Shown: positions 1 through 64,000 of the stretch, piece after piece
Layout: the number at the start of each line of letters is the position of its first letter
How positions within the stretch are numbered: position 1 is the stretch's first letter
From: Siphonodentalium dalli
Lineage: Eukaryota > Mollusca > Scaphopoda > Gadilida > Siphonodentaliidae
Direction: 5' to 3'
DNA: 64,000 nt
NCBI GenBank assembly: GCA_032622095.1
Contig: CP136063.1
Coordinates: 73,013,980 to 73,077,979 of the forward strand
Notes under the pieces: model-generated
Database searches by the model: none
Seen by the model: only the letters and a program-made list of their open reading frames with translations
What the model was told of the DNA's origin: nothing
Translations under genes and position numbers: made by a program

Positions 1-529
1 CGAGCCATCTTAGAGCATACAGTTGAAATATGCCTTTTAAACGTGAGATTTTCGTCGATATTAATGCCCAAAAATTTCAAGGATGTTTCTTCATATATAT
101 TCCCTACTCTGTTTAGTTCAGCTGTGTTTATATATAATTTCAACTCTTTCCATTTTTGATCATTATTTTCTGGATGAATTAGCATATAATTACATTTATT
201 TTTATTTATGGAGAGCTTATTACAACAACACCAGTTGTGAATGTTTTTTAGTTCGAAGTTTACCCGATTTTCAACAAAACTTCTGTCACAGCCTGATGTA
301 TATAGGGTTGTATCATCTGCGAATGATAATAAATTTAAAGATGTGGATACTGACATATCATTGACATAAATTAAAAAAATTGTTGGTCCGAGTATGGATC
401 CTTGAGGGACACCACATGAAACTTTGGATAGACTGGAGATGTTTCCACCATAATCTGTATATTGTCGCCTCTCTGATAGGTAGTCTCTAAACCAATGATT
501 AGCAGTCCAATAGGTAGTTGGACAAATGA
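1..529 (-). pseudogene. Non-LTR retrotransposon reverse transcriptase fragment (Jockey/CR1-like), runs off the left edge
   Basis: Reading the minus strand from about 529 down to 1 gives one open frame of about 175 residues. It contains the reverse-transcriptase palm motifs of non-LTR elements: the HWFRDYLSER block, SCGVPQGSILGP, LIYVNDM, and the catalytic box FADDTTLY. Next come the NIHNWCCCNKLSINKNK region and a FLGINID block, in the usual LINE order (RT domains 4 to 7). Stops appear upstream of about 529, so the element is 5'-truncated or rearranged there; its 3' end lies outside the window. Any plus-strand ORF here is a shadow. No endonuclease is seen. The frame is uninterrupted where visible, suggesting a fairly young insertion. 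The clade assignment is inference. Confidence 0.85.
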
Positions 530-697
530 GATATCAAATCAATTAAATAGCGACTCATTTTCATGGATAGCTTTATGTCTCTGTAAAATATGGCACGCGA
601 TTATTTAAATTCTATACCAAAAATGTATTCCATTCAATATTCATCGGATTCATCATTATATGCCACAACCGAGATTAATACGCCATGTATACATGTA

Positions 698-1059
698 CAG
701 TAATGCTCTAAATAATCGTCTCCTTAACCGCCGCAGAATTATGGGTAATTTTCAGGATTTAGTCGGAAATATGGCTTGTTGCCATTCATTGGAAAGCTCT
801 CAATGAGAGCTTTCCAATGAATGGCGACAAGCCATATTTCCGACCAGATCGTTCAAAACTGTAAGTTATGTAGATGTAACACTATAATATAATATGGACG
901 AATTCAATTAATGTTCATCAACAAGCATTTCGCAGAACTTTTTCTCAGTGAGAGCTTTCCAATAAATGGCAACAATCCATATTTCCGACTAAATCCTGAA
1001 AAATATACATAATTCTGCTGCACATTTGTTTAATGAGTCGATTATTTAGGGCATTACTG
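698..1059. mobile_element. Palindromic MITE, copy 1 (CAGTAATGC termini), with internal insertion
   Basis: The ends are inverted: CAGTAATGC at the left and GCATTACTG at the right. The inner arms repeat the same block (a GGATTTAGTCGGAAATATGGC core) in opposite orientations. A nearly perfect hairpin lies at about 780-835. Between the arms, 862-940 carries an unrelated block that is also found at 2342-2420. Sister copies lie at 1967-2179 and 31162-31297. No coding capacity. This is a non-autonomous DNA-transposon derivative just upstream of the first visible receptor exon. Confidence 0.75.
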
Positions 1060-1091
1060 AAAATGGTGACTGGTGAGTTCTCTGTTTCCAG

Positions 1092-1422
1092 GAAGCAGAG
1101 CTTGGTGTGGCCCCTTTCACAATTACATTGATAAGAGACACAGCCATAGACTTCACAACGCCATTCATGGACGTCGGTGCAGCAATTCTAACTTTACGCC
1201 CTCAAGAACACGACTTCAAGAGAATGTTTAAGATGTTTAAACCCTTCGTCTGGACGGTCTGGATGTATATAGTGATTACCATTGTTGTTTTCGGGTGTGC
1301 CATGTTTATTAACAACAGACTCAGTCTATATGCGGCCTCAATAGGTAACACTGATGGTTCAGCTCAAGGATTAGGGATTGTTGAGTACATATGGCTTATA
1401 TTCGGAACCTACGTGGAACAAG
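1092..1422 (+). CDS. Ionotropic glutamate receptor-type subunit, internal exon: end of S1, M1 and pore loop
   Basis: The exon starts after a TTTCCAG acceptor and ends at CAAG|GTAAAC (phase 1). It reads about 110 residues. GVAPFTITLIRDTAIDF is the iGluR S1 signature, and its Arg normally grips the ligand alpha-carboxylate. TPFMDVG, the pre-M1 linker, M1 (about FVWTVWMYIVITIVVFGC) and the re-entrant pore loop ending IFGTYVEQG follow. By alignment with AMPA receptors, the Q/R-site residue is Glu, which is unusual. Upstream exons (amino-terminal domain and most of S1) lie outside the window. The gene would encode a plasma-membrane cation-channel subunit. The GGGE-P motif across the next junction recalls the IR25a branch, but assignment between divergent iGluR and IR is uncertain. 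Confidence 0.88.
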
Positions 1423-1523
1423 GTAAACACCGCCAATCAAGTCTATTGTATGCTTTAATTGTCAAGGCTGCAAATTTAATGCAGAATATGGACATATACA
1501 TGTATACAATGGGGTCAGTTACA

Positions 1524-1935
1524 TCGTCATCATCATCAACATAATCGGCATCATCATCGTCGTCATCATTATACACCATCATCATCATCATCCGTATCAA
1601 CACAATCGTTGACATTTTTGTCGCCGTCGTTATCAATCTTGGTCACCCATCGTCATCATTATCCCATCGTCACCGTCATCATCCTTATCATCAGCATCAT
1701 CGACGTTGTTATCACGGTCAATCGTCAACAGTGTCGTCGCCGTCATATATAAATTATCCTCATCATCACCAACATCGTCACCATTATCATAATAATCATC
1801 ATAATCGACAATAGCGTCATCATTATCATCGTCATCATAGTCATCATCATTTTCGTCGTCGTTAACGCCGTCGGCCTAATCATCGCCATATTGTCATCGT
1901 AGTTATTGTCGCCTTTGTCGTCATCGTCAAATCGC
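1524..1935. repeat. CATCAT/CGTCAT-type microsatellite
   Basis: About 400 bp of degenerate trinucleotide repeat (CAT, CGT, CGC variants) inside the receptor intron, starting 100 bp after the exon donor. The ORFs on either strand here (poly-Asp, poly-Met) are low-complexity artefacts. Confidence 0.9.
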
Positions 1936-1966
1936 CGACATGTTATCTCATGTTGTAGATTAGGTA

Positions 1967-2179
1967 CAGTAATGCCCTAAATAATCGACTCCTTAACCAC
2001 AGCAGAATGATGGGTAATTTTTCAGGATTTAGTCGGAAATATGGCTTGTTGTCATTCATCGGAAAGCTATCACCGAGAGCTTTCCGTTGAATGGCAACAA
2101 GCCATATTTCCGACTAAATCCTGAAAAATTACCCATAATTCTGCTCTGGTTAAGGAGTCGATTAATTATGGCATTAGTG
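1967..2179. mobile_element. Palindromic MITE, copy 2
   Basis: A 213 bp near-perfect inverted repeat with CAGTAATGCC at the left and GGCATTAGTG at the right. Both arms contain the GACTCCTTAACCA block followed by GGATTTAGTCGGAAATATGGC, and the centre falls near 2080. It is the most complete of the three copies in the window and has no coding capacity. Confidence 0.85.
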
Positions 2180-2220
2180 TATCCCGTATTCCGCGCCTGA
2201 ACGGTGATGTCCCGGCACAC

Positions 2221-2370
2221 AACATGACATGTTAGTTTCTGGTATCATGGGATTATGTTGATATATTAAGTTATGTAGATGTAACACTATAATATAACAT
2301 GATATGTTAGTTTCTGGTATCATGGGATTATGTTGATATATTAAGTTATGTAGATGTAACACTATAATAT
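2221..2370. repeat. 75 bp tandem duplication
   Basis: Two almost identical 75 bp units begin at 2221 and 2296 (AACATGATATGTTAGTTTC type start). The 3' part of the second unit continues into a block (2342-2420) that also occurs at 862-940 inside MITE copy 1. Confidence 0.85.
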
Positions 2371-2538
2371 AATATGGACGAATTCAATTGATTTTCATCA
2401 GCATGTATTTTGCAGAACTTATTTAACGAAATTAATTAGCTTCATATATGTTGTGGCTGTCGACGCAATAGCAATTTATGACACCCACAATCCATGAATT
2501 ATCTATGTTTAGTTTTAATTATTCATCAAAATTTGCAG

Positions 2539-2756
2539 GCGGCGAGCCAAGGCCAACAACAACTTCTGGGCGTTTGTTGTTGATATCGTGGTGGGCTTTC
2601 ACTGTTATCATGATATCCACGCACACAGCAAACCTGGCCGCGTTCTTGGCGGTACACATTCCACACAAACCCATGGACAGCATTCACCAATTGGCAGCTC
2701 AAGATGAAATTAAACCTCTGGTAGTGTACGGCACAAGCTCTTACACTTTCTTCAAG
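2539..2756 (+). CDS. Ionotropic glutamate receptor-type subunit, exon with M3 and start of S2
   Basis: It begins after TTTGCAG in phase 1, completing the Gly codon left open by the previous exon so that the join reads VEQGGGEPRPTTTSGR. It ends at TTCAAG|GTACGC in phase 0. M3 is the SWWAFTVIMISTHTANLAAF segment. The almost invariant SYTANLAAF gate appears as THTANLAAF, with His at the Tyr position. S2 starts with the PMDSIHQLAAQ helix and then YGTSSYTFFK, the region that normally supplies Ser/Thr contacts to the ligand carboxylates; it is a few residues shorter than in AMPA receptors. The exact phase match to both neighbours supports an intact gene. Confidence 0.9.
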
Positions 2757-2792
2757 GTACGCATATTTAGCATTTGTAACAAGAACTATATG

Positions 2793-3110
2793 CTTGATTG
2801 ATTGGGGTTTAATGACGCTTTCAGCAACTAAGGCCATATCACGACATTGCCAGTTTTAGTGATGGAGTAAATCCGCACACCTACGGTTAATCTAACAGTG
2901 ATTTCAATGGATCATAAACTCGTTGACCATGTGCGGCAAACCACCGACCATCGGCGAGTAATTCCACGAGGTAAAGATTTCGTGTTAAAAATCCATCATG
3001 GAAAAATGTGGATTTGGACCCTCATCGCCAGCACTGGAGTGCGAGACGGCTTGGAGTTGTACCCATCTCCAACTGAGACGCCGAGGCTCCCAAAACTATA
3101 TGCCATATGT
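2793..3110 (-). repeat. SINE/LINE-tail-like repeat, reverse orientation
   Basis: On the minus strand the block ends in a GTTAAAC-like motif followed by CAATCAATCAA, the same kind of tail carried by the LINE copies at 24.7 and 33.4 kb. The body (about 300 bp) has no ORF of interest. It is interpreted as a SINE or 5'-truncated LINE sharing the 3' tail. Confidence 0.5.
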
Positions 3111-3519
3111 ACATAATTGATGACCTATACATTAGTAATGGGACCTTTGAGCATGTAACTTCACGCTTGTCCGTATGGGGTTATGTTTGTGAAACAGGAT
3201 TTAAGCTAAAGTTCCGCTTACCAGGGATTTGAAAAACGAATGCCGGATGATACGGACCCTGGCTCATACGGGCCCTGAAAATAACTGGTGTTCGATCACA
3301 TAATGTGTCTTTAAACCTTCCAGTTATAATTGCATACATGTAATATAACATTAATATAGGGTTAATTTTGTAGACTTGCCCAAAATATGTGGTGGAGGAA
3401 AATGCTAAAGATACATTATAATTCTCGCATAAAGAGATTATTTTGGTTAATATGTGATATATAAACTAATATATATTTGTATAAATTTAAAACGTAAAAT
3501 TCTAACATGTTCTTTTCAG

Positions 3520-3776
3520 GAGTCAAAGGATCCAGATTATAGTAAATTGTGGCACGACATGCGGGATATGTCGCATGTGACTGATACAGAAAGTGCAGTA
3601 GAACATGTTTATTCTGGAAAGTATGCGTTGATAGTTGGGAGGATGTTGATGGAAGGGATAGCAACCGATCCTAAACATTGCGGTAATTTCTCCCTGTCAA
3701 AAGAAACTTTTAACATAGCTGGTTTAGGATTCATTTTACCGGAAGGTGCAGCATTCACGAAGCTATTTAATAGGAA
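3520..3776 (+). CDS. Ionotropic glutamate receptor-type subunit, S2 exon
   Basis: It is preceded by TTCTTTTCAG (phase 0) and ends AGGAA|GTATGT (phase 2). It reads ESKDPDYSKLWHDMRD, then ESAVEHVYSGKYALIVGRM, a Cys in DPKHCGNFSL, and GFILPEGAAFTKLFNR. This is the standard iGluR S2 order (helix F to helix I). In GluA2 the acidic residue that binds the ligand amino group sits two residues after the KYAYL segment. The aligned position here is Gly (KYALIVG), so the classical amino-acid contact appears lost while the S1 Arg is kept. The last codon is split, and its two bases AA pair with C at 18184 to give Asn. Confidence 0.9.
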
Positions 3777-5124
3777 GTATGTTAAGTGTATTTTCTCATT
3801 TATACATATTGCCCATGAATGAATCACAGTGTAGTTGGAGATATGAAGGCTTGTATGAATGAACCACCGATCCGATGGGGTAGGCATATTCCACCCCGTG
3901 CCCACGCGTAAACATCTTTTGTGTGTACGTTTCACGGTTTGGTGTAACATAACCATTTGCCATCCCCTGCAGTGTTAATTAGTTGTACTCTGTTTGGGAC
4001 GATGAAGATAATACTTCGACTCTATTTACTTTTAAAGAAACACATTTATGAATACAGGTGCAGTATATATTTGTCCATCTACATTGATGCCAGGATAAAT
4101 GAATTCATAAATATATATTGTTAAAAACGCATCGGAGCATTTACCCTTCATATAATATGTGGATTATCCAACCAAGTTAAAACAGTTGTACATCGGAATG
4201 GCCTATGAGTCTTTTGGAGTAATTGACCTGTAACAAAGCCGACGAGATATAATAAAAGTTCAGGAGCCCTATGTAATGAGGGAAATGTTCAGATAATACG
4301 TTCAACTGCTCGTCCAACGTATCCTCGTGCAAATAGTTTCACATATTCACATAGGTGCGTATGGAACTTGTTTTATTATGAAATAAGCTCATACAGGACT
4401 AAACCCGGTATTTTGTTGAATGGCGCGGGCCGCAGTGAAAACACATCAGGCCAACATCATCCATACATCACACGCACTTACGACGTGACGTAACCAATAT
4501 AACTCCTGACCAATAACCTGTGTCACGTGCCATGGAAATGTCAACTGAAGATGTACTCGTTGCTCTCAAAAATATCCCCTCACGTTGAGCCAGTTAAAAA
4601 ACACAGTATATTCGTTTTGATGCTATTGCTCCAAAGGAAACAAATTCGCATGTTTCTTCGAAACAAAAAATGCAAAAGTTAAACCAACGTTTCGACTCCC
4701 AGAAAGAGATGTTCGTCTTTAAACTTTCAAAGTTTGACCATATGCTTGATGAGAAACGATTAACTCTAAAATACACCAAACGGTATTTGTGAATTGAAAC
4801 TGTCGGTTGACATTCTGTCTCACCCACCCGACCGCCAGCTTGACACATTGATAGAGACTCATACAAATTTGTCAACTGTTAACCTTGTCGATGCAAAAAT
4901 CTGATGTTAGAAACTACTTTACATATTTCGATGTGCAGCCTTGGTAATCTTATTTTGTTTTTGCCATTATGTATTCTTTTACTAATGTTTGCGTTTTATA
5001 TTATGCTTGCATCACACTAGTAAGTTCTTGAACTTATATTCTTGACTCAAAGGGGAATCATTTCCTCTTGTGTGCTTTTATTTGAACATAGCTCATTGTG
5101 TTAATATAATACAGTGTCTGATTA
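3777..5124. other. Start of the 14.4 kb last receptor intron; no gene seen
   Basis: Intronic sequence without a supportable coding region. A block at about 4310-4460 (with CATATTCACATAGG and GGCGCGGGCCGCAGTG) recurs in diverged form at about 17355-17500, 21960-22160 and 24815-24990, so it belongs to a dispersed repeat. Confidence 0.6.
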
Positions 5125-5275
5125 AGCTACGCAGTTGCTTCGCTTCAATCTTTTTTGATACCTGATTGTGTTCTTGTACGTGATATGGTATAACTGCTAA
5201 AAAACGAAGTTAAACCTTCAATCAATCAGTCAGTCAACCAACCAGGCAGACAATCAACCAATCAATCAATCCGTA
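5125..5275 (+). repeat. LINE/SINE 3' tail remnant with CAAT repeats
   Basis: The GCAGTTGCTTCGCTTCAATC start, a GTGATATGG...GCTAAAA-ACGA block and a GTTAAACC motif followed by CAATCAATCAGTCAGT mirror the 3' UTR of the ORF1-only LINE at 24.7 kb. The body is missing or too diverged to follow. Confidence 0.6.
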
Positions 5276-6444
5276 TGTTGTGTGGTAAAGGGCAAATAGT
5301 GGAAATACTAACGACGAGGTGGCGAGTTCTGTATTTGAACTACAATGCTTAGCAACTCTTCAGCCATGTGTATGCAACGTCAAATCTGATTGGTTAAGGT
5401 AAACAATCTGACCAATCGGGAAGCCGTTTTAATTGTGCTTTTTCATAACAAGAGCGCCACTTTACGAGACGTTAATTGCGTGCTCTGATACTATTCCACG
5501 TGACGTGATCTATAAATTGACTACCTTAAATCATGTTCATATCTCTACAGATCTCATGCATGTTACCTTTGTAAAAACGTTCAGTTGTTAATTCTGATTA
5601 AGTTTTCTATTATATTATATAACTGCATTTGGCATTCCAATCCGTGAGATTTTATAATAAATTGATCTCACTTCGCCATTTCCTGTTAGGGTATATTGGT
5701 CTACATTTCCGACCGTATGTTACAATGAATAAGAACGGGTTCTGTCGTTGAAATAAAGAAACATTACCAAGAAATAGCCTATAGATTTTGAATATTATTT
5801 AATTTAATCGACCAATAAGGCATGCATGTATTCGGACGTGGCATTTCTGAGAAAATTGTTTGAAAAGAGACACCCTTCATAAAAATCAGAAATTTCATGG
5901 CATTCGTTAGAATAACATATAATATAGGTATATTAATTGTTCAAAGGTGAGTAGGGGCCTATTATTGAGTAGGCTACGTAAAAACTCATCGGCATCAGCC
6001 ATTAAATTTGCATCCATGCATTAATGACTCCGACGGTGGATATGATAATTTTATTAGTTTGCCTGTTATACCTGTACAATTGTTTTCAAGTACGCTCAAT
6101 GTTTGTGATCTGGTCATATCAACTGTTTGCTCAACGCGTGTTTGAAAATAGGTGACTTCTAGATAGCGATATTCGTGGTCGTTATAGTTTGAACTATATG
6201 GATGGTTGGGATGTCCATCTTCGAATTTTCAAATGCGCCCCGACCCCAACCGACAAGAGAATTGCGAACTTACAATCACTAAATTGACGTGTATCTATGA
6301 AATAAACGTGGCGTTGACACGGTACACAAGTATTTTTTCAAGTTATGAGAGCATGTTTGACCCATATATATAAGCCCTACTCAGGGACGTGAGACGATTT
6401 AGAATGTTCGTATTCAGGCGTGTTGTCCGACTTTACACTCTTAA
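5276..6444. other. Intron sequence, nothing recognised
   Basis: No ORF, RNA gene or clear repeat structure is evident in this AT-rich intronic stretch. Confidence 0.5.
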
Positions 6445-6870
6445 AAAATAGGTACTTCAGAGTACCTACGTAGGTACTAAGCTTTGTACCAGGGGGAGTA
6501 CCAACTGTTAGGTACTCTGGAGTACCAAAAGTTTAGGTACTCTAGAGTACCAAAATGTTTGGTACTCTAGAGTACCAACTTTTTGGTACTCTAGAATACA
6601 AAACTGTTGGTACTCTGGATTACCTACTAAATATTTAGGTTCTATCCGGGCGTTGTGCATATAATACCCACTCCGCCTTTATGTCACCGAAGCCATGACG
6701 CACACGATATGAAGTGCCAAGAAATACACGCTTTCTTGACACACCCATTATATTATATGAAGTACCGAATATAAAGACAGGTACTCTTGAAGTATTTAGG
6801 TACTATGCATAGTAACTAGCAATATGGTACTTCAGAGAACCACACATATAGGTACTAAGCGGAGAACCTG
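6445..6870. repeat. GGTACT/AGTACC palindromic minisatellite
   Basis: A series of imperfect units of about 20-25 bp built on GGTACTCTAGAGTACCAA, each a small palindrome, dense at 6445-6640 and looser to 6870. Related TAGTACC blocks lie at 9074-9310. Confidence 0.75.
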
Positions 6871-8230
6871 CCCAGATACCAAGCACTCGAAATTACGAAA
6901 CATGGCCGACGGCAAATTTAACAAAGTGGCATGTTAAGATTCCAAATGATGCATTGAATAAAGTACAAAACCACTCCATTGCATAGTGATAATAAAATAA
7001 TCCGAATTATACATGCATTACTTTTATTAGTATAGAACCTTGATCGTGATTTTGTACTTAAATCAAAGTTTAAGATCTCGATTTCAGGATTCCCTGTTCC
7101 CTGCATGTGGAGTAAAATTGGTCTGAATGTCCAAAAATAATTTCTTAATTTCAAATAATTTGTGTGAAATATTATTAAAGTAAACATAAATCAAACATCT
7201 TGAAACATGTCTGGATGAAACACCAATCGATCTAGAATAGCCCGATAAATAAAAAACTGCCTTGCGATAAATCACAAACCTTTGCGAATCGCAAACTACT
7301 TTGCAATAAATATATGCAATTTAGTGTAAAGGTTTTCGATTGATTACAAAAGGTTTGCGATTAATTGCAATGGTTTGTGATTTATTGCAGATATATTTTC
7401 ATGCATTGGCATTAATGGACTTGAACCGTATAAATATAAATATAATCCGACATCTTCAACATTCGCATCTATGCGTCAACAAGTCAATGTTATTGCCTGA
7501 TCACCAGAGCCATATAATGTAGAATTTCGCTAATACGGTTTCCAGTTATGGATCAGGTTATTTCCTAGCAAAGCGGAAATAGCCGAATCGCTCAGAATGA
7601 TACTAGTAGCCAGACATGTTTTGATAAGAACATGAAGCATCTGGACATTGGAATGGTCTACATGTTCATGTATGTATACAGCTAAGCTCTAATTGACCCC
7701 CCCCCCTTAACGACATTGGCCACCAATATTACCACGTTGTTGATATTATTAACATTGATTAATCCTACAATGGCCGACATTTGAACCATTTTAAAGCCAG
7801 CATTATAACCACCACATAGTGTATATTTCTGGCATGGCTTTACGCTGCCTTGGTAGTTGTGAATGTCGGTCAGTGACCAACTTTGAATGTTAATTAAACC
7901 GTAAACAAATTATTAATTGAAATATTGTTTTGTGTATAGTTAATATGGTGCATGGAGCTGACGAAAAGCTGGACTGGGTGTTTACAAGGTGGCCATGTGA
8001 CAAATTAGTGCGGAGTACAGTGGTCGCAAAATATTATTAATAAGACTGTATATAGATTATCTGTGGTTGCCACATATCAACCACTTGACCATGGTTGAAC
8101 GCGGTATGGTATAACCGGTGTCATTAACGCCCTACAACCTTGTTAATGGTGGTGATTAATTAGAGCATACCGGTAGCTGTAGTACGTTACTAAAAGCTTG
8201 CGATTGATTCAGTTATAACGTGTGTCCCAG
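6871..8230. other. Intron sequence between repeat blocks, no gene
   Basis: Includes short TTTGCGATT/AATCGCAAA runs near 7270-7390 (CGATTAATTGCAATGG type) that form weak inverted repeats. No supportable coding sequence. Confidence 0.45.
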
Positions 8231-8416
8231 AATTGGATCCGTATCTCCGAGATTATCCACCATTCCATAAATATATCAGAACAATATCACAGCATCACAG
8301 GCGATTCGATCAAAAGAATAGCAGACTCCGTAACTGGGCGACATGTCATGGCGATATGGTTCTCAAATCACGTTTCGATGAAAATTGAAAAATATGATCC
8401 ATCGTCCTTTGCACAG
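8231..8416 (+). CDS. Candidate exon inside the receptor intron, unrecognised (possible Death-fold protein)
   Basis: The ORF is bounded by CCCAG and CAG|GTACTT, phase 0 at both ends, 62 codons, starting NWIRISEIIHHSI and ending EKYDPSSFAQ. If spliced to the phase-0 acceptor at 10714, the join reads DPSSFAQ|DSIVSILECWRDG. That spacing of hydrophobic residues around an LxxWRxG motif resembles the C-terminal half of a Death domain. It lies on the same strand as the host gene and is not needed by it, because the 3776/18184 join is already in phase. It could be a nested gene, a gene-capture fragment or chance. No start codon, promoter or terminal signal was identified. Confidence 0.3.
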
Positions 8417-9073
8417 GTACTTGTATGTTGTAGCCATCAAACTTGTTACTGACTCATGAGTCATGACTGATCTGTGACGTCATAACTCTGACTAATTTCT
8501 ACAGAATTGGATGTCTCGTAATCATAGTCACCAGTGGTTGACTTTTGTGAGTTAATTGGGCGGTTTATAATGTTGTGAAACTTACGTATCTGTCTTTTGT
8601 AATTCACAATACTGTTGTGCATGTAAAATGTAACCCCACTGCAATCAATGACCTTTGAATGTCTCAGTTCACCGAAAATTTCTGCTTTCTTCAGACTCTT
8701 GCAGAGGAGAATATCAATAATGTTAGCGCCCGTTATTTTTTCGGAGGTTATATATCATCTTGTCCCGTCCATGTACAAACATAATTCACACAGTGCTGAC
8801 AATATTCCAGGTTATTGAGAAGCCAGTTAGGTCCAATTTCACACACACAAAATATGTTGATGAATTTCAGAGAAGTTACTTCCCTAATCTTAAATCCACC
8901 CAGCGAGCGAACAACGTACCTAAACTGGAATACGCTACAGCATGTAAGCCGAGTCCGAGAGCGATTCCAACATAAAATGTCCAAGCCTGATGTTTGTTTG
9001 TCTCTTCGTCCATGTTTATATACTATAAAAAAACTCAATAGCCTCAACTTGAAGTGGCTGGGCGCCATTTTAT

Positions 9074-9310
9074 CGAGATCGGCTAGTACCAAGTGAATTA
9101 TCACGTGATGCCATCACGTGGGTAACACTTGGGTTCCGAGATCGGCTAGTACCAAATGAATTATCACGTGATGCCATCACGTGGGTAACTTTTAGGTTCC
9201 GAGAGTGGCTAGTACCAACATGATGTGGTATTATATCAATATATAGAACCAAATTCTTCTCGATACCTGATGGTCTGGTACTAACAGACATATTGGCACT
9301 ACCTTAGTAC
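9074..9310. repeat. 63 bp direct repeat with CACGTGATGCCATCACGTG palindrome
   Basis: Units begin at 9074, 9137 and (partial) 9200. Each has GGCTAGTACCAA followed by the palindrome. TAGTACC motifs continue to about 9310, in inverted orientation to the GGTACT block at 6445. Confidence 0.75.
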
Positions 9311-10167
9311 CTATATGGCTTGTTATTTCTAAGTGTGTATATTCAAAAGCGGCACTGTTCAAAATAACATTTACACAGTAGAATAATTTGTCAACAGAAA
9401 TTGCGATTAACCTATATAAAATGAATTAATTAATTAATTAGTCTCAAATATGTTCAAAGCTTAATCGGCCAATTACATATGTGATCGCGGATTCAACCTC
9501 ATACTCGAAATGGTTTGTTGCCACGCATGCGTAGACTTTGTGCCAAGTATTGTGCACATGTACAACCAATGTGCAATGACCTAATTCAAAAATATTATGT
9601 ACATACAGTTTCCCCCTCGAGATTATTATAAATAGGCTATGCTTTCGAAAATTATTCTTCTATTTAGGGGACTTATTGTGTATTCCAACTGTGCAGCCCC
9701 GAGTTTTTTTTCCAACTAGCCCACCAAAACACGTCAAAACAAGAAACAAAGCAGGGTTTGTTCGTCATATAATGCCAATTGATCGGTTTTGATATGCCTT
9801 TGCCCTTTAATTAGAGAAACATTTCTGAACAACGGTAGGCCTTATTTTCATATTTTTTTTGTGGAAAAATGTTAAATTATTTCATCAAATCTCATGAACG
9901 CGACCCACTTGTACGAGATATAACTTATAATATATAGTGCCGTACAGCCTATTTATTGAATATAGAATTATAGAATAAAGAACACATTGCCTTAAACAAC
10001 TGGACGAACGGGAATGAAAATCAGGCAATTAATTTATATCACAAAGAATTAGGACATGCCTTTCGAGCTCCGATACGTGTAAATTACATGCAAGACTGAA
10101 ACTCTAGAGCAAGTACCCATAGTAACACATGGATGAAGCGACTGAGCATTGACATGAACAAATGTTT
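9311..10167. other. Intron sequence, nothing recognised
   Basis: AT-rich, with a short (TTAA)n run near 9425. No coding or structural feature is supported. Confidence 0.5.
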
Positions 10168-10189
10168 AGGTCCGAATTGGCATCCCTGG

Positions 10190-10345
10190 TTTAGACTATA
10201 GGTTTTATTCTAGACCTGATTTTACTCTGGTTTAAACTAGGTTTTAGTAGGGGAAAAACTTGTAGTAAAACTAGGTTTTACGTGACTAAAACTAGGTTTT
10301 ATTGTAGTTAAACCCAGTTTTGTGATAAACTCTGTTTTAGTTTTT
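10190..10345. repeat. AAACTAGGTTTTA subterminal repeats
   Basis: Six or so degenerate copies of a 20-25 bp unit with ACTAGGTTTTA/GGTTTTA, just inside the left terminus of the 7.2 kb element. A shorter counterpart lies at 17277-17330. Confidence 0.65.
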
Positions 10346-10713
10346 GGAATTCGATTTCAAACAAAATTAGGTTTTATTGGCGTGATAAAGTTATGATAAT
10401 ATATCTAATAGTTTGTGGTCGATATAACGATCATGAGACAATTAGCTATGTCTAATTTATCCGTACCGTACGTCTCGTCTCGAAAATATACTTTTAAATA
10501 TACTTTGAAAAAACATCAAAGTAAAACCACTCTACCCCAGGTTTTACTAAAACCTAGATTTGTGGGTTTTATTATTCGGTCGATTGTTTTCGCCCAGTAT
10601 TGATGTTTATTTCTTCTCGTATATTAGTCGGATTCTTTATGTCATTTTGCATTTTTGGTTTGTTAAAAGCGATCTGAAAACGGATTATGTATGCCTAGTA
10701 TGTGTGTTTTCAG

Positions 10714-10944
10714 GATTCAATTGTTTCCATTCTTGAATGTTGGCGGGACGGCCTAAATCGGGGTCAACATAATTTAGAGAGCGTTTCGTATTTACAGAAA
10801 ACGATAGATGGTGCCATTTGTCGTGTGGTGATCGGTACGATTTTAAACTTCTCCAAACTACTAGATATGACCGTTAAATTTATTTTGGAAAATTTTGATG
10901 TGATCGGTTCATTCTTGTTAGCTACAGTTGTGATCAAAATTTAA
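10714..10944 (+). CDS. Candidate exon, unrecognised, 76 codons to a stop
   Basis: The GTTTTCAG acceptor opens a phase-0 frame beginning DSIVSILECWRDGLNRGQ and ending at TAA. The first third could complete a Death-like fold begun at 8231-8416. The last part is hydrophobic and less convincing (FDVIGSFLLATVVIKI). A diverged copy of the last 50 bases (TTGCGATCAAAATTTAACAC) recurs at about 11103, so part of the frame lies in a repeat. Treat as tentative. Confidence 0.25.
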   Translation, partial: DSIVSILECWRDGLNRGQHNLESVSYLQKTIDGAICRVVIGTILNFSKLLDMTVKFILENFDVIGSFLLATVVIKI

Positions 10945-11409
10945 CACTGAGCCCTATGGAGATTGTAGTACTTTGGATAAATGGCGCCATTTTGCGTATT
11001 ATGATACGCGCGTACTGATATTCCTAAAAAATACTAAGTATGAAACACAGACGTAGTTTTAAACAGAATGGATGTGATCAGATGATTCTCGCTGGGTAGA
11101 GTTGCGATCAAAATTTAACACTTAACCCTATGGAGAATTTCGTGTTATGCTCAAACGTTGATTGTAATATCACTTACTGGCAATCGTGCGCAACTATATA
11201 TGTAGACTAACACTAGTATTTGACCCACTGTAACTATCCGTGATTTAATAGATGCAATATATGATATAGTTATGCATCAAGATACAGTAATTGGCAAAAG
11301 TAAGTGTCGAATGGTTTTGTAAATTCGATAATATGCAGCCTGTTGAATCAAAAGAAAATATTCACAACAAGACTGTTCACGATGTGATGACATATTATAT
11401 TATTGTTTT

Positions 11410-11765
11410 ATTTGATACTTGTCTGTCTTGTTGTCCACTGACTAGTTTTAAAACCACATCGTTGATCATAACGGGATGTAGTGTCACACATACACAGGTA
11501 TAGATAGTAGTTGTTCGTTGTCATTAACTCAATCGTTGTCATCGGAGTATATCCCACATGCACTGAGAGAATCTGTGTTTTCGCAGGATTTGTGCTACTG
11601 ATAAATGGACATTTCGGCTCAGCTGAGATCTTTACTACAGCGGTATAGGCTTTGCTTTCACACTTCCCACGCCAGTTACATTTGGCCAACTTCAGTACAG
11701 CGACTGAAACCCAACATTCACCATCAATATTCTGACCACAGTTAATCTCCACGCTTCGTGTATAG
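11410..11765 (-). CDS. Candidate Cys-containing exon, unrecognised
   Basis: On the minus strand a TTGATTTTACAG acceptor opens a frame after CTATACACGAAG reading SVEINCGQNIDGECWVSV, CNWRGKCESKAY and EPKCPF, with five Cys in about 55 residues, as in secreted or lectin-like domains. The frame stays open for about 115 codons, but the second half is unremarkable and the true donor is unclear. No family could be named. Confidence 0.25.
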
Positions 11766-11849
11766 CTGTAAAATCAAGTAAATTCGAATTTCAGCTAAAG
11801 TAGAGCTTAATGAGTAAAATATATATCAACCATAGTTGCATTTTCCTGT

Positions 11850-12375
11850 AAATTCCGAGTAGGTGCTTAGTAACCGTTACGAAGGAGCTATCGGGACCGG
11901 TGGCAAAGTCTCCCGATCTTATAATGATCAGTAGCCTATATGCAGAGCATGGCTGCTTAGTTTTAGACATACATGTGCCCAACTTTGAACAAAACCAGCA
12001 CCGTGTAATTAGACACTGACTAAATTAAGGCAATACCAATGAATGATTAGTACACCATTGTGGCATTTGATTAGCAACCGTTGCTAACCCTAAATAAGAC
12101 ATATGGTTCACTTTGACGGCCTGGTATATCTCAAATTTCACATTTTGGTATTTACTGCATCGGAAAGGAAACGTTGAATTACGACCCTGTCAGTTACAAT
12201 TGCAATTTCCAGTGAATGCCCGGTATTTCCCTAGACTAAGTTTCTCGATCTTATAATGATCAATGGCCCATGGGGCACTAACATGTACAGTTTCATATAT
12301 GTGTCACCATTTGAACATAACCAATACCATCCGTCTATAAACACTATCTGATTTACGGGAAAATACCACGGCCCA
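11850..12375. repeat. Diverged tandem duplication of about 330 bp
   Basis: Two blocks share GATCTTATAATGATCA, an ACATGT motif and ACCA(G/A)(C/T)ACC..., with counterparts near 11918 and 12248. Confidence 0.45.
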
Positions 12376-13067
12376 GAGTGTTGATCGTTTCAAAGCCAAT
12401 TGTATTATTGGGGAGAACGATCCATTAAGCCTAAGTCGATGGTTTGTTCACAACAGGTGGAGTCATGATACATTATGAAGGATGATGGAAGGGTCCCATC
12501 AACTATGTTCTTCGACACAGTATTGTCCCCGCACTGTGTCACTTGCATCTTACTGTGTTGTACTATATATAAGACCAAGCACATAATGCACATATATATC
12601 TTCTTATAAATAAATTATCTCTTAGAAAGTGTCCAGAGATGTCTTGCCTATTTATACTGACAATTTATTTTTATTCTTGTGGCAAAGGATTTGAGGGAGT
12701 GATTTTTTGTTATGATGACTAAGGTGTTAATTTAGTATGTGAAACATGTATCCCGGGGGATGTATCGAGTGGACGGAGAAAGTGTTTTCTTTATCATCAG
12801 ATGAACATATTTTAAACTCCCAATTTTGATAAACCCGACCCGACCAGGAATTATAGAACGATCTATATATGCCCAGCAACATTTAGCAATACATATGGAC
12901 ATGATAACATTGTTTAACATTTTGAAACAATACCACCATATCCACATGTATGGCTAAGCATATCATTGGCATAGATGAGTTGTTGTAATTGTTACATTGA
13001 TGCTGCATGGTCGGGTTTCTCCAAATTTAATAATAAAACAGAATGACCCATAAGCTACGGTGGCTGG

Positions 13068-14208
13068 TTTAGGACATGGGGAATTTTTTTTTTTTAATTC
13101 GTGGCCACGAAATACTAATTCGTGGCAACGAAATGATAATTCGTGACGAATTATAACTGATTGACCTTTGCATATATCCAGATACCTTTCCGGTATGGTA
13201 ACACTTGATGATGTTTTAGAAACAATGTGTACGATCGCAGAGAAGCTACTATAAACTCCTTATGGCGTGGGACCCGGGCTCTATGGGGATATGGACGTCC
13301 GATATAAACTAGCCCAGATATAATGGGGAAACACGGGTCATCAGGTGGCTCCAAGACAAACTGAATATGCCTTTGTTTTTACCACACTGCATCGAATGGG
13401 AATGACATTTCACTCAGCACATTGGCCGATTTAAGTCAAATAAGGGGTTTTGTAGGGTGGGCCCAAAAACAAACTTATAAATATTCACACCTTTCAACCA
13501 TACCCGATCCAAAATGGTCGCCGCTCAGAAGGGGTCAAATAGGGTACACATCATTTCTCGGTCGACCGATATAGATCAAATGAAGGGTGTTGTACGGTGG
13601 CTCGCAAAGCAAGCTAATTTTTCACACCTTCAGCCCATCCGAGCGAAAATGGTAACTGATCAGAGGGGTCCATATATGGTACCATGCATTGCCCCCCCCC
13701 CCATTTTAGGTCGAAAATATATAGTGTGTTGTAGGGTGACCCCTGATGAGACAAACTAAATATTCACCCGCTTTCACCATCCTGATCCAAAATGGCCGCC
13801 CCAGATTGGTTCAAATATGGCACCTATGCAATTTCTCGGCCCCTTAACCGTTTGATGTGGTATAATTGGTGCTGTAGGGTGGCCCCAAGATATACTGAAT
13901 GTCGTGGGTGCCCCATATGTGACCCACCCCTCAGGGCGGCGGCAACTTTGGATCGGGTTGGTGAAAGGGGTGATTACTTAATTTGTTTTACGGGCCACCC
14001 TACACCACCCTTTATATCAAATCGCCGTGGCTCATGCCAATATGGTGGACAACTACAACCAGGTCATCTCTATCCGCTTCCATTACAACAATGGGACTGA
14101 CGATCGTATATCACAATTAGTTATTTCGTGGCCACGAATTAGTTATTTCGTGGCCACGAATTAGTATTTCGTGGCCACGAAATAAAAAAAATATTCCCAT
14201 GTCCTAAA
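13068..14208. mobile_element. 1.14 kb TIR element (TTTAGGACATGGG ends) with TTCGTGGCCACGAA palindromes
   Basis: The left end TTTAGGACATGGG (13068-13080) matches CCCATGTCCTAAA (14196-14208). A poly(T)/poly(A) run and then two or three copies of the self-complementary 14-mer TTCGTGGCCACGAA flank the interior on both sides (13096-13150, 14115-14187). Inside is a satellite array (see 13400-14050). No transposase was recognised, so it is a non-autonomous DNA transposon. Confidence 0.75.
13400..14050. repeat. Satellite of 135-145 bp units, last unit inverted
   Basis: Units are recognised by AAAATGG(C/T)(C/A)(G/A)CC(C/G), a GTTGTAGGGTGG block and CCAAAATGGCCGCC, with anchors at about 13512, 13646 and 13790. 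Near 13940-14050 the same blocks (GGTGAAAGGGGTG, GGGCCACCCTACACC) run in the opposite direction. Long ORFs here follow from the stop-poor unit and are not genes. Confidence 0.75.
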
Positions 14209-15919
14209 AGTTTTGACTGACACTTACATAAATATGACTCGCAGAATTGTTTGCACACAACTCCGTATTATGCGGTACTTTGTCCTGGCAATAAACATTA
14301 ATTTTGTCAATTGATGAAAAAACAACATCAATCAATTTTATAACGACATCCTGAAACTTTAGTCATGATAAACATTACATTTGTAGAATAGTGGACATTA
14401 TCACTGAAGCACGTGATTGTGATGTGTATGGTTGGTGTGAACCACATTTTTATCAACTATTGTATCTGGTGCCCTGACTACGTTACAAGTTAATTTGGTA
14501 AAATCACATGTAGTTACGATATATTGCATGTAAGAGCCATGCATGAATGTATATGGTAGCCATTAAGTTCCATCACTGTGAACATTTGAGTAAATTGTCA
14601 AACTCTATATAGGGTCCAACGTTAGTTTTGTTCGCAACTGTAGTACACTACCCGCGGAGACTTATCTGACGACACCATTCTCAAAAATACATTTCAGAGA
14701 TATACTTGACATATGTGCATAATTTCAACTCGCACAATTCTGAAAAAGCTAATCGTGTTAGTTAATATCTGTATAATCAGGAAACGCTCTTATTTTTAAA
14801 ACCGTCCAAACAATTTGTTTCCACTAAAATGTCAGACTGGAAACAAGTAGACTCTGAAAGTAGACCGCCATATTTGATATGTTTGTTAATTTCAACTCGC
14901 ACATCCACCAGAAGATTAGTTATGAGGATTAATATTTGTATAATAAGCAAACGCACTTTAAATTCTTAAAACAGTCCAAAAAACTGTTTTCCAATGAAAT
15001 TTCAACTGGACACAGGTAAACTCTGAAAGTAGACACACTATTGATATAAATAAACCGTTCGCATGTCGGTTTAGACAATCCGAATTTGCGCGACCGTTGT
15101 TTTCGACCAAAGGAATCTGACTTGTGAAATCAGCGAGGATGGGGGTAGGGTTAGCTTTTCTGCGATATCTTTACCAAAAATCTATGTATCGAAGTTTTGT
15201 TTGTGGCATATGATCAAGATATCCTTGTAGATTGTTCATGTTCGTCTATATGTGATGTAGCTGATTTTAAGAATATACAATACCTCAATATTTGGGAAAG
15301 AAAATTGAAAATGCAGTCATAAATACAATTCATCTGATGATTTTATGATAAAATACCACATTAAGATATGTAATTAAGTAATTTGTGGCAAGATCTCTCC
15401 ATGTTTTTCGATTTCTAAGAACAAAGAAAGCCACTTACCGAACATGGTATGCGTAATAGCATGTTTTTATTATCAGGTTGACGGGGAAAATATAGAGGGG
15501 TACACAAACAAAAGCCTCACATAAACCTGTTTCCACTAAAATATCAAGCTGGAAACAGGTAGATTCTGAAAATAGACACACTGGTGGTATAGAAACTGTT
15601 CTCATATCGCTTTTAACATTCCGAAAACGCGCGACCACTTTTTTCGACATAAGGAATCCGACTATATGGGAGTGTTTCCTTTGAAATAGGGGAGGCGTTT
15701 ATGCTCGGGCGTGTGTCACTCAATATCCATGTGCAGTTTATACAGGATAATATCAATGGAATTCGGGGATATTAGTACGTATGAGATAACTTCTAACAAA
15801 GTGTATGCCAGTGTGATGGATGATTTCTTGCTATATAGGATTTTGTTGCGATTCGCTGGTTCGGATGTGGCTTTGGCGACTGATAACATGGAGGGATCGG
15901 ACAGATCAGTTTGACACTT
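14209..15919. repeat. Interior of the 7.2 kb element with three diverged repeat blocks
   Basis: Blocks at about 14818, 14988 and 15529 share GTTTCCACTAAAAT, AACTGGAAACAGGTAGA and, in the last two, CGCGCGACC followed by TTTCGAC and AAGGAATC. No convincing coding sequence was found. Confidence 0.5.
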
Positions 15920-17075
15920 TAGGCACGAACATAACTTTTGGAACGTATTCCTTATTCGCAGTAATGTCTTTTCGGTCAGTTTGACGCATGGGTTGGTGGC
16001 CCGCCAAAATACCCATTATAAACACCCAGCCATCACCGGGGGGAGGCTACCACGTTGAGGGGGAGAACATGGAGTATGGACCATTTTCGAGAACTGTAAG
16101 GATTTCGGCCAATTTGATGGTATGGGTGGGTGGTCCGCCCCAAATAACCCATAAAAACACCCCACCCTCACATCCGGGTGTACAACCGGGGTAAACATTG
16201 GATATGGACCACTTTCTAGACCGGTAAGGATTTCGGCTAATTTGACGGCATGGGTGTGTGGCCCGCCCAAATGCCCCACAGAAACAGTCCACCCCTCAAC
16301 ACGGGGAACCATAACAAGGGGTGAAAATGGGGTATGGACCATTTTCGAGAACGGTAAGGATTCCGGTCAATTTGACGACAGGAGTGGGTAGCCCGCTCCA
16401 AATACCCAATAGAAACACCCCTCGTCCCTGGGGTATGGACCATTTTATTTCTTATTTCAAAAATGTTTCTTTCGGTCAACTTTATGGCATGGGTGGATGG
16501 CCCGACCGAATACCCCCTATAAACACCCTCACCCGGGAGTACCACCCGAGGGGCTGAAAATGGGGTATGAACCATTTTCGAGAACGGTGGGTGCCCCCTT
16601 CCCACATGCCCCCCATATAAACACCCCAACCCGCACCCCGGGATTCATACCACATTTTCACCGCTCGGGTGTTATCACCCATCGTGAGGGTGGGGTGGTG
16701 GTGTTTCTTGGGCTAATTGAGGGCGGGCCACCATCAATGCCGTCAAATTGGCCGAAATCCTTATCGTTCTCGAAGACGGTCCATACCCCATTCCAACACC
16801 GGGTGAGGAGTGGGGGTGTTTATATGAGGTATTTGTGGCGGGCCACACACACATGCTATAAAATTGACCGACAGAGACATTTTTTTGCGAATAAGGAATA
16901 AAATCGTCCATACCTCATTTTCACCACAGCAGGGTGGTACCCTCCTGGGACGAGGCCACCCACACATACCATCAAATTGGCCGAAATCCTTACCGTTCTC
17001 GATAATGGTCCATGGGGTGAGGGCTGGGGGTTCTATGGTGTATTTTGGTCGGGTCACCCACACCTATGCCATCAT
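15920..17075. repeat. Minisatellite array of 115-125 bp units that reverses direction near 16650
   Basis: Forward units carry GGACCATTTTCGAGAACGG, TAAGGATTTCGGCCAATTTG and GGGTGG(C/T)CCGCC, at about 15980, 16090, 16210, 16340, 16440 and 16570. From about 16700 the same motifs appear reverse-complemented (GCCGTCAAATTGGCCGAAA, CGTTCTCGA) at about 16720, 16850 and 16960. Two unit types are mixed, one with CTTATTTCAAAAATG. The many overlapping ORFs on both strands are products of this repeat. Confidence 0.85.
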
Positions 17076-17346
17076 GAGACCGTGCATTCGTCGTGATTTA
17101 TCAAAGCGCACAGGTTATTCGCCTGATTAGATTAGATAGCGGCAACCGGTCGCGTGACCGGACAATGCATTGATACGTAGCCATAATAAACAGACAGACC
17201 ACGCCTCCTATTCTTGAAATTGAACAATTGTGGCCCACGGGTAACGCAATCAACGAAATCCATTTCGTCCCCGCGGTTTTACTTCTAAAACCAGTTTAAA
17301 CTGATAGTTTAAACTAGGTTTAAACTGGAAATGCCGATTCGGACCT

Positions 17347-18183
17347 TCATGTCTACTCAACATATCCTCGCGCAAATACGCACATAATAAACCTATATAT
17401 GAAATAGGTACATAATGTGATTATTTGATTCTGAAATAAGCAGATAATGGACTCATGGCCGTTGTTTCGTTTTATAGCGCGGGCCACAATGAAAACATAT
17501 GTTAAAGTTCGTTCACCTGAAAAGCCGTGAGTTGGCTTATTTGTGTCATTGTCCGCACATAACCAATCTGCTTAGAATCGCCTCTGTGTAAGTCGATAAT
17601 GTGATTAAAATGCTCCTATTTGCAGCACATTATAGACTCAAAATGAGGCTATTCTAAGCAGATTATCCTAAATCAAGTTATATTATAAGCAGAATTTTTT
17701 TTTTCGGGAGAACAGACTGGTCTACTAGTTTGGTGTCAGTCCCAGGTGGACGCCATAGCTCCGTCAACGTCGCCGAATCGCGATCGCTTTCTTTAAATTT
17801 TTTACTAAAGCGAGCTTCATTAAATGGCTGGTATCTAACTTATTCGGGATGAAGCTTAATGTTTTGTTTTTTCACTTCTGTAGTCTTATGATGCGTATTC
17901 ACATATATTAGTAAAAGAATAAGAAACTAGAGAGCATTTGTGTTTCTCAGTTGCCTGATGTTAAGCTATTGCGTTCGCTTTCAAATAGTGGTTTAAACTC
18001 AGATGTTTCCGTATACCTGGTTAGAACTGGAGATGACCAATCCGGCCATGATGTCAATTTTGGTGGATGATTTGCTACGCTACGCATGCATGTGCACAGA
18101 ATGGCATATTTGGTTTAAGAAATATTATACATGATAAATACGGGATCTATATGTTCGATTTATTGTTCCAATACATCTTTCAG
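17347..18183. other. End of the receptor intron; dispersed repeat and non-coding sequence
   Basis: 17355-17500 is a copy of the dispersed repeat also seen at 4310-4460 and 21960-22160. The rest holds no supportable gene. The intron ends at the acceptor ATCTTTCAG|C. Confidence 0.55.
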
Positions 18184-18514
18184 CATAATGTCCATGCAAG
18201 AGTCTGGTTTAATTCAGCGCTGGATCAAAAAGTGGTTACCTTCGAACGATAAATGTCTTAAAGCAGAAACAAGTGGGGCCACGACCTTAGTGATGAACAG
18301 CGTGGCTGGACCATTTCTAATATACGGTGGAACAGCCATAGTCGCAGTTATTTGCCTGATGCTGGAAATCGCTTTGATTCGACACTATTGCTCTGCCTTG
18401 ACTAGAAGACACGCTGACGATAACACACATACCGGAATAGAGATGAGCACCAGTATCACAGACATGGAATTACACTCAGTCGATGTGGATTCTGACAAAA
18501 CGACGAAGCTCTGA
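18184..18514 (+). CDS. Ionotropic glutamate receptor-type subunit, terminal exon: end of S2, M4, C-terminal tail
   Basis: The first base completes the Asn codon opened at 3776, giving LFNRNIMSMQESGLIQRW across a 14.4 kb intron. IMSMQESGLIQRWIKKW is the classic end of S2 (helices J/K). A conserved Cys in NDKCLK presumably pairs with the Cys of the previous exon, as in other iGluRs. M4 is about VAGPFLIYGGTAIVAVICLM. The 43-residue cytoplasmic tail is Ser/Thr/Asp-rich and ends TTKL, compatible with a class I PDZ ligand (inference). TGA stop at 18512-18514. Exon starts upstream of 18184 in this frame are intronic. Confidence 0.92.
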
Positions 18515-18804
18515 GCGGCATTCGGATGTTTCCGTCAAAAAACCGAGAAACAAAGTGACTCATTTTTGGTAGCGCTATAGATGCAATTTATTATGGAATA
18601 TTATGAACATGACATTGTTTACTAGCCAGTTTTGGAAACCAGTTTTATTCATCATTTCAGCCACCACGTTGGGTGGTACAACGAGAAGGCGTAATGCATT
18701 TACATAAAACAAATAAGCAAAGCCACAGTTCCAACAGTTGCGTTTGTGCTAGCAGTAACATATATGCATAATATATGCAATGCATCCAATAACAGTTATA
18801 AAAT

Positions 18805-19004
18805 AATAAAATACACATATAAATTTACTTAGCCTACGTACTGTCGTGTATATGCAGATATACGACAATGCGACATTAACTCGAATACAGTACTCTTTTT
18901 TTTAGAGATAACCTTATAAATATGATTACTTTTCAAAAGACTCAAATTTCTAAATGGAAGGAAACCGTGCCATATATTTCTGTTATGGTTCTCCCAGTAA
19001 TAAA
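18805..19004 (+). promoter_or_regulatory. Candidate poly(A) signals of the receptor gene
   Basis: AATAAA occurs at 18805-18810 and again at 18999-19004, 290 and 485 bp after the stop codon. Either could end the 3' UTR; the cleavage site cannot be told from sequence. Confidence 0.45.
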
Positions 19005-19040
19005 TGAGAAATTAATTGTAATTTCAGTGTGTTTTATTTA

Positions 19041-19211
19041 GGTAATAACGGTTTTGTGTGTTGTAATTTCGGAAAGTATACACGCAAATATACTGTGGCA
19101 ACTTTAGTTAATGGGCGACGCCTGAAACTGAGCCCATTAACTGGTATTTGCCACAGAAAATATCGCCCTGTATCTTTCCGAAATCACAAAACACCACACT
19201 GTTATCCCCAT
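19041..19211. mobile_element. Palindromic MITE
   Basis: An imperfect 170 bp inverted repeat: TTTTGTGTGTTGTAATTTCG and GGAAAG at the left are answered by CTTTCCGAAATCACAAAAC at the right, and the inner GTTAATGGGC and GCCCATTAAC close the stem around 19123. No coding capacity. Confidence 0.75.
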
Positions 19212-20964
19212 TCTAATTCTCTTCAAATTTATTTCGGCACACCTCTTATTTGAAGGAATTTGTTTTCCAATTTCATGCAGGGTACCCACCCACGTTTTAC
19301 CTAAATATCTGTAGTCTCACACCATTTAGGCTTGGTATTTGTTTCAGTTATAAAGTCTGAGAACAGATAAGAATCGTATAAACCTGCAGCACCCATTGTT
19401 ATCCTGTTTGTTTTTGTTTAACAATTGATTCATGACTTGTAAACAAGTTATATGAACATTTTACCATATTTCCAATGCTTGTCTGTAATCACTTTAAATA
19501 CAACTATATCGAAAATAGAAAATACAAATTTATGCAAAACATTTATGCTAAAGAGTAATGGACCCACACGATAGTATACCATCTGACAACATGGCGTTTA
19601 ACATATTGATCAGCATTCATATGGCTTTGATGTGAAATTGTGTAAAAAAAATAAAAATAAATTAAACTAAAAACTCAAACAAAAATCTGGATGTGGCTTT
19701 AAATAGCATTCCATACTTTCTAGTATGATGGGATTTCCATGTTTTGCCTCCTATGCTGTCTGAGCAGGTCTAAGGGTGGATAAACACATGCATGTAATCT
19801 ATGTAATTATCGTGTATTTGGCGTTTTACATGGATCATACAGACAATGCAATATGTGTCCACTGACAACCCAATCATTGCCGACGTGTTGACCGCACTTG
19901 GTTCTAGTTCCAATTAAGTCGGATTATAGATAAACCGCTATCTTAGACCGAGTCGCCAGGCCACTTAAAATATTTGTTCGTAGGATAACCCATATGGTGG
20001 ACGTTCTATTTAAATAATTACCAATCCTCTCTTGATATTCGTAGCAGTGGTGGATCAGGATTTCCACCAAATTGGGGCTATATGTGATCCCGAAAGCTAC
20101 CAGGCGGTGTGGCTAACTATGCGCTATTCAACTAAAACATATTATATTGTACCTTTTCCCCCAGTTTATTCCGACCGATGCATTCAACTAAGTCCCTTAG
20201 CGATTTGAAGCTTTCGCGACCCCACGCCAAACAAGCATCATGGTCGAAATTGTTCAATATCAAGCCTGTATATTCCAGACGTGTCCCTTCTGTTTTTTGT
20301 ACATTAATAAAATGCCTGATATCACATAGACTTGGCTAATTTCCGCATCCGTAAGAGAAGACATGTTTTGGATTGGCCTTAAATGTCCTGACAGCAGACA
20401 GTTTTACTTCGCTTATCACTACTCACTTGTCTGGCATGTTAATATTGAACCTCTTGAGCGCAGGTGACTAATGTTGTCAATTATTGGTGTGGCCATGTAA
20501 AATACATGTATTTTACATACAGACATTACATGAATGTGTGTATCCACCCTAATGAGTAAACATTAATGATATAAATGAATAGGTTTATTCATTTGTATTT
20601 ACTTTCATCATGGGTGTCATAACTGTCCATTTTCATCTTGAACCAGTGGCGTTGGTACTTGACAATGTGATCTGATGCAAAAGACGAAATTGTGAGTGTT
20701 AGTTTGTAACCGGTATTTATGAAAAAGCATTATGCCTATATCAACACTAACTACCCCCCCCCTAAGCCCTGCCATAAGTGTCATACATACCATAACAATG
20801 ATGCTGAACACTTTGAGGCAATTATATTGCAGAAATGTTGTAAGAGGGAAAAACTGTGACCACTTGGAAAAAGGTGACTTTTTTCGCGGCTGAACCACCC
20901 ACCCACCCCGGCCTACTGTATGGAAAAAAGTGAATGACCCCCCCCCCCCCCTGGCCATGCTGAA
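19212..20964. other. Intergenic, nothing recognised
   Basis: AT-rich sequence with short C-runs near 20755 and 20939-20952 and a small ATGTAAAATACATGTATTTT palindrome near 20497. No supportable gene. Confidence 0.5.
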
Positions 20965-21787
20965 AACCAAAACGGTTCCCAGGTTTTGAACTGGTTGAAT
21001 GTTATGGGAATTTATCGGCGTAGCCAGAGTACAGCTTTGATGCATGATCTACGTCAAAATCAGTTATCAAATTTGACTCATAGCAATATAAGATTAGGAT
21101 TGCAAACTATGTGTATAGCATATCTGGTCATGTAGTAGCATCGTTTTGGTATCAAAATTAAAACTTTGAACCTTTCAAATAAATTCGTAGTAAACACCAG
21201 TATTTCTGATTGCCACACGCCAGAAAACAAGAAGATAGTTGTAACAATCATAGATTTAGGAACATGTCCATATCTGAGCAAAGCTCGAGTGCGAATGAAT
21301 CAACTATGACAACACCAGTCGCCACTTAGACATGCCCTCACTCGAGATTATTTACAGCTCCACCCTTTGACTGATTGTCTGATAATTCTAAACCGCGAAT
21401 AAGAAAAGACGGACTCGTCATCTCAAGTTTATCTGGACCGCCGAATTATATGGTTTACTTGCCGGTTTAAGCTTATACAACGCAAAAACAATATTAAAAT
21501 TGACAAAAACTTATCCCTATATGTGTGACTGCTGTCGTAATTATTGATTTTCGCAATCAATAAAAGGAGGTTGTCCGCATTAGGAAAGTACGTTTAATTA
21601 TCTGGACGATACAGAGAGACTATTGCTAAACCACTGGTCTAGCTAGACCAGGTTTAAACCAGAGATAACGAATGTGTCACTTTTACCTGCGGTCTCTGGT
21701 TTAAACCACGGATGTTGCTGACTCACGGTGGTTTAAACCTAGAGGTTTACGTAGACCATGTTTAAACCTGAGATGATGAATTCGGCC
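20965..21787 (-). mobile_element. TTTAAACC-rich TIR element, copy 1 (one end preserved)
   Basis: The right end GATGATGAATTCGGCC, preceded by several GGTTTAAACC blocks, and the interior (GGACCGCCGAATTA, GATTTTCGCAATCAATAAAA, CAGCTCCACCCTTTGA) match copies 2 and 3. The left end cannot be found, so the copy is truncated. No transposase gene. Confidence 0.75.
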
Positions 21788-21959
21788 AATATATTCACGC
21801 ACTTTATAATGTGGTTTCACTATGGCCCACGCTATTCAACGGAATAACGGGTATACGCTCATTATGGACTCATTTCAGAATCGATATGTTTTCCAGCCCC
21901 ATTTACGTTCATTCAGAGCGTATTTCAAATTAATATGACGCAAACATGGGCGTATTTGG

Positions 21960-22160
21960 ATATTTTAAATGCGTTCAACATGAACCTATTTGTGAGAGGG
22001 TATGTTGCGTTATTTGATCCACTTATACTACTCCCCGCGGGATTTAATGAACCTCAATCAATTTACCAGAGGTCGCCCTTCATGTTTTCACTGTGGTCCG
22101 CGCCATAAAAAGAAAACAAACTGGCATAACACGGGCATAAGTCAACTGTGGTCTTATTTC
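21960..22160. repeat. Dispersed repeat with ACTACTCCCCGYSG and GTGGTCCGCGCC blocks
   Basis: CCTATTTGTGAGAGGGTATG, ATACTACTCCCCG, CATTTAAT-like and CACTGTGGTCCGCGCC also occur, in related order, at 24815-24990 and (split by an insertion) 33530-33588 plus 35530-35640. Diverged forms lie at 4310 and 17355. Confidence 0.6.
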
Positions 22161-22442
22161 TTTCACGTGAACGACGTCAACTTGCGAAGTTGAAACATTG
22201 GTATATACTTCAGGAATTTTATGTAATAATTTATCTCTAATATGTTAAATCCTCACGTCATTTTGGTATCCTTTGTAACAAGGATCTGAATGTCGCTGGG
22301 TCTGTAGTTAGTAAAACCTTTTTCTAGGTTTGAGAGTAAGACTCTGTAATGTTAAGAAATTCAAATGGTTATTTGATAATAAACAGGCATTATAAGTCAA
22401 ATACGATGTAATGGCACATCGCTGAAGGCTTCACGTATATAG

Positions 22443-22739
22443 TTTATCTCGTCTATCGCATACATGGGAATGATCACTATGCTGGATGTATTCTGTATAT
22501 ATGTATCGGAAGCCGCTTCGCTTTACGGGTTATGCATGTCCATACGGATGTCCAACATATTTCATCAAATTAAACCGATAGACAAGTTAAAACGAGTGTC
22601 CACAACATTAAGACTAAGTTTTGTAGACCCAGAGAGTGTCTGGAAAATGTGGGAAAGTCTAATTTCTGCTCCATTTCAGCCTGGGGGCAAGAATTGTATT
22701 GATAGAAGGCTTACCGCGAAAAAAGCTGACCAAATGAAT
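22443..22739 (+). CDS. Candidate exon of an unrecognised gene (exon 1 of a pair)
   Basis: The open frame of 99 codons lies between ATATAG and AATGAAT|GTAAGC, phase 0 at both ends. It begins FISSIAYMGMITMLDV and ends AKKADQMN. The first 30 residues are hydrophobic; the rest is mixed with conserved-looking Trp (VWKMWESLISAPF). It can be joined in phase to 22861-23106. No known domain was identified. The next receptor-like gene of a tandem pair is one possibility, but no iGluR motif is visible. Confidence 0.3.
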
Positions 22740-22860
22740 GTAAGCATGTGCGGCAGCTAATAAACACATCAAAATAAGAAAGTCCCCCTAATATAATATG
22801 TAATATTTTCGGAGATATTGGGGGGATATTTATGAAACTTTTCACAAATGCTTATTGGAG

Positions 22861-23106
22861 CTACAGACAAAACACATGCGAAGGACAGCGAAGTGCGTGG
22901 TGTTACGACTGACTGAGCATCGATTGAATGGGAGTGGGGTAGATTTGAAAAATGACAAAACAGATAACAATGAGATTTTATTCAATGAATCAATATTGCG
23001 TGTAGCCAACGTGTCGCTGGATAACCGACTGGCATCGGGAATTCGGGATAGCATGCTGTTGCTCTCTTCAGTTGGTCTCATTCAGATTCCCATTAACAGG
23101 GATGAG
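22861..23106 (+). CDS. Candidate exon of an unrecognised gene (exon 2 of a pair)
   Basis: An 82-codon frame between TATTGGAG and GATGAG|GTCAGT, phase 0 at both ends. It reads LQTKHMRRTAKCVVLRLTE, a Lys/Asp/Asn stretch, SILRVANVSLDNRLASGI and SVGLIQIPINRDE. Amphipathic spacing and lack of repeats make it protein-like. The downstream continuation would fall into the region where segmental copy A begins, so the gene may have been cut by the duplication. Confidence 0.3.
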
Positions 23107-23539
23107 GTCAGTCTTATGTGTGGTGCTGATACATACCATTCCTGGACGTCCTCATATACAATATAGCATTTGTTAGATAACGATCTTGTCTAGCGGTTGT
23201 AACCCTCAGTCTCTGGATTCTGGGGCGATCTGCGATATTGCCAATCTGCTGGTTTCACTGCTTTAAATTCCGTATGGTTTTTGGCATAACCCCATGCGGC
23301 GGGCAACATGTTTTATGGAGAAATTCACATCCAAAATGCCAATAGCTATGCCTCTGTTTTTGGTTGGTATTTGTCCTATCACTGGTTGATATCAACCTCC
23401 CCAGCTAAAGGAGTATGGACTGACTGAAGGGAATGAGTATGGGTCGGGTACATACTGTTCCCATTCGGTACAGCTAAGCTCTAAAGCATGCAGGGGTCTC
23501 ACACCATCATTTTCTGACAAAAACTACAGGCAGTGCACA

Positions 23540-24436
23540 ATGTGTAATCAAGGAAACAATACTGTGGCCGAGATCATTCTACCTGTGTGTTTGTCATTTT
23601 TGAAAAGCACCCCTCCTCCAAATCCATTACGATGTTTTAAATGCCAGGGCTATGGCCATGGCCATGGCCAGGAACATTGTAACACTAAAGAAACCATTTG
23701 TGCACGCTGCTCTGTTTCTGGTCATGATTATAAGGATTGTACAAATCCTAAAAAATGTTCGAACTGTCAAGGTTCACATGCTGCAATGGATCGTTCATGT
23801 CCCATCTGGGACTATGAATTCAAAATACAAAGATATAATGCTGAGAAACATTTATCGTACATGGATGCTAAGAAATTAGTTGGTGCCAGACCATCAATTT
23901 CTCAAGTCACAAACTCGGCAGCCGTTTCTAAGAAAAAGTATGTTAATGCCAGCACTCAGACAGAGAATCAAAGAAAATCCGTCAGTATATCATTAGCAAC
24001 ACAAGTTCAAGAGACTGATATTCCTCCTGTTCCTGAACCTGTCTCACAGGAAATGGATACACCTACTCCAGTTTTTACATTTGCTTCGAAACCAACTAAG
24101 GATGTCGATCCAGTTCTAAAACAAAAATCTCCAAGGTCTGTCAAGTCTTTTAACTCCGAGAATAAGAGATTGAACTTTGAGCATTCAAAGTTTCAGGAGA
24201 TGTTTCAAGAGAAGGGCTCATCTTTGGATGAGTACACCGTTGCAATTTGGCATGAGGCTTGTTTTTGGGCGAGGAAACGCATATGGACGATTCAACCACC
24301 CGATTGTCAACTTGACGAATTAATTGAAACTCATGCCAGATTCATCAGATATCATACATATCTGATCAATCTTCCCAGGAGCGAGTATAACAACTTACTC
24401 AACTACTGGAAATATTTTAATATACGAAAGTATTAA
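23540..24436 (+). pseudogene. LINE ORF1 (Gag-like CCHC zinc-knuckle protein), copy A, 5'-truncated
   Basis: From about 23617 the frame encodes the C-terminal half of a non-LTR retrotransposon ORF1. It has three zinc knuckles (CFKCQGYG..., CARCSVSGHDYKDC, CSNCQGSHAAMDRSC), a basic segment, a Pro/Ser-rich linker and a C-terminal block ending NYWKYFNIRKY. The first 26 codons of the frame lie outside the LINE. A GGCCAT duplication adds Gly-His inside knuckle 1. ORF1 proteins bind element RNA in retrotransposition particles. ORF1 is followed directly by the 3' UTR, with no ORF2. It is uninterrupted for 270 codons, unlike copy B. Confidence 0.85.
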
Positions 24437-24744
24437 TACAGTATTTATAATTGATGAAAACATTTCATGTAGGTTTTATGTTTGCTGTTTTCTAAATAGT
24501 ATTGCTATGTGTTCTGATATTTTGTTTTATATATGTTTGCAGAATGGTCAGTTTCTAAATGGTTCTGGCCCCAACCGAGCACCTCTGATTTAGGTGTTTT
24601 AGTTGTATATAATTTGTTTAGTTTTAGTCTAATTCATTGTTATTTCTATTCACAGCTTCACTCAATTTTGAAAATCTGTTTCTTCTCGTAGTGATATGGC
24701 TTTGTTGCTAAAACGACGTTAAACCACAACCAATCAATCAATCA
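24437..24744 (+). repeat. 3' UTR and AATC tail of LINE copy A
   Basis: About 300 bp shared with copies B (33143-33461) and C (52310-52600), ending GCTAAAACGACGTTAAACC and then CAATCAATCAATCA. The 13 bp after the tail (24745-24757) equal the target-site duplication defined in copy B. Confidence 0.85.
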
Positions 24745-24757
24745 ACTGCCGATGCAG

Positions 24758-26810
24758 GTTAAGTTAAATTTATATTTATAACATTTATTAACGCAAATGT
24801 TAAGTGCCGCCATTATACTACTCCCCGTCGCATTTAATAAAAATAAATCAACACACCATATTACGCTCTTTATGTTTCCACAGTGGTCCGCGCCTTAAAA
24901 GACAATTTCAGAATCAAATAGGTCCAATATGAACCTATTTGCACGAGGAAATGTTGGTGTGATATTCATTAATTTTAGTGCAAGGAATGTGTCCTGATCA
25001 TACTCATGTGGCTTCTTTTAACGGACATGTCTGCCGAATTTGGAGGATGTATACGATAGGCTGATCGATACACAAACTATTGATATACCGGCTTCGTATG
25101 CATCTACAAATACTTGCCATGGTCACAGGATTTTACAATTGTTGGTGCGCCAAAGTGAAAGAAACGCTCTTTATTACTACCATATCAGGAATAAAATAAC
25201 ATGAAACGCTCTTTTCTGTTAATCAAACTTTTCGTTTGTCAGGTAACAATGGCGGTCATGATTACATAGTCGGCCAAGAACACACTTAACCGTGGATATA
25301 TATTTATTATGCTCAACAACAAATGGTCAATGGCGATTTTCTTTTGAAGCTAATTACGAACAGAGTGACTCTTCGCGACTAAATGGTACTGACAGAGACA
25401 TATTACCATTCGGATGTCACACGCGCGGTTGAAACCTATGAAGCACGTGGGCGGGGTTAGCTCCTACAAACAATGCTCGTTAATGATGTTCGTGGGGCCG
25501 AATAATAGTTGGTGTCGGCTTGTATGGACCATTCCACATGTTTTATCACTCTGAAACAAATTGACAACATGATTCTGTAATTAACCCCAACTGAATATAA
25601 TTCTGAATTGTTTTCGCCCGTGTATGCGCGGAATGTTTTCACACATCCCTATTATTTGCTATCAAATTTGAACGATTTTCGTTGAAAAAAACGCCACCAT
25701 TGACCATCTTTTAACTTACTCTTTGTATGACTAAATCCTTTGGCGAACCATGCAGGCAACATCCCTAGTCCGATCGTCACCAAACTTCACATGGATGTTC
25801 GGGTAACCTCGAGTTTTCTTGGGCCTTAGTGTTTCCGGTTTTAGTGATTTCTGAGCAGTTTACTTAGGCATTCTTCAAATACTAAACAGGCCGTTCGTTT
25901 AACTTATTATCTGATGACATTAATGTGCAAATGTGTTTCACTTAGTACAACAAATATATTAGATGTGATAAAGCTGGTTTAAAGTTAAACAGTTGGGCTT
26001 ATGGTTAGCCACAACCCATGGCAATCAGGTTATATTCACTATTGTTAGCATGTTTCTTGCAAAGGGGGGAGTTGGTTTGAGTGTGTAAATCCAACGTCGG
26101 TGAACATTTGCAACAGTTGTTAAATTTAAGCGGAAACAAGCGTTTCTTGGGAGATACGTTAAGGACTTATACCAGGTTGCAATTGATCAGTGAAACTGAA
26201 TGTTCCAGCTGGGCGATATTCAATGAATAAGTCGCAATGGGCACGTCACAATGCACGTTATTTCGTATTGATTATGATCGATTGTCGCCTTAATTACCGA
26301 TACATATACACTTGCACACCTGGTCTAATAATGATAACAATGACTACTGGATATCAAGTATGACGTTTTATCAACTTGGAGCCCAACTCTGATAATATTC
26401 TAAGCAATCTCACAAATGTTGATACTTTTCTCACAATTCCCGACACATGGGCATGTTTATCATGCGTTAAACGCGACAAACAGATAGTGGTCAATTAAGC
26501 TTTAATTGATGGTAAACTATCTTAACGCTTTCTGAACGACAATTTAATATTATATGTACGTAAGGACATTATGAAATGTTTTAGTTGATATATGTCAATA
26601 TGATATATATCAAGTCTTAAAATTTGACGAAACCTTATTTCAAAGATCATCTTATGTTTTACTCTGAAACAATCATATGCTTAAAGGGGACCGTCGGGTT
26701 ATTGACAAAGCGATTTTGTTCAGATTTTTGCACGACGATTTAGTGAAAACTATACGATACCAGTGTGATGAAGACATATGGCAAATGAAACATTTCAATG
26801 CTAACTCACC
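24758..26810. other. Non-coding part of copy A
   Basis: Shared with copy B (33475-33588, 35530-37234 and 38776-39099). It includes the dispersed repeat at 24815-24990 and the empty target TTT (24869-24871) of the element inserted in B. No exon was recognised. Confidence 0.65.
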
Positions 26811-26813
26811 AGA

Positions 26814-27062
26814 TTAGTGTCGATAGGACTCATGCCGCACCCGCGTTCCATCCAGGTATTGGTATCCCCCCTGGCTAACGTTGTACGCATACACCCTGTA
26901 GTTAACTGTCAAGTAACCGTGGAGGAGGCGCTGCGTGTGGGCGCGATACCTTGGGTTGTATAGACGCATGTGGTTGGCCCAGTCAAACAATAATACCGGA
27001 TCCAGTCCATTAACCCACACAAACGCTCTTAACTTGGTGCGATCCAAATACGAGGGGTTGAC
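26814..27062 (-). pseudogene. Exon of unrecognised gene family, second FVWVNGL copy
   Basis: On the minus strand, after CTTTGGTAG, 82 codons run in phase 0 to a TAA: NPSYLDRTKLRAFVWVNGLD, DWANHMRLYNPRYRAHTQRL, LTVNYRVYAYNVSQGGYQYL. The same pattern recurs at about 27950-28220 (RVKLCAFVWVNGLNP, IAHMERLFGYFVD, EYIDAS) and in copy B at 39530-39790. The exon therefore exists as a tandem pair in A, and this member was lost from B. Family unknown and no catalytic motif visible. The frame is intact, so it could still be coding; a GTGAGT follows the stop. Confidence 0.5.
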
Positions 27063-27079
27063 CTACCAAAGGGTCTTCT

Positions 27080-27360
27080 AATATTGGCCGAACCTATCAA
27101 CTCTTAGATTAGGGCCCATTTGGTAGGAGTCTCCCGGTTTCGATTCCTTAGTAGCTGCGCCCCACATTCATTGTTACAATGACTAACTGCACGCAAATCT
27201 ACAAGGTCATGTGACCTTCAAATATTGCGGCACGGCTGGACTCACACAATTGGCAAATAGACGGTTACCTAACGTCATGGAGACCTTCGGATTATGGGTG
27301 AAGAGGAGCTGTAAACAAAACTGAAAGCGACATTAAACATCAATCAATCTATTTAGAGCT
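27080..27360 (+). repeat. SINE-like sequence with a possible Pol III B box
   Basis: GGTTTCGATTCC near 27137 resembles a tRNA B box (one extra base). The block ends GAAAGCGACATTAAACATCA followed by ATCAATC, the common mollusc SINE/LINE tail. It lies in the segment found only in copy A. Confidence 0.4.
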
Positions 27361-27914
27361 CAACCCGAATATCATTAAGTTTGGTGATGATCCGATGAGG
27401 CCTGTAGGATGTGCCAAAGGGAATAGTTGACGGATGGGCGGATGCATGTACGTACATCCACTCTCACGAGAACATACTTGTGGGGTGCGATGAATTAAAA
27501 ACAATCTGTTTATATAAAAACAAAATTATTTCTGATAAAGTCAGTTATTTCGTCGATATAATCATTACAAAATGATTGAACATTTATGAAATATATCCAT
27601 GCTAGTTAATCTTCCACATTACACAGATATGTTAAGAGTTCATGTATTTTGCAATTAGTGCTTAATACATATGGACATGTTAGTCGAATATGTCACCTGC
27701 GATTATGAGGCTGATTCCATTCCAACTTTTGTTGGTGTACTCCATATATTTCTAAATGTGATTAATTTTGTTACTCATTCTGGTTTTATTTCCGAAAAAC
27801 AAATAAGTTGATATACATGTAGCATTTATAAGGAAAACAAATCCAAACTCTGAACAAATGTTTTATGACACATAACTCACAAAATGCTTAACAAATTTGG
27901 GAAACGATTTATGT

Positions 27915-28440
27915 TCAATCAGGAACACGCGAAATGGACTTCTTTGTCTTACATATAACCCCCGAATAATACCGAGAACTTCCAACTTTAGTATCGGTGG
28001 ATGGAAGCATCAATGTACTCATACCGCCGCATGTCGACATGCCATGCATACAACTTTTACTTTTTGTCAACAAAATATCCAAACAATCTCTCCATGTGGG
28101 CAATGTCTGACGGTGCGTACATATTTCTCAAGAGTTACCCATTCCATAAACTGTCGGATTTAATCCGTTTACCCACACAAAGGCGCACAATTTAACTCGC
28201 CCCAAAATGTCTATGGTTCGACGACCAAAATGATCTTCGGATTTACTTAGGCCACTGCGACAAGGGCCCTACAGCGTCAACTATTTCCGTCCAAACTTGA
28301 TATTCGGTTCGATTAAAGTTGTTAATCATAGCTACTACTTTATGAGAATGACAAATATCGAGGGAAATGTCATAAATAGGGTTCACGGAGTTCAATTGAT
28401 GCACGTAATAGTCAGTAGCTACCCAAATGCAATTGCACAA
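27915..28440 (-). pseudogene. Decayed exon region of the same unrecognised gene, copy A
   Basis: Three frames are needed. 28440-28243 reads YYVHQLNSVNPIYDISLD to VDAVGPLSQWPK and stops. 28230-28150 reads FGRRTIDILGRVKLCAFVWV plus NGLNP. The homology to the exon at 26814-27062 then continues in a shifted frame (SDIAHMERLFGYFVD, YKLYAWHVD). A CCTAA|GTAAAT donor and an AACCATAG acceptor could join the first two pieces. Stops and a frame change indicate a pseudogene. Copy B (39440-40060) has different lesions. Confidence 0.45.
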
Positions 28441-28651
28441 TTTCCCACTTTAATTTGTCGATCTCATGCATGCATGGCTAACGATGCATGGTCGACAACT
28501 CCACGTGCGTTGAGTACTGATTTCGCACCATATGGGTGATAACTTCAATGTTCAGTTCATAATATGTTCAATACTCATCCATCATACAATACCATCAGAT
28601 ACTATAAATACTATCAGACAAAAATATCCCACCATCTTCATATAAATTTAC

Positions 28652-28796
28652 CTCAGCTCGACTATAGCTTGACAAAGCATCGGCAAGATAATCACGGTCT
28701 CTCTGTCTGAGGACCTCTCGATGATGTTCTACTGGTGGGCCATACACATAATCCATCACTGGTGGAAACATGTACTGGACCAAACTCATTGAGGAT
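28652..28796 (-). CDS. Exon of the unrecognised gene, copy A
   Basis: On the minus strand, TTTTTTGCAG|A opens a 145 bp exon ending GCTGAG|GTAAAT. It reads SSMSLVQYMFPPVMDYVYGP, EHHREVLRQRDRDYLADALS and SYSRAE. Its first base completes a codon left with two bases by the upstream coding segment ending at 30184 (GACTT|GTAAGA), which shows they belong together. In copy B the acceptor AG is TG and a TAG interrupts the frame. No known domain. Confidence 0.5.
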
Positions 28797-28997
28797 CTGC
28801 AAAAAATAGCACACATTAAAAGACCCATGCAACTGCATCAAGACACCAGTAAATAAATGTCTTTAATACAGGACCAAACAAATCAATTACGTTTAGAGGA
28901 TAATAATTGGTATTATAAACAGCAAGATTGTCAATGCATAATATACAATTTTTATGCTTTTATTTGATTTAACCATTTCATCTCTAATGTTATATTT

Positions 28998-30037
28998 AAG
29001 AAATAAATACACGGTGTAGAGGTGTGTATGGTCAAGTTGTACCACAACAAACTGATTGTAGGACGACGCGTAGCGGAGTCCTACAATCAGTTTTTTGTGG
29101 TACAACTTGACCATACACACCGATACACCGTGTATTTATTTCTTTTGTAATACGACCGAAAGTTTATGGTCACAATTCGACTGAATAGTCAACGAAATAC
29201 TGCGCTTTTTCGGTCTCAGGTGAGAAAACATTTCGTGGTGTAATTCGTATTGGGCGTACTCGATTTCTTTGCATGGAGTACTCTGGTAATGTCATGTCTT
29301 GTTATGAAATTCCCCCGTTGCCTTTTCGAGGCACCTCTTCTAAAAATAATCGTTGTGATTGGCTAAAAAACGATGTGTTTTCAGCGGCGCCCGTGTGTTT
29401 CGTTTCAATTGTACAGGAAATACGATTGCGGTCATTTCTGTTTTGAATTTTGTTGGGACAACATGAATATGATCATCGACTATGGACCATTTCCTTACAC
29501 AAAGCGATCTAAATGATCTAGTTTACTAAACTAATCTTATTCCCCTTCTGTACTGGTGAACAAACGCTTTCATTTTCAACTTGATTCCGAAATATCGAAT
29601 ATGATCGAGATTCGAATCGACGAATGCACAGCCCGGCCCCATGGATTTATTTTGTCATTTAATATACTTATTAAGTAACTTTCTTTGGTAGTAACATATA
29701 TCAATATACCATAACATCATTTGGACCATATTCATTGGCAACCAAACTGGTTTCAAACGACAAATCGCTAGAAAATTCGCAAGATTGCCAAGATGTAGCA
29801 AAATTCAAAGGGTTACGGGTGCGGGTGTACTCCGTTGATGCCCCGTTTGCGCGGAGTTAGAAAAGACGGGAAAAGTCGCGTGCGGCGATCTGAATAAACC
29901 GATTTTTTTCGTGGTACAATTGGAAAAAGTAGAATTGTACCACAAAACTGGAACGAGATAGCCATGGTAACTCGGGCCACTTGGCCAATCAGGACATGGC
30001 TTTTAAGCATAGTTAGGCAGGGTCGTATTACCATCTG
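28998..30037. mobile_element. Insertion found only in copy A: 147 bp palindrome plus an 11 bp TIR element
   Basis: Copy B lacks this segment, so its limits are known from the comparison. 28998-29144 is a near-perfect palindrome (AAGAAATAAATACACGGTGT arms, loop GACGCGTAGCG near 29074). Directly beside it, GTAATACGACC (29147-29157) is answered by GGTCGTATTAC (30021-30031), suggesting a TIR element. A second small hairpin (GTGGTACAATT/AATTGTACCAC) lies near 29912-29945. No transposase was recognised. Confidence 0.65.
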
Positions 30038-30183
30038 AGTTATTAGTGCACATTGTCAGATATTAACTTGAGAGTTGATGTTCCATTCCAATAAACACAC
30101 GACCATATCGAAAAGAAGCACATTTTAAGAATGATTCATAGTGATTCAGAACCCATAGTCTAATAAAAATAATTATTTCTTAC

Positions 30184-30770
30184 AAGTCCTAACTAGCGGT
30201 ATCGTTTAGTTCACTGACCGATTCGGGACAATCATCAGTGATCATAGGAATAGGTGCAACTTCTGGGTATATAGCGGGTACATCTATATCAATGTATAAC
30301 ACTGGATTTGATAATTATGGTATAAAACTGATCACAGGGTCGACAGATATAACATCATCCTCGGAATCATCATCGACACCTCCAGAGTCAGAGTCAAGAT
30401 TTTCATACATTTCCAATGCGTGATCAACATCCATTATTGGAAATTTACTTGGAATGTGCAATTTGGAAATACTGGTTCGATTGTGCTATGAAAATGATTC
30501 AGAAGACCTTTATCTTCGAGTGTAAACTGCAGGTAAGTTAGGGACCTCACCAAGAAGATCATCAACATAATACAATCTATGAATGCCAAGGGAATTCCGT
30601 CTTTGTCCAGGAGCTCCAACGGTAAGTTCTCAACTAACAAGATTGCCTTTGTTAATGCGATGTGAGGCCAGTACATACATTGCATGATAATCACATTGAC
30701 AAACGGGTTAAATATTTGCAAGCCCTCTCAAGAATCTGAGCATCCTCGTCCTTGATTGTCTTTTGGAATT
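30184..30770 (-). pseudogene. Decayed upstream coding segment of the copy-A gene
   Basis: On the minus strand one reading frame, broken by a few stops, gives protein-like sequence: ASHRINKGNL, ELTVGAPGQRRNSLG, LYYVDDLLGEVPNL, FPIMDVDHALEMYENL, an acidic SDSGGVDDDSEDD linker, then DVPAIYPEVAPIPMITDD to SELNDTAS. It ends in the donor GACTT|GTAAGA with two bases left over, matching the phase of the exon at 28652-28796. In-frame stops (for example TAG seven bases before the donor) mark it as a pseudogene. Unrecognised family. Confidence 0.4.
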
Positions 30771-31161
30771 TCTGTCTAACTGTCTCTCTCGTTGTCATTT
30801 ATTTGTGTCAACATTGGTTTTCATGTTGGTTTAGTCAAAATGTGCCCTCAGTAATCATATAAATCAATTTTCAAAATTGAATCATCTCTTAATCTCTTAT
30901 TGTAAATAGTGACAATTTGACAATCAGTAGGAGGCTCAGCCATAACCATTAAATTAAATATAACTTTTACATCACTATGCTTACAACTATAAAGCTGTTT
31001 CAACCGGAGGGGGGGGGCAGTAATTTTTATGTCAATGCAACCTGATACAGTTACATGTATGGTGGAATGTTATTTAGGGATTAATGCATATAGATACATG
31101 TACATACAGATGTCACTCTAAAAGTGAAGACTGAATTAGAGATGAAATAGGCATGTTGGTA

Positions 31162-31297
31162 CAGTAATGCTCTAATTAATCGACTCCTTAACCACATCAG
31201 AATTATGGGTAACTTTTCAGGATTTAGTCGGAAATATGGCTTGTTGCCATTCATCTGAAAGCTCTTGGCAAGGAGTCGATTAATTAGAGCAATACTG
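31162..31297. mobile_element. Palindromic MITE, copy 3 (internally deleted)
   Basis: Same CAGTAATGC...CAATACTG termini and GACTCCTTAACCAC and GGATTTAGTCGGAAATATGG blocks as at 698 and 1967, but most of the right arm is missing. It lies just upstream of the LINE insertion in copy B. Confidence 0.8.
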
Positions 31298-31368
31298 TAT
31301 ATGATGACAGTTGGTTTCATGCAGCTAACCTCTGACATGTTAACTCTACTGGAACACTGCCGATGCAG

Positions 31369-33461
31369 CCCCGTATGGGCCCCGAGGTAGAATAGGCCTA
31401 CCGCCCCAGTGCTAGGGGTAAAAATCCCCAATTGTGGCATCCTGTTTGCCGTGGGGTGCATCCCATGAGGTGTGGTGTAGGAGTCCTGGAGGTACTAGGG
31501 CGGTTGTATTACGTGAGGCATCGACCTGCGGATACAAGTTAGCTCATGGTCCTCTTCGGTCCTACATATATTCAAGACGGGTGGTTGAGTTGATCCGGCT
31601 CAATCAATCGGCTAGTCACGCCTCTCCACAGTGTTTCAGATTCATTTTTTGTTATATGTTGTCTTGCTCGTCTGATGTTTGAAGTATTGTCTCCTGTGTT
31701 TTCCTGTTGTGTTCGCCCTGATGATTGTTGAGTGTTGAATCATGTATTGTTCACGCCTGTCTGACCGTGGATATGTACCAAGAGGCTGCTATATGCTTCA
31801 GCTATGTACCAGTCTTCGGCCCGACCAGAATTTGAAGGGTAGTTCTCGGCGGCTGCTGTGCTAGTTGTCGATATTTTGCTCAAACAAAAAAACAACGTCT
31901 TGCACGCAAGATTGATGACTCGCCAAGTTCCACTTATGCTGTGGTATTCCCACAGTACTTGTTTCTTGGCTTCGACCCAAATGTGAAACAACCTTCTATC
32001 TTTGGTATCGATAAAACGCTACAAAGCATTGCTGGTCAATTGAAATCTGTAAAACCAATCAGGACTGGACCAATAAGTGGCTCTCTCTTGATTGAATGCT
32101 CAAAGAAAGAAATCTGATGCTCTGCTAGAGTTAACAACTATTGCACAAACACCAGTATTGGTTACTCCTCACAATACATTAAGTAGTAGCAGAGCTGTGT
32201 TGCGGTCCGCGATATAACTGATTCTTCGGAATCAGATATATTGGCGGAGTTGGCACCACAGGGAGTTACAAAAGTCCGTCAATTTACAAAAACTGTTGAT
32301 GATATTCGAGTTCCTCTGAATAGTTATCTCGTGACCTTCAATCGATGCGAACATCCACCGACATTGAATGTCGGGTACATAAAGATCGATATACGTACGT
32401 TCCAAATCCATTACGAAGTTTTAAATGCCAGGGCTATGGCCATGGCCAGGAACATTGTAAAAGTAAAGAAACCATTTGTGCACGATGCTCTGATTCTGGT
32501 CATGATTATAAGGATTGTACAAATCATAAAAATATTCGAACTTTCAAGGTTCACATGCTGCAATGGATCGTTCATGTCCCATCTGGGACTATGAATTCAA
32601 AATAAAACAATGTAAGGCTGAGAAACATTTATCGTACATGGATGCTAAGAAATTAGTTGGTGCCAGACCATCAATTTCTGAAGTCACATACTCGGCTGCC
32701 GTTTCTAAGAACAAGTATGCAAATGCCAGCACTCAGACAGAGAATCAAACAAAATCCGTCAGTATATCATTAGCAACAGAAGTTCAAGAGAATGATATAC
32801 AGCTACTCCAGATTTTACATTTGCTTCGAAACCAACTAAGGATGTCCATCCAGTTCTAAAACAAAACTCTCCAAGGTCTGTCAAGTCTTTTGACTCCGAG
32901 AAGCAGATATTGAACTTTGGGCATTCAAAGTTTCAGGAGATGTTGCATTTTGGCATGAGGCTTTGTTTTGGGCGAGGACACGCATATGGACGATTCAACC
33001 ACCCGATTGTCAACGGTCAACGAATTAATTAAAACTCATGCCAGATTCATCAGATATCATACATATCTGAACAATCTTCCCAGGAGCGAGTATAACAACT
33101 TACTCAACTACTGGAAATATTTTAATTTACGAAAGTACTAATACAGTATTTATATTTGATGAAAACATTTCATGTAGGTTTTATGTTTGCTATTTTCTAA
33201 ACGGTATTGCTAAGTGTTCTGATATTCTGTTTCATATGTTTGCACAATGGTCAGTTTCTAAATGGTTCTGCCCCAAATCGAGCACTCCCGCTATGATTTG
33301 GGTGTTTATAGTTGTATATAATTTGTTTCGTTTTAGTCTTAATTCACTGTTATTTCTATTCACAGTTGCTTCACTCAATGTTGATAATCTGTTTCTTCTC
33401 GTCGTGATATGGATTTGTTGCTAAAACGACGTTAAACCACAACCAACCAATCAATCAATCA
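31369..33461 (+). mobile_element. Full-length ORF1-only LINE, copy B, with 13 bp target-site duplication
   Basis: ACTGCCGATGCAG at 31356-31368 is repeated exactly at 33462-33474, directly after the AATC tail, so both ends of a 2093 bp insertion are defined. Inside are a 5' UTR of about 500 bp, then an ORF1 (relics such as FGIDKTLQSIAGQLKSVK, IRTGPISGSLLIECSKKE, ELAPQGVTKVRQFTKTVD, YVPNPLRSFKCQGYGHG, and the C-terminal WKYFN) and a 3' UTR. There is no endonuclease or reverse transcriptase. ORF1 is broken: the ATG region is deleted relative to copy D (60784), and several frameshifts occur. Confidence 0.85.
32241..33142 (+). pseudogene. Degenerate ORF1 of LINE copy B
   Basis: The segment before the zinc knuckles (GVTKVRQFTKTVDDIRVP, LVTFNRCEHPPTLNVGY) is the usual RNA-recognition-like middle of Jockey/CR1-type ORF1. 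Frameshifts then separate the knuckle part (32345-32530), the linker (32563-32859) and the C-terminal block (32940-33142). The first Cys of knuckle 1 is Ser here. Confidence 0.8.
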
Positions 33462-33588
33462 ACTGCCGATGCAGGTTAAGTTAAATTTATATTTATAACA
33501 TTTATTAACGCAAATGTTAAGTGCCACCATTATACTACTCCCCGTGGCATTTAATAAAACTAAATCAACACACCATATTACTCTCTTT

Positions 33589-35529
33589 GGTCGGATTCGT
33601 CATCTCAGGTTTAAACCTGGTCTACGTAAACCTCTAGGTTTAAACCGCCTTGAGTCAGCAAAATCCGTGGTTTAAACCCGAGACCGCAGGTCTAAGTGAC
33701 GCATTCGTCATCACTGGTTTAAATCTGGTCCATCCAGACCAGTGGTTTAGCAGTAGTGTCTCTGTATCGTCGAGATAATTAAACGTACTTTCATAATGCG
33801 GACCGGACCGCCTCATTTTATTGATTGCGAAAATCAATAATTACGACAGCGGTCATATTTTGATTGGAAATTTATAAGCGAGAAGCAATCACACATATAA
33901 AGCGTATGGGGATAAGTTTTTGTCAATTTCAATATTGTTTTTGCGTTTTATAATCTTAAACCGGCAACTAAACCATCTAATTCGGCGGTCGATCTAAACC
34001 AGCTTTATCGAGGCTAAACTTAAGATGACGAATCCGTCTTTTCTTCATCGCGGTTTAGAATTGTCAAACAATCAATCAAAGGGTGGAGCTGTAAATAATC
34101 TCAAGTGAGGGCGTGTCTAAGTGGTGACTGCCGACTGGTGTTATCAATATAGCAATATACATGTACATGTATAGTCTATTAATATTATATTTATTTGTAA
34201 TTGTACTTTCCATGTGTGTGTATTGTAAATAAAATTATCCTATCTTATCATGTCACAGTTGATTCATTCGCACGCGATGTTTGCTAAGATATTGACATGT
34301 TCCTAAATATATGAGTTTTACAACTATCTCGTGGTGTTTTTATTTGGCTTGTGGAAATCACAACTACTGGTATTTTCTACGAATTCATTTGAAGGGTTCA
34401 ACTTTTTAATTTGACACCAAAACGATGCTACTGCATGACCAGATATGCTATACACTTAGTTTGCAATCCTAAACTTATTTTGCTATATGAGTCAAATTTG
34501 ATAACTTATTTTGATGTAGATCATGCTACGCCCATAAATTCCCATAATATTCTACCAGTTCAAAACCTGGGAACCTTTTTGATTTTCTGCATGACGGGAA
34601 ATTTATGACATTGAAAAAAAATCAACGCATGTAATATATTTCTTTATTAAAAGCTGTCCCTCTGCATGGTTGCCCACATCCAACAGTTAAGATGCCACAT
34701 ATGGAGTGCAATCATAAGCAAATTGCCTTTACTTGACTGGCCTCTTGGTCCATGATTGACTCGATTATGGAGACTTTATTCAGCGCCAGAGGGGCTTTGC
34801 GCACATTTTGATCATTTGAACATTTCAATAAATTTTTTTTTACTTAAATTAGAAACAAACAAATGTTAATTTAAATTTCTAATTTTGTTTAGATTCAACA
34901 CCTTGCTCAATTTAACACAATTTTTTCATTTCTTTTATATTATAAAGCAAGATTTTTAAAACCTAACGCCGTTATACCACACGAATCACCACACCTAATT
35001 TAAATTGAAATCGGTCCATTGGTATTGGAGAACGGTTGTGAACAGACAAACGGACATACATATAGACAGCTCCTGTATACCCTTTAATATATACAGATAT
35101 ACACGTAAATACACAAAATTTTGTCTTTGCGGGTGAAGCATCTTGCAGAAATTTATCACAATCAAAGTGATGAACAGAGCGTGAAACTCGTGTTAAGAGA
35201 CATACCCTTTGTTAAATTGATTTAAACACAGATTGAGATCGGATTAATAGTCAATGAGCGATACTTGTTTCCCAATGAATAAATCTATTGAGCGTGTACG
35301 CGGTCACGATAATTTATGACTTGTCAATAACCATTATATCGGCCTATCTTTTGATCCGATTAGTAAGAGGGTAGTTTGATTGCATAATCATATCACCGTA
35401 TGGAGTTGTCAATTAGCTGGCAACTAAACGACAAAAACGCCCCCTTAGACCCGGTTTGGTTGGACCTCCAATGTAGGTTTAAACCAGGTTTAAACTCGGA
35501 GGTTTAAACCAGAGATGACGAATTGGGCC
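33589..35529 (-). mobile_element. TTTAAACC-rich TIR element, copy 2, 1941 bp, TSD TTT
   Basis: It starts GGTCGGATTCGTCATCTCAG and ends AGAGATGACGAATTGGGCC, with several GGTTTAAACC blocks inside each end. The orthologous site in copy A (CTCTTTATG, 24867-24874) is empty, giving a 3 bp duplication TTT (33586-33588 and 35530-35532). The interior carries AT-rich DNA but no transposase, so it is non-autonomous. Orientation is opposite to copy 3. A 3 bp TSD and a GGCC/GGTC terminus fit PIF/Harbinger-like elements, but that is inference. Confidence 0.88.
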
Positions 35530-37489
35530 TTTATGTTTCAACAGTGGTCCGCACCTTAAAAGAAAATTTCAGAATAAAATAGGTCCAATATGAACCTATT
35601 TGCACGAGGAAATGTTGGTGTGATATTCATTAATTTTAGTGTAAGGAATGTGTCCTGATCATACTCATATGGCTTCTTTTAACGGACATGTCTACGTAAT
35701 TTGGAGGATGTATACGATAGATATAGGCTGATCGATACACAAAATATTGATATACCGGCTTCGTATGCATCTACAAATACTTTCCATGGTCACAGGCTTT
35801 TTCAATTGTTAGTGTGTCAAATTGAAATAAACGCTCTTTATTACTACCATATCAGGAATAAAATAACATGAAACGCTCTTTTCAGTTATTCAAACTTTTC
35901 GTTTGTCAGTTAACAATGGCGGTCATGATTACATAGTCGGCCAAGGACACACTTAACGTGGATATATATTTCTTATGCTGAACAACAAATGGTCTATGGA
36001 GATTTTCTTTTGAAGCTAATTACCAACAGAGTGACTCTTCGCGACTAAATGGTACTGATTACCATTCGGATGTCACACGCGCGGTTGAAACCTATGAACC
36101 ACGTGGGCGGGGTTAGCATCAATAAACAATGCTCGTTAATGATGTTCGTGGTTGTGGGGCCGAATAATAGTTGGTGTCGGCTTGTATGGACCATTCCACA
36201 TGTTTTATCACTGAAACAAATTGACAACATGATTCTGTAATTAACCCCAACTGAATATAATTATGAATTGTTTTCGCCCGTGTATGCGCTGAATGTTTTC
36301 ACACATCCCTATTATTTGCTATCAAATTGAAAAACAACGCCACCATTGACCATCTTTTAACTTACTCTTTGTATGACTAAATCCTTCGGCGAACCTTACA
36401 GGCAACATGCCTAATCCGATCGTCACCAAACTTCACATTGATTTTCGGGTAACCTCGAGTTTTCTTGGGCTTATTGTTTCCGTTTTAGTGATTTCTGAAC
36501 GGTTTACTTAGGCATTCTTCAAATACTAAACAGGCCGTTCGTTTAACGTATTATCCGATGACATTAATGGGCAATTGTGTTTCACTTAGTACAACAAATA
36601 TATTAGATGTTATAAAGCTGGTTTAAAGTGAAACATTTTGGCTTATAGTTAGCCACAACCCATGGCAATCAGGTTATATTCACTATTGTTAGCATGTTGC
36701 TTGCAAAGGGGGAGACTTGGTGTGATTGTGTAAATCCAACGTTGGTGAACATTTGCAACAGTTGTTAAATTTAAGCAGATACAAAGTTTCGTGGGAGATA
36801 CGTTAAGGCCTTATGCCAGGTTGCAATTGATCAGTGAAACTGAATGTTCCAGCTGGACGATATTCAATGAATAAGTCACAATGGGCAAGCCACAATGCAC
36901 GTTATTTCGTATTATGATCGATTGTCGCCTTAATTACAGATACATATACACTTATATACCTGGTCTAATAATGATAATAACAATGGCCATTGGATATCAA
37001 GTATGACGTTTTATCAACTTGGAGCCCAACTCTGATAATATTCTAAGCAATCTCACAAATGTTGACACTTTTCTCACAATTCCCGACACTTGGGCATGTT
37101 TATCATGCGTTAAACTCGACAAACAGATGGTGGCCAATTAAGCTTTAGTTGATGGTAAACTATATTAACGCTTTCTGAACGACTATGTAATATATATTTA
37201 CGTAAGGACATTCTGAAATGTTTTAGTTGATATATACTACTCACATTTTGCTAAGGATCACCCATATATATTGTAATATTTTGTAAAATATACACTTTTT
37301 GGATAGGAATGGTCCGTTAAATTGTAGATTGTTATATCCTCTTGTTATTTAATGGGTGCTGCAACTGTCCATTGGCTTAGATTTCCTAAGTGGGAAGATG
37401 GAACAACATTACCCCCAATTTGACAAACACACAAGTCAAATGTATTGAAACGAATTTTATTCATTCGAACAACAATCTCAGTACTTGGT

Positions 37490-38030
37490 GTGACCTCCGC
37501 GAACGCTCACCACAACTTTGCAACATCTCTAAGCCCCATCCACCATGGTACGGACGTTGTCTGGAGGCAGGTTTCGCCATTCGACAACAAGAGTTGGCCA
37601 AGCTCTGACAAGGTTGTCGGTTGAACTGGTCGAGCCGTAATGACAGCCTGCAACCTGTCCCGAGCATGTTCTATGGATTTGAGTTCGAGTGGACTCGCTG
37701 GCAAGTCCATGCGATCTATTCCTCCTTCCTAAAGGATAACAGTTCATCAGCTTGGATCCGTTTGCTCCTGTATTATTGTCCATGAGAAACAAATCCTCGC
37801 ATACAGCTCCCGCATACGGCCCCACGATTGGATCCAGAATGCATGTCTACAATGTAGTCCATTAAGGTTTCTGTTCTGGATGACATACATGTCCTTGTCG
37901 CCGCCCAGAGTAATCCCTCCCCTGAGCATATCCGATCCACCACCATAATGGTCATGTTTCCTCTCCGTGCATCGGTGAACCTCCCATTCTACCTTTTCCA
38001 GACCAAAACACGTCTGTCATGGAAGTATGG
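37490..38030 (-). pseudogene. Tc1/mariner transposase, C-terminal part, left arm
   Basis: Minus-strand relics in shifting frames: GEGLLWAATRTCMSSRT, and in the neighbouring frame GGITLGGDKDMYVIQN, then FLMDNNTGANGSKL, PLELKSIEHARDRLQ and PTTLSELGQLLL. These follow the order of a Tc1 DDE catalytic domain (second Asp region, then the SPDLNPIEH-like block in which the run reads SPLELKSIEH). Not functional. Confidence 0.75.
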
Positions 38031-38084
38031 GTCCATTAGTAAACAGCACGGGTTACCATTGCTGCATTGTCCATTTCATACATA

Positions 38085-38530
38085 CCGTGTATGGGGAGGG
38101 ATGACTTTGGGCGGCGACAAGGACCTGTATGTCCTCCAGAACATTGGCATGCATTCTGGGTTCAATCGTGGGGGCGTATGCGGGAGCTGTACGCGAGGAT
38201 TTGCTTATGATGGGCAATAATGCAGGATCAAACCGACCCGAGCTGCTGAACTGTTATCCTTTAGGAAGAAGGAATAGATCGCCTGGACTTGCCAGCGAGT
38301 CCAACCGAACTCAATCCCATAGAACTTGCTCGGGACAGATTGCAGGCTGTTATTACGGCTCGACCAGTTCAACCGACCACCTTGCCAGAGCTTGGCCAAC
38401 ATATTGTTGTCGAATGGCGAAACCTGCCTCCAGACAACGTCCGTGCCATGGTCGATGGGGCTTAGAGATGTTGCAAATTTGTGGTGGACGTTCGCAGAGG
38501 TCACACCAAGTACTGAGATTATTGTTCCAA
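38085..38530 (+). pseudogene. Tc1/mariner transposase, C-terminal part, right arm
   Basis: Same sequence as the left arm, on the other strand and with different point changes: GGMTLGGDKDLYVLQN, then MMGNNAGSNRPELL, and in the adjacent frame IELARDRLQAVITAR. The Asp of the MDNN box is Gly here. Frameshifted and not functional. Confidence 0.75.
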
Positions 38531-39439
38531 ATAATAAAAGTCCTTTCAATACATTTGACTTGTGTGTTTGTACTTATTGAAATTCGTCAAATTGGGGGTA
38601 ATGTTGTTCCATCTTCGCACATAGGAAATCTAAGCCACTGGACATTTGCAGCACCCATTAAATAACAAGAGGATATAACTATCTACAACTTAACGGAGCA
38701 TTTCTGTCCAAGACGTGTGTATTTTACAAAATATTACATTATATATGGGTGATCCTTAGCAAAATGTGAGTAGTATATGTCAATATGATATATATCATGT
38801 CTTAAAATTTGACGAAGCCGTTATTTCAAAGATCATTTCATTTGAACAGCGGCTGGCAAAATATTCTATCCACATATTGCAAGAAAGATAACACAAAATA
38901 GTATGTTCGGAGCTTTAGAACATATAGAGTTGTTCTTCTTATGTTATACTCGGAACAAATCATATGCTTAAAGGGGACCGTCGGGTTATTGACAAAGCGA
39001 TTTTGTTCAGATCTTTGCAAGATGACTTAGTGAAAACTATACGACACCAATGTGATGAAGACATATGGCAAATGAAACATTTCAATACTAACTCACCTTA
39101 TTTCGTCGATATAATCATTCCAAAATGATTGAACATTTATGAAATATATCCATGATAGTTAATCTTCCCACATTACACAGATATGTTAAGAGTTCTTGTA
39201 TTTTACAATTAATGCTCAATACATATGGACATGTTAGTCGAATATGTCACCTGCTATTATGAGGCTGATTCCATTCCAACTTGTTTTGGTGTAATCCCTA
39301 TATTTCTAAATGTGCTTAATGTTGTTACTCATTCTGGTTTTATTTCTGAAAAACAAATAAGTTGATATACATGTAGCATTTATCAGAAAAAAAATCCAAA
39401 CTCTGGACTAATGTTTTAAGACACATAACTCACAAAATG

Positions 39440-40348
39440 CTTAACGAATTTGGGAAACGTTTTATGTTCAATCAGGAACACGCGAAATGGACTTCTTTGT
39501 CTTACATATAACCCCCAAATAATAGCGTGAACTTCCAACTTTAGTATCGGTGGATGGAATCATCAATGTACTCATACAGCCGTATGTCGACATTCCATGC
39601 ATACAACTTGTACTTTTTGTCCACAAAATATCCAAACAATCTCTCCATGTGGGCAATGTCTGACGGTCCGTACATATTTCTCAAGTTTACCCATTCCATA
39701 AACTATCGGATTTAATCCGTTCACCCACAAAAAGTCGCACAATTTAACTCGCCCCCTAATGTCTAAGGTTCGACGACCAAAATCATCTTCGGATTGCCTT
39801 AGGCCACTGCGACAAGGGTCCTACAGCGTCAACTATTTCCGTCGAAACTTGATATTCGGTTCGATTAATGTTGTTAATCATAGCTACTACTTTACGAGAA
39901 TGGCCAATATCGAGGGAAATGTCAAAAATAGGGTTCACGGAGTTCAATTGATGCACGTAATAGTCAGCATCTACTCAAATGCAATTGCACGATTTCCCAC
40001 TTTAATTTGTCGATATCATGCATGCATGGCTAACGATGCACGGTCGACAACTCCACGTGCGTTGAGTACTGATTTCGCACCCTATGGGTGATAACTTCAA
40101 TGTTCAGTTCATAATATGTTCAATACTCATCCATCATACAATTCTATCAGATACTATCAATACTATCAGACAAAAATATCCCACCATCTACATATAAATT
40201 TACCTCAGCTCGACTATAGCTTGCCAAAGCATCGGCAAGATAATCACGGTCTCTCTGTCTGAGGACCTCTCGATGATGTTCTACTAGTGGGCCATACACA
40301 TAATCCATCACTGGTGGAAACATGTACTAGACCAAACTCATTGAGGAT
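39440..40348 (-). pseudogene. Copy B of the unrecognised gene's 3' exons
   Basis: The exon equivalent to 28652-28796 is 40204-40348. Its acceptor AG has become TG, and CAG has become TAG at 40326-40328. The YYVHQLNSVNPIFDIS segment ends SQWPKAIRR-stop. The FGRRTLDIRGRVKLCDFLWV segment continues through NGLNP and then needs a frame change to reach MYGPSDIAHMERLFG and YKLYAWNVDIRLYEYID. Relative to A, the lesions fall at different places, so the copies decayed independently or one was already broken. Confidence 0.55.
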
Positions 40349-40703
40349 CAGCAAAAAAATAGCACACATTAAAAGACCCATGAAACTGCATCAAGACACC
40401 AGTAAAACATGTCTTTAATACAGGACCGAACAAATCAATTACGTTTAGTGGATACTAATTGGTATTATAACCAGCAAAAGTGTCAATGCACATTATACTA
40501 TTTTTATGCTTTTATTTTATTTAACCATTTCATCTCTAATGTTATATTCTGAATTATCAGTGCACATTGTCAAATATTAACTTGAGAATTGACGTTCCAT
40601 TCCAATAAACACATGACGATATCGAAAAGATGCACATTTTAAGAATGAACTCTCATAGTGATTCAGCACCCATAAGTCTAATAAGAATAATTATTTCATT
40701 TAC

Positions 40704-40814
40704 CTCCGTGACAATAATCGCCATTCCCAAACCTTCTGCGATCCTCATGTCTGATGCATGGAACTTCTGCATGAAGTTTGTTGCTTCGTTCAAGATGTTG
40801 TTTCTCTGAATCAT
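40704..40814 (-). CDS. Unrecognised minus-strand gene, exon 3 of three visible
   Basis: After a CTCATCGGCTGGAG acceptor, 37 codons read MIQRNNILNEATNFMQKF, HASDMRIAEGLGMAIIVTE and end in ACGGAG|GTAAAT, phase 0. It joins in phase to 41570-41687. The next exon downstream (40204-40348) would require a different phase, so the junction to copy B sequence looks artificial, made by the segmental duplication. Helical and charged; no domain named. Confidence 0.5.
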
Positions 40815-41375
40815 CTCCAGCCGATGAGAGAGGGAGAGAAAGGGTTACAACTAACATGTAATGGGTTATACTGCAATTGCAGCCAACCAATCCAATTTGG
40901 ATAAAGTTATTTAAGACAAGTGCATCAGGACAAGCCCATAACCATTTAGTTTCCAAAACAATTTTAGAGATTCAAATTCGTGCATGCATTTGATTGGTCA
41001 AGGCCCTTGGATATGCTTGGTAGCGACAATCATCAGTCCAGCGAAGTGTCATTTCCCGCATGACAACGCGCAGTGATACTTTAAGAAATTGGGCGAATTT
41101 AACCGATGTCCCACATCATGACATCACTTCGTAAACACGTCAATGGTTGCCATAATTGAATAATTGAAACTATGATACCGTGTTACACGACTATAATTCC
41201 ACTATCAGTAATAACATTTCTCCAGATTCATACCAACACTAATGTTACGTGACATTTATCTGATCAGTCCTAAAATGCGTTATTTTAGCGTTTGATTATA
41301 TTTCGTGTTTGTCTTCCGAGACCGCAATTTTGGTCAAGAAGTATCACTTCGGTAGTTTCACGATTTGGTGTTATT

Positions 41376-41508
41376 AACGTCATTTTCGATGCATCTGTCG
41401 GCAAGGTGTCTGATGCCGAATTACATACTTAGCATAATTTCGCTTATACAGTAATTAATTCGGCATCAAACATTTCTATACGCCGACAGATGCATCGAAA
41501 ACGACGTT
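41376..41508. mobile_element. Short palindromic MITE
   Basis: AACGTCATTTTCGATGCATC, then TGTCGGC and GATGCCGAATTA, are answered in inverse order by AATTCGGCATC, GCCGACAGATGCATCG and AAAACGACGTT, with a loop of about 30 bp. It sits in an intron of the three-exon gene. Confidence 0.75.
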
Positions 41509-41569
41509 GATTGCATATATATATGAAATCTTCAAAAACAGGAGGATTTAAACATTCAAAAATTCTTAC

Positions 41570-41687
41570 CAGGCTGATGAGTTTTGGAAATGCTGCACTG
41601 GCTTTTTCGACTGAATCCATCAAAACCTTCCCATTTCCACGAGACTTTGGTATCTTGAAGACAATAAGTAGCAGTCGAGTGTACCAC
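41570..41687 (-). CDS. Unrecognised minus-strand gene, exon 2
   Basis: AATTTACAG|G opens a 118 bp exon. The first base completes an Arg codon begun in the previous exon (AG+G), then WYTRLLLIVFKIPKSRGN, GKVLMDSVEKASAAFPKL and ISL, ending CAGCCTG|GTAAGA in phase 0. Phases agree with both neighbours, which is good evidence for a real spliced gene. Family unknown. Confidence 0.6.
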
Positions 41688-42282
41688 CTGTAAATTATAA
41701 GCCATATTATGTACATTGAGTTTGAAATCAGGCTGATAAACATAAATAAATAAAACTGATATATCTGGATTAATGCAGCCATTCAAACCATTTTATACAA
41801 GAGAACACAATCTTTGAGATAGGCACACATGTAAATATTGACTACTTTTTTTTACACTTTGTTATTATAAATTTTCTCAAAGCTGTTTTCTGCCTATTTT
41901 GATATTAGTCCATGAAGTGAACTCGTTTTGGCATGATTGTTATATATACCGTTCTGAACAACTTATACTTGGTAGCACCAGGGACCAAATACAGCCCCTT
42001 TCTAAAAATATAATTGCCATATGAGGTTCTTCAAACTTTACTTTTAAGACATTTTAATTTTAAACAGTAAACGTTCAGTTTCAACACAGGTGTGTTATAA
42101 TATGGTTTGCTATGGACATGAGTCCACACCCTTAACATACTAGGATAGGATATAACCTGATAAAAATTCTTAGGACATACATGTGAATACTTGTAACCTT
42201 GATCTAAATTTGTTGGTTGAAATAAGAAAGCTTAATTACCACTGTTATATTTTGTAAACATACACTTTGATTTACAAATTAC

Positions 42283-42480
42283 CTCATCACATCACGAAGA
42301 TCAAAGATGGATGTCACTATGCATCCGGTCACTGGCGGCTTCACGTCGCATGCTGCGTCAGCATTTCTTCCTCTCCCTGCCCCATTTGCCATGTCAACTG
42401 TGGCCATTTTGCTCGGGTCGTCCCATACAAAGAGCAGAGTCTGATTGGTCGCGCAGTATTGCAAGAATGTCAATGTACAT
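42283..42480 (-). CDS. Unrecognised minus-strand gene, exon 1 of three visible
   Basis: TTTTATTGTCAG opens a 198 bp exon (phase 2 at both ends) that ends GATGAG|GTAATT. It reads CTLTFLQYCATNQTLLFVWD, DPSKMATVDMANGAGRGRN, ADAACDVKPPVTGCIVTS and IFDLRDVM. The split Arg codon (AG|G) joins it to 41570-41687. Two Cys-bearing segments and a Gly/Arg-rich loop are visible. Upstream exons were not found, so the N-terminus is missing. No domain could be named. Confidence 0.6.
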
Positions 42481-43029
42481 CTGACAATAAAACAAATCAA
42501 AATGTTTTTGAGACTCTTTACTCCCAAACGTGTATATATATTTGAGTTTATCATTCCCAATTTCCCAACAAAAGCTGAGCAAGAATTATCCACCCAATGG
42601 TTCTAAATGTCTATTATTAGGTTGGAAAAGCTCACATGATTAGCAAAATGGAGACATATATTGGCAATATTTCCATAACTGATATCAAACTATGCAAACC
42701 TTCAGGGGCAAACAATATTAAATTTGAGTCCAGGAATCCACCCATCAAAAGCAATCAGATTATGATCGTTGAAATCATATTTTTAATCACTTCCACTACC
42801 TGGAAGCCAAGGACAATTCCCCTATATTCTTTCAGAAGTATATGGACATGCGCGGAAGACATTGTGAGAGTTCGAAAGATCGCGTAATATGACAGTTTGT
42901 TGTGCCGACTAAGGCAATCATTCTGATCACAAATTCATTTTGCAATATAATACGATGAAGCGTAACATCAGCAACAACAAATACAGTATTTTTGATACAT
43001 ATATTTAATTATGAATCATTAATTAAAAT

Positions 43030-43310
43030 ATTAAACAAGCCTTTCCTTGCTGAAGGCGAAGCTTGATTGTGATTCTATAAGATATATAGTCACTGGAGGA
43101 TATCAGATGAGATATCACCACACGCATGCGCCAATCACCATTTAAAGCCAACATTTGGAGTGTAAACTACAGTACCAAGTTGAAAACCAAGTAGAATTAG
43201 TTCCATCCCATGAAAGAGAGGGAGGGAGGCATTTGATATCCTCCAGTGACTCTATATAGCTTATAGAATCACAATCAAACTTCGCCTTCGCAAGGAAAGG
43301 CTTGTTTAAT
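43030..43310. mobile_element. MITE with 78 bp terminal inverted repeats
   Basis: ATTAAACAAGCCTTTCCTTG through TCACTGGAGGATATCA at the left is mirrored by TGATATCCTCCAGTGA through CAAGGAAAGGCTTGTTTAAT at the right, with about 110 bp between. AT-rich flanks; no ORF. Confidence 0.85.
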
Positions 43311-43414
43311 TTTTTAATTATATTACGCCATATGACGTCACTTCCATCATATCAACTGAGACTTTTAAAGCAAAAACGAAAACTTTTGCAACCATATTTC
43401 AATCATAACCAAAT

Positions 43415-43740
43415 TCATGATATAGGTACAGAATGCAAAACATTTGATGCAGATGCATTACCAGTGACAATTGGTTTGTTATAAAACCTAGCAAAAGTTC
43501 TGGACGATGACCAACCGGCCTGCTCCAAAATAATGTTAATAGGTACATTTAACATAAAGGCACGTGAAACAGCGGCACCCCGCACACTGCTTTGAACGTA
43601 TACGCATCGATGCCGGCAATGGGCAATACTGTCCGCAGCCTTCGAGCCACAGTACTGGCAGACACCCGACCATGTGGCCTCACATAACTCAATAACAGTT
43701 CGGAAACTTGACATAAGCTGTCCGTCCTAGAAATATATTC
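43415..43740 (-). pseudogene. Tyrosine recombinase remnant (DIRS/Ngaro/Crypton-like)
   Basis: One frame gives RVSASTVARRLRTVLPIAG and IDAYTFKA. After a frameshift near 43590, the next gives SSVRGAAVSRAFMLNVPI, ILEQAGWSSSRTFARFYNKP. This is the C-terminal catalytic part of a tyrosine recombinase: the SxRGAA Arg box, AGW and the FY nucleophile. The His that usually starts the HxxR box is not present. Only about 110 residues survive, without the N-terminal half or a reverse transcriptase next to it. Confidence 0.7.
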
Positions 43741-45436
43741 TTGTAAAGTACGATAAACACATACTGAATAAGCCGTACAGGTGGAGGTAACGCTCCTGGT
43801 CGACTAGTTTTGAGAACGGATGTGAATACAAACACAAACTCCAAATCAATCTGTGACAGCGTCTAACCGAAGGCCAGTCTGTACTCGAGTAGCACAAGTC
43901 AAAGAAATAAGCATTACAAGCTTGTATGAAAGTAGCCTTAAATTGAGCTTGTCAACCGGCACAAAGTACGTAAATATGCCAACACAACATAAACATCCCA
44001 TGTATGCACATAACGTGGCACAGTCGGTCGTTGATTAAACACACCCCACAGGAAACGGACCACACGCGGATTAATAATAATGTCAGAAATTCATTAAAAA
44101 TTAGAAGATGATAACTAACATGTCATTTCAAAATTCTTTAAACTCTGAATAATGAAACCAGACAGACTGAATATAATTAGTAGCTGTACTTTCACCTGCT
44201 GAATAATGGTTATAATACCATTGTTCTGTTTTTTTAAATACACTTCCTCGTGGCTATTGGAAGTCGGCACCATTAACCCTTTCATAGCAAGAGCTGCGCC
44301 GTTACAGCATTAAATGTCCAGTTCATTATATTACATATGGACGTCTCCCATATGGAGCCTCACATATATTAAGAGAATATACTGGTTTACAAGGTCAAAA
44401 AAAATATTGTTAGGTCTAGGTATTATCTTATCTATGCACATATAAGAGAATGCATTGGCACGGGCATCAAGGATCGGCTGAATCATGTGATTGCCAGACA
44501 TATCGATTTGTTGAAAGTGTTTTATTCAAAGTTTGGATAACTTCTAAATTGTAGCAAGAGTGATAACCCCATTAATACATAAAACCATACACCTCAACAC
44601 TTGATATGAGGTTATAAGGTTTACAGAATCAAATGCTCTCATAGAACAAGTTCCTTTAGTTCCACTAATGTCATTGTTTGAAATATGTTAACCTTGATAG
44701 ACATGATGTATATATAAAAGAAGCCAACCTGATGACATTGCTATTAGTAGAGTTGACAATACATACATGCTGGCATGATTTCGTTCACAATTGGCTTCGT
44801 GATGTCGTTTGATTTACATCAACATACATCGAGAGTTACCTGCCATATACCACATGGTGATTTCACCCCAACATTATTTTCGACAGCAGTTATGAAACAT
44901 CTCTCAACTAGTTGAACAACGAAAGTTTCAGACAATTACCAGATATCCGAAGAACTTCTTTTGCACTTTGGTTTGCAAATTTAATTAAAACTGATTAGCT
45001 TTCTTTGTGTAGTTGTCATCAAAGCAAAGAACAATAATTAAATCCTTGGGAATATGACACTTGCTATGCGAAGTTTTGTGCGATGGATAAATAAAATGTT
45101 GGTATGCAGCTAATGCTATCGCTTTTGAATATGTATGTCCACTTTTGTACACACAGTAGACAAGTAACATAGCTCAATTACTGAAGGATTGCTTTTGACT
45201 GGTAGTGAATAGTCTGATAAGTGATGTTGATATTTGTGTATACTGGAAACATTTCCAAGAATATGTGCGAAGCATTTCAATGATTTCTAAGAGATTTATA
45301 AACATGGTAGTTTGTTTAACTTATTATCTTATAAATGTCTGTAGAGAAATATTTATCAATGCGTATTCAGTGAATGCAGGGTTTTTACAAGCGATGGCAA
45401 TAGCTACATATACATGTATATCTACATAAACATTCT
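43741..45436. other. No gene recognised
   Basis: A minus-strand frame at 44985-45170 (YCVYKSGHTYSKAIALAAYQ, HIPKDLIIVLCFDD) looks somewhat protein-like, but it has no partner exon and no recognised family. The rest is AT-rich and featureless. Confidence 0.4.
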
Positions 45437-45507
45437 CTTTTGAAGAAAAAGAAGACATCAACATGCTATATATTCAAAATTTATGTCTTTTTTCTTCTTC
45501 AAAACAG
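45437..45507. repeat. Hairpin
   Basis: TTTTGAAGAAAAAGAAGACAT and ATGTCTTTTTTCTTCTTCAAAA pair across about 28 bp. Confidence 0.7.
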
Positions 45508-45830
45508 GCAGTCCCGTTGAAATACCATATGATGATGCAGCCTCGATGTCATATGATGATGCAGCCTCGATACCAACATTAGACTTCCGTGATCTACATT
45601 TGAGAGCTTGACCTAGCAGCACAGAGTTCACATTTTTGGAACACGTATAGTAATTTGGGTAATTTGTCCTTTCTGTTGACAAAATATATTTTCCGCCACA
45701 TTATTGTTGAATCTGGATGGCACTACATAACCCTCTTGATAATCCTTGAAATGCTGCGCACATATTCTGGGAAATGTTGCCAGCATACACAAAGTTGTTG
45801 ATGTTAATGGAAGAATCTTCTGTGTCGATG
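45458..45830 (-). pseudogene. P-element/THAP9-type transposase C-terminal remnant
   Basis: Minus-strand frames read AQHFKDYQEGYVVPSRFNNN, VAENIFCQQKGQ, and after a frame change RTNYPNYYTCSKNVNSVLLG, then QALKCRSRKSNVG. That order (PSRFN..ENIF.QQ, N-x-NP-x-Y, VNS-x-LGQ, SRKSN) matches the C-terminal region of P/THAP9-like transposases as found in invertebrate genomes. A duplicated block (ATGATGCAGCCTCGAT) follows. A frameshift and a stop make it inactive. The assignment rests on remembered family motifs. Confidence 0.5.
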
Positions 45831-45834
45831 GTGA

Positions 45835-45899
45835 TTATATTAGTACTTGTCGATGGTGATTATATTAGTACTTGTCGATGGTGATTATATTAGTACTTG
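45835..45899. repeat. 25 bp tandem repeat, about 2.6 units
   Basis: GTCGATGGTGATTATATTAG followed by TACTT is repeated at 45837, 45862 and 45887 within minus-strand coding-like sequence. The period of 25 breaks any reading frame. Confidence 0.8.
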
Positions 45900-46185
45900 A
45901 CGAGCTATCACTTGTCGATGGAATAATGTCCCTATTTAACGATGATACGCCTTCTCCTGTACTATTTGTATGTGTTTCTGTTAGTAATTGATTTGCTGTA
46001 ATATTTGTATCCCTGGTAGTCAGACTACTGGTACTAGTAGATGGAAGGTCTTCTGTGATGTCACCATTAATGGAAGCTGTAGAAAGAATAACATCTGCAG
46101 GATTAATAGACGTAGTTGATATATTTTGTTCTCGTTTGAAGAAATCTTTGCATTTTTTACAACTGTCTGATTGACCCCCATCTTA
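45850..46185 (-). pseudogene. Ser/Thr-rich open frame, unrecognised
   Basis: After CCAACTTTTAAG, about 105 codons read GGQSDSCKKCKDFFKREQN, SINPADVILSTASINGDI, TEDLPSTSTSSLTTRDTN, STGEGVSSLNRDIIPSTS until the 25 bp repeat destroys the frame. A CxxC pair is followed by a low-complexity Ser/Thr linker. It may be an upstream part of the transposase remnant at 45458-45830 or of another gene. Confidence 0.3.
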
Positions 46186-46561
46186 AAAGTTGGTCACACT
46201 TTATATCTGTATGTGCACTGATGTTCACTATCACAATTCAAACTCGGAACCTCCATGATAACTTGCGATCTTTTCCTAAGGTGATCTTCTTCTTGGAAAT
46301 TTGTCCTTGACTAACATCGATTGCATTTATGGTTTTTAAGAAAACACTGAAATGTTCAGTACATGTGGAATTGATGAGTTCATATATACATTATTCAATT
46401 GACTTGCTTCCCTCTAACCGTGATGTTAAAGTTCGATGTTTCCTTGTTTACTCATAGTAAAGTGTAACATCATCGCAGGCCTTCTAGAAGCCTATGTTAG
46501 TTTCGCGTCCCATTTGTTGATTTATGTATGTTTTGCCGAGGTTTTGGATCATGTAATAAAT

Positions 46562-46637
46562 AGAATCTACAACTCGTCCCAGTTTATAGCGGAATTTACA
46601 AAACTACGCTGTAAACTGGGAACGTGTTGTAGATTCT
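46562..46637. repeat. 76 bp hairpin
   Basis: AGAATCTACAACTCGTCCCA and GTTTATAGCG are answered by CGCTGTAAAC and TGGGAACGTGTTGTAGATTC; loop of about 15 bp. Confidence 0.8.
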
Positions 46638-47059
46638 CTATATATATTATATTTGAATTATTAATGGGGTTATGACATGACGTGAAACACTCCGCTGGTG
46701 TGTTGTATTCGGACTAATAAATAATAATCCCAAAATAAGTTAATTTCGTAAATTTGATATAAAAATAGTCATAAAACAGCATGATTGTTATCCACGAATT
46801 GCACGCATTAATTATTATTGGCGTAAATATTGTCCTAATATTTATGCCCAATAATGCGTCCCCAATAAAGTAGTAAATATTTACATTTGTGCTTTGTTGA
46901 ACTGTTATGTTCTCTGAAATGATAGTCGGTGTGGTTGCATTGTTCAGAAATCGTAGTTCATTGGTACATTCTTCAAATGGGGATTGTGTTTTGGATACTA
47001 ACTGATTGGTTTTATTCATGGAGGAAATCCACATTATGTCTTTAATACATATCAATATT

Positions 47060-47664
47060 AATATCTATAATCGTATCATTGAAGTACTCTATCATCAAAA
47101 GATGTGACAGGACTGAGGATCGCTGATGTCAAGAATGGCATTGCTCTCTGTTGTTGATCCTTCAGTTCCTCCCAACTGAATTGTTCTATGGCATTCAACG
47201 AAGTGCTCTGGGAGATGAGACGCTGGCCAGGTGTTGATTTTATCGATTTTACTTCTTGGCGTATTTCATCCGCCACAACTTCACGGCGAGCTTTTGATGA
47301 CTGTTCCGTCATTAGCCTTATGGCAGCCTTAAATGCCTGGCCAATATCTCCACCTCTCGGTCTGTCATGTCCAGAATTTGAGAGACTGGCGAGATACTAC
47401 CACAGTCCTCGAGAAGCTATTCTGCCTGGATGCTTCAGTCCTGGGTATGACAATGATAACTCTCGGAGGTCAGTGTTTCCTGTCAGAGGTGAATCAGCAT
47501 TCAGCCTTGCAAATAGGTATGCGTTCGTTTCCTTTATGCCAACTGCCTATCTTGTGCTGAGAAGTGCCTTAATGGCAATTTTAGCGTCTGGGGGAATGAT
47601 GACAAAGGCATCGACATTCTTTCTAGATTTTCCTGCCGCAATAACCATGTCCATCCTGCAATAA
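47060..47664 (-). pseudogene. Recombinase-like uncharacterised invertebrate gene family, decayed
   Basis: One minus-strand frame, with two stops, gives KSRKNVDAFVIIPPDAKIAI, KALLSTR-stop-AVGIKETNAYLFARLN, PGLKHPGRIASRGLW, YLASLSN, then GQAFKAAIRLMTEQSSKAR, STPGQRLISQSTSLNAI and FSWEELKDQQQRAMPFLTSA. The first half resembles a family common in mollusc and cnidarian genomes whose C-terminus looks like a tyrosine-recombinase fold (R..VGI..N.YLFA, LKHP, LR..LAT). The 158-codon plus-strand ORF here is its shadow. Role unknown. Confidence 0.4.
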
Positions 47665-50428
47665 CAAATTTAATTTAAAATTATATGCTACTCTGGTTCG
47701 AAGGTAACACAAATAAACAAATACTGGAGAACTCAGTACCCTGGATAACTTGTTACCAGAGATATCAGTACCAGAGAACTATATATTGTTTTACTGTACA
47801 TAGCAGAACAGGTTAGTCATATTTATTTCATATTATCAAACATATAAAAATTAAAATGTGTTACTGTACCATGCATGGTTGTTGTAACTGTAAACATAAC
47901 ATAACATAATTAAAGAAACATTACTTTTTCCTTCTGTGGCAACAAGCAATATACCATTTATAGCATTATACGTCGGTGGAAATGATTTTAGGAATCAGTC
48001 ATGTTCTACCGTATGTTTTATTTGACGACACTTCTTATTAAGCGGATGGATGGTTATGACGAAATGCTAGGGTGTCCGCTATACCGGCACCGGTAAACGG
48101 ACACAAAAGTAAAATATTAGTATATTAATCATGACGGGCATCAATACTAAACTATACATGGGACTGTTGGTAATTACGTTATCATTTATGATCAAAGTCA
48201 AACAAACAACGGACGATTGATTGATTCTAATAGACCGCCGATATGAAATATAGCTTTTGCTTTCACTACTAAATCATTTACCATGTGCATTTTTCAACTA
48301 GCCAACAAGGTCACCACTAGATCGTCGGCTGGCTTAATTTGCCCGTTGTTTGAGCATAAAATTGACATGAAGCCGAAATGAATTTTGAATATTTGGGTCA
48401 TAGCTCATGACACAAGAGCAACGCTGGAGCGTCGCCTTAATACGTCTGTTGTTTGTGCATAAAAATTGACATAACTGAAAACTAAAATTTGAATAGTAGG
48501 GTCTTAACATGTTTCATTCTGTTATCAGCATTAACTGCTGCCATGTCTTTCTCACTAACTCTCATTGGTTATTGCACCTGTCAGATGAGACCCCAATATT
48601 ATAAGGTGATTTACACATGTCAAATCAACTGTTAATAGTGATGTGTGTAGGAGACACATGCATGCCATAGCCTGTTACAAATATTCATATTGAAGTGTTC
48701 AGGGATGTTGCTAACAGATGCTGTTTATTTCTGGAAATTGGCATCAAATGGTTAATATGTCTGGATCTAATCATCCGATCAAACCGGTATTCGAAATGGA
48801 TCTGTGTTTGGTGCTGAGAAAGTGATATACCAAATTTGGTTTCAATCCGATAAACTCTACAAAAGTTATCATCAAGAAACAATATTTTTGGGGCTTTCTA
48901 TGTTAAAAAAGGGACATAACTCAGTCAAAAATGATCCGACCGAACCCATATTCGAACTCAAAGCAAAGTTATAAGGGTGATCTCTGTATTGTGATAATGT
49001 ATGCAAAATATGAGCATGATAGGATGTTTAATAAATAATAAAAACAAACTGGATTATAACATGAAAACCTCAAGTCGAAAAAAATAACGTAACTTTAATG
49101 AGGGTGTCAATGACACAGTAGCTTAACTTTGTTTATTGTCAGTGATTTGTTGTCAATGAAATGTTTGTTTCTTGGCATGTCGTTAATTATCAGATTGTGG
49201 TCTGATTGTCCTAACTGTCTTCAGTTGGAAACCACTCACACACACATTAATTATCTCTATAGCAGATTGTGATATTTCCTCAATGGGATCAGACACATGT
49301 TGTAATATTAGCACAATACACATTTTCAATGCTTCAATGCACATTTATAAGGCTTGCAATTGTGTATAGAAAATTTCGTTTGAGTTTGAATATGTGCATG
49401 ATATACATTGTTTTAATATTGACAGAGGAAATTGACAACAAAGGGTTAATATTAACATAGTTTGAATTATAGAAATTTTAGTAAAAAGAGCAATCTCACA
49501 AGCATCTAAATGCTATGAATAAAACATGAGATTGGTTGGATTTATCTGGAGTTCAAGAATGTTGAATATACATAACATAAGAGCAGGATGGCAAGGGTTA
49601 ATGATTCCTGAGCAATGCAATTGCTGAACCGACAAATCAATCAGGACCAAAATATATTATACATGTCTACATAAACTATATACAAAATATGAGTGACCAT
49701 ATCAAAGTCAGCATGAAAGGGTTAAGCCATTTCTAAATTGACTAAGTGATCATGACCAAAAAATATATGGTTCCAGTTCATGTTACCACCTAAATGAATA
49801 CCATGAGTTATGTGACCAGGAACAAGCAGACCTTACTATAAAATCAGGAATATGCAAGTCGTAAAACAAATTGAGACCTGCATTACAAGAGACGTGGAAC
49901 CCATTACCCAATCAATTTTATCAACACTGAGATATCTGCAGAGCACATTGTTTGTTTGTGATAACAGGCGGAATGAGATAACACATGGGAGCAATTTTAC
50001 TGCTCTACAAGGCTCTCCCAACTGACAAACTGGCACAATTGTTTATAAATTAGCACATGCAAATCAAAACAAAGACATGGCTATATCAATGGCACATGGT
50101 GTCAGTGTCATTTGTCCAAATGGCTCTATATATCTAAATTTACAAATGGAGGTATATAACACTTGGTTTGATCTTAAATTGAAATTAAATGATATACACT
50201 GCACAGTACTTGTATCATGGGAATCAATGTATATAATAGCATCAAAATAATAATCACTTGTGTGGTTAATAACTACAAAATCAATCATGCAATAAGGACC
50301 AACAGTTATTGGTGTGATCCCTGTATAATAATAATGTATGCAAAATATGAGCATGATCAGATGTTAAATAAATAATCAAAAATGGAGTTATAACAGGAAA
50401 AGCTCAAATTTGGGAAATTCTAAATCGA
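47665..50428. repeat. Non-coding with dispersed mollusc repeats
   Basis: Fragments near 48740-49100, 49560-49800 and 50340-50430 share TATGAGCATGAT..GATGTT, AAATAAATAAT and GAACATAACTTTAA(C/T) blocks with the array at 50429-51260. No gene is supported. Confidence 0.55.
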
Positions 50429-51260
50429 AAAAAGAACATAACTTTAACAAAAATCATCGAACCGGACTGAAATTTGACATCGACTTTAAATTTCTTGTTA
50501 CTGAGCCACAAAAAAACGGGTTTACCGATTGGCTCTTGTAAACTGGACTAATTACATGAACTGGATAGCAAGAGGACCCGGCACTGCAGAAAAGGGTTAA
50601 TAACTACCAAACCAATCATGCGATCGAAATCAAAAGTTATACAGCTTCAGTTCACATGACCATATATATGAATACCAAATTTGAGCTTTATCGGTTGAAA
50701 ACTTTTCAAGTCATGCGACCAGGAGGGTGGAAACCTCACATTTGGGATAATCCAAGTCGAATAAAGAACACAACTTTAACAAAAATCATCGACCCGGACT
50801 GAAATTTGATATCAACTTGCATTTTCTTGGTACTGAGCCACAAAAAAAACGGGTTTTCTGATTGTCTCTTGTAAACGACTTATTACATGAACTAGATAGC
50901 AAGAGGACCCGGCACTGCATAAAAGGGTTAATAACTACCTAATCAATCATGCCATCAGGACCAAAAGTTATAGGGACGATGGTGTGGGCTAAGGAACCCA
51001 CATCCTAAATGTGGTTCCGATCGGATAAACAAATTTTGAGCCATCGCTCCACACGCAATATATGAAGAAAATTGGCAGCAAAGGGTTAATATTTCTTGAC
51101 CTAAGTATCCGACCGAACCCAAATTCGAACTCGATCTGTATTTTCTGCTGAGGAACTCGCATTCCAAATTTTGTTCCGAATGGATAACATTCTTTTGAAT
51201 TATCGCAGCATGCGGCGATGTGTCCACGTCGGAGGACGGACGGACAAACGACGGATGATC
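50429..51260. repeat. 337 bp tandem duplication in a dispersed repeat
   Basis: GAACATAACTTTAACAAAAA and ATCATCGAACCGGACTGAAA at 50429 recur at 50766, with GAGCCACAAAAAAAACGGG and AGCAAGAGGACCCGGCACTG in both units. The family ends with GGACGGACGGACAAACGACG near 51237. Confidence 0.8.
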
Positions 51261-52165
51261 ATTCCGGACGTTGACACTATGTGTACCATACTATGGTATG
51301 GGTACACATAAAAATCCATGTTATATTTCTTGATATTTTCACTAGTGAATTATCACTGACCTAAATGCAAATGAAGAAATCAATACGGTAACGTATCGGA
51401 CAAAGAAATGATTTTGTGTAAATATGAAACTCAAGCATGTAAAATTGTCATTGATATCCGTTGTTGTAATAATCCCCATTTTGAATGCATTGAACATTAA
51501 ATTCACATAGCAAACAGCGCACTGCGTGGAACTATATTTGCCGAATTACGGCGTCGCAACATATGAGAGTTTTCGACTTGTTGTAAATCAAATTCATCAC
51601 ACTCGTTTCATAAAATATGATATACCAACATAACTCGTTGTAGATCCTCTATATATAATATATATGAAATGTATGAAAAAATAAGTTTATGAAATATGGA
51701 ATTATGATCATGAATTTGATATTATGATCATATGAATTTATGAAACAATATGAATCGATAAATTGCAATAAACCTCCTGAGAAATATTGTATAAACATGA
51801 TAAACATGAATTTGAGTGACTGAATGTGTCTAATAAAAACTATATAGTCCCAATACCTCACATATATGTTGGCCCCAGACAAAAAGTACAACTACAGATG
51901 GTGTAAAGATGGTGAGCGATCCTGTGGATTTGGTGTTAAATGTCAATCATTAACTGGTATTACACGGAATGAACGACTCACTAACTACACAATAGATATA
52001 TTGAAATTTCACAAAAATATTTGCAGCCATCTTATATTTCAAATTTGAATAAATAGGCACAACCTGCAGCCCGTATTTATTGCCGGATGATTTTAAAATT
52101 TTGCAAGTGCAATTGTGCTCATCTGTAGGTGGGAGCTATCGAATTTGAACGATTTTTGATGAGAA
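51261..52165. other. No gene recognised
   Basis: AT-rich. A short palindromic GTACCATACTATGGTATGGGT lies near 51283. The plus-strand frame at 51866-52048 (YRWCKDGERSCGFGVKCQSL) is short and unsupported. Confidence 0.4.
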
Positions 52166-52600
52166 CTGCATTTTGGCATCACGCTGGCTTTTTGGCGAGG
52201 GATCACCTACTGGTGATCAGTTATAAATATTTAATAAATCATCCCACAAGCGAGTATGTCAACTTTGTCAGCTACTTCGAATATTTTAATATACGAAAGT
52301 ATTAATATATTATTTATATTTGATGAAAACATTTCATGTATATTTTCTGTTTTTAAAACAGAATTACTATGTATTTTGATATTCTGTTTTATAAGTGTTC
52401 GCACAATGGTCAGTTTCTAAATGGTTATGTCCCCAATCGAGCACTCCCGCTCTGATTTATGTGTTTTTATTTATAAATAATTTGTTTCGTTTTAGTCTAA
52501 TTCACTGTTATATATATGTTCGCAGTTGCTTCACTCGATTTTGAGCATCTGTTTCTGCTCGTCGTGGCATGGCTTTGTTGCTAAAACGACATTAAACCAA
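52166..52600 (+). mobile_element. ORF1-only LINE, copy C (5'-truncated)
   Basis: Homology begins in the C-terminal block of ORF1 (GCATTTTGGCATCA, TTTTTGGCGAGG), passes SEYVNFVSYFEYFNIRKY-like codons and the same stop, and goes straight into the 3' UTR ending GCTAAAACGACATTAAACC. It is a third, separate insertion in which ORF1 is joined directly to the 3' UTR. Confidence 0.8.
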
Positions 52601-52614
52601 TATCTGCAACGTAA

Positions 52615-52692
52615 AGAGTAATCTCAACAACACCAAATGATGTGGAGAAAATTATCAGGGAATTGAATACTAACAAAGCTACTGGAATTAGA
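52615..52692 (+). pseudogene. Tiny reverse-transcriptase fragment
   Basis: The frame reads ISTTPNDVEKIIRELNTNKA, TGI, which is the RT domain 1 signature of non-LTR elements (L..NKA.G.D, with the Asp lost). It directly follows the tail of LINE copy C. Confidence 0.5.
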
Positions 52693-52850
52693 ATATTAAG
52701 TCCGAGTTAAAATGTTAAGTTAGAATTAAAATGTAAAGTTAGAATTAAAATATAAGAATTAAAATGTTAAGTTAGAATTAAAATAAAAGAATTAAAAGAT
52801 TAAGTTTTAATATAAGAATTAAAATATTAAGTTACAGTAAAAATGTGAAC
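52693..52850. repeat. AAGTTAGAATTAAAATGT minisatellite
   Basis: About seven degenerate units of 14-20 bp built from GTTAGAATTAAAAT. Confidence 0.85.
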
Positions 52851-53861
52851 ATTTGGGTTATAGTGAACTGAATATATAAGACGATGTTCATTTTCTCAAG
52901 ATTATTCTAAAGCATTACCTGCTCATGCTTCATCGCATCAACCGTATCGTCAGGAACATCGTTCTCTCGGAGAGAGTCATAGAATGCTGTGTGTACATTT
53001 TCTTACATTTTCAACTGAAAGCAAACAAAAATGAAATAGTCATTGTTATTCAGCTGTATTTAACAATGACATTTTAGCGTTATTACGGACCTAGTACTTC
53101 TGAAGTTGCCACTGTCACTCTCCCATTTGGTACAAAATTGAACGAGCGATATAAGATACCAGCTCTTGTGTCACAATTGTGTCAATTATGTCTGTACCAT
53201 AGGCAACACATATGTTTAAACAAAAACAAATGATTTAATCAAAGGTAGATGGAAATATTGTGAATGCCATAAAGATAATTAATAATGGCATAAAGTCATG
53301 TGCCATGGTTGGGTAAAGTTTGTTACCAATGTTCTCTTAACGTGTCACATGGAGAATGCCCAATATACCGTGAATCAATGCAGCAATAAGAAAGCGTCAG
53401 AATTCTCTTGGCGCGGATCACGAAAGTAAGCCCTTAACCGAACGAGCCAGTCCAGGTCCCACTTCTTCCTCCTCACACTCTGCAATAAGTCCCTGCTCCG
53501 CTTCTATCCCCCACCGTATCTCTTGCTCCATACTTCGCCCCTGGTCTTTTCGGCAGAATCCATGTTGATAAGTGATCTACGTTAAGATGCCGTTAATTTG
53601 TTTAGCGAGGGTACAAGCGCCCTCCAGTGAATCAGTCAGACATTAGAGTTAATCGGATTAAGTAGACATGGTCCTTCGGGTTGTATAAAACCTTCCTGTC
53701 GAAACTCACTATACAAGAATGTCATCAGTCGAAAATAAGCTTGACTAGTACTAGAGCAGTTGTATGGAACCTCTCCTTATCATTTATCGCCTCCACCAAC
53801 TCTTCATTTTCATTTCGAATGTGTCCAATCCTTCTGCCATGACGCCAAGGTCATCCAACCC
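52851..53861. other. Mostly non-coding; one short exon-like frame
   Basis: A minus-strand frame near 53430-53565 (CRKDQGRSMEQEIRWGIEAE, EEEEVGPGLARSVKGLLS) is GC-rich and protein-like but only about 40 codons and unrecognised. Nothing else was found. Confidence 0.35.
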
Positions 53862-54167
53862 TTAACGATATACAGGGGCCATCACAGAAAAGTCCATGTC
53901 CTCTGTTGGCTCCCACAATTTCCTCGAGACGTGCACACCTAAAACATGCCTCTTCAACTTCTTCGTTGTTGCGGAACAGCCGTCAATTTGATACGGGTAG
54001 ACAAGTTTGCGCCGAGTAGCTCGTCTCTTTCGGTTGTCCCGAGTTGATTTTGGAACCGGATCCGACGACTCATCAGTAGATTTCGGGATGGGCGATTCCA
54101 CAGTGAAGTTGGGCTGCTGCCTTGACTTTTGCTCATGCACTTCCTTCCCGAGCACACAATCACACAA
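53862..54167 (-). pseudogene. Lys/Arg-rich frame with a C2H2-like finger
   Basis: The open frame reads STDESSDPVPKSTRDNRKR, RATRRKLVYPYQIDGCSA and TTKKLKRHVLGVHVSR. The tail resembles the second half of a C2H2 finger (C-x7-L-x2-H-x4-H); the first Cys is replaced by Tyr-Gln. It overlaps the KptA-like frame in another register, so a frameshift may join the two. Confidence 0.35.
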
Positions 54168-54169
54168 TT

Positions 54170-54469
54170 CCGGGCCCTATATAACTTCATGCCTTTATGC
54201 ATACACTTCTCAACATCGGTCGAGATGACAACTTGACTGATGGACATCATGCCTGAAATGACAATAACCTTGTCATCCGGCTCAGCTGCAGAGAAGTGAA
54301 TGTACTGGCGCTTCGTCCTGCTCAACCCGGTGGTGCGAATCTTCTGCCAAGCTATTGCTGGTGTGCCATGTAGAACCCTCTCCAAATCCGTTGTGGACGA
54401 GAACTCGAATAGCTCCAGATCTGGTACGAAAAACTGACACGCCGGGTACCGGTTTCCACAGACCTCTCC
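54170..54469 (-). pseudogene. KptA/TRPT1-like RNA 2'-phosphotransferase (ADP-ribosyltransferase lobe)
   Basis: The minus-strand frame reads CQFFVPDLELFEF, VLHGTPAIAWQKIRTTGL, SRTKRQYIHFSAAEPDDK, VIVISGMMSISQVVIS, TDVEKCMHKGMKLYRARN, CVIVCSG. The order HGT..AW..I...GLSR..R..IHF, VISGM, D..K....G...R..N.VI is that of the NAD-binding lobe of Tpt1/KptA, the enzyme that removes the splice-junction 2'-phosphate from tRNA by ADP-ribosylation. The N-terminal RNA-binding lobe with its Arg-His pair was not found upstream, where stops occur. It is probably a gene fragment, a retrocopy or a captured domain. Confidence 0.65.
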
Positions 54470-55339
54470 CTACTCCGGGTAACAAACTGGGTTGGAAACT
54501 ACCTCTTCCTACTGACCGTTTTCCATCCAGATTCACTATTTTTATCCCCAACTAATACAGCTGGCAACATCATTGGTGATTGGTGAGTTGCATGCAAAAT
54601 GAAATTTTGCAGTTTATACTTATTAATAAGTCTATATGTGGATAACTCGTTTTGATGTTCTTTCTTCAAAACTATTACCAATAATATAGAACTGATAAAT
54701 ATCAAAGTTGAATGTATTTTATATAGCAGACTAATGAGATGGAAAGGGTCAGCGAGACAGTTCTCACTCAACCCTTATATATGAAGTGTGTCACAACAAA
54801 TTGATCAGCAGATTGAGAATAATGTGTCATAATATATTGGTCAGCAAAATAATAATAATAATAATATATCAAATAGGCTCAGCGAGCCAGTTGTCACTTA
54901 ACTCTTCTAAGTGTATAGGAAGTTTGTCATAATAGATTGGTCAGCAGAACATGTGTGTGCCAGAATAAATTGATGAGTAGATTGAGCAGAATAATGTGTC
55001 AGAATCAATTGGTCAGTAGTGAGCACTCTGTAGAATGAATAAGATTTCAAATACCGGTATGGTCAGCGAGTCAGTTCTCAACCTTATATATGTAAATGAA
55101 CAAATACTGCTGAGTGCTGAATCAACATGAATAAACAGATCCATTGCAAAGTTGTGTGTATTCAATAATTAATTGGTTGATGCAGTTCAGTCTAGGATAT
55201 GAGTTATCAGGATATAAGATTCTGATTAGGATGTGTGCCGTCTTTGAAACACTGAAAATTGTAGGAATATTGAGTTTTTGTTTTGGTTTTTCTTTCTGCA
55301 ATTGTGAATGTCCAAATTGAACTTTGGAGATATGGTGCG
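54470..55339. other. No gene recognised; short direct repeats
   Basis: From about 54740 to 55090 a loose repeat (GTCAGCGAG(C/A)CAGTT, AGATTGGTCAGCA, TATATGAA) occurs four or five times. The frame at 54499-54560 (GDKNSESGWKTVSRKR) may be the upstream end of the KptA-like coding remnant. Confidence 0.4.
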
Positions 55340-55588
55340 TTAATTATCGTTAATTTCTCTTGTGTGTAAATTTAGTATATTAATGTACTTTTCAAGTCTT
55401 TTGTCATCTTCACGGAATATGGTTGGATCAGGATGTTGTTTATGCTCATTCCAAATTGATAGAGAGATAGCAGGGGTTTCAAGAAATGTTATGTTGACAT
55501 TTGGAATGGCATGTGTGAGTAATAGGATTTCATTTCTTATTTCTTTAATAGCATTCAGTTTTTCCTGAGCAGCATCATCAGATAACAC
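55340..55588 (-). pseudogene. Protein-like frame, possible SGNH-hydrolase relative
   Basis: A minus-strand frame of 82 codons: LSDDAAQEKLNAIKEIRNEI, LLLTHAIPNVNITFLETPAI, SLSIWNEHKQHPDPTIFRE, DDKRLEKYINILNLHTREIN. The helix, then N-x-NITF strand, then an N..H loop is the layout of the C-terminal half of SGNH/GDSL-like domains seen in some mollusc retroelement proteins. Partial; assignment weak. A further minus frame at 55683-55949 may belong with it. Confidence 0.3.
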
Positions 55589-55949
55589 ATGAATGTAAGG
55601 AGATCTAGTTATGTGAAATCACATGTGCCATACCATAAATATAATTTTATTCCACTACAATCATTGGAAGAGAGCCACTTGTTCAATTTTTCTTAATATA
55701 TGTCAAAGAATCTGCTGCTGTCTCATCTGAGTGATATTTCAATACAATTCTCTTTTCGAATGACGATTTGACTTCCTGTTTCAAATAACGGCCCTTACTA
55801 CCAGAAAGAAGATACGGAGTCCATGCTCCAGTCCTAGCAGGTATCTTTAATGTTGGAAAGAGAGCTAACTCATTAAGATTTTTTGTGTCGCGACTTGTGA
55901 GCGGGGCAACTTGAGAAGACATACAGAAAATATTAAATAACAACATCAA

Positions 55950-56894
55950 GATTTAAGAACAATATTAAATCAAAGGACCTTTCAAAATCTGTCATACAAC
56001 TATTTATCACCAATTTCTTACACCAAAGAAGTCAATACATACTTACCAGCTACCCTGTAATTAACAAACCAACTCAAAATCAAGTAAAATGGCAAACTAT
56101 ATGTACCTTCAGGGTGGCCTATATATGGGAGCTATCGAACTTTTCCGAATTTCTAGGAAAATGTGGCCTCTTGCAGCCTTTTTTTACTTCAATTTTTAAT
56201 CCATAGGCACACCCTACGCCAGTATTTATGGCCAGATATATATTGTATATACACCACATAATTGCTCTATACCATATTTCTCCCGGAATATAATCATGAC
56301 TTGATGCATGGTTAGTGTTTCGGTAATGGTATATATAGCTACATTGATAACGTTTATGTGGCATGCGTTATTTTTGCTGCCGTCGTTATGCAGTTGAACA
56401 GCAAAGGGGCGTAATGCTTCACGCTGTCCAGCGCCCTGTTTCCACGAAAAGCTGCCCACTTCATTCATAGTTGGGGCCAGTCAGATGCTTCCCGGTCACA
56501 TGTTTATTTGAAACGGAAAACGCTGTCCTCGTTGTCTGATTATACTTCCTTCATTTCATATAATTGACAATTGTCTTCCATTTGGGGGAATTTTGATACA
56601 ACAGCCTTTGCTTGGTGTGCCTTTTCTGTGACCTATGTAACTACTATTGCTGGTATTTACGCATAATTTGGCACATAGCTGTCTATCGCATGGTACTACT
56701 ATCGAATGGATGTGTTCTTAACTAAGAACACATTGTTTCTCAACTATGAAATGCTTGTCTTCACTAAGAAAAACTGTCAAAAATCATCAATAAATATGTT
56801 CTTGTATGACTTCCTAGAAAATATGTCCAGTTTATTGTTGTCAAAATAGGAAAAATCCTTTTTGGCAGTATACACCAGTCAGTGTACATACATT
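55950..56894. other. No gene recognised
   Basis: Nothing beyond short chance frames was found. Confidence 0.4.
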
Positions 56895-57215
56895 TTGAGT
56901 TGTACATGCGGTGTGAAGCTCGATGGGATTCGACACGAGCAGCAGTTGCCGGTGGTTTGTCGGCCCAAACATCTGGTAGTAGATGGATGTGATGAGCCCG
57001 ATGGGATTCGACTCGAGCAGATGTTGGTGGTGTCGGCACAGACATCTAGGTGCATGGATGTAATGAGCTCGAGGTGGTGCGGCAGGTGCTGGTGGTTTGT
57101 CGGCCCAGGCATACGGCGGTGAATGGAAATGATGGGCTCGATGCCAGTCGATGGCGTATGGCTCGAGCGACAGATACTGGTGTTGTATCGGCCAAACATC
57201 CAGTGGAATGAATGT
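56895..57215. repeat. Degenerate minisatellite, 65-90 bp units
   Basis: Blocks with GATGGGATTCGACACGAGCA, GGTGGTTTGTCGGCCCAAAC and GGATGTGATGAGC recur four times at about 56920, 57000, 57080 and 57150. The ORFs on both strands are repeat artefacts. Confidence 0.7.
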
Positions 57216-57379
57216 GATGCATGGGTGCAATTCACGAGTCCGTTCCGGACCAGTAGACCCCGCCATATGACTGAATGGACACAGTCACGCCATCGATAGA
57301 TGGCCAGGCCAAAGGGGAGAAGAGAGAGGGACCGGTGCATCCAGGGCAACCAAGGGGCGGGGATATGGGCAAGGGAAGC

Positions 57380-57810
57380 GGAGCCGATTTATTGGGTAGG
57401 AGCCAGATTATAGTGACTATTGGTAGTGGTAGAAAAGTCCTCCAACGCCCCCTGTATGGTGGTCAAGTATAAGTCGTTGCAAATGTCCGAAATATGGGTT
57501 CTGGCCTGGGGCCGGTATAGGCCGCGATCGGAGGAGGTTAGGTGGTGGACCACACGACGACCGATGCTGATAGAAGAAATAGCGGCAGAGCGATTATTGC
57601 GACATCGGATGCGGTCGACGCGGTTCGGCGGGGGAGGATGTTGGACCAGACGGTGTTGCACCGTGGAAGCATGTTGTGGATGGCTTCCAAGTCGGTTATA
57701 ATTTTTTGGCGGAGACGACCAGACCCACCTGCAGATAGATCGTTCTATCCCAGCTGGGTGACTTGGATATACCTGATTCTGAAGAACAAATTGTCTATGG
57801 TTTTGTTTAC
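57380..57810 (-). pseudogene. SGNH-hydrolase-like protein remnant
   Basis: Frames on the minus strand give NDLSAGGSGRLRQKIITDLE, AIHNMLPRCNTVWSNILPRR, and after a frame change SIGRRVVHHLTSSDRGLYRP, THISDICNDLYLTTIQGALE. The ND-L, VWS-ILPR, RR-x-VHH and DRGLYRP-x-xTH-S motifs follow the order of SGNH/GDSL-like domains that accompany some tyrosine-recombinase retrotransposons (Ngaro-like) and related mollusc ORFs. At least one frameshift (near 57625) is present. GC content is higher than in the surroundings. Confidence 0.45.
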
Positions 57811-58484
57811 AAGCTAACTGCCGTCGGTGAAGAAGTTAGACATGGCATTTATTTGCTTAGTCTTGTGTGCCGATTTCTCAACTAAATGGTACTGGAAGAC
57901 ACACACGGACATTTTGATGACTCGATGCTACCTAAATATACATGGAGCATGTGGTGGAGTAGCCCCCACCTTGTAAATCTGGAGTCAGAGAGTTAACAAT
58001 CAGCTGAGTGTGACAAAATATGAACAGATCTGAGTATTGGGGCCCCGATGAAGCTACAAACAAAATTTTAATACTTCTTCTGGGACTGGAAAACAATTTT
58101 AAGTGTTCATTTTAAATAGCTAATGGCCGCCCCTACCATCCAACTAAACTTGAGCCCCAAACACCCAAGGAACTTTCACCACAAATTTGAGCATATATAG
58201 TTGTCTAAATTCAATGATACATAGGAAATGAAACATATAAGACAGCGGGTTGGAGGACAAGTACTAATTCACTTATGAGTACCTCCTCTCTCGTTTATTA
58301 AACTGAAAAATAAATTAAAAATAGTGGCTTTGCAACATGACTACCAAAAGCAAGTTGAACATGTACGTATAACAGGTCGTTCCCCTCCCCCGAATCAGTG
58401 TTGAGTTTATATATGTATTGGTTGAAAGTCATGTTCGTTTGAGTCATTTGCTGACTTGTATTTGTGTTTGCTAGATATAGTCAG
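57811..58484. other. No gene recognised
   Basis: Non-coding, without clear repeats. Confidence 0.4.
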
Positions 58485-59075
58485 TATAATTATACCCTCC
58501 GCAACGAAGTTAGGGGGTATACTGGAGTCAGCTTGTCCGTCGTCCGTGGACACAAATTTGTCCGGAGTTTTTCTCAGTCGTTTTTTGATCAATTTCCGTG
58601 AAACTTGGCAGACATCAACCACTATGGGAACCTGTGCACCTGCGATTATTACGTCTGTCGGACTTTTTTGGTGGAGTTATCCCCCCCTTTTCGACTTAGA
58701 TGTTTTTTTTGCAACATGCCTAATTTTGTCCGAGCTTTTATTCCTTCATTTTTAGGTCAATGTTTTTTAATCTTGGCACTCATATTTAGTACCATGGAAC
58801 CTGTGCACCTGCGATTATGATGTCTGTCCGACTTTTTTTGTGTGGAGTTATTCCCCTTTTTCGACTTAGAACATTTTTGCAACATGCATAATTTTGTCCG
58901 AGCTTTTATTCCTACATTTTTCGGTCAATCGGTTTAAGATTAGGGTTGTGCACCTGCAATGGGAACTGTTATTTTATTATTTTAACTAAATGTTTACTGA
59001 CATGAAAAATCTTAGTATTTTTTAAAAAAACGGGGGTATCCTTATTCCCATTGGGACAATCACACCTCTAGTTTA
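58485..59075. repeat. Dispersed mollusc repeat with GGGGGTATACTGGAGTCAGC motif
   Basis: Starts TATACCCTCCGCAACGAAG and GGGGGTATACTGGAGTC, then GTCCGTCGTCCG, and ends GGTATCCTTATTCCCATTGG plus CACACCTCTAGTTT. A 170 bp internal tandem duplication carries GGAACCTGTGCACCTGCGAT at about 58627 and 58796. Plus-strand ORFs are by-products. Confidence 0.75.
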
Positions 59076-59649
59076 GTTTTGTCTCACGGATGAATAATTG
59101 TACATATAAAAAAATGTTTCCATTGTTGAAATCGGGTAGAGCAGGGTATCAAAATAGCAGAATCTTTAGTGAGTAAATATTATAAAAAAGTAATTTATTT
59201 AATATGGGAATTCTTGGGATCGAATGTAGGTAAAAACGAAATACTGAAAGACATTTGCTTCTCCGTTTCCACATGAGCAGCTTTGGAACTTACAATGTAT
59301 TTTGAACCTTATCTAACGAGGTTGCTACATTCACATCGTATTATACAATGATATATATTGCAGTCCGCTTTTCTACATTGTAATACTTGGAGTGAGTATT
59401 TGAGGTTTAAATGTGTTTAGATTGTAGGGTACGTTTGTTGTACACACGTGGGCATGAACGTTGAATCCATTCTTTTTGTATTAGGTTTAGAATTATAAAG
59501 TTTGACGCAAATCTATTATCGTGGTCGCTTATGTCTGATAATTTGGGGGATGCAAGTCAACTGAATATGTGGGCGACTTTGTGATTGACAATGTTATGAA
59601 AAATTTAAAGTCTCTGTCTTCTTTCTAAAATTGTTTCTCAGCCGATTTT
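59076..59649. other. No gene recognised
   Basis: AT-rich; nothing supported. Confidence 0.4.
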
Positions 59650-59900
59650 GGTTAGTATTCATTTGCGGGGTACAAATACCGTACATCTACTTATAACGCG
59701 AGCGGCTTCATATTCCACATCATCTAGTTTGAGTAGTGTCTGGTGCTCCCGCCCAGACGCTACTCGCATAATCCATGATTGGGCGTACGTGTAACAAATA
59801 GAGGATATCAAAAGTTTTGCGGTTCACAAGACACTTGAGTTTTGGTAACCTTTAGAAATATTCCGACAAAGTGTAACCAGAGACTGTAGATGTTGTAAAA
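59650..59900 (-). pseudogene. Non-LTR reverse transcriptase, C-terminal end
   Basis: The minus strand reads RLPKLKCLVNRKTFDILYLL, HVRPIMDYASSVWAGAPD, and after a frame change TLLKLDDVEYEAARVISRCT. This is the thumb/C-terminal region typical of Jockey/CR1 RTs (LY...RP..DYA..VW, L..IQ..AAR). It is 5'-truncated and frameshifted. Confidence 0.7.
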
Positions 59901-60232
59901 GAAAAAAAAGTATTCAAGTTCGATAACGGGATAAAACACTTAAATATACAACACAAGATAAATATATTAAACGTAAAAATAAATGTTTGGGCCGGATTTG
60001 AAACATGCAGTTTCGTTCAGTAACAATATATGACATTTAACTAATTAATTATACACCAGAAAACTAGTCCTTGTGTTTATTTATTAACTATGTGACTTTT
60101 GTCCAGAACAAATCCGGATTTATGTGAATGTTGGGTCCGTGAGCATTAGTTAACACAAAACAACGCATTGAAGTTATTACGAATACAACTGTTAATACAC
60201 TGTTTGGGTACCAAACACAACAGTCATCATCG
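59901..60232. other. No gene recognised
   Basis: AT-rich intergenic sequence. Confidence 0.4.
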
Positions 60233-60833
60233 TGTGGGCCGGGCTAGAATAGACCTACCGCCCCATTGCGAAGGGTACAAATCCCCTAATGTGGCACCCA
60301 GTTTGCAGTGGGGTGCATCCCGTGAAGTGTGGTGTAAGAGTCCTGGGGTACTAGGGCGGTCGTATCACGTGATGCATCGACATGCGGATACGACTGAGCT
60401 CATGGTCCTCTTTGGTCATACATCTCTTCAATACGGGTGGTTGAGTTGACCCGACTCAAACAATAGGCTAGTCACGCCTCTCCACAGTGTTTCAGATTAA
60501 AAAAAATTATATGTTGTCTGATGTTTGAAGTATTTTCGCCTGTGTTTTCACGTATGATGTTTCTGTTCTCTCTTGTATCTATTGTGTTCGTCCTGATGAT
60601 TGTTGAGTGTTTAATCCTGTATTGTTTACGCCTGTCACTGTGGGGAGGTACAGGGAGGCTGCTATATGCAGTGGCTAAACTGGTGACTGCTTCAGCTATG
60701 TACCAGTCTTTGGCCCGACCAGAAATTGAAGTGTAGTCCACGGCGGCTGCTGTGATAGTTGTCGAATTTTTGCTTTTCATATGGCATCTCAAAACAAAAA
60801 ACAACGTCTTGCTCGTAAAAATGATGACTCACT
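60233..60833 (+). mobile_element. ORF1-only LINE, copy D: 5' UTR and start of ORF1
   Basis: It matches the 5' UTR of copy B (AATAGACCTACCGCCCC, GGTGCATCCCGTGAAGTG, CTCCACAGTGTTTCAGATT) and preserves the ORF1 start at 60781: MASQNKKQRLARKNDDSL. The LINE breaks off at 60834, where a TTTAAACC element begins. The rest is not found on the far side of that element, so a deletion or rearrangement accompanied it. Confidence 0.8.
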
Positions 60834-62191
60834 GGCCGGATTCGTCATCTCCGGTTTAAACCTCCGAGTTTAAACCTGGTTTAAACCTACATTGGTGGTC
60901 TAGCCAAACCTGGTCTAAGTGGGCGTTTTTGTCGTTCAGTTGCCAGCTAATTGACAACTCGATTCGGTGATATGATTATGCAATCAAACTAGCCTCTTAC
61001 CAATCGGACCAAGAGACAGGCCGATATAATGGTTATTGGCAAGTCATAAATTATCGTGACCGCGTGCACGCTCAATGGATTTATTCATTGAGAAAGAAGT
61101 ATCGCTCATTGACTAGTAATCCGATCTCATTCTGTGTTGAAATCAATTTAACACGAGTTTCACGCTACGTTCATCACTTTATTTGTGATAGATTTATGCG
61201 TGATGAAAATTTGGTGTATTTACATGTATATCTGTATATATTAAAGGGTATAGGAGCTGTCTATCTGTATGTCCGTTTGTCTGTTCGCAACTATTCTCCA
61301 ATATCCCTGGACCGATTTCAATTAAATTAGGGGTGTGGTGATTCGTGTGGTATAACGGAGTTAGGTTTAAAAAAAATTATTTAAAAATAAGAAAAAATAT
61401 AATTTAAAACGAATTTAAAAATCGTGTTATATTGAGTAAGGAGTTGAATCTAAAACGAAACAAAATTTAAAGTAACATTTGTTTGTTTTAAATTTGAGTA
61501 AATGTTTCAAAAAATTTAAATGTTCAAATGATCAAAATGTGCGCAAAGCCCCTCTCCACAATCGAGTCAATCCTGGACCAAGAGGCCAGTCAAGTTAAGG
61601 CAATTTGCCTATGAGTGCACACCATAAGCGGAATCAACTGTGACACGATAACGGCAGTCGCCACTTAGGCACGCCCTTACTAGAGATTATTTACAGCTCC
61701 ACCCTTTGATTGATTGTTTGACAATTCTAAACCGCGATGAAGAAAAGACGGATTCGTCATCTCAAGTTTAGCCTCGATTAAGCTGGTTTAGCTGGACCGC
61801 CGAATTAGATGGTTTAATTGCCGGTTTAAGATTATAAAATGCAAAAACAATATTGAAATTGACAAAAACGTATCCCCACACGCTTTATATGTGTGACTGC
61901 TTCTCGCTTATAAATTTCCAATCAAAATATGACCGCTGTCGTAATTATTTATTTTCGCAATCAATAAAACGAGGCGGTCCGCATTAGGAAAGTACATTTA
62001 ATTATCTCGACGATACAGAGACACTACTGCTAAACCACTGGTCTGGCTGGACCAGGTTTAAACCAGAGATAACGAATGCGTCACTTAGACCTGCGGTCTG
62101 GGGTTTAAACCTCGGATTTTTCCGACTCACGTCGGTTTAAACCTAGAGGTTTACGTAGACCAGGTTTAAACCTGAGATGACGAATCCGGCC
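60834..62191 (+). mobile_element. TTTAAACC-rich TIR element, copy 3, 1358 bp
   Basis: GGCCGGATTCGTCATCTCCG at the left and GAGATGACGAATCCGGCC at the right are inverted repeats continuing into paired GGTTTAAACC blocks. The interior matches copy 2 in reverse orientation, but the 34150-34650 part of copy 2 is missing here. No shared 3 bp duplication is evident and no transposase is present. Confidence 0.88.
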
Positions 62192-62536
62192 TAATTATTC
62201 TCAATCTATTCATACATCATTCTCCCCCGCCCATATTGTTTTGGGCGCCTTTATTGTCTTATCTATGACATGTATGATCTAACCCCCGTTATTGTATAAA
62301 GCCCTTAACTGGCTATTGAGAACAATTTGTCATATGTGCCCTACGATATGGTATACTACTGTTTTCTTGCTTTACTCCCTAATAACTATAACTGGGTCCA
62401 TAACCCGGCGCACAGTTGAGGTCGTGAAATGCCATGCATGAACCAGCATGTATCAATAATAAATCAACAATCCTTATTTAATGATGCATCCAAGATCAAC
62501 CCTATATTCTGGGACAGTTCAATCGGTCTGAATATT

Positions 62537-62572
<36 letters not shown>

Positions 62573-63105
62573 TTGTCAGTAGGGTACAGGGATTTGTGTA
62601 CAGGGACCGGAGAAAGAGATTGCTATTACTGAAAGGGTAATACCCTACATGTATATGAATAGCCACCCATTATACAACGGGTAAATGACTATTGTCGGCC
62701 TCGCCCGCTACCAGAATTACACATATAGTGTCGATCGGTGGAATCCTTAACAATTACGAGAAACGCCACGCCCAAAAATACAACGAACGCCTCCCGTGCC
62801 TTTAAACAGATATAGTGTTTACGACGGAAAAGGTTAAATTTCGAATGACACTAATAACAATCTGATTTTGTTTGATGTGTGAATGTTATCACCGGTTTGT
62901 ATGTTAATGCATGTTGAAATTCGAATATATATTATGATAATTGAAAAACATGACTTGATGATAAAGAACTCTTATCATAAACCGTCGGTCTACTCCATTG
63001 GGTGTTTCGATGTTATACGGAAAAACACATTTACACTCAATCCGTTTTGAAAGAATATATCTGTCCCGTTAATCTCGAAAAAATAAGTTAACATAAATAG
63101 GCCAG
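62192..63105. other. No gene recognised; TA microsatellite
   Basis: Intergenic or intronic AT-rich DNA with a perfect (TA)n run at 62539-62569. Confidence 0.5.
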
Positions 63106-63207
63106 ATGTTTGCGAGATATGTGGACTTATTGTCCATTGTCTTTATCTTAATTGGGTCTTTTATATAGTTATGATTTCGTCTGTGTAGAATTGTCACGAA
63201 CACTTAC

Positions 63208-63345
63208 GATTCAACAACATTGACTTCGGACAACACAAAGTCTATAGTATGGTCGGGAATCTCTCCCTCTATGAACACAGTTTGGTATATGTCTTCCTCC
63301 ATAATAACCCATTTGTTCGTGGAAAGTTCCACAAGAGCAGGTTGT
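63208..63345 (-). CDS. Tandem-duplicated exon, intact copy, unrecognised gene
   Basis: After TATTGTTTTAG the minus strand gives a 138 bp exon ending GTTGAATC|GTAAGT, phase 2 at both ends (symmetric). It reads QPALVELSTNKWVIMEEDIY, QTVFIEGEIPDHTIDFVLSE, VNVVES. No domain could be named. Being a multiple of three, it can be added or skipped without changing frame. Confidence 0.55.
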
Positions 63346-63483
63346 CTAAAACAATATAAATATAATCTCAGATCTAATGCGACAAACAAGAGATATGTGG
63401 ACTTATTTTCCATTGTTTTTATCTTAATTGGATCTTTTATATAGTTATGATTTCGTTTGTGTATAATTGTCATGAATACTTAC

Positions 63484-63622
63484 GCTTGTATAACGTCAAC
63501 CCCACACAACACGAAAATCGATCGTGTGGTCGGGTATCTCTCCGTCTATGAATAGTGTTTGATATAAGTCTTCTGTCATTGTGACCCATTCTTTTGCAGA
63601 CAGTTCTACAAGAGCTGGTTGT
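63484..63622 (-). pseudogene. Tandem-duplicated exon, frameshifted copy
   Basis: After TATTCTTTTAG it reads QPALVELSAKEWVTMTEDLY, QTLFIDGEIPDHTIDF. One extra base relative to the other copy (139 versus 138 bp) shifts the frame into a TGA. Both splice sites survive. It lies upstream of the intact copy in transcription order. Confidence 0.55.
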
Positions 63623-63660
63623 CTAAAAGAATAATGTTAATATGTTTTAAGATATAATCG

Positions 63661-64000
63661 CAGATATAATGCGACAAACAAGAGATATGTTGAAAACAGT
63701 GATAGAGAAAGAAGTTAAATATGAAGAAAATAGAAAACGGAATAGAGGCCTTTATCCACTGATTTCCTTGTCTTTTTGCTAACGTACTTCAAAATGTCAA
63801 TTCAACACCCATTACAATTGTGACAGTGATCAGACCAACAGTATAGCCTGCAGTATGTGCTATAAACTCGTCGACAAAATACCAATTTTATCGGCTGATT
63901 AAAACAGAATTTGAATCCGAAAAATACATTGCGAAATTGACAACAAACGAGGCATTAACTCTTATTAAATTTCGAACCCGAAATCATTGACTAGCGATAG
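63661..64000. other. No gene recognised
   Basis: AT-rich, non-coding to the window edge. Confidence 0.4.

Follow-up and report, generated by a model that had tools for sequence, protein, structure and literature searches.

Within a 64-kb stretch of DNA, which we call the window and from whose first base all copy coordinates are counted, lies a complete insertion of a LINE-type element that runs from its first open reading frame, ORF1, directly into its 3′UTR. We refer to this insertion as copy B. Copies A, C, D and E lie elsewhere in the window, as does a SINE-like element that ends in the same way. The features are as follows.

31356-31368, plus strand: left target-site duplication of copy B, an exact 13-mer
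31369-31884, plus strand: 5′UTR of copy B, its 5′ end as in copy D and parts of it matching the 5′UTR of the autonomous LINE L008
31885-33141, plus strand: ORF1 of copy B, a decayed Gag with CCHC knuckles, from reading frames and homology to LINE ORF1
33142-33461, plus strand: 3′UTR of copy B, with terminal stem and AATC tail
33462-33474, plus strand: right target-site duplication of copy B, an exact 13-mer
23617-24743, plus strand: copy A, the same insertion as B through segmental duplication, its 5′ part missing
52166-52599, plus strand: copy C, independent and 5′-truncated; end of ORF1, stop at 52303-52305, 3′UTR
60231-60830, plus strand: copy D, 5′UTR and first ORF1 codons (ATG at 60781), then a DNA-transposon-like repeat
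about 4661-5272, plus strand: copy E, a diverged relative; ORF1 C terminus in shifted frames, stop at 4945-4947, 3′UTR, AATC-type tail
about 2797-3110, minus strand: SINE-like element with the 3′ end and stem of the LINE, its limits and tRNA-like head assigned by visual inspection

Copy B occupies 31369-33461 (2,093 bp) and is flanked on both sides by ACTGCCGATGCAG, an exact 13-bp repeat; the flanks searched on either side have no other word of at least eight bases in common. By our own arithmetic, chance identity of a 13-mer in these flanks has a probability of about 1e-4. The tail, AATCAATCAATC, is at 33449-33460. An initial annotation of this DNA had described an exact 13-bp duplication and an AATC tail, and both are in place. 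It had also held that the ends of copy B are intact, with which we agree: the duplication is present on either side, and the 5′ part aligns with copy D (76% over 615 columns), the two starting at about the same base. With a 5′ end at the same point as in copy D, copy B counts as full length. The stop codon of ORF1 (33139-33141) is followed directly by 320 bp of 3′UTR and tail, as had been claimed. ORF1 itself has decayed. The start codon of copy D is absent from B, so that the left limit of 31885 is approximate, and relative to copy A the frame has three gaps, of 1, 37 and 37 bases, and 2 inserted bases. Since copies C and E are incomplete on their 5′ side, copy B alone displays the whole design.

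That copy B has neither endonuclease nor reverse transcriptase (RT) was a further claim of the initial annotation, and blastx and tblastn bear it out. When copy B was compared by blastx with L008 ORF2 and the RT portion of L002 (two autonomous relatives described below), no match fell below E=1.8, and the best value for an ORF2 remnant in any window copy was E=0.22. The L008 ORF2 and L002 RT, searched against the whole window by tblastn (E up to 0.01), picked up nothing but a minus-strand RT fragment (27-494). This is part of another LINE (3-533, minus strand; RVT_1, E 4.9e-16; FADD motif) whose downstream end points towards the window edge. We considered it as a partner for our element and set it aside: it is only 26% like the L008 RT, has FADD where L008 has YVDD, and its 3′ end would lie outside the window. 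The window also contains exon-like ORFs at 1077-2798 that match the ligand-gated ion channel domains Lig_chan-Glu_bd and Lig_chan, and an ORF at 53957-54469 (minus strand) that matches the Tpt1/KptA RNA 2′-phosphotransferase (PTS_2-RNA, E 8.6e-19).

Copy A lacks the 5′ half of the element; its ORF starts upstream in unrelated sequence, at 23540, and stops at 24436. The 3′ flanks of A and B, target-site duplication included, are one and the same sequence, and the likeness continues for kilobases, blastn pairing 23617-24871 with 32401-33588, 24868-26593 with 35529-37235, and 27545-28996 with 39098-40548. Because this duplication-bearing flank is common to both and the likeness extends so far, A and B are a single insertion. 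The segmental duplication (23617-30179 and 32401-40697) spans roughly 6-8 kb at about 5% substitutions, and other insertions interrupt each side. DNA-transposon-like repeats with CGGATTCGTCATCTC.GGTTTAAAC-type ends occur in the window in both orientations (33586-35529, 60834-62194 and 21297-21796), one of them immediately adjoining the 5′ part of copy D. The open ORF of copy A made us consider a domesticated Gag gene, an idea we dropped, as A against B gives dN 0.064 and dS 0.038, without constraint and as expected for dead copies.

Could one deleted LINE copy, multiplied solely by segmental duplication, account for everything? For A and B the fit is exact: they share a flank, and the 41 substitutions in their aligned coding part (5.6%) compare with 87 in 1,742 columns (5.0%) and 76 in 1,454 columns (5.2%) in the long flank alignments. 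Short flank alignments of 63-179 columns gave 16/179, 4/114 and 2/63, that is 3-9%. Copies C and E, however, sit in flanks different from that of B and have diverged by about 17% and by far more, respectively, which makes duplication as the sole explanation scarcely credible.

Copy C aligns through the stop codon into the 3′UTR (83% over 385 columns). The initial annotation, which placed this copy at 52166-52600, had it as independent and with the same ORF1-to-3′UTR junction. Both points stand, but the AATC tail is absent there and a target-site duplication, which we looked for, was not found. Copy E came to light through a search for the tail and is additional to the initial annotation. The protein of copy A finds it by tblastn as two pieces in order (E 2.6e-4), with a third, C-terminal piece readable at 4900-4944. 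The ORF1 C termini of A and E align with z=12.4, and the 3′UTRs of B and E with z=6.0 without the terminal stem and 11.2 with it (300 shuffles each). We looked for a target-site duplication around E and recognised none. The junction is not, then, unique to one locus: in three independent insertions (A/B, C and E), ORF1 runs directly into the 3′UTR. Copy D may be a fourth independent insertion, known from its 5′ part only; it stops inside ORF1, and no remainder was found beyond the DNA-transposon-like repeat.

The relatives that gave ORF1 its identity came from an odd quarter, eukaryote-like DNA inside assemblies labelled bacterial. A degenerate pattern for the knuckle region matched genome contigs at two places, L001 and L002. 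The first we rejected as a chance match: it lies at 7466-7492 inside a long minus-strand ORF, which we take to resemble bacterial GcpE, and at E 0.001 nothing in its genome matches ORF1. L002, a contig of 4,155 bp, comes from the assembly of a Solemya symbiont and has the look of host DNA; it contains ORF1, endonuclease and RT, and the element is cut off where the contig ends. Of 210 genomes from the order of L002, 4 had a match to the copy A protein at E 0.001, the L002 genome included, and among 369 genomes of its class the L002 genome was again the only match. Another class gave 0/397, to which we attach no weight since no genome there is known to match. One of the matches within the order, once extended, gave L008 (G015:C4:516000-530000), which is complete, with a 5′UTR, an ORF1 of 449 aa, an ORF2 with APE-type endonuclease, RT and RNase H domains, and a 3′ end of GGGACATTAAACCC followed by ATTCC repeats. 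It is a whole animal-type LINE in a 537-kb contig of a genome labelled prokaryotic, close to an ORF that, by eye, seems bacterial; probably the scaffold is a chimera or host DNA has contaminated the assembly. Weaker places (L004, L006 and L007) were judged by eye from ORF lists.

The ORF of copy A matches L002 ORF1 at 39% over 120 columns (E 3e-23), 17 residues of its unrelated start included, and two N-terminal pieces of copy B match the same protein (E 1e-6 and 5e-6). The LINE part of copy A matches L008 ORF1 at 33% over 177 columns (E 5e-25). Because these are the ORF1s of two autonomous elements, both with ORF2 directly downstream, the window ORF1 is a true LINE ORF1. By alignment it is homologous to the ORF1s of the I superfamily, to which L008 would belong from its combination of endonuclease, RT and RNase H. 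Homology extends to the 5′UTR, where three blocks run colinearly in B and L008, scoring 36.5, 34.6 and 22.9 bits. Among 200 dinucleotide shuffles of B the top score was 26.5 bits, which leaves the third block without significance by itself. Copy D gave only 22.9 and 22.0 bits against the same 5′UTR. Protein families and structures were less informative. Pfam returned no family for the copy A ORF up to E=1, PDB searches with ORF1 gave only retroviral nucleocapsids and unrelated proteins (E of 0.057 or above), and phmmer with the copy A ORF1 and one B piece found no LINE ORF1 protein in PDB up to E=10. An AlphaFold model of copy A ORF1, built on a three-row alignment, had a mean pLDDT of 49.7 and was set aside.

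Neither L002 nor L008 significantly matches the C terminus of ORF1. By eye we had thought it might be the end of an ORF2 fused by deletion (NLLNYWKYFNIRKY against HILSYLRSINFYRKI), but the best blastp value against ORF2 was E 1.8 and we abandoned the idea. This C terminus also bears on another explanation, in which transcripts of an autonomous LINE were spliced or otherwise shortened, losing ORF2 each time, and the copies were made from such RNAs, with no self-perpetuating family behind them. A fixed splice would repeat the junction, and the ORF1 stop does stand directly before the 3′UTR in all three insertions. Yet the C terminus of A/B, C and E, without a significant counterpart in either relative, suggests a lineage of its own, and A/B and E are strongly diverged; we consider retrocopying improbable.

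We gave more thought to several independent internal deletions of autonomous LINEs, each briefly amplified in trans with Gag as a passenger, in the manner of the SIDEs of Persaeus. The excerpt of PMC6740152 suggests that CR1 Zenon, a LINE, may have given rise to those elements four times or more. Purifying selection is missing from the A-B comparison, and A against C (dN 0.30, dS 0.34 over 45 codons) likewise carries no signal of selection; both comparisons speak for this reading. A and E, on the other hand, keep a colinear ORF1 C terminus with pN 0.32 and pS 0.60 over 67 codons (bootstrap 0.007), a difference that hints at constraint on ORF1 but comes from segments picked by protein similarity and from copies of which one or both parents may have been autonomous. 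On balance we think repeated deletion unlikely.

The 3′ end is where the element meets its neighbours. A six-pair stem just before TTAAAC is common to A, B, C, E, the SINE-like element and L008. Over these six sequences, whose rows are not all independent as A and B are one insertion, 31/36 cells (86.1%) hold standard pairs and 4 of the 6 pairs are changed on both sides; slid controls were 11-56% paired. Shuffles reached the observed value in 11/500 cases for cells paired, 11/500 for pairs changed on both sides, 4/500 for cells changed on both sides and 5/500 for the covariation score. For the measure of further pair types, the figure was 84/500. Folded alone, the 3′ ends of A, B and C and the stretch at 27260-27350 were not significantly more stable than shuffles. 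Outside the stem, the 3′UTRs of B and L008 do not match (z 1.65, and 1.24 with the stem included). L008 has thus kept the terminal stem, with compensatory changes.

The SINE-like character of the minus-strand element deserves a word of caution: Rfam gave no matches in the window at gathering scores and ARAGORN no tRNAs, so SINE heads here rest on the eye. A 719-bp segment on the A side (26826-27544), which the B side of the duplication lacks, has a LINE-like tail, AGCGACATTAAACATCAATCAATC, and by eye a B-box-like GGTTTCGATTCC. We rejected it as a second tail-sharing SINE, its upstream part failing to align with the stem, and dropped it before the pairs were counted, which took the alignment from seven sequences to six.

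An autonomous partner with the same 3′UTR was found neither in the window nor in the collections searched, which are not meant for animal genomes. The 3′-end pattern matched 0/210 genomes of one such collection, though it is so strict that L008 itself fails it. Viral contigs, again not a collection meant for animal genomes, yielded no relative to ORF1, ORF2 or 3′-end queries; one pattern scan matched 81 stretches, of which 0 were confirmed.

These observations take us beyond the initial annotation: A and B are one insertion, E is a third, ORF1 and 5′UTR, as far as the comparisons go, group with LINEs of I-superfamily type and not with L1, and both a SINE-like element and, as regards structure, an autonomous LINE have the 3′ end of our element. 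Probably, the copies represent a non-autonomous LINE family related to the I superfamily that keeps 5′UTR, ORF1 and a 3′ stem with a short tandem tail and does without ORF2. Its life cycle might run as follows. Transcripts would be made from a putative promoter in the element's own 5′UTR and translated into Gag, the RNA-binding ORF1 protein with CCHC knuckles, which may assist in mobilisation. The endonuclease and RT of an autonomous I-type LINE would then reverse-transcribe the element RNA at a nicked target, the ORF2 protein of this presumed partner recognising, and possibly binding, the 3′ end common to the element and the SINE-like element. The ORF2 proteins of two stringent-type zebrafish LINEs bind their own 3′ stem-loop (Hayashi and colleagues, excerpt of PMC4176376), so that, by analogy, a common stem would be a plausible means of borrowing RT.

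A bolder version, which we put forward tentatively and at somewhat less than even odds, is that this ORF1-only family is ancient and sustains itself as a lineage within the I superfamily. Its Gag, with a C-terminal region of its own, would have been kept by selection across ORF2-less subfamilies, packaging its own RNA, while the element competed with partner LINE and SINEs for one RT through the shared 3′ stem. Were a Gag-only LINE of the I superfamily real, ORF2 would have been lost and Gag kept in yet another branch of LINEs, in families that surveys starting from RT would miss. A single genome would also contain three sorts of element that use the same enzyme, the SINE-like element included, and the value of carrying one's own Gag would become directly testable.

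How does the element compare with known systems? HAL1 ends in a poly-A tail, the window element in (AATC)n. HAL1 derives from L1, whereas the window ORF1 has CCHC knuckles and matches LINEs with RNase H in ORF2. L1 is not known to carry RNase H; its occurrence in the ORF2 of the matching LINEs would point away from an L1 origin, judged from the alignments with L002 and L008. The likeness is nonetheless plain, for HAL1 too is a non-autonomous LINE derivative encoding only ORF1p, with several independent origins in mammals (excerpt of PMC5753468), and its hallmark, ORF1 joined to 3′UTR without ORF2, is present here in a complete insertion. The label "HAL1-like" of the initial annotation thus serves as an analogy for an ORF1-only LINE, but the relatives we found look like I-superfamily LINEs, not L1.

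HeT-A of Drosophila is the nearer invertebrate precedent. It encodes Gag and no RT, which must come from elsewhere (excerpt of PMC5537684), and the window element likewise has Gag without RT. HeT-A adds to telomere arrays, whereas copy B stands singly between exact 13-bp duplications in dispersed sequence, as after endonuclease cleavage, and the 64-kb window contains no head-to-tail array. SIDEs, which retain both ends of their partner LINE, presumably use its RT by way of the 3′ end (PMC6740152, in excerpt). Our element also has both ends homologous to an autonomous LINE, L008, and the interior lost, the 3′ homology consisting of the terminal stem and TTAAAC only. In the first Persaeus copy, 352 bp long, just the start and the end of the ORF survive, whereas the whole of ORF1 is kept here.

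Among molluscs, Nimb and Ingi are the only I-superfamily clades, apart from an unknown clade in one octopus, in the excerpted text of PMC10294476. That catalogue is of RT-containing LINEs and would not have shown an element lacking ORF2; on class II elements, its authors note that an ORF-based approach is unable to identify non-autonomous ones. No ORF1-only I-superfamily LINE was recognised among titles and abstract openings of the open-access literature (Repbase being outside this scope), and none is described in the excerpts of PMC11203168, on gastropod non-LTR elements, PMC10294476 and PMC11121367. The window element resembles the autonomous L008 in 5′UTR, ORF1 and 3′ stem, and differs from such LINEs in that the ORF2 with endonuclease, RT and RNase H is absent from the window copies. 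By analogy it would work like HAL1 or HeT-A and is neither; to judge by its appearance, it is a relative of an I-superfamily LINE that has ORF1 only.
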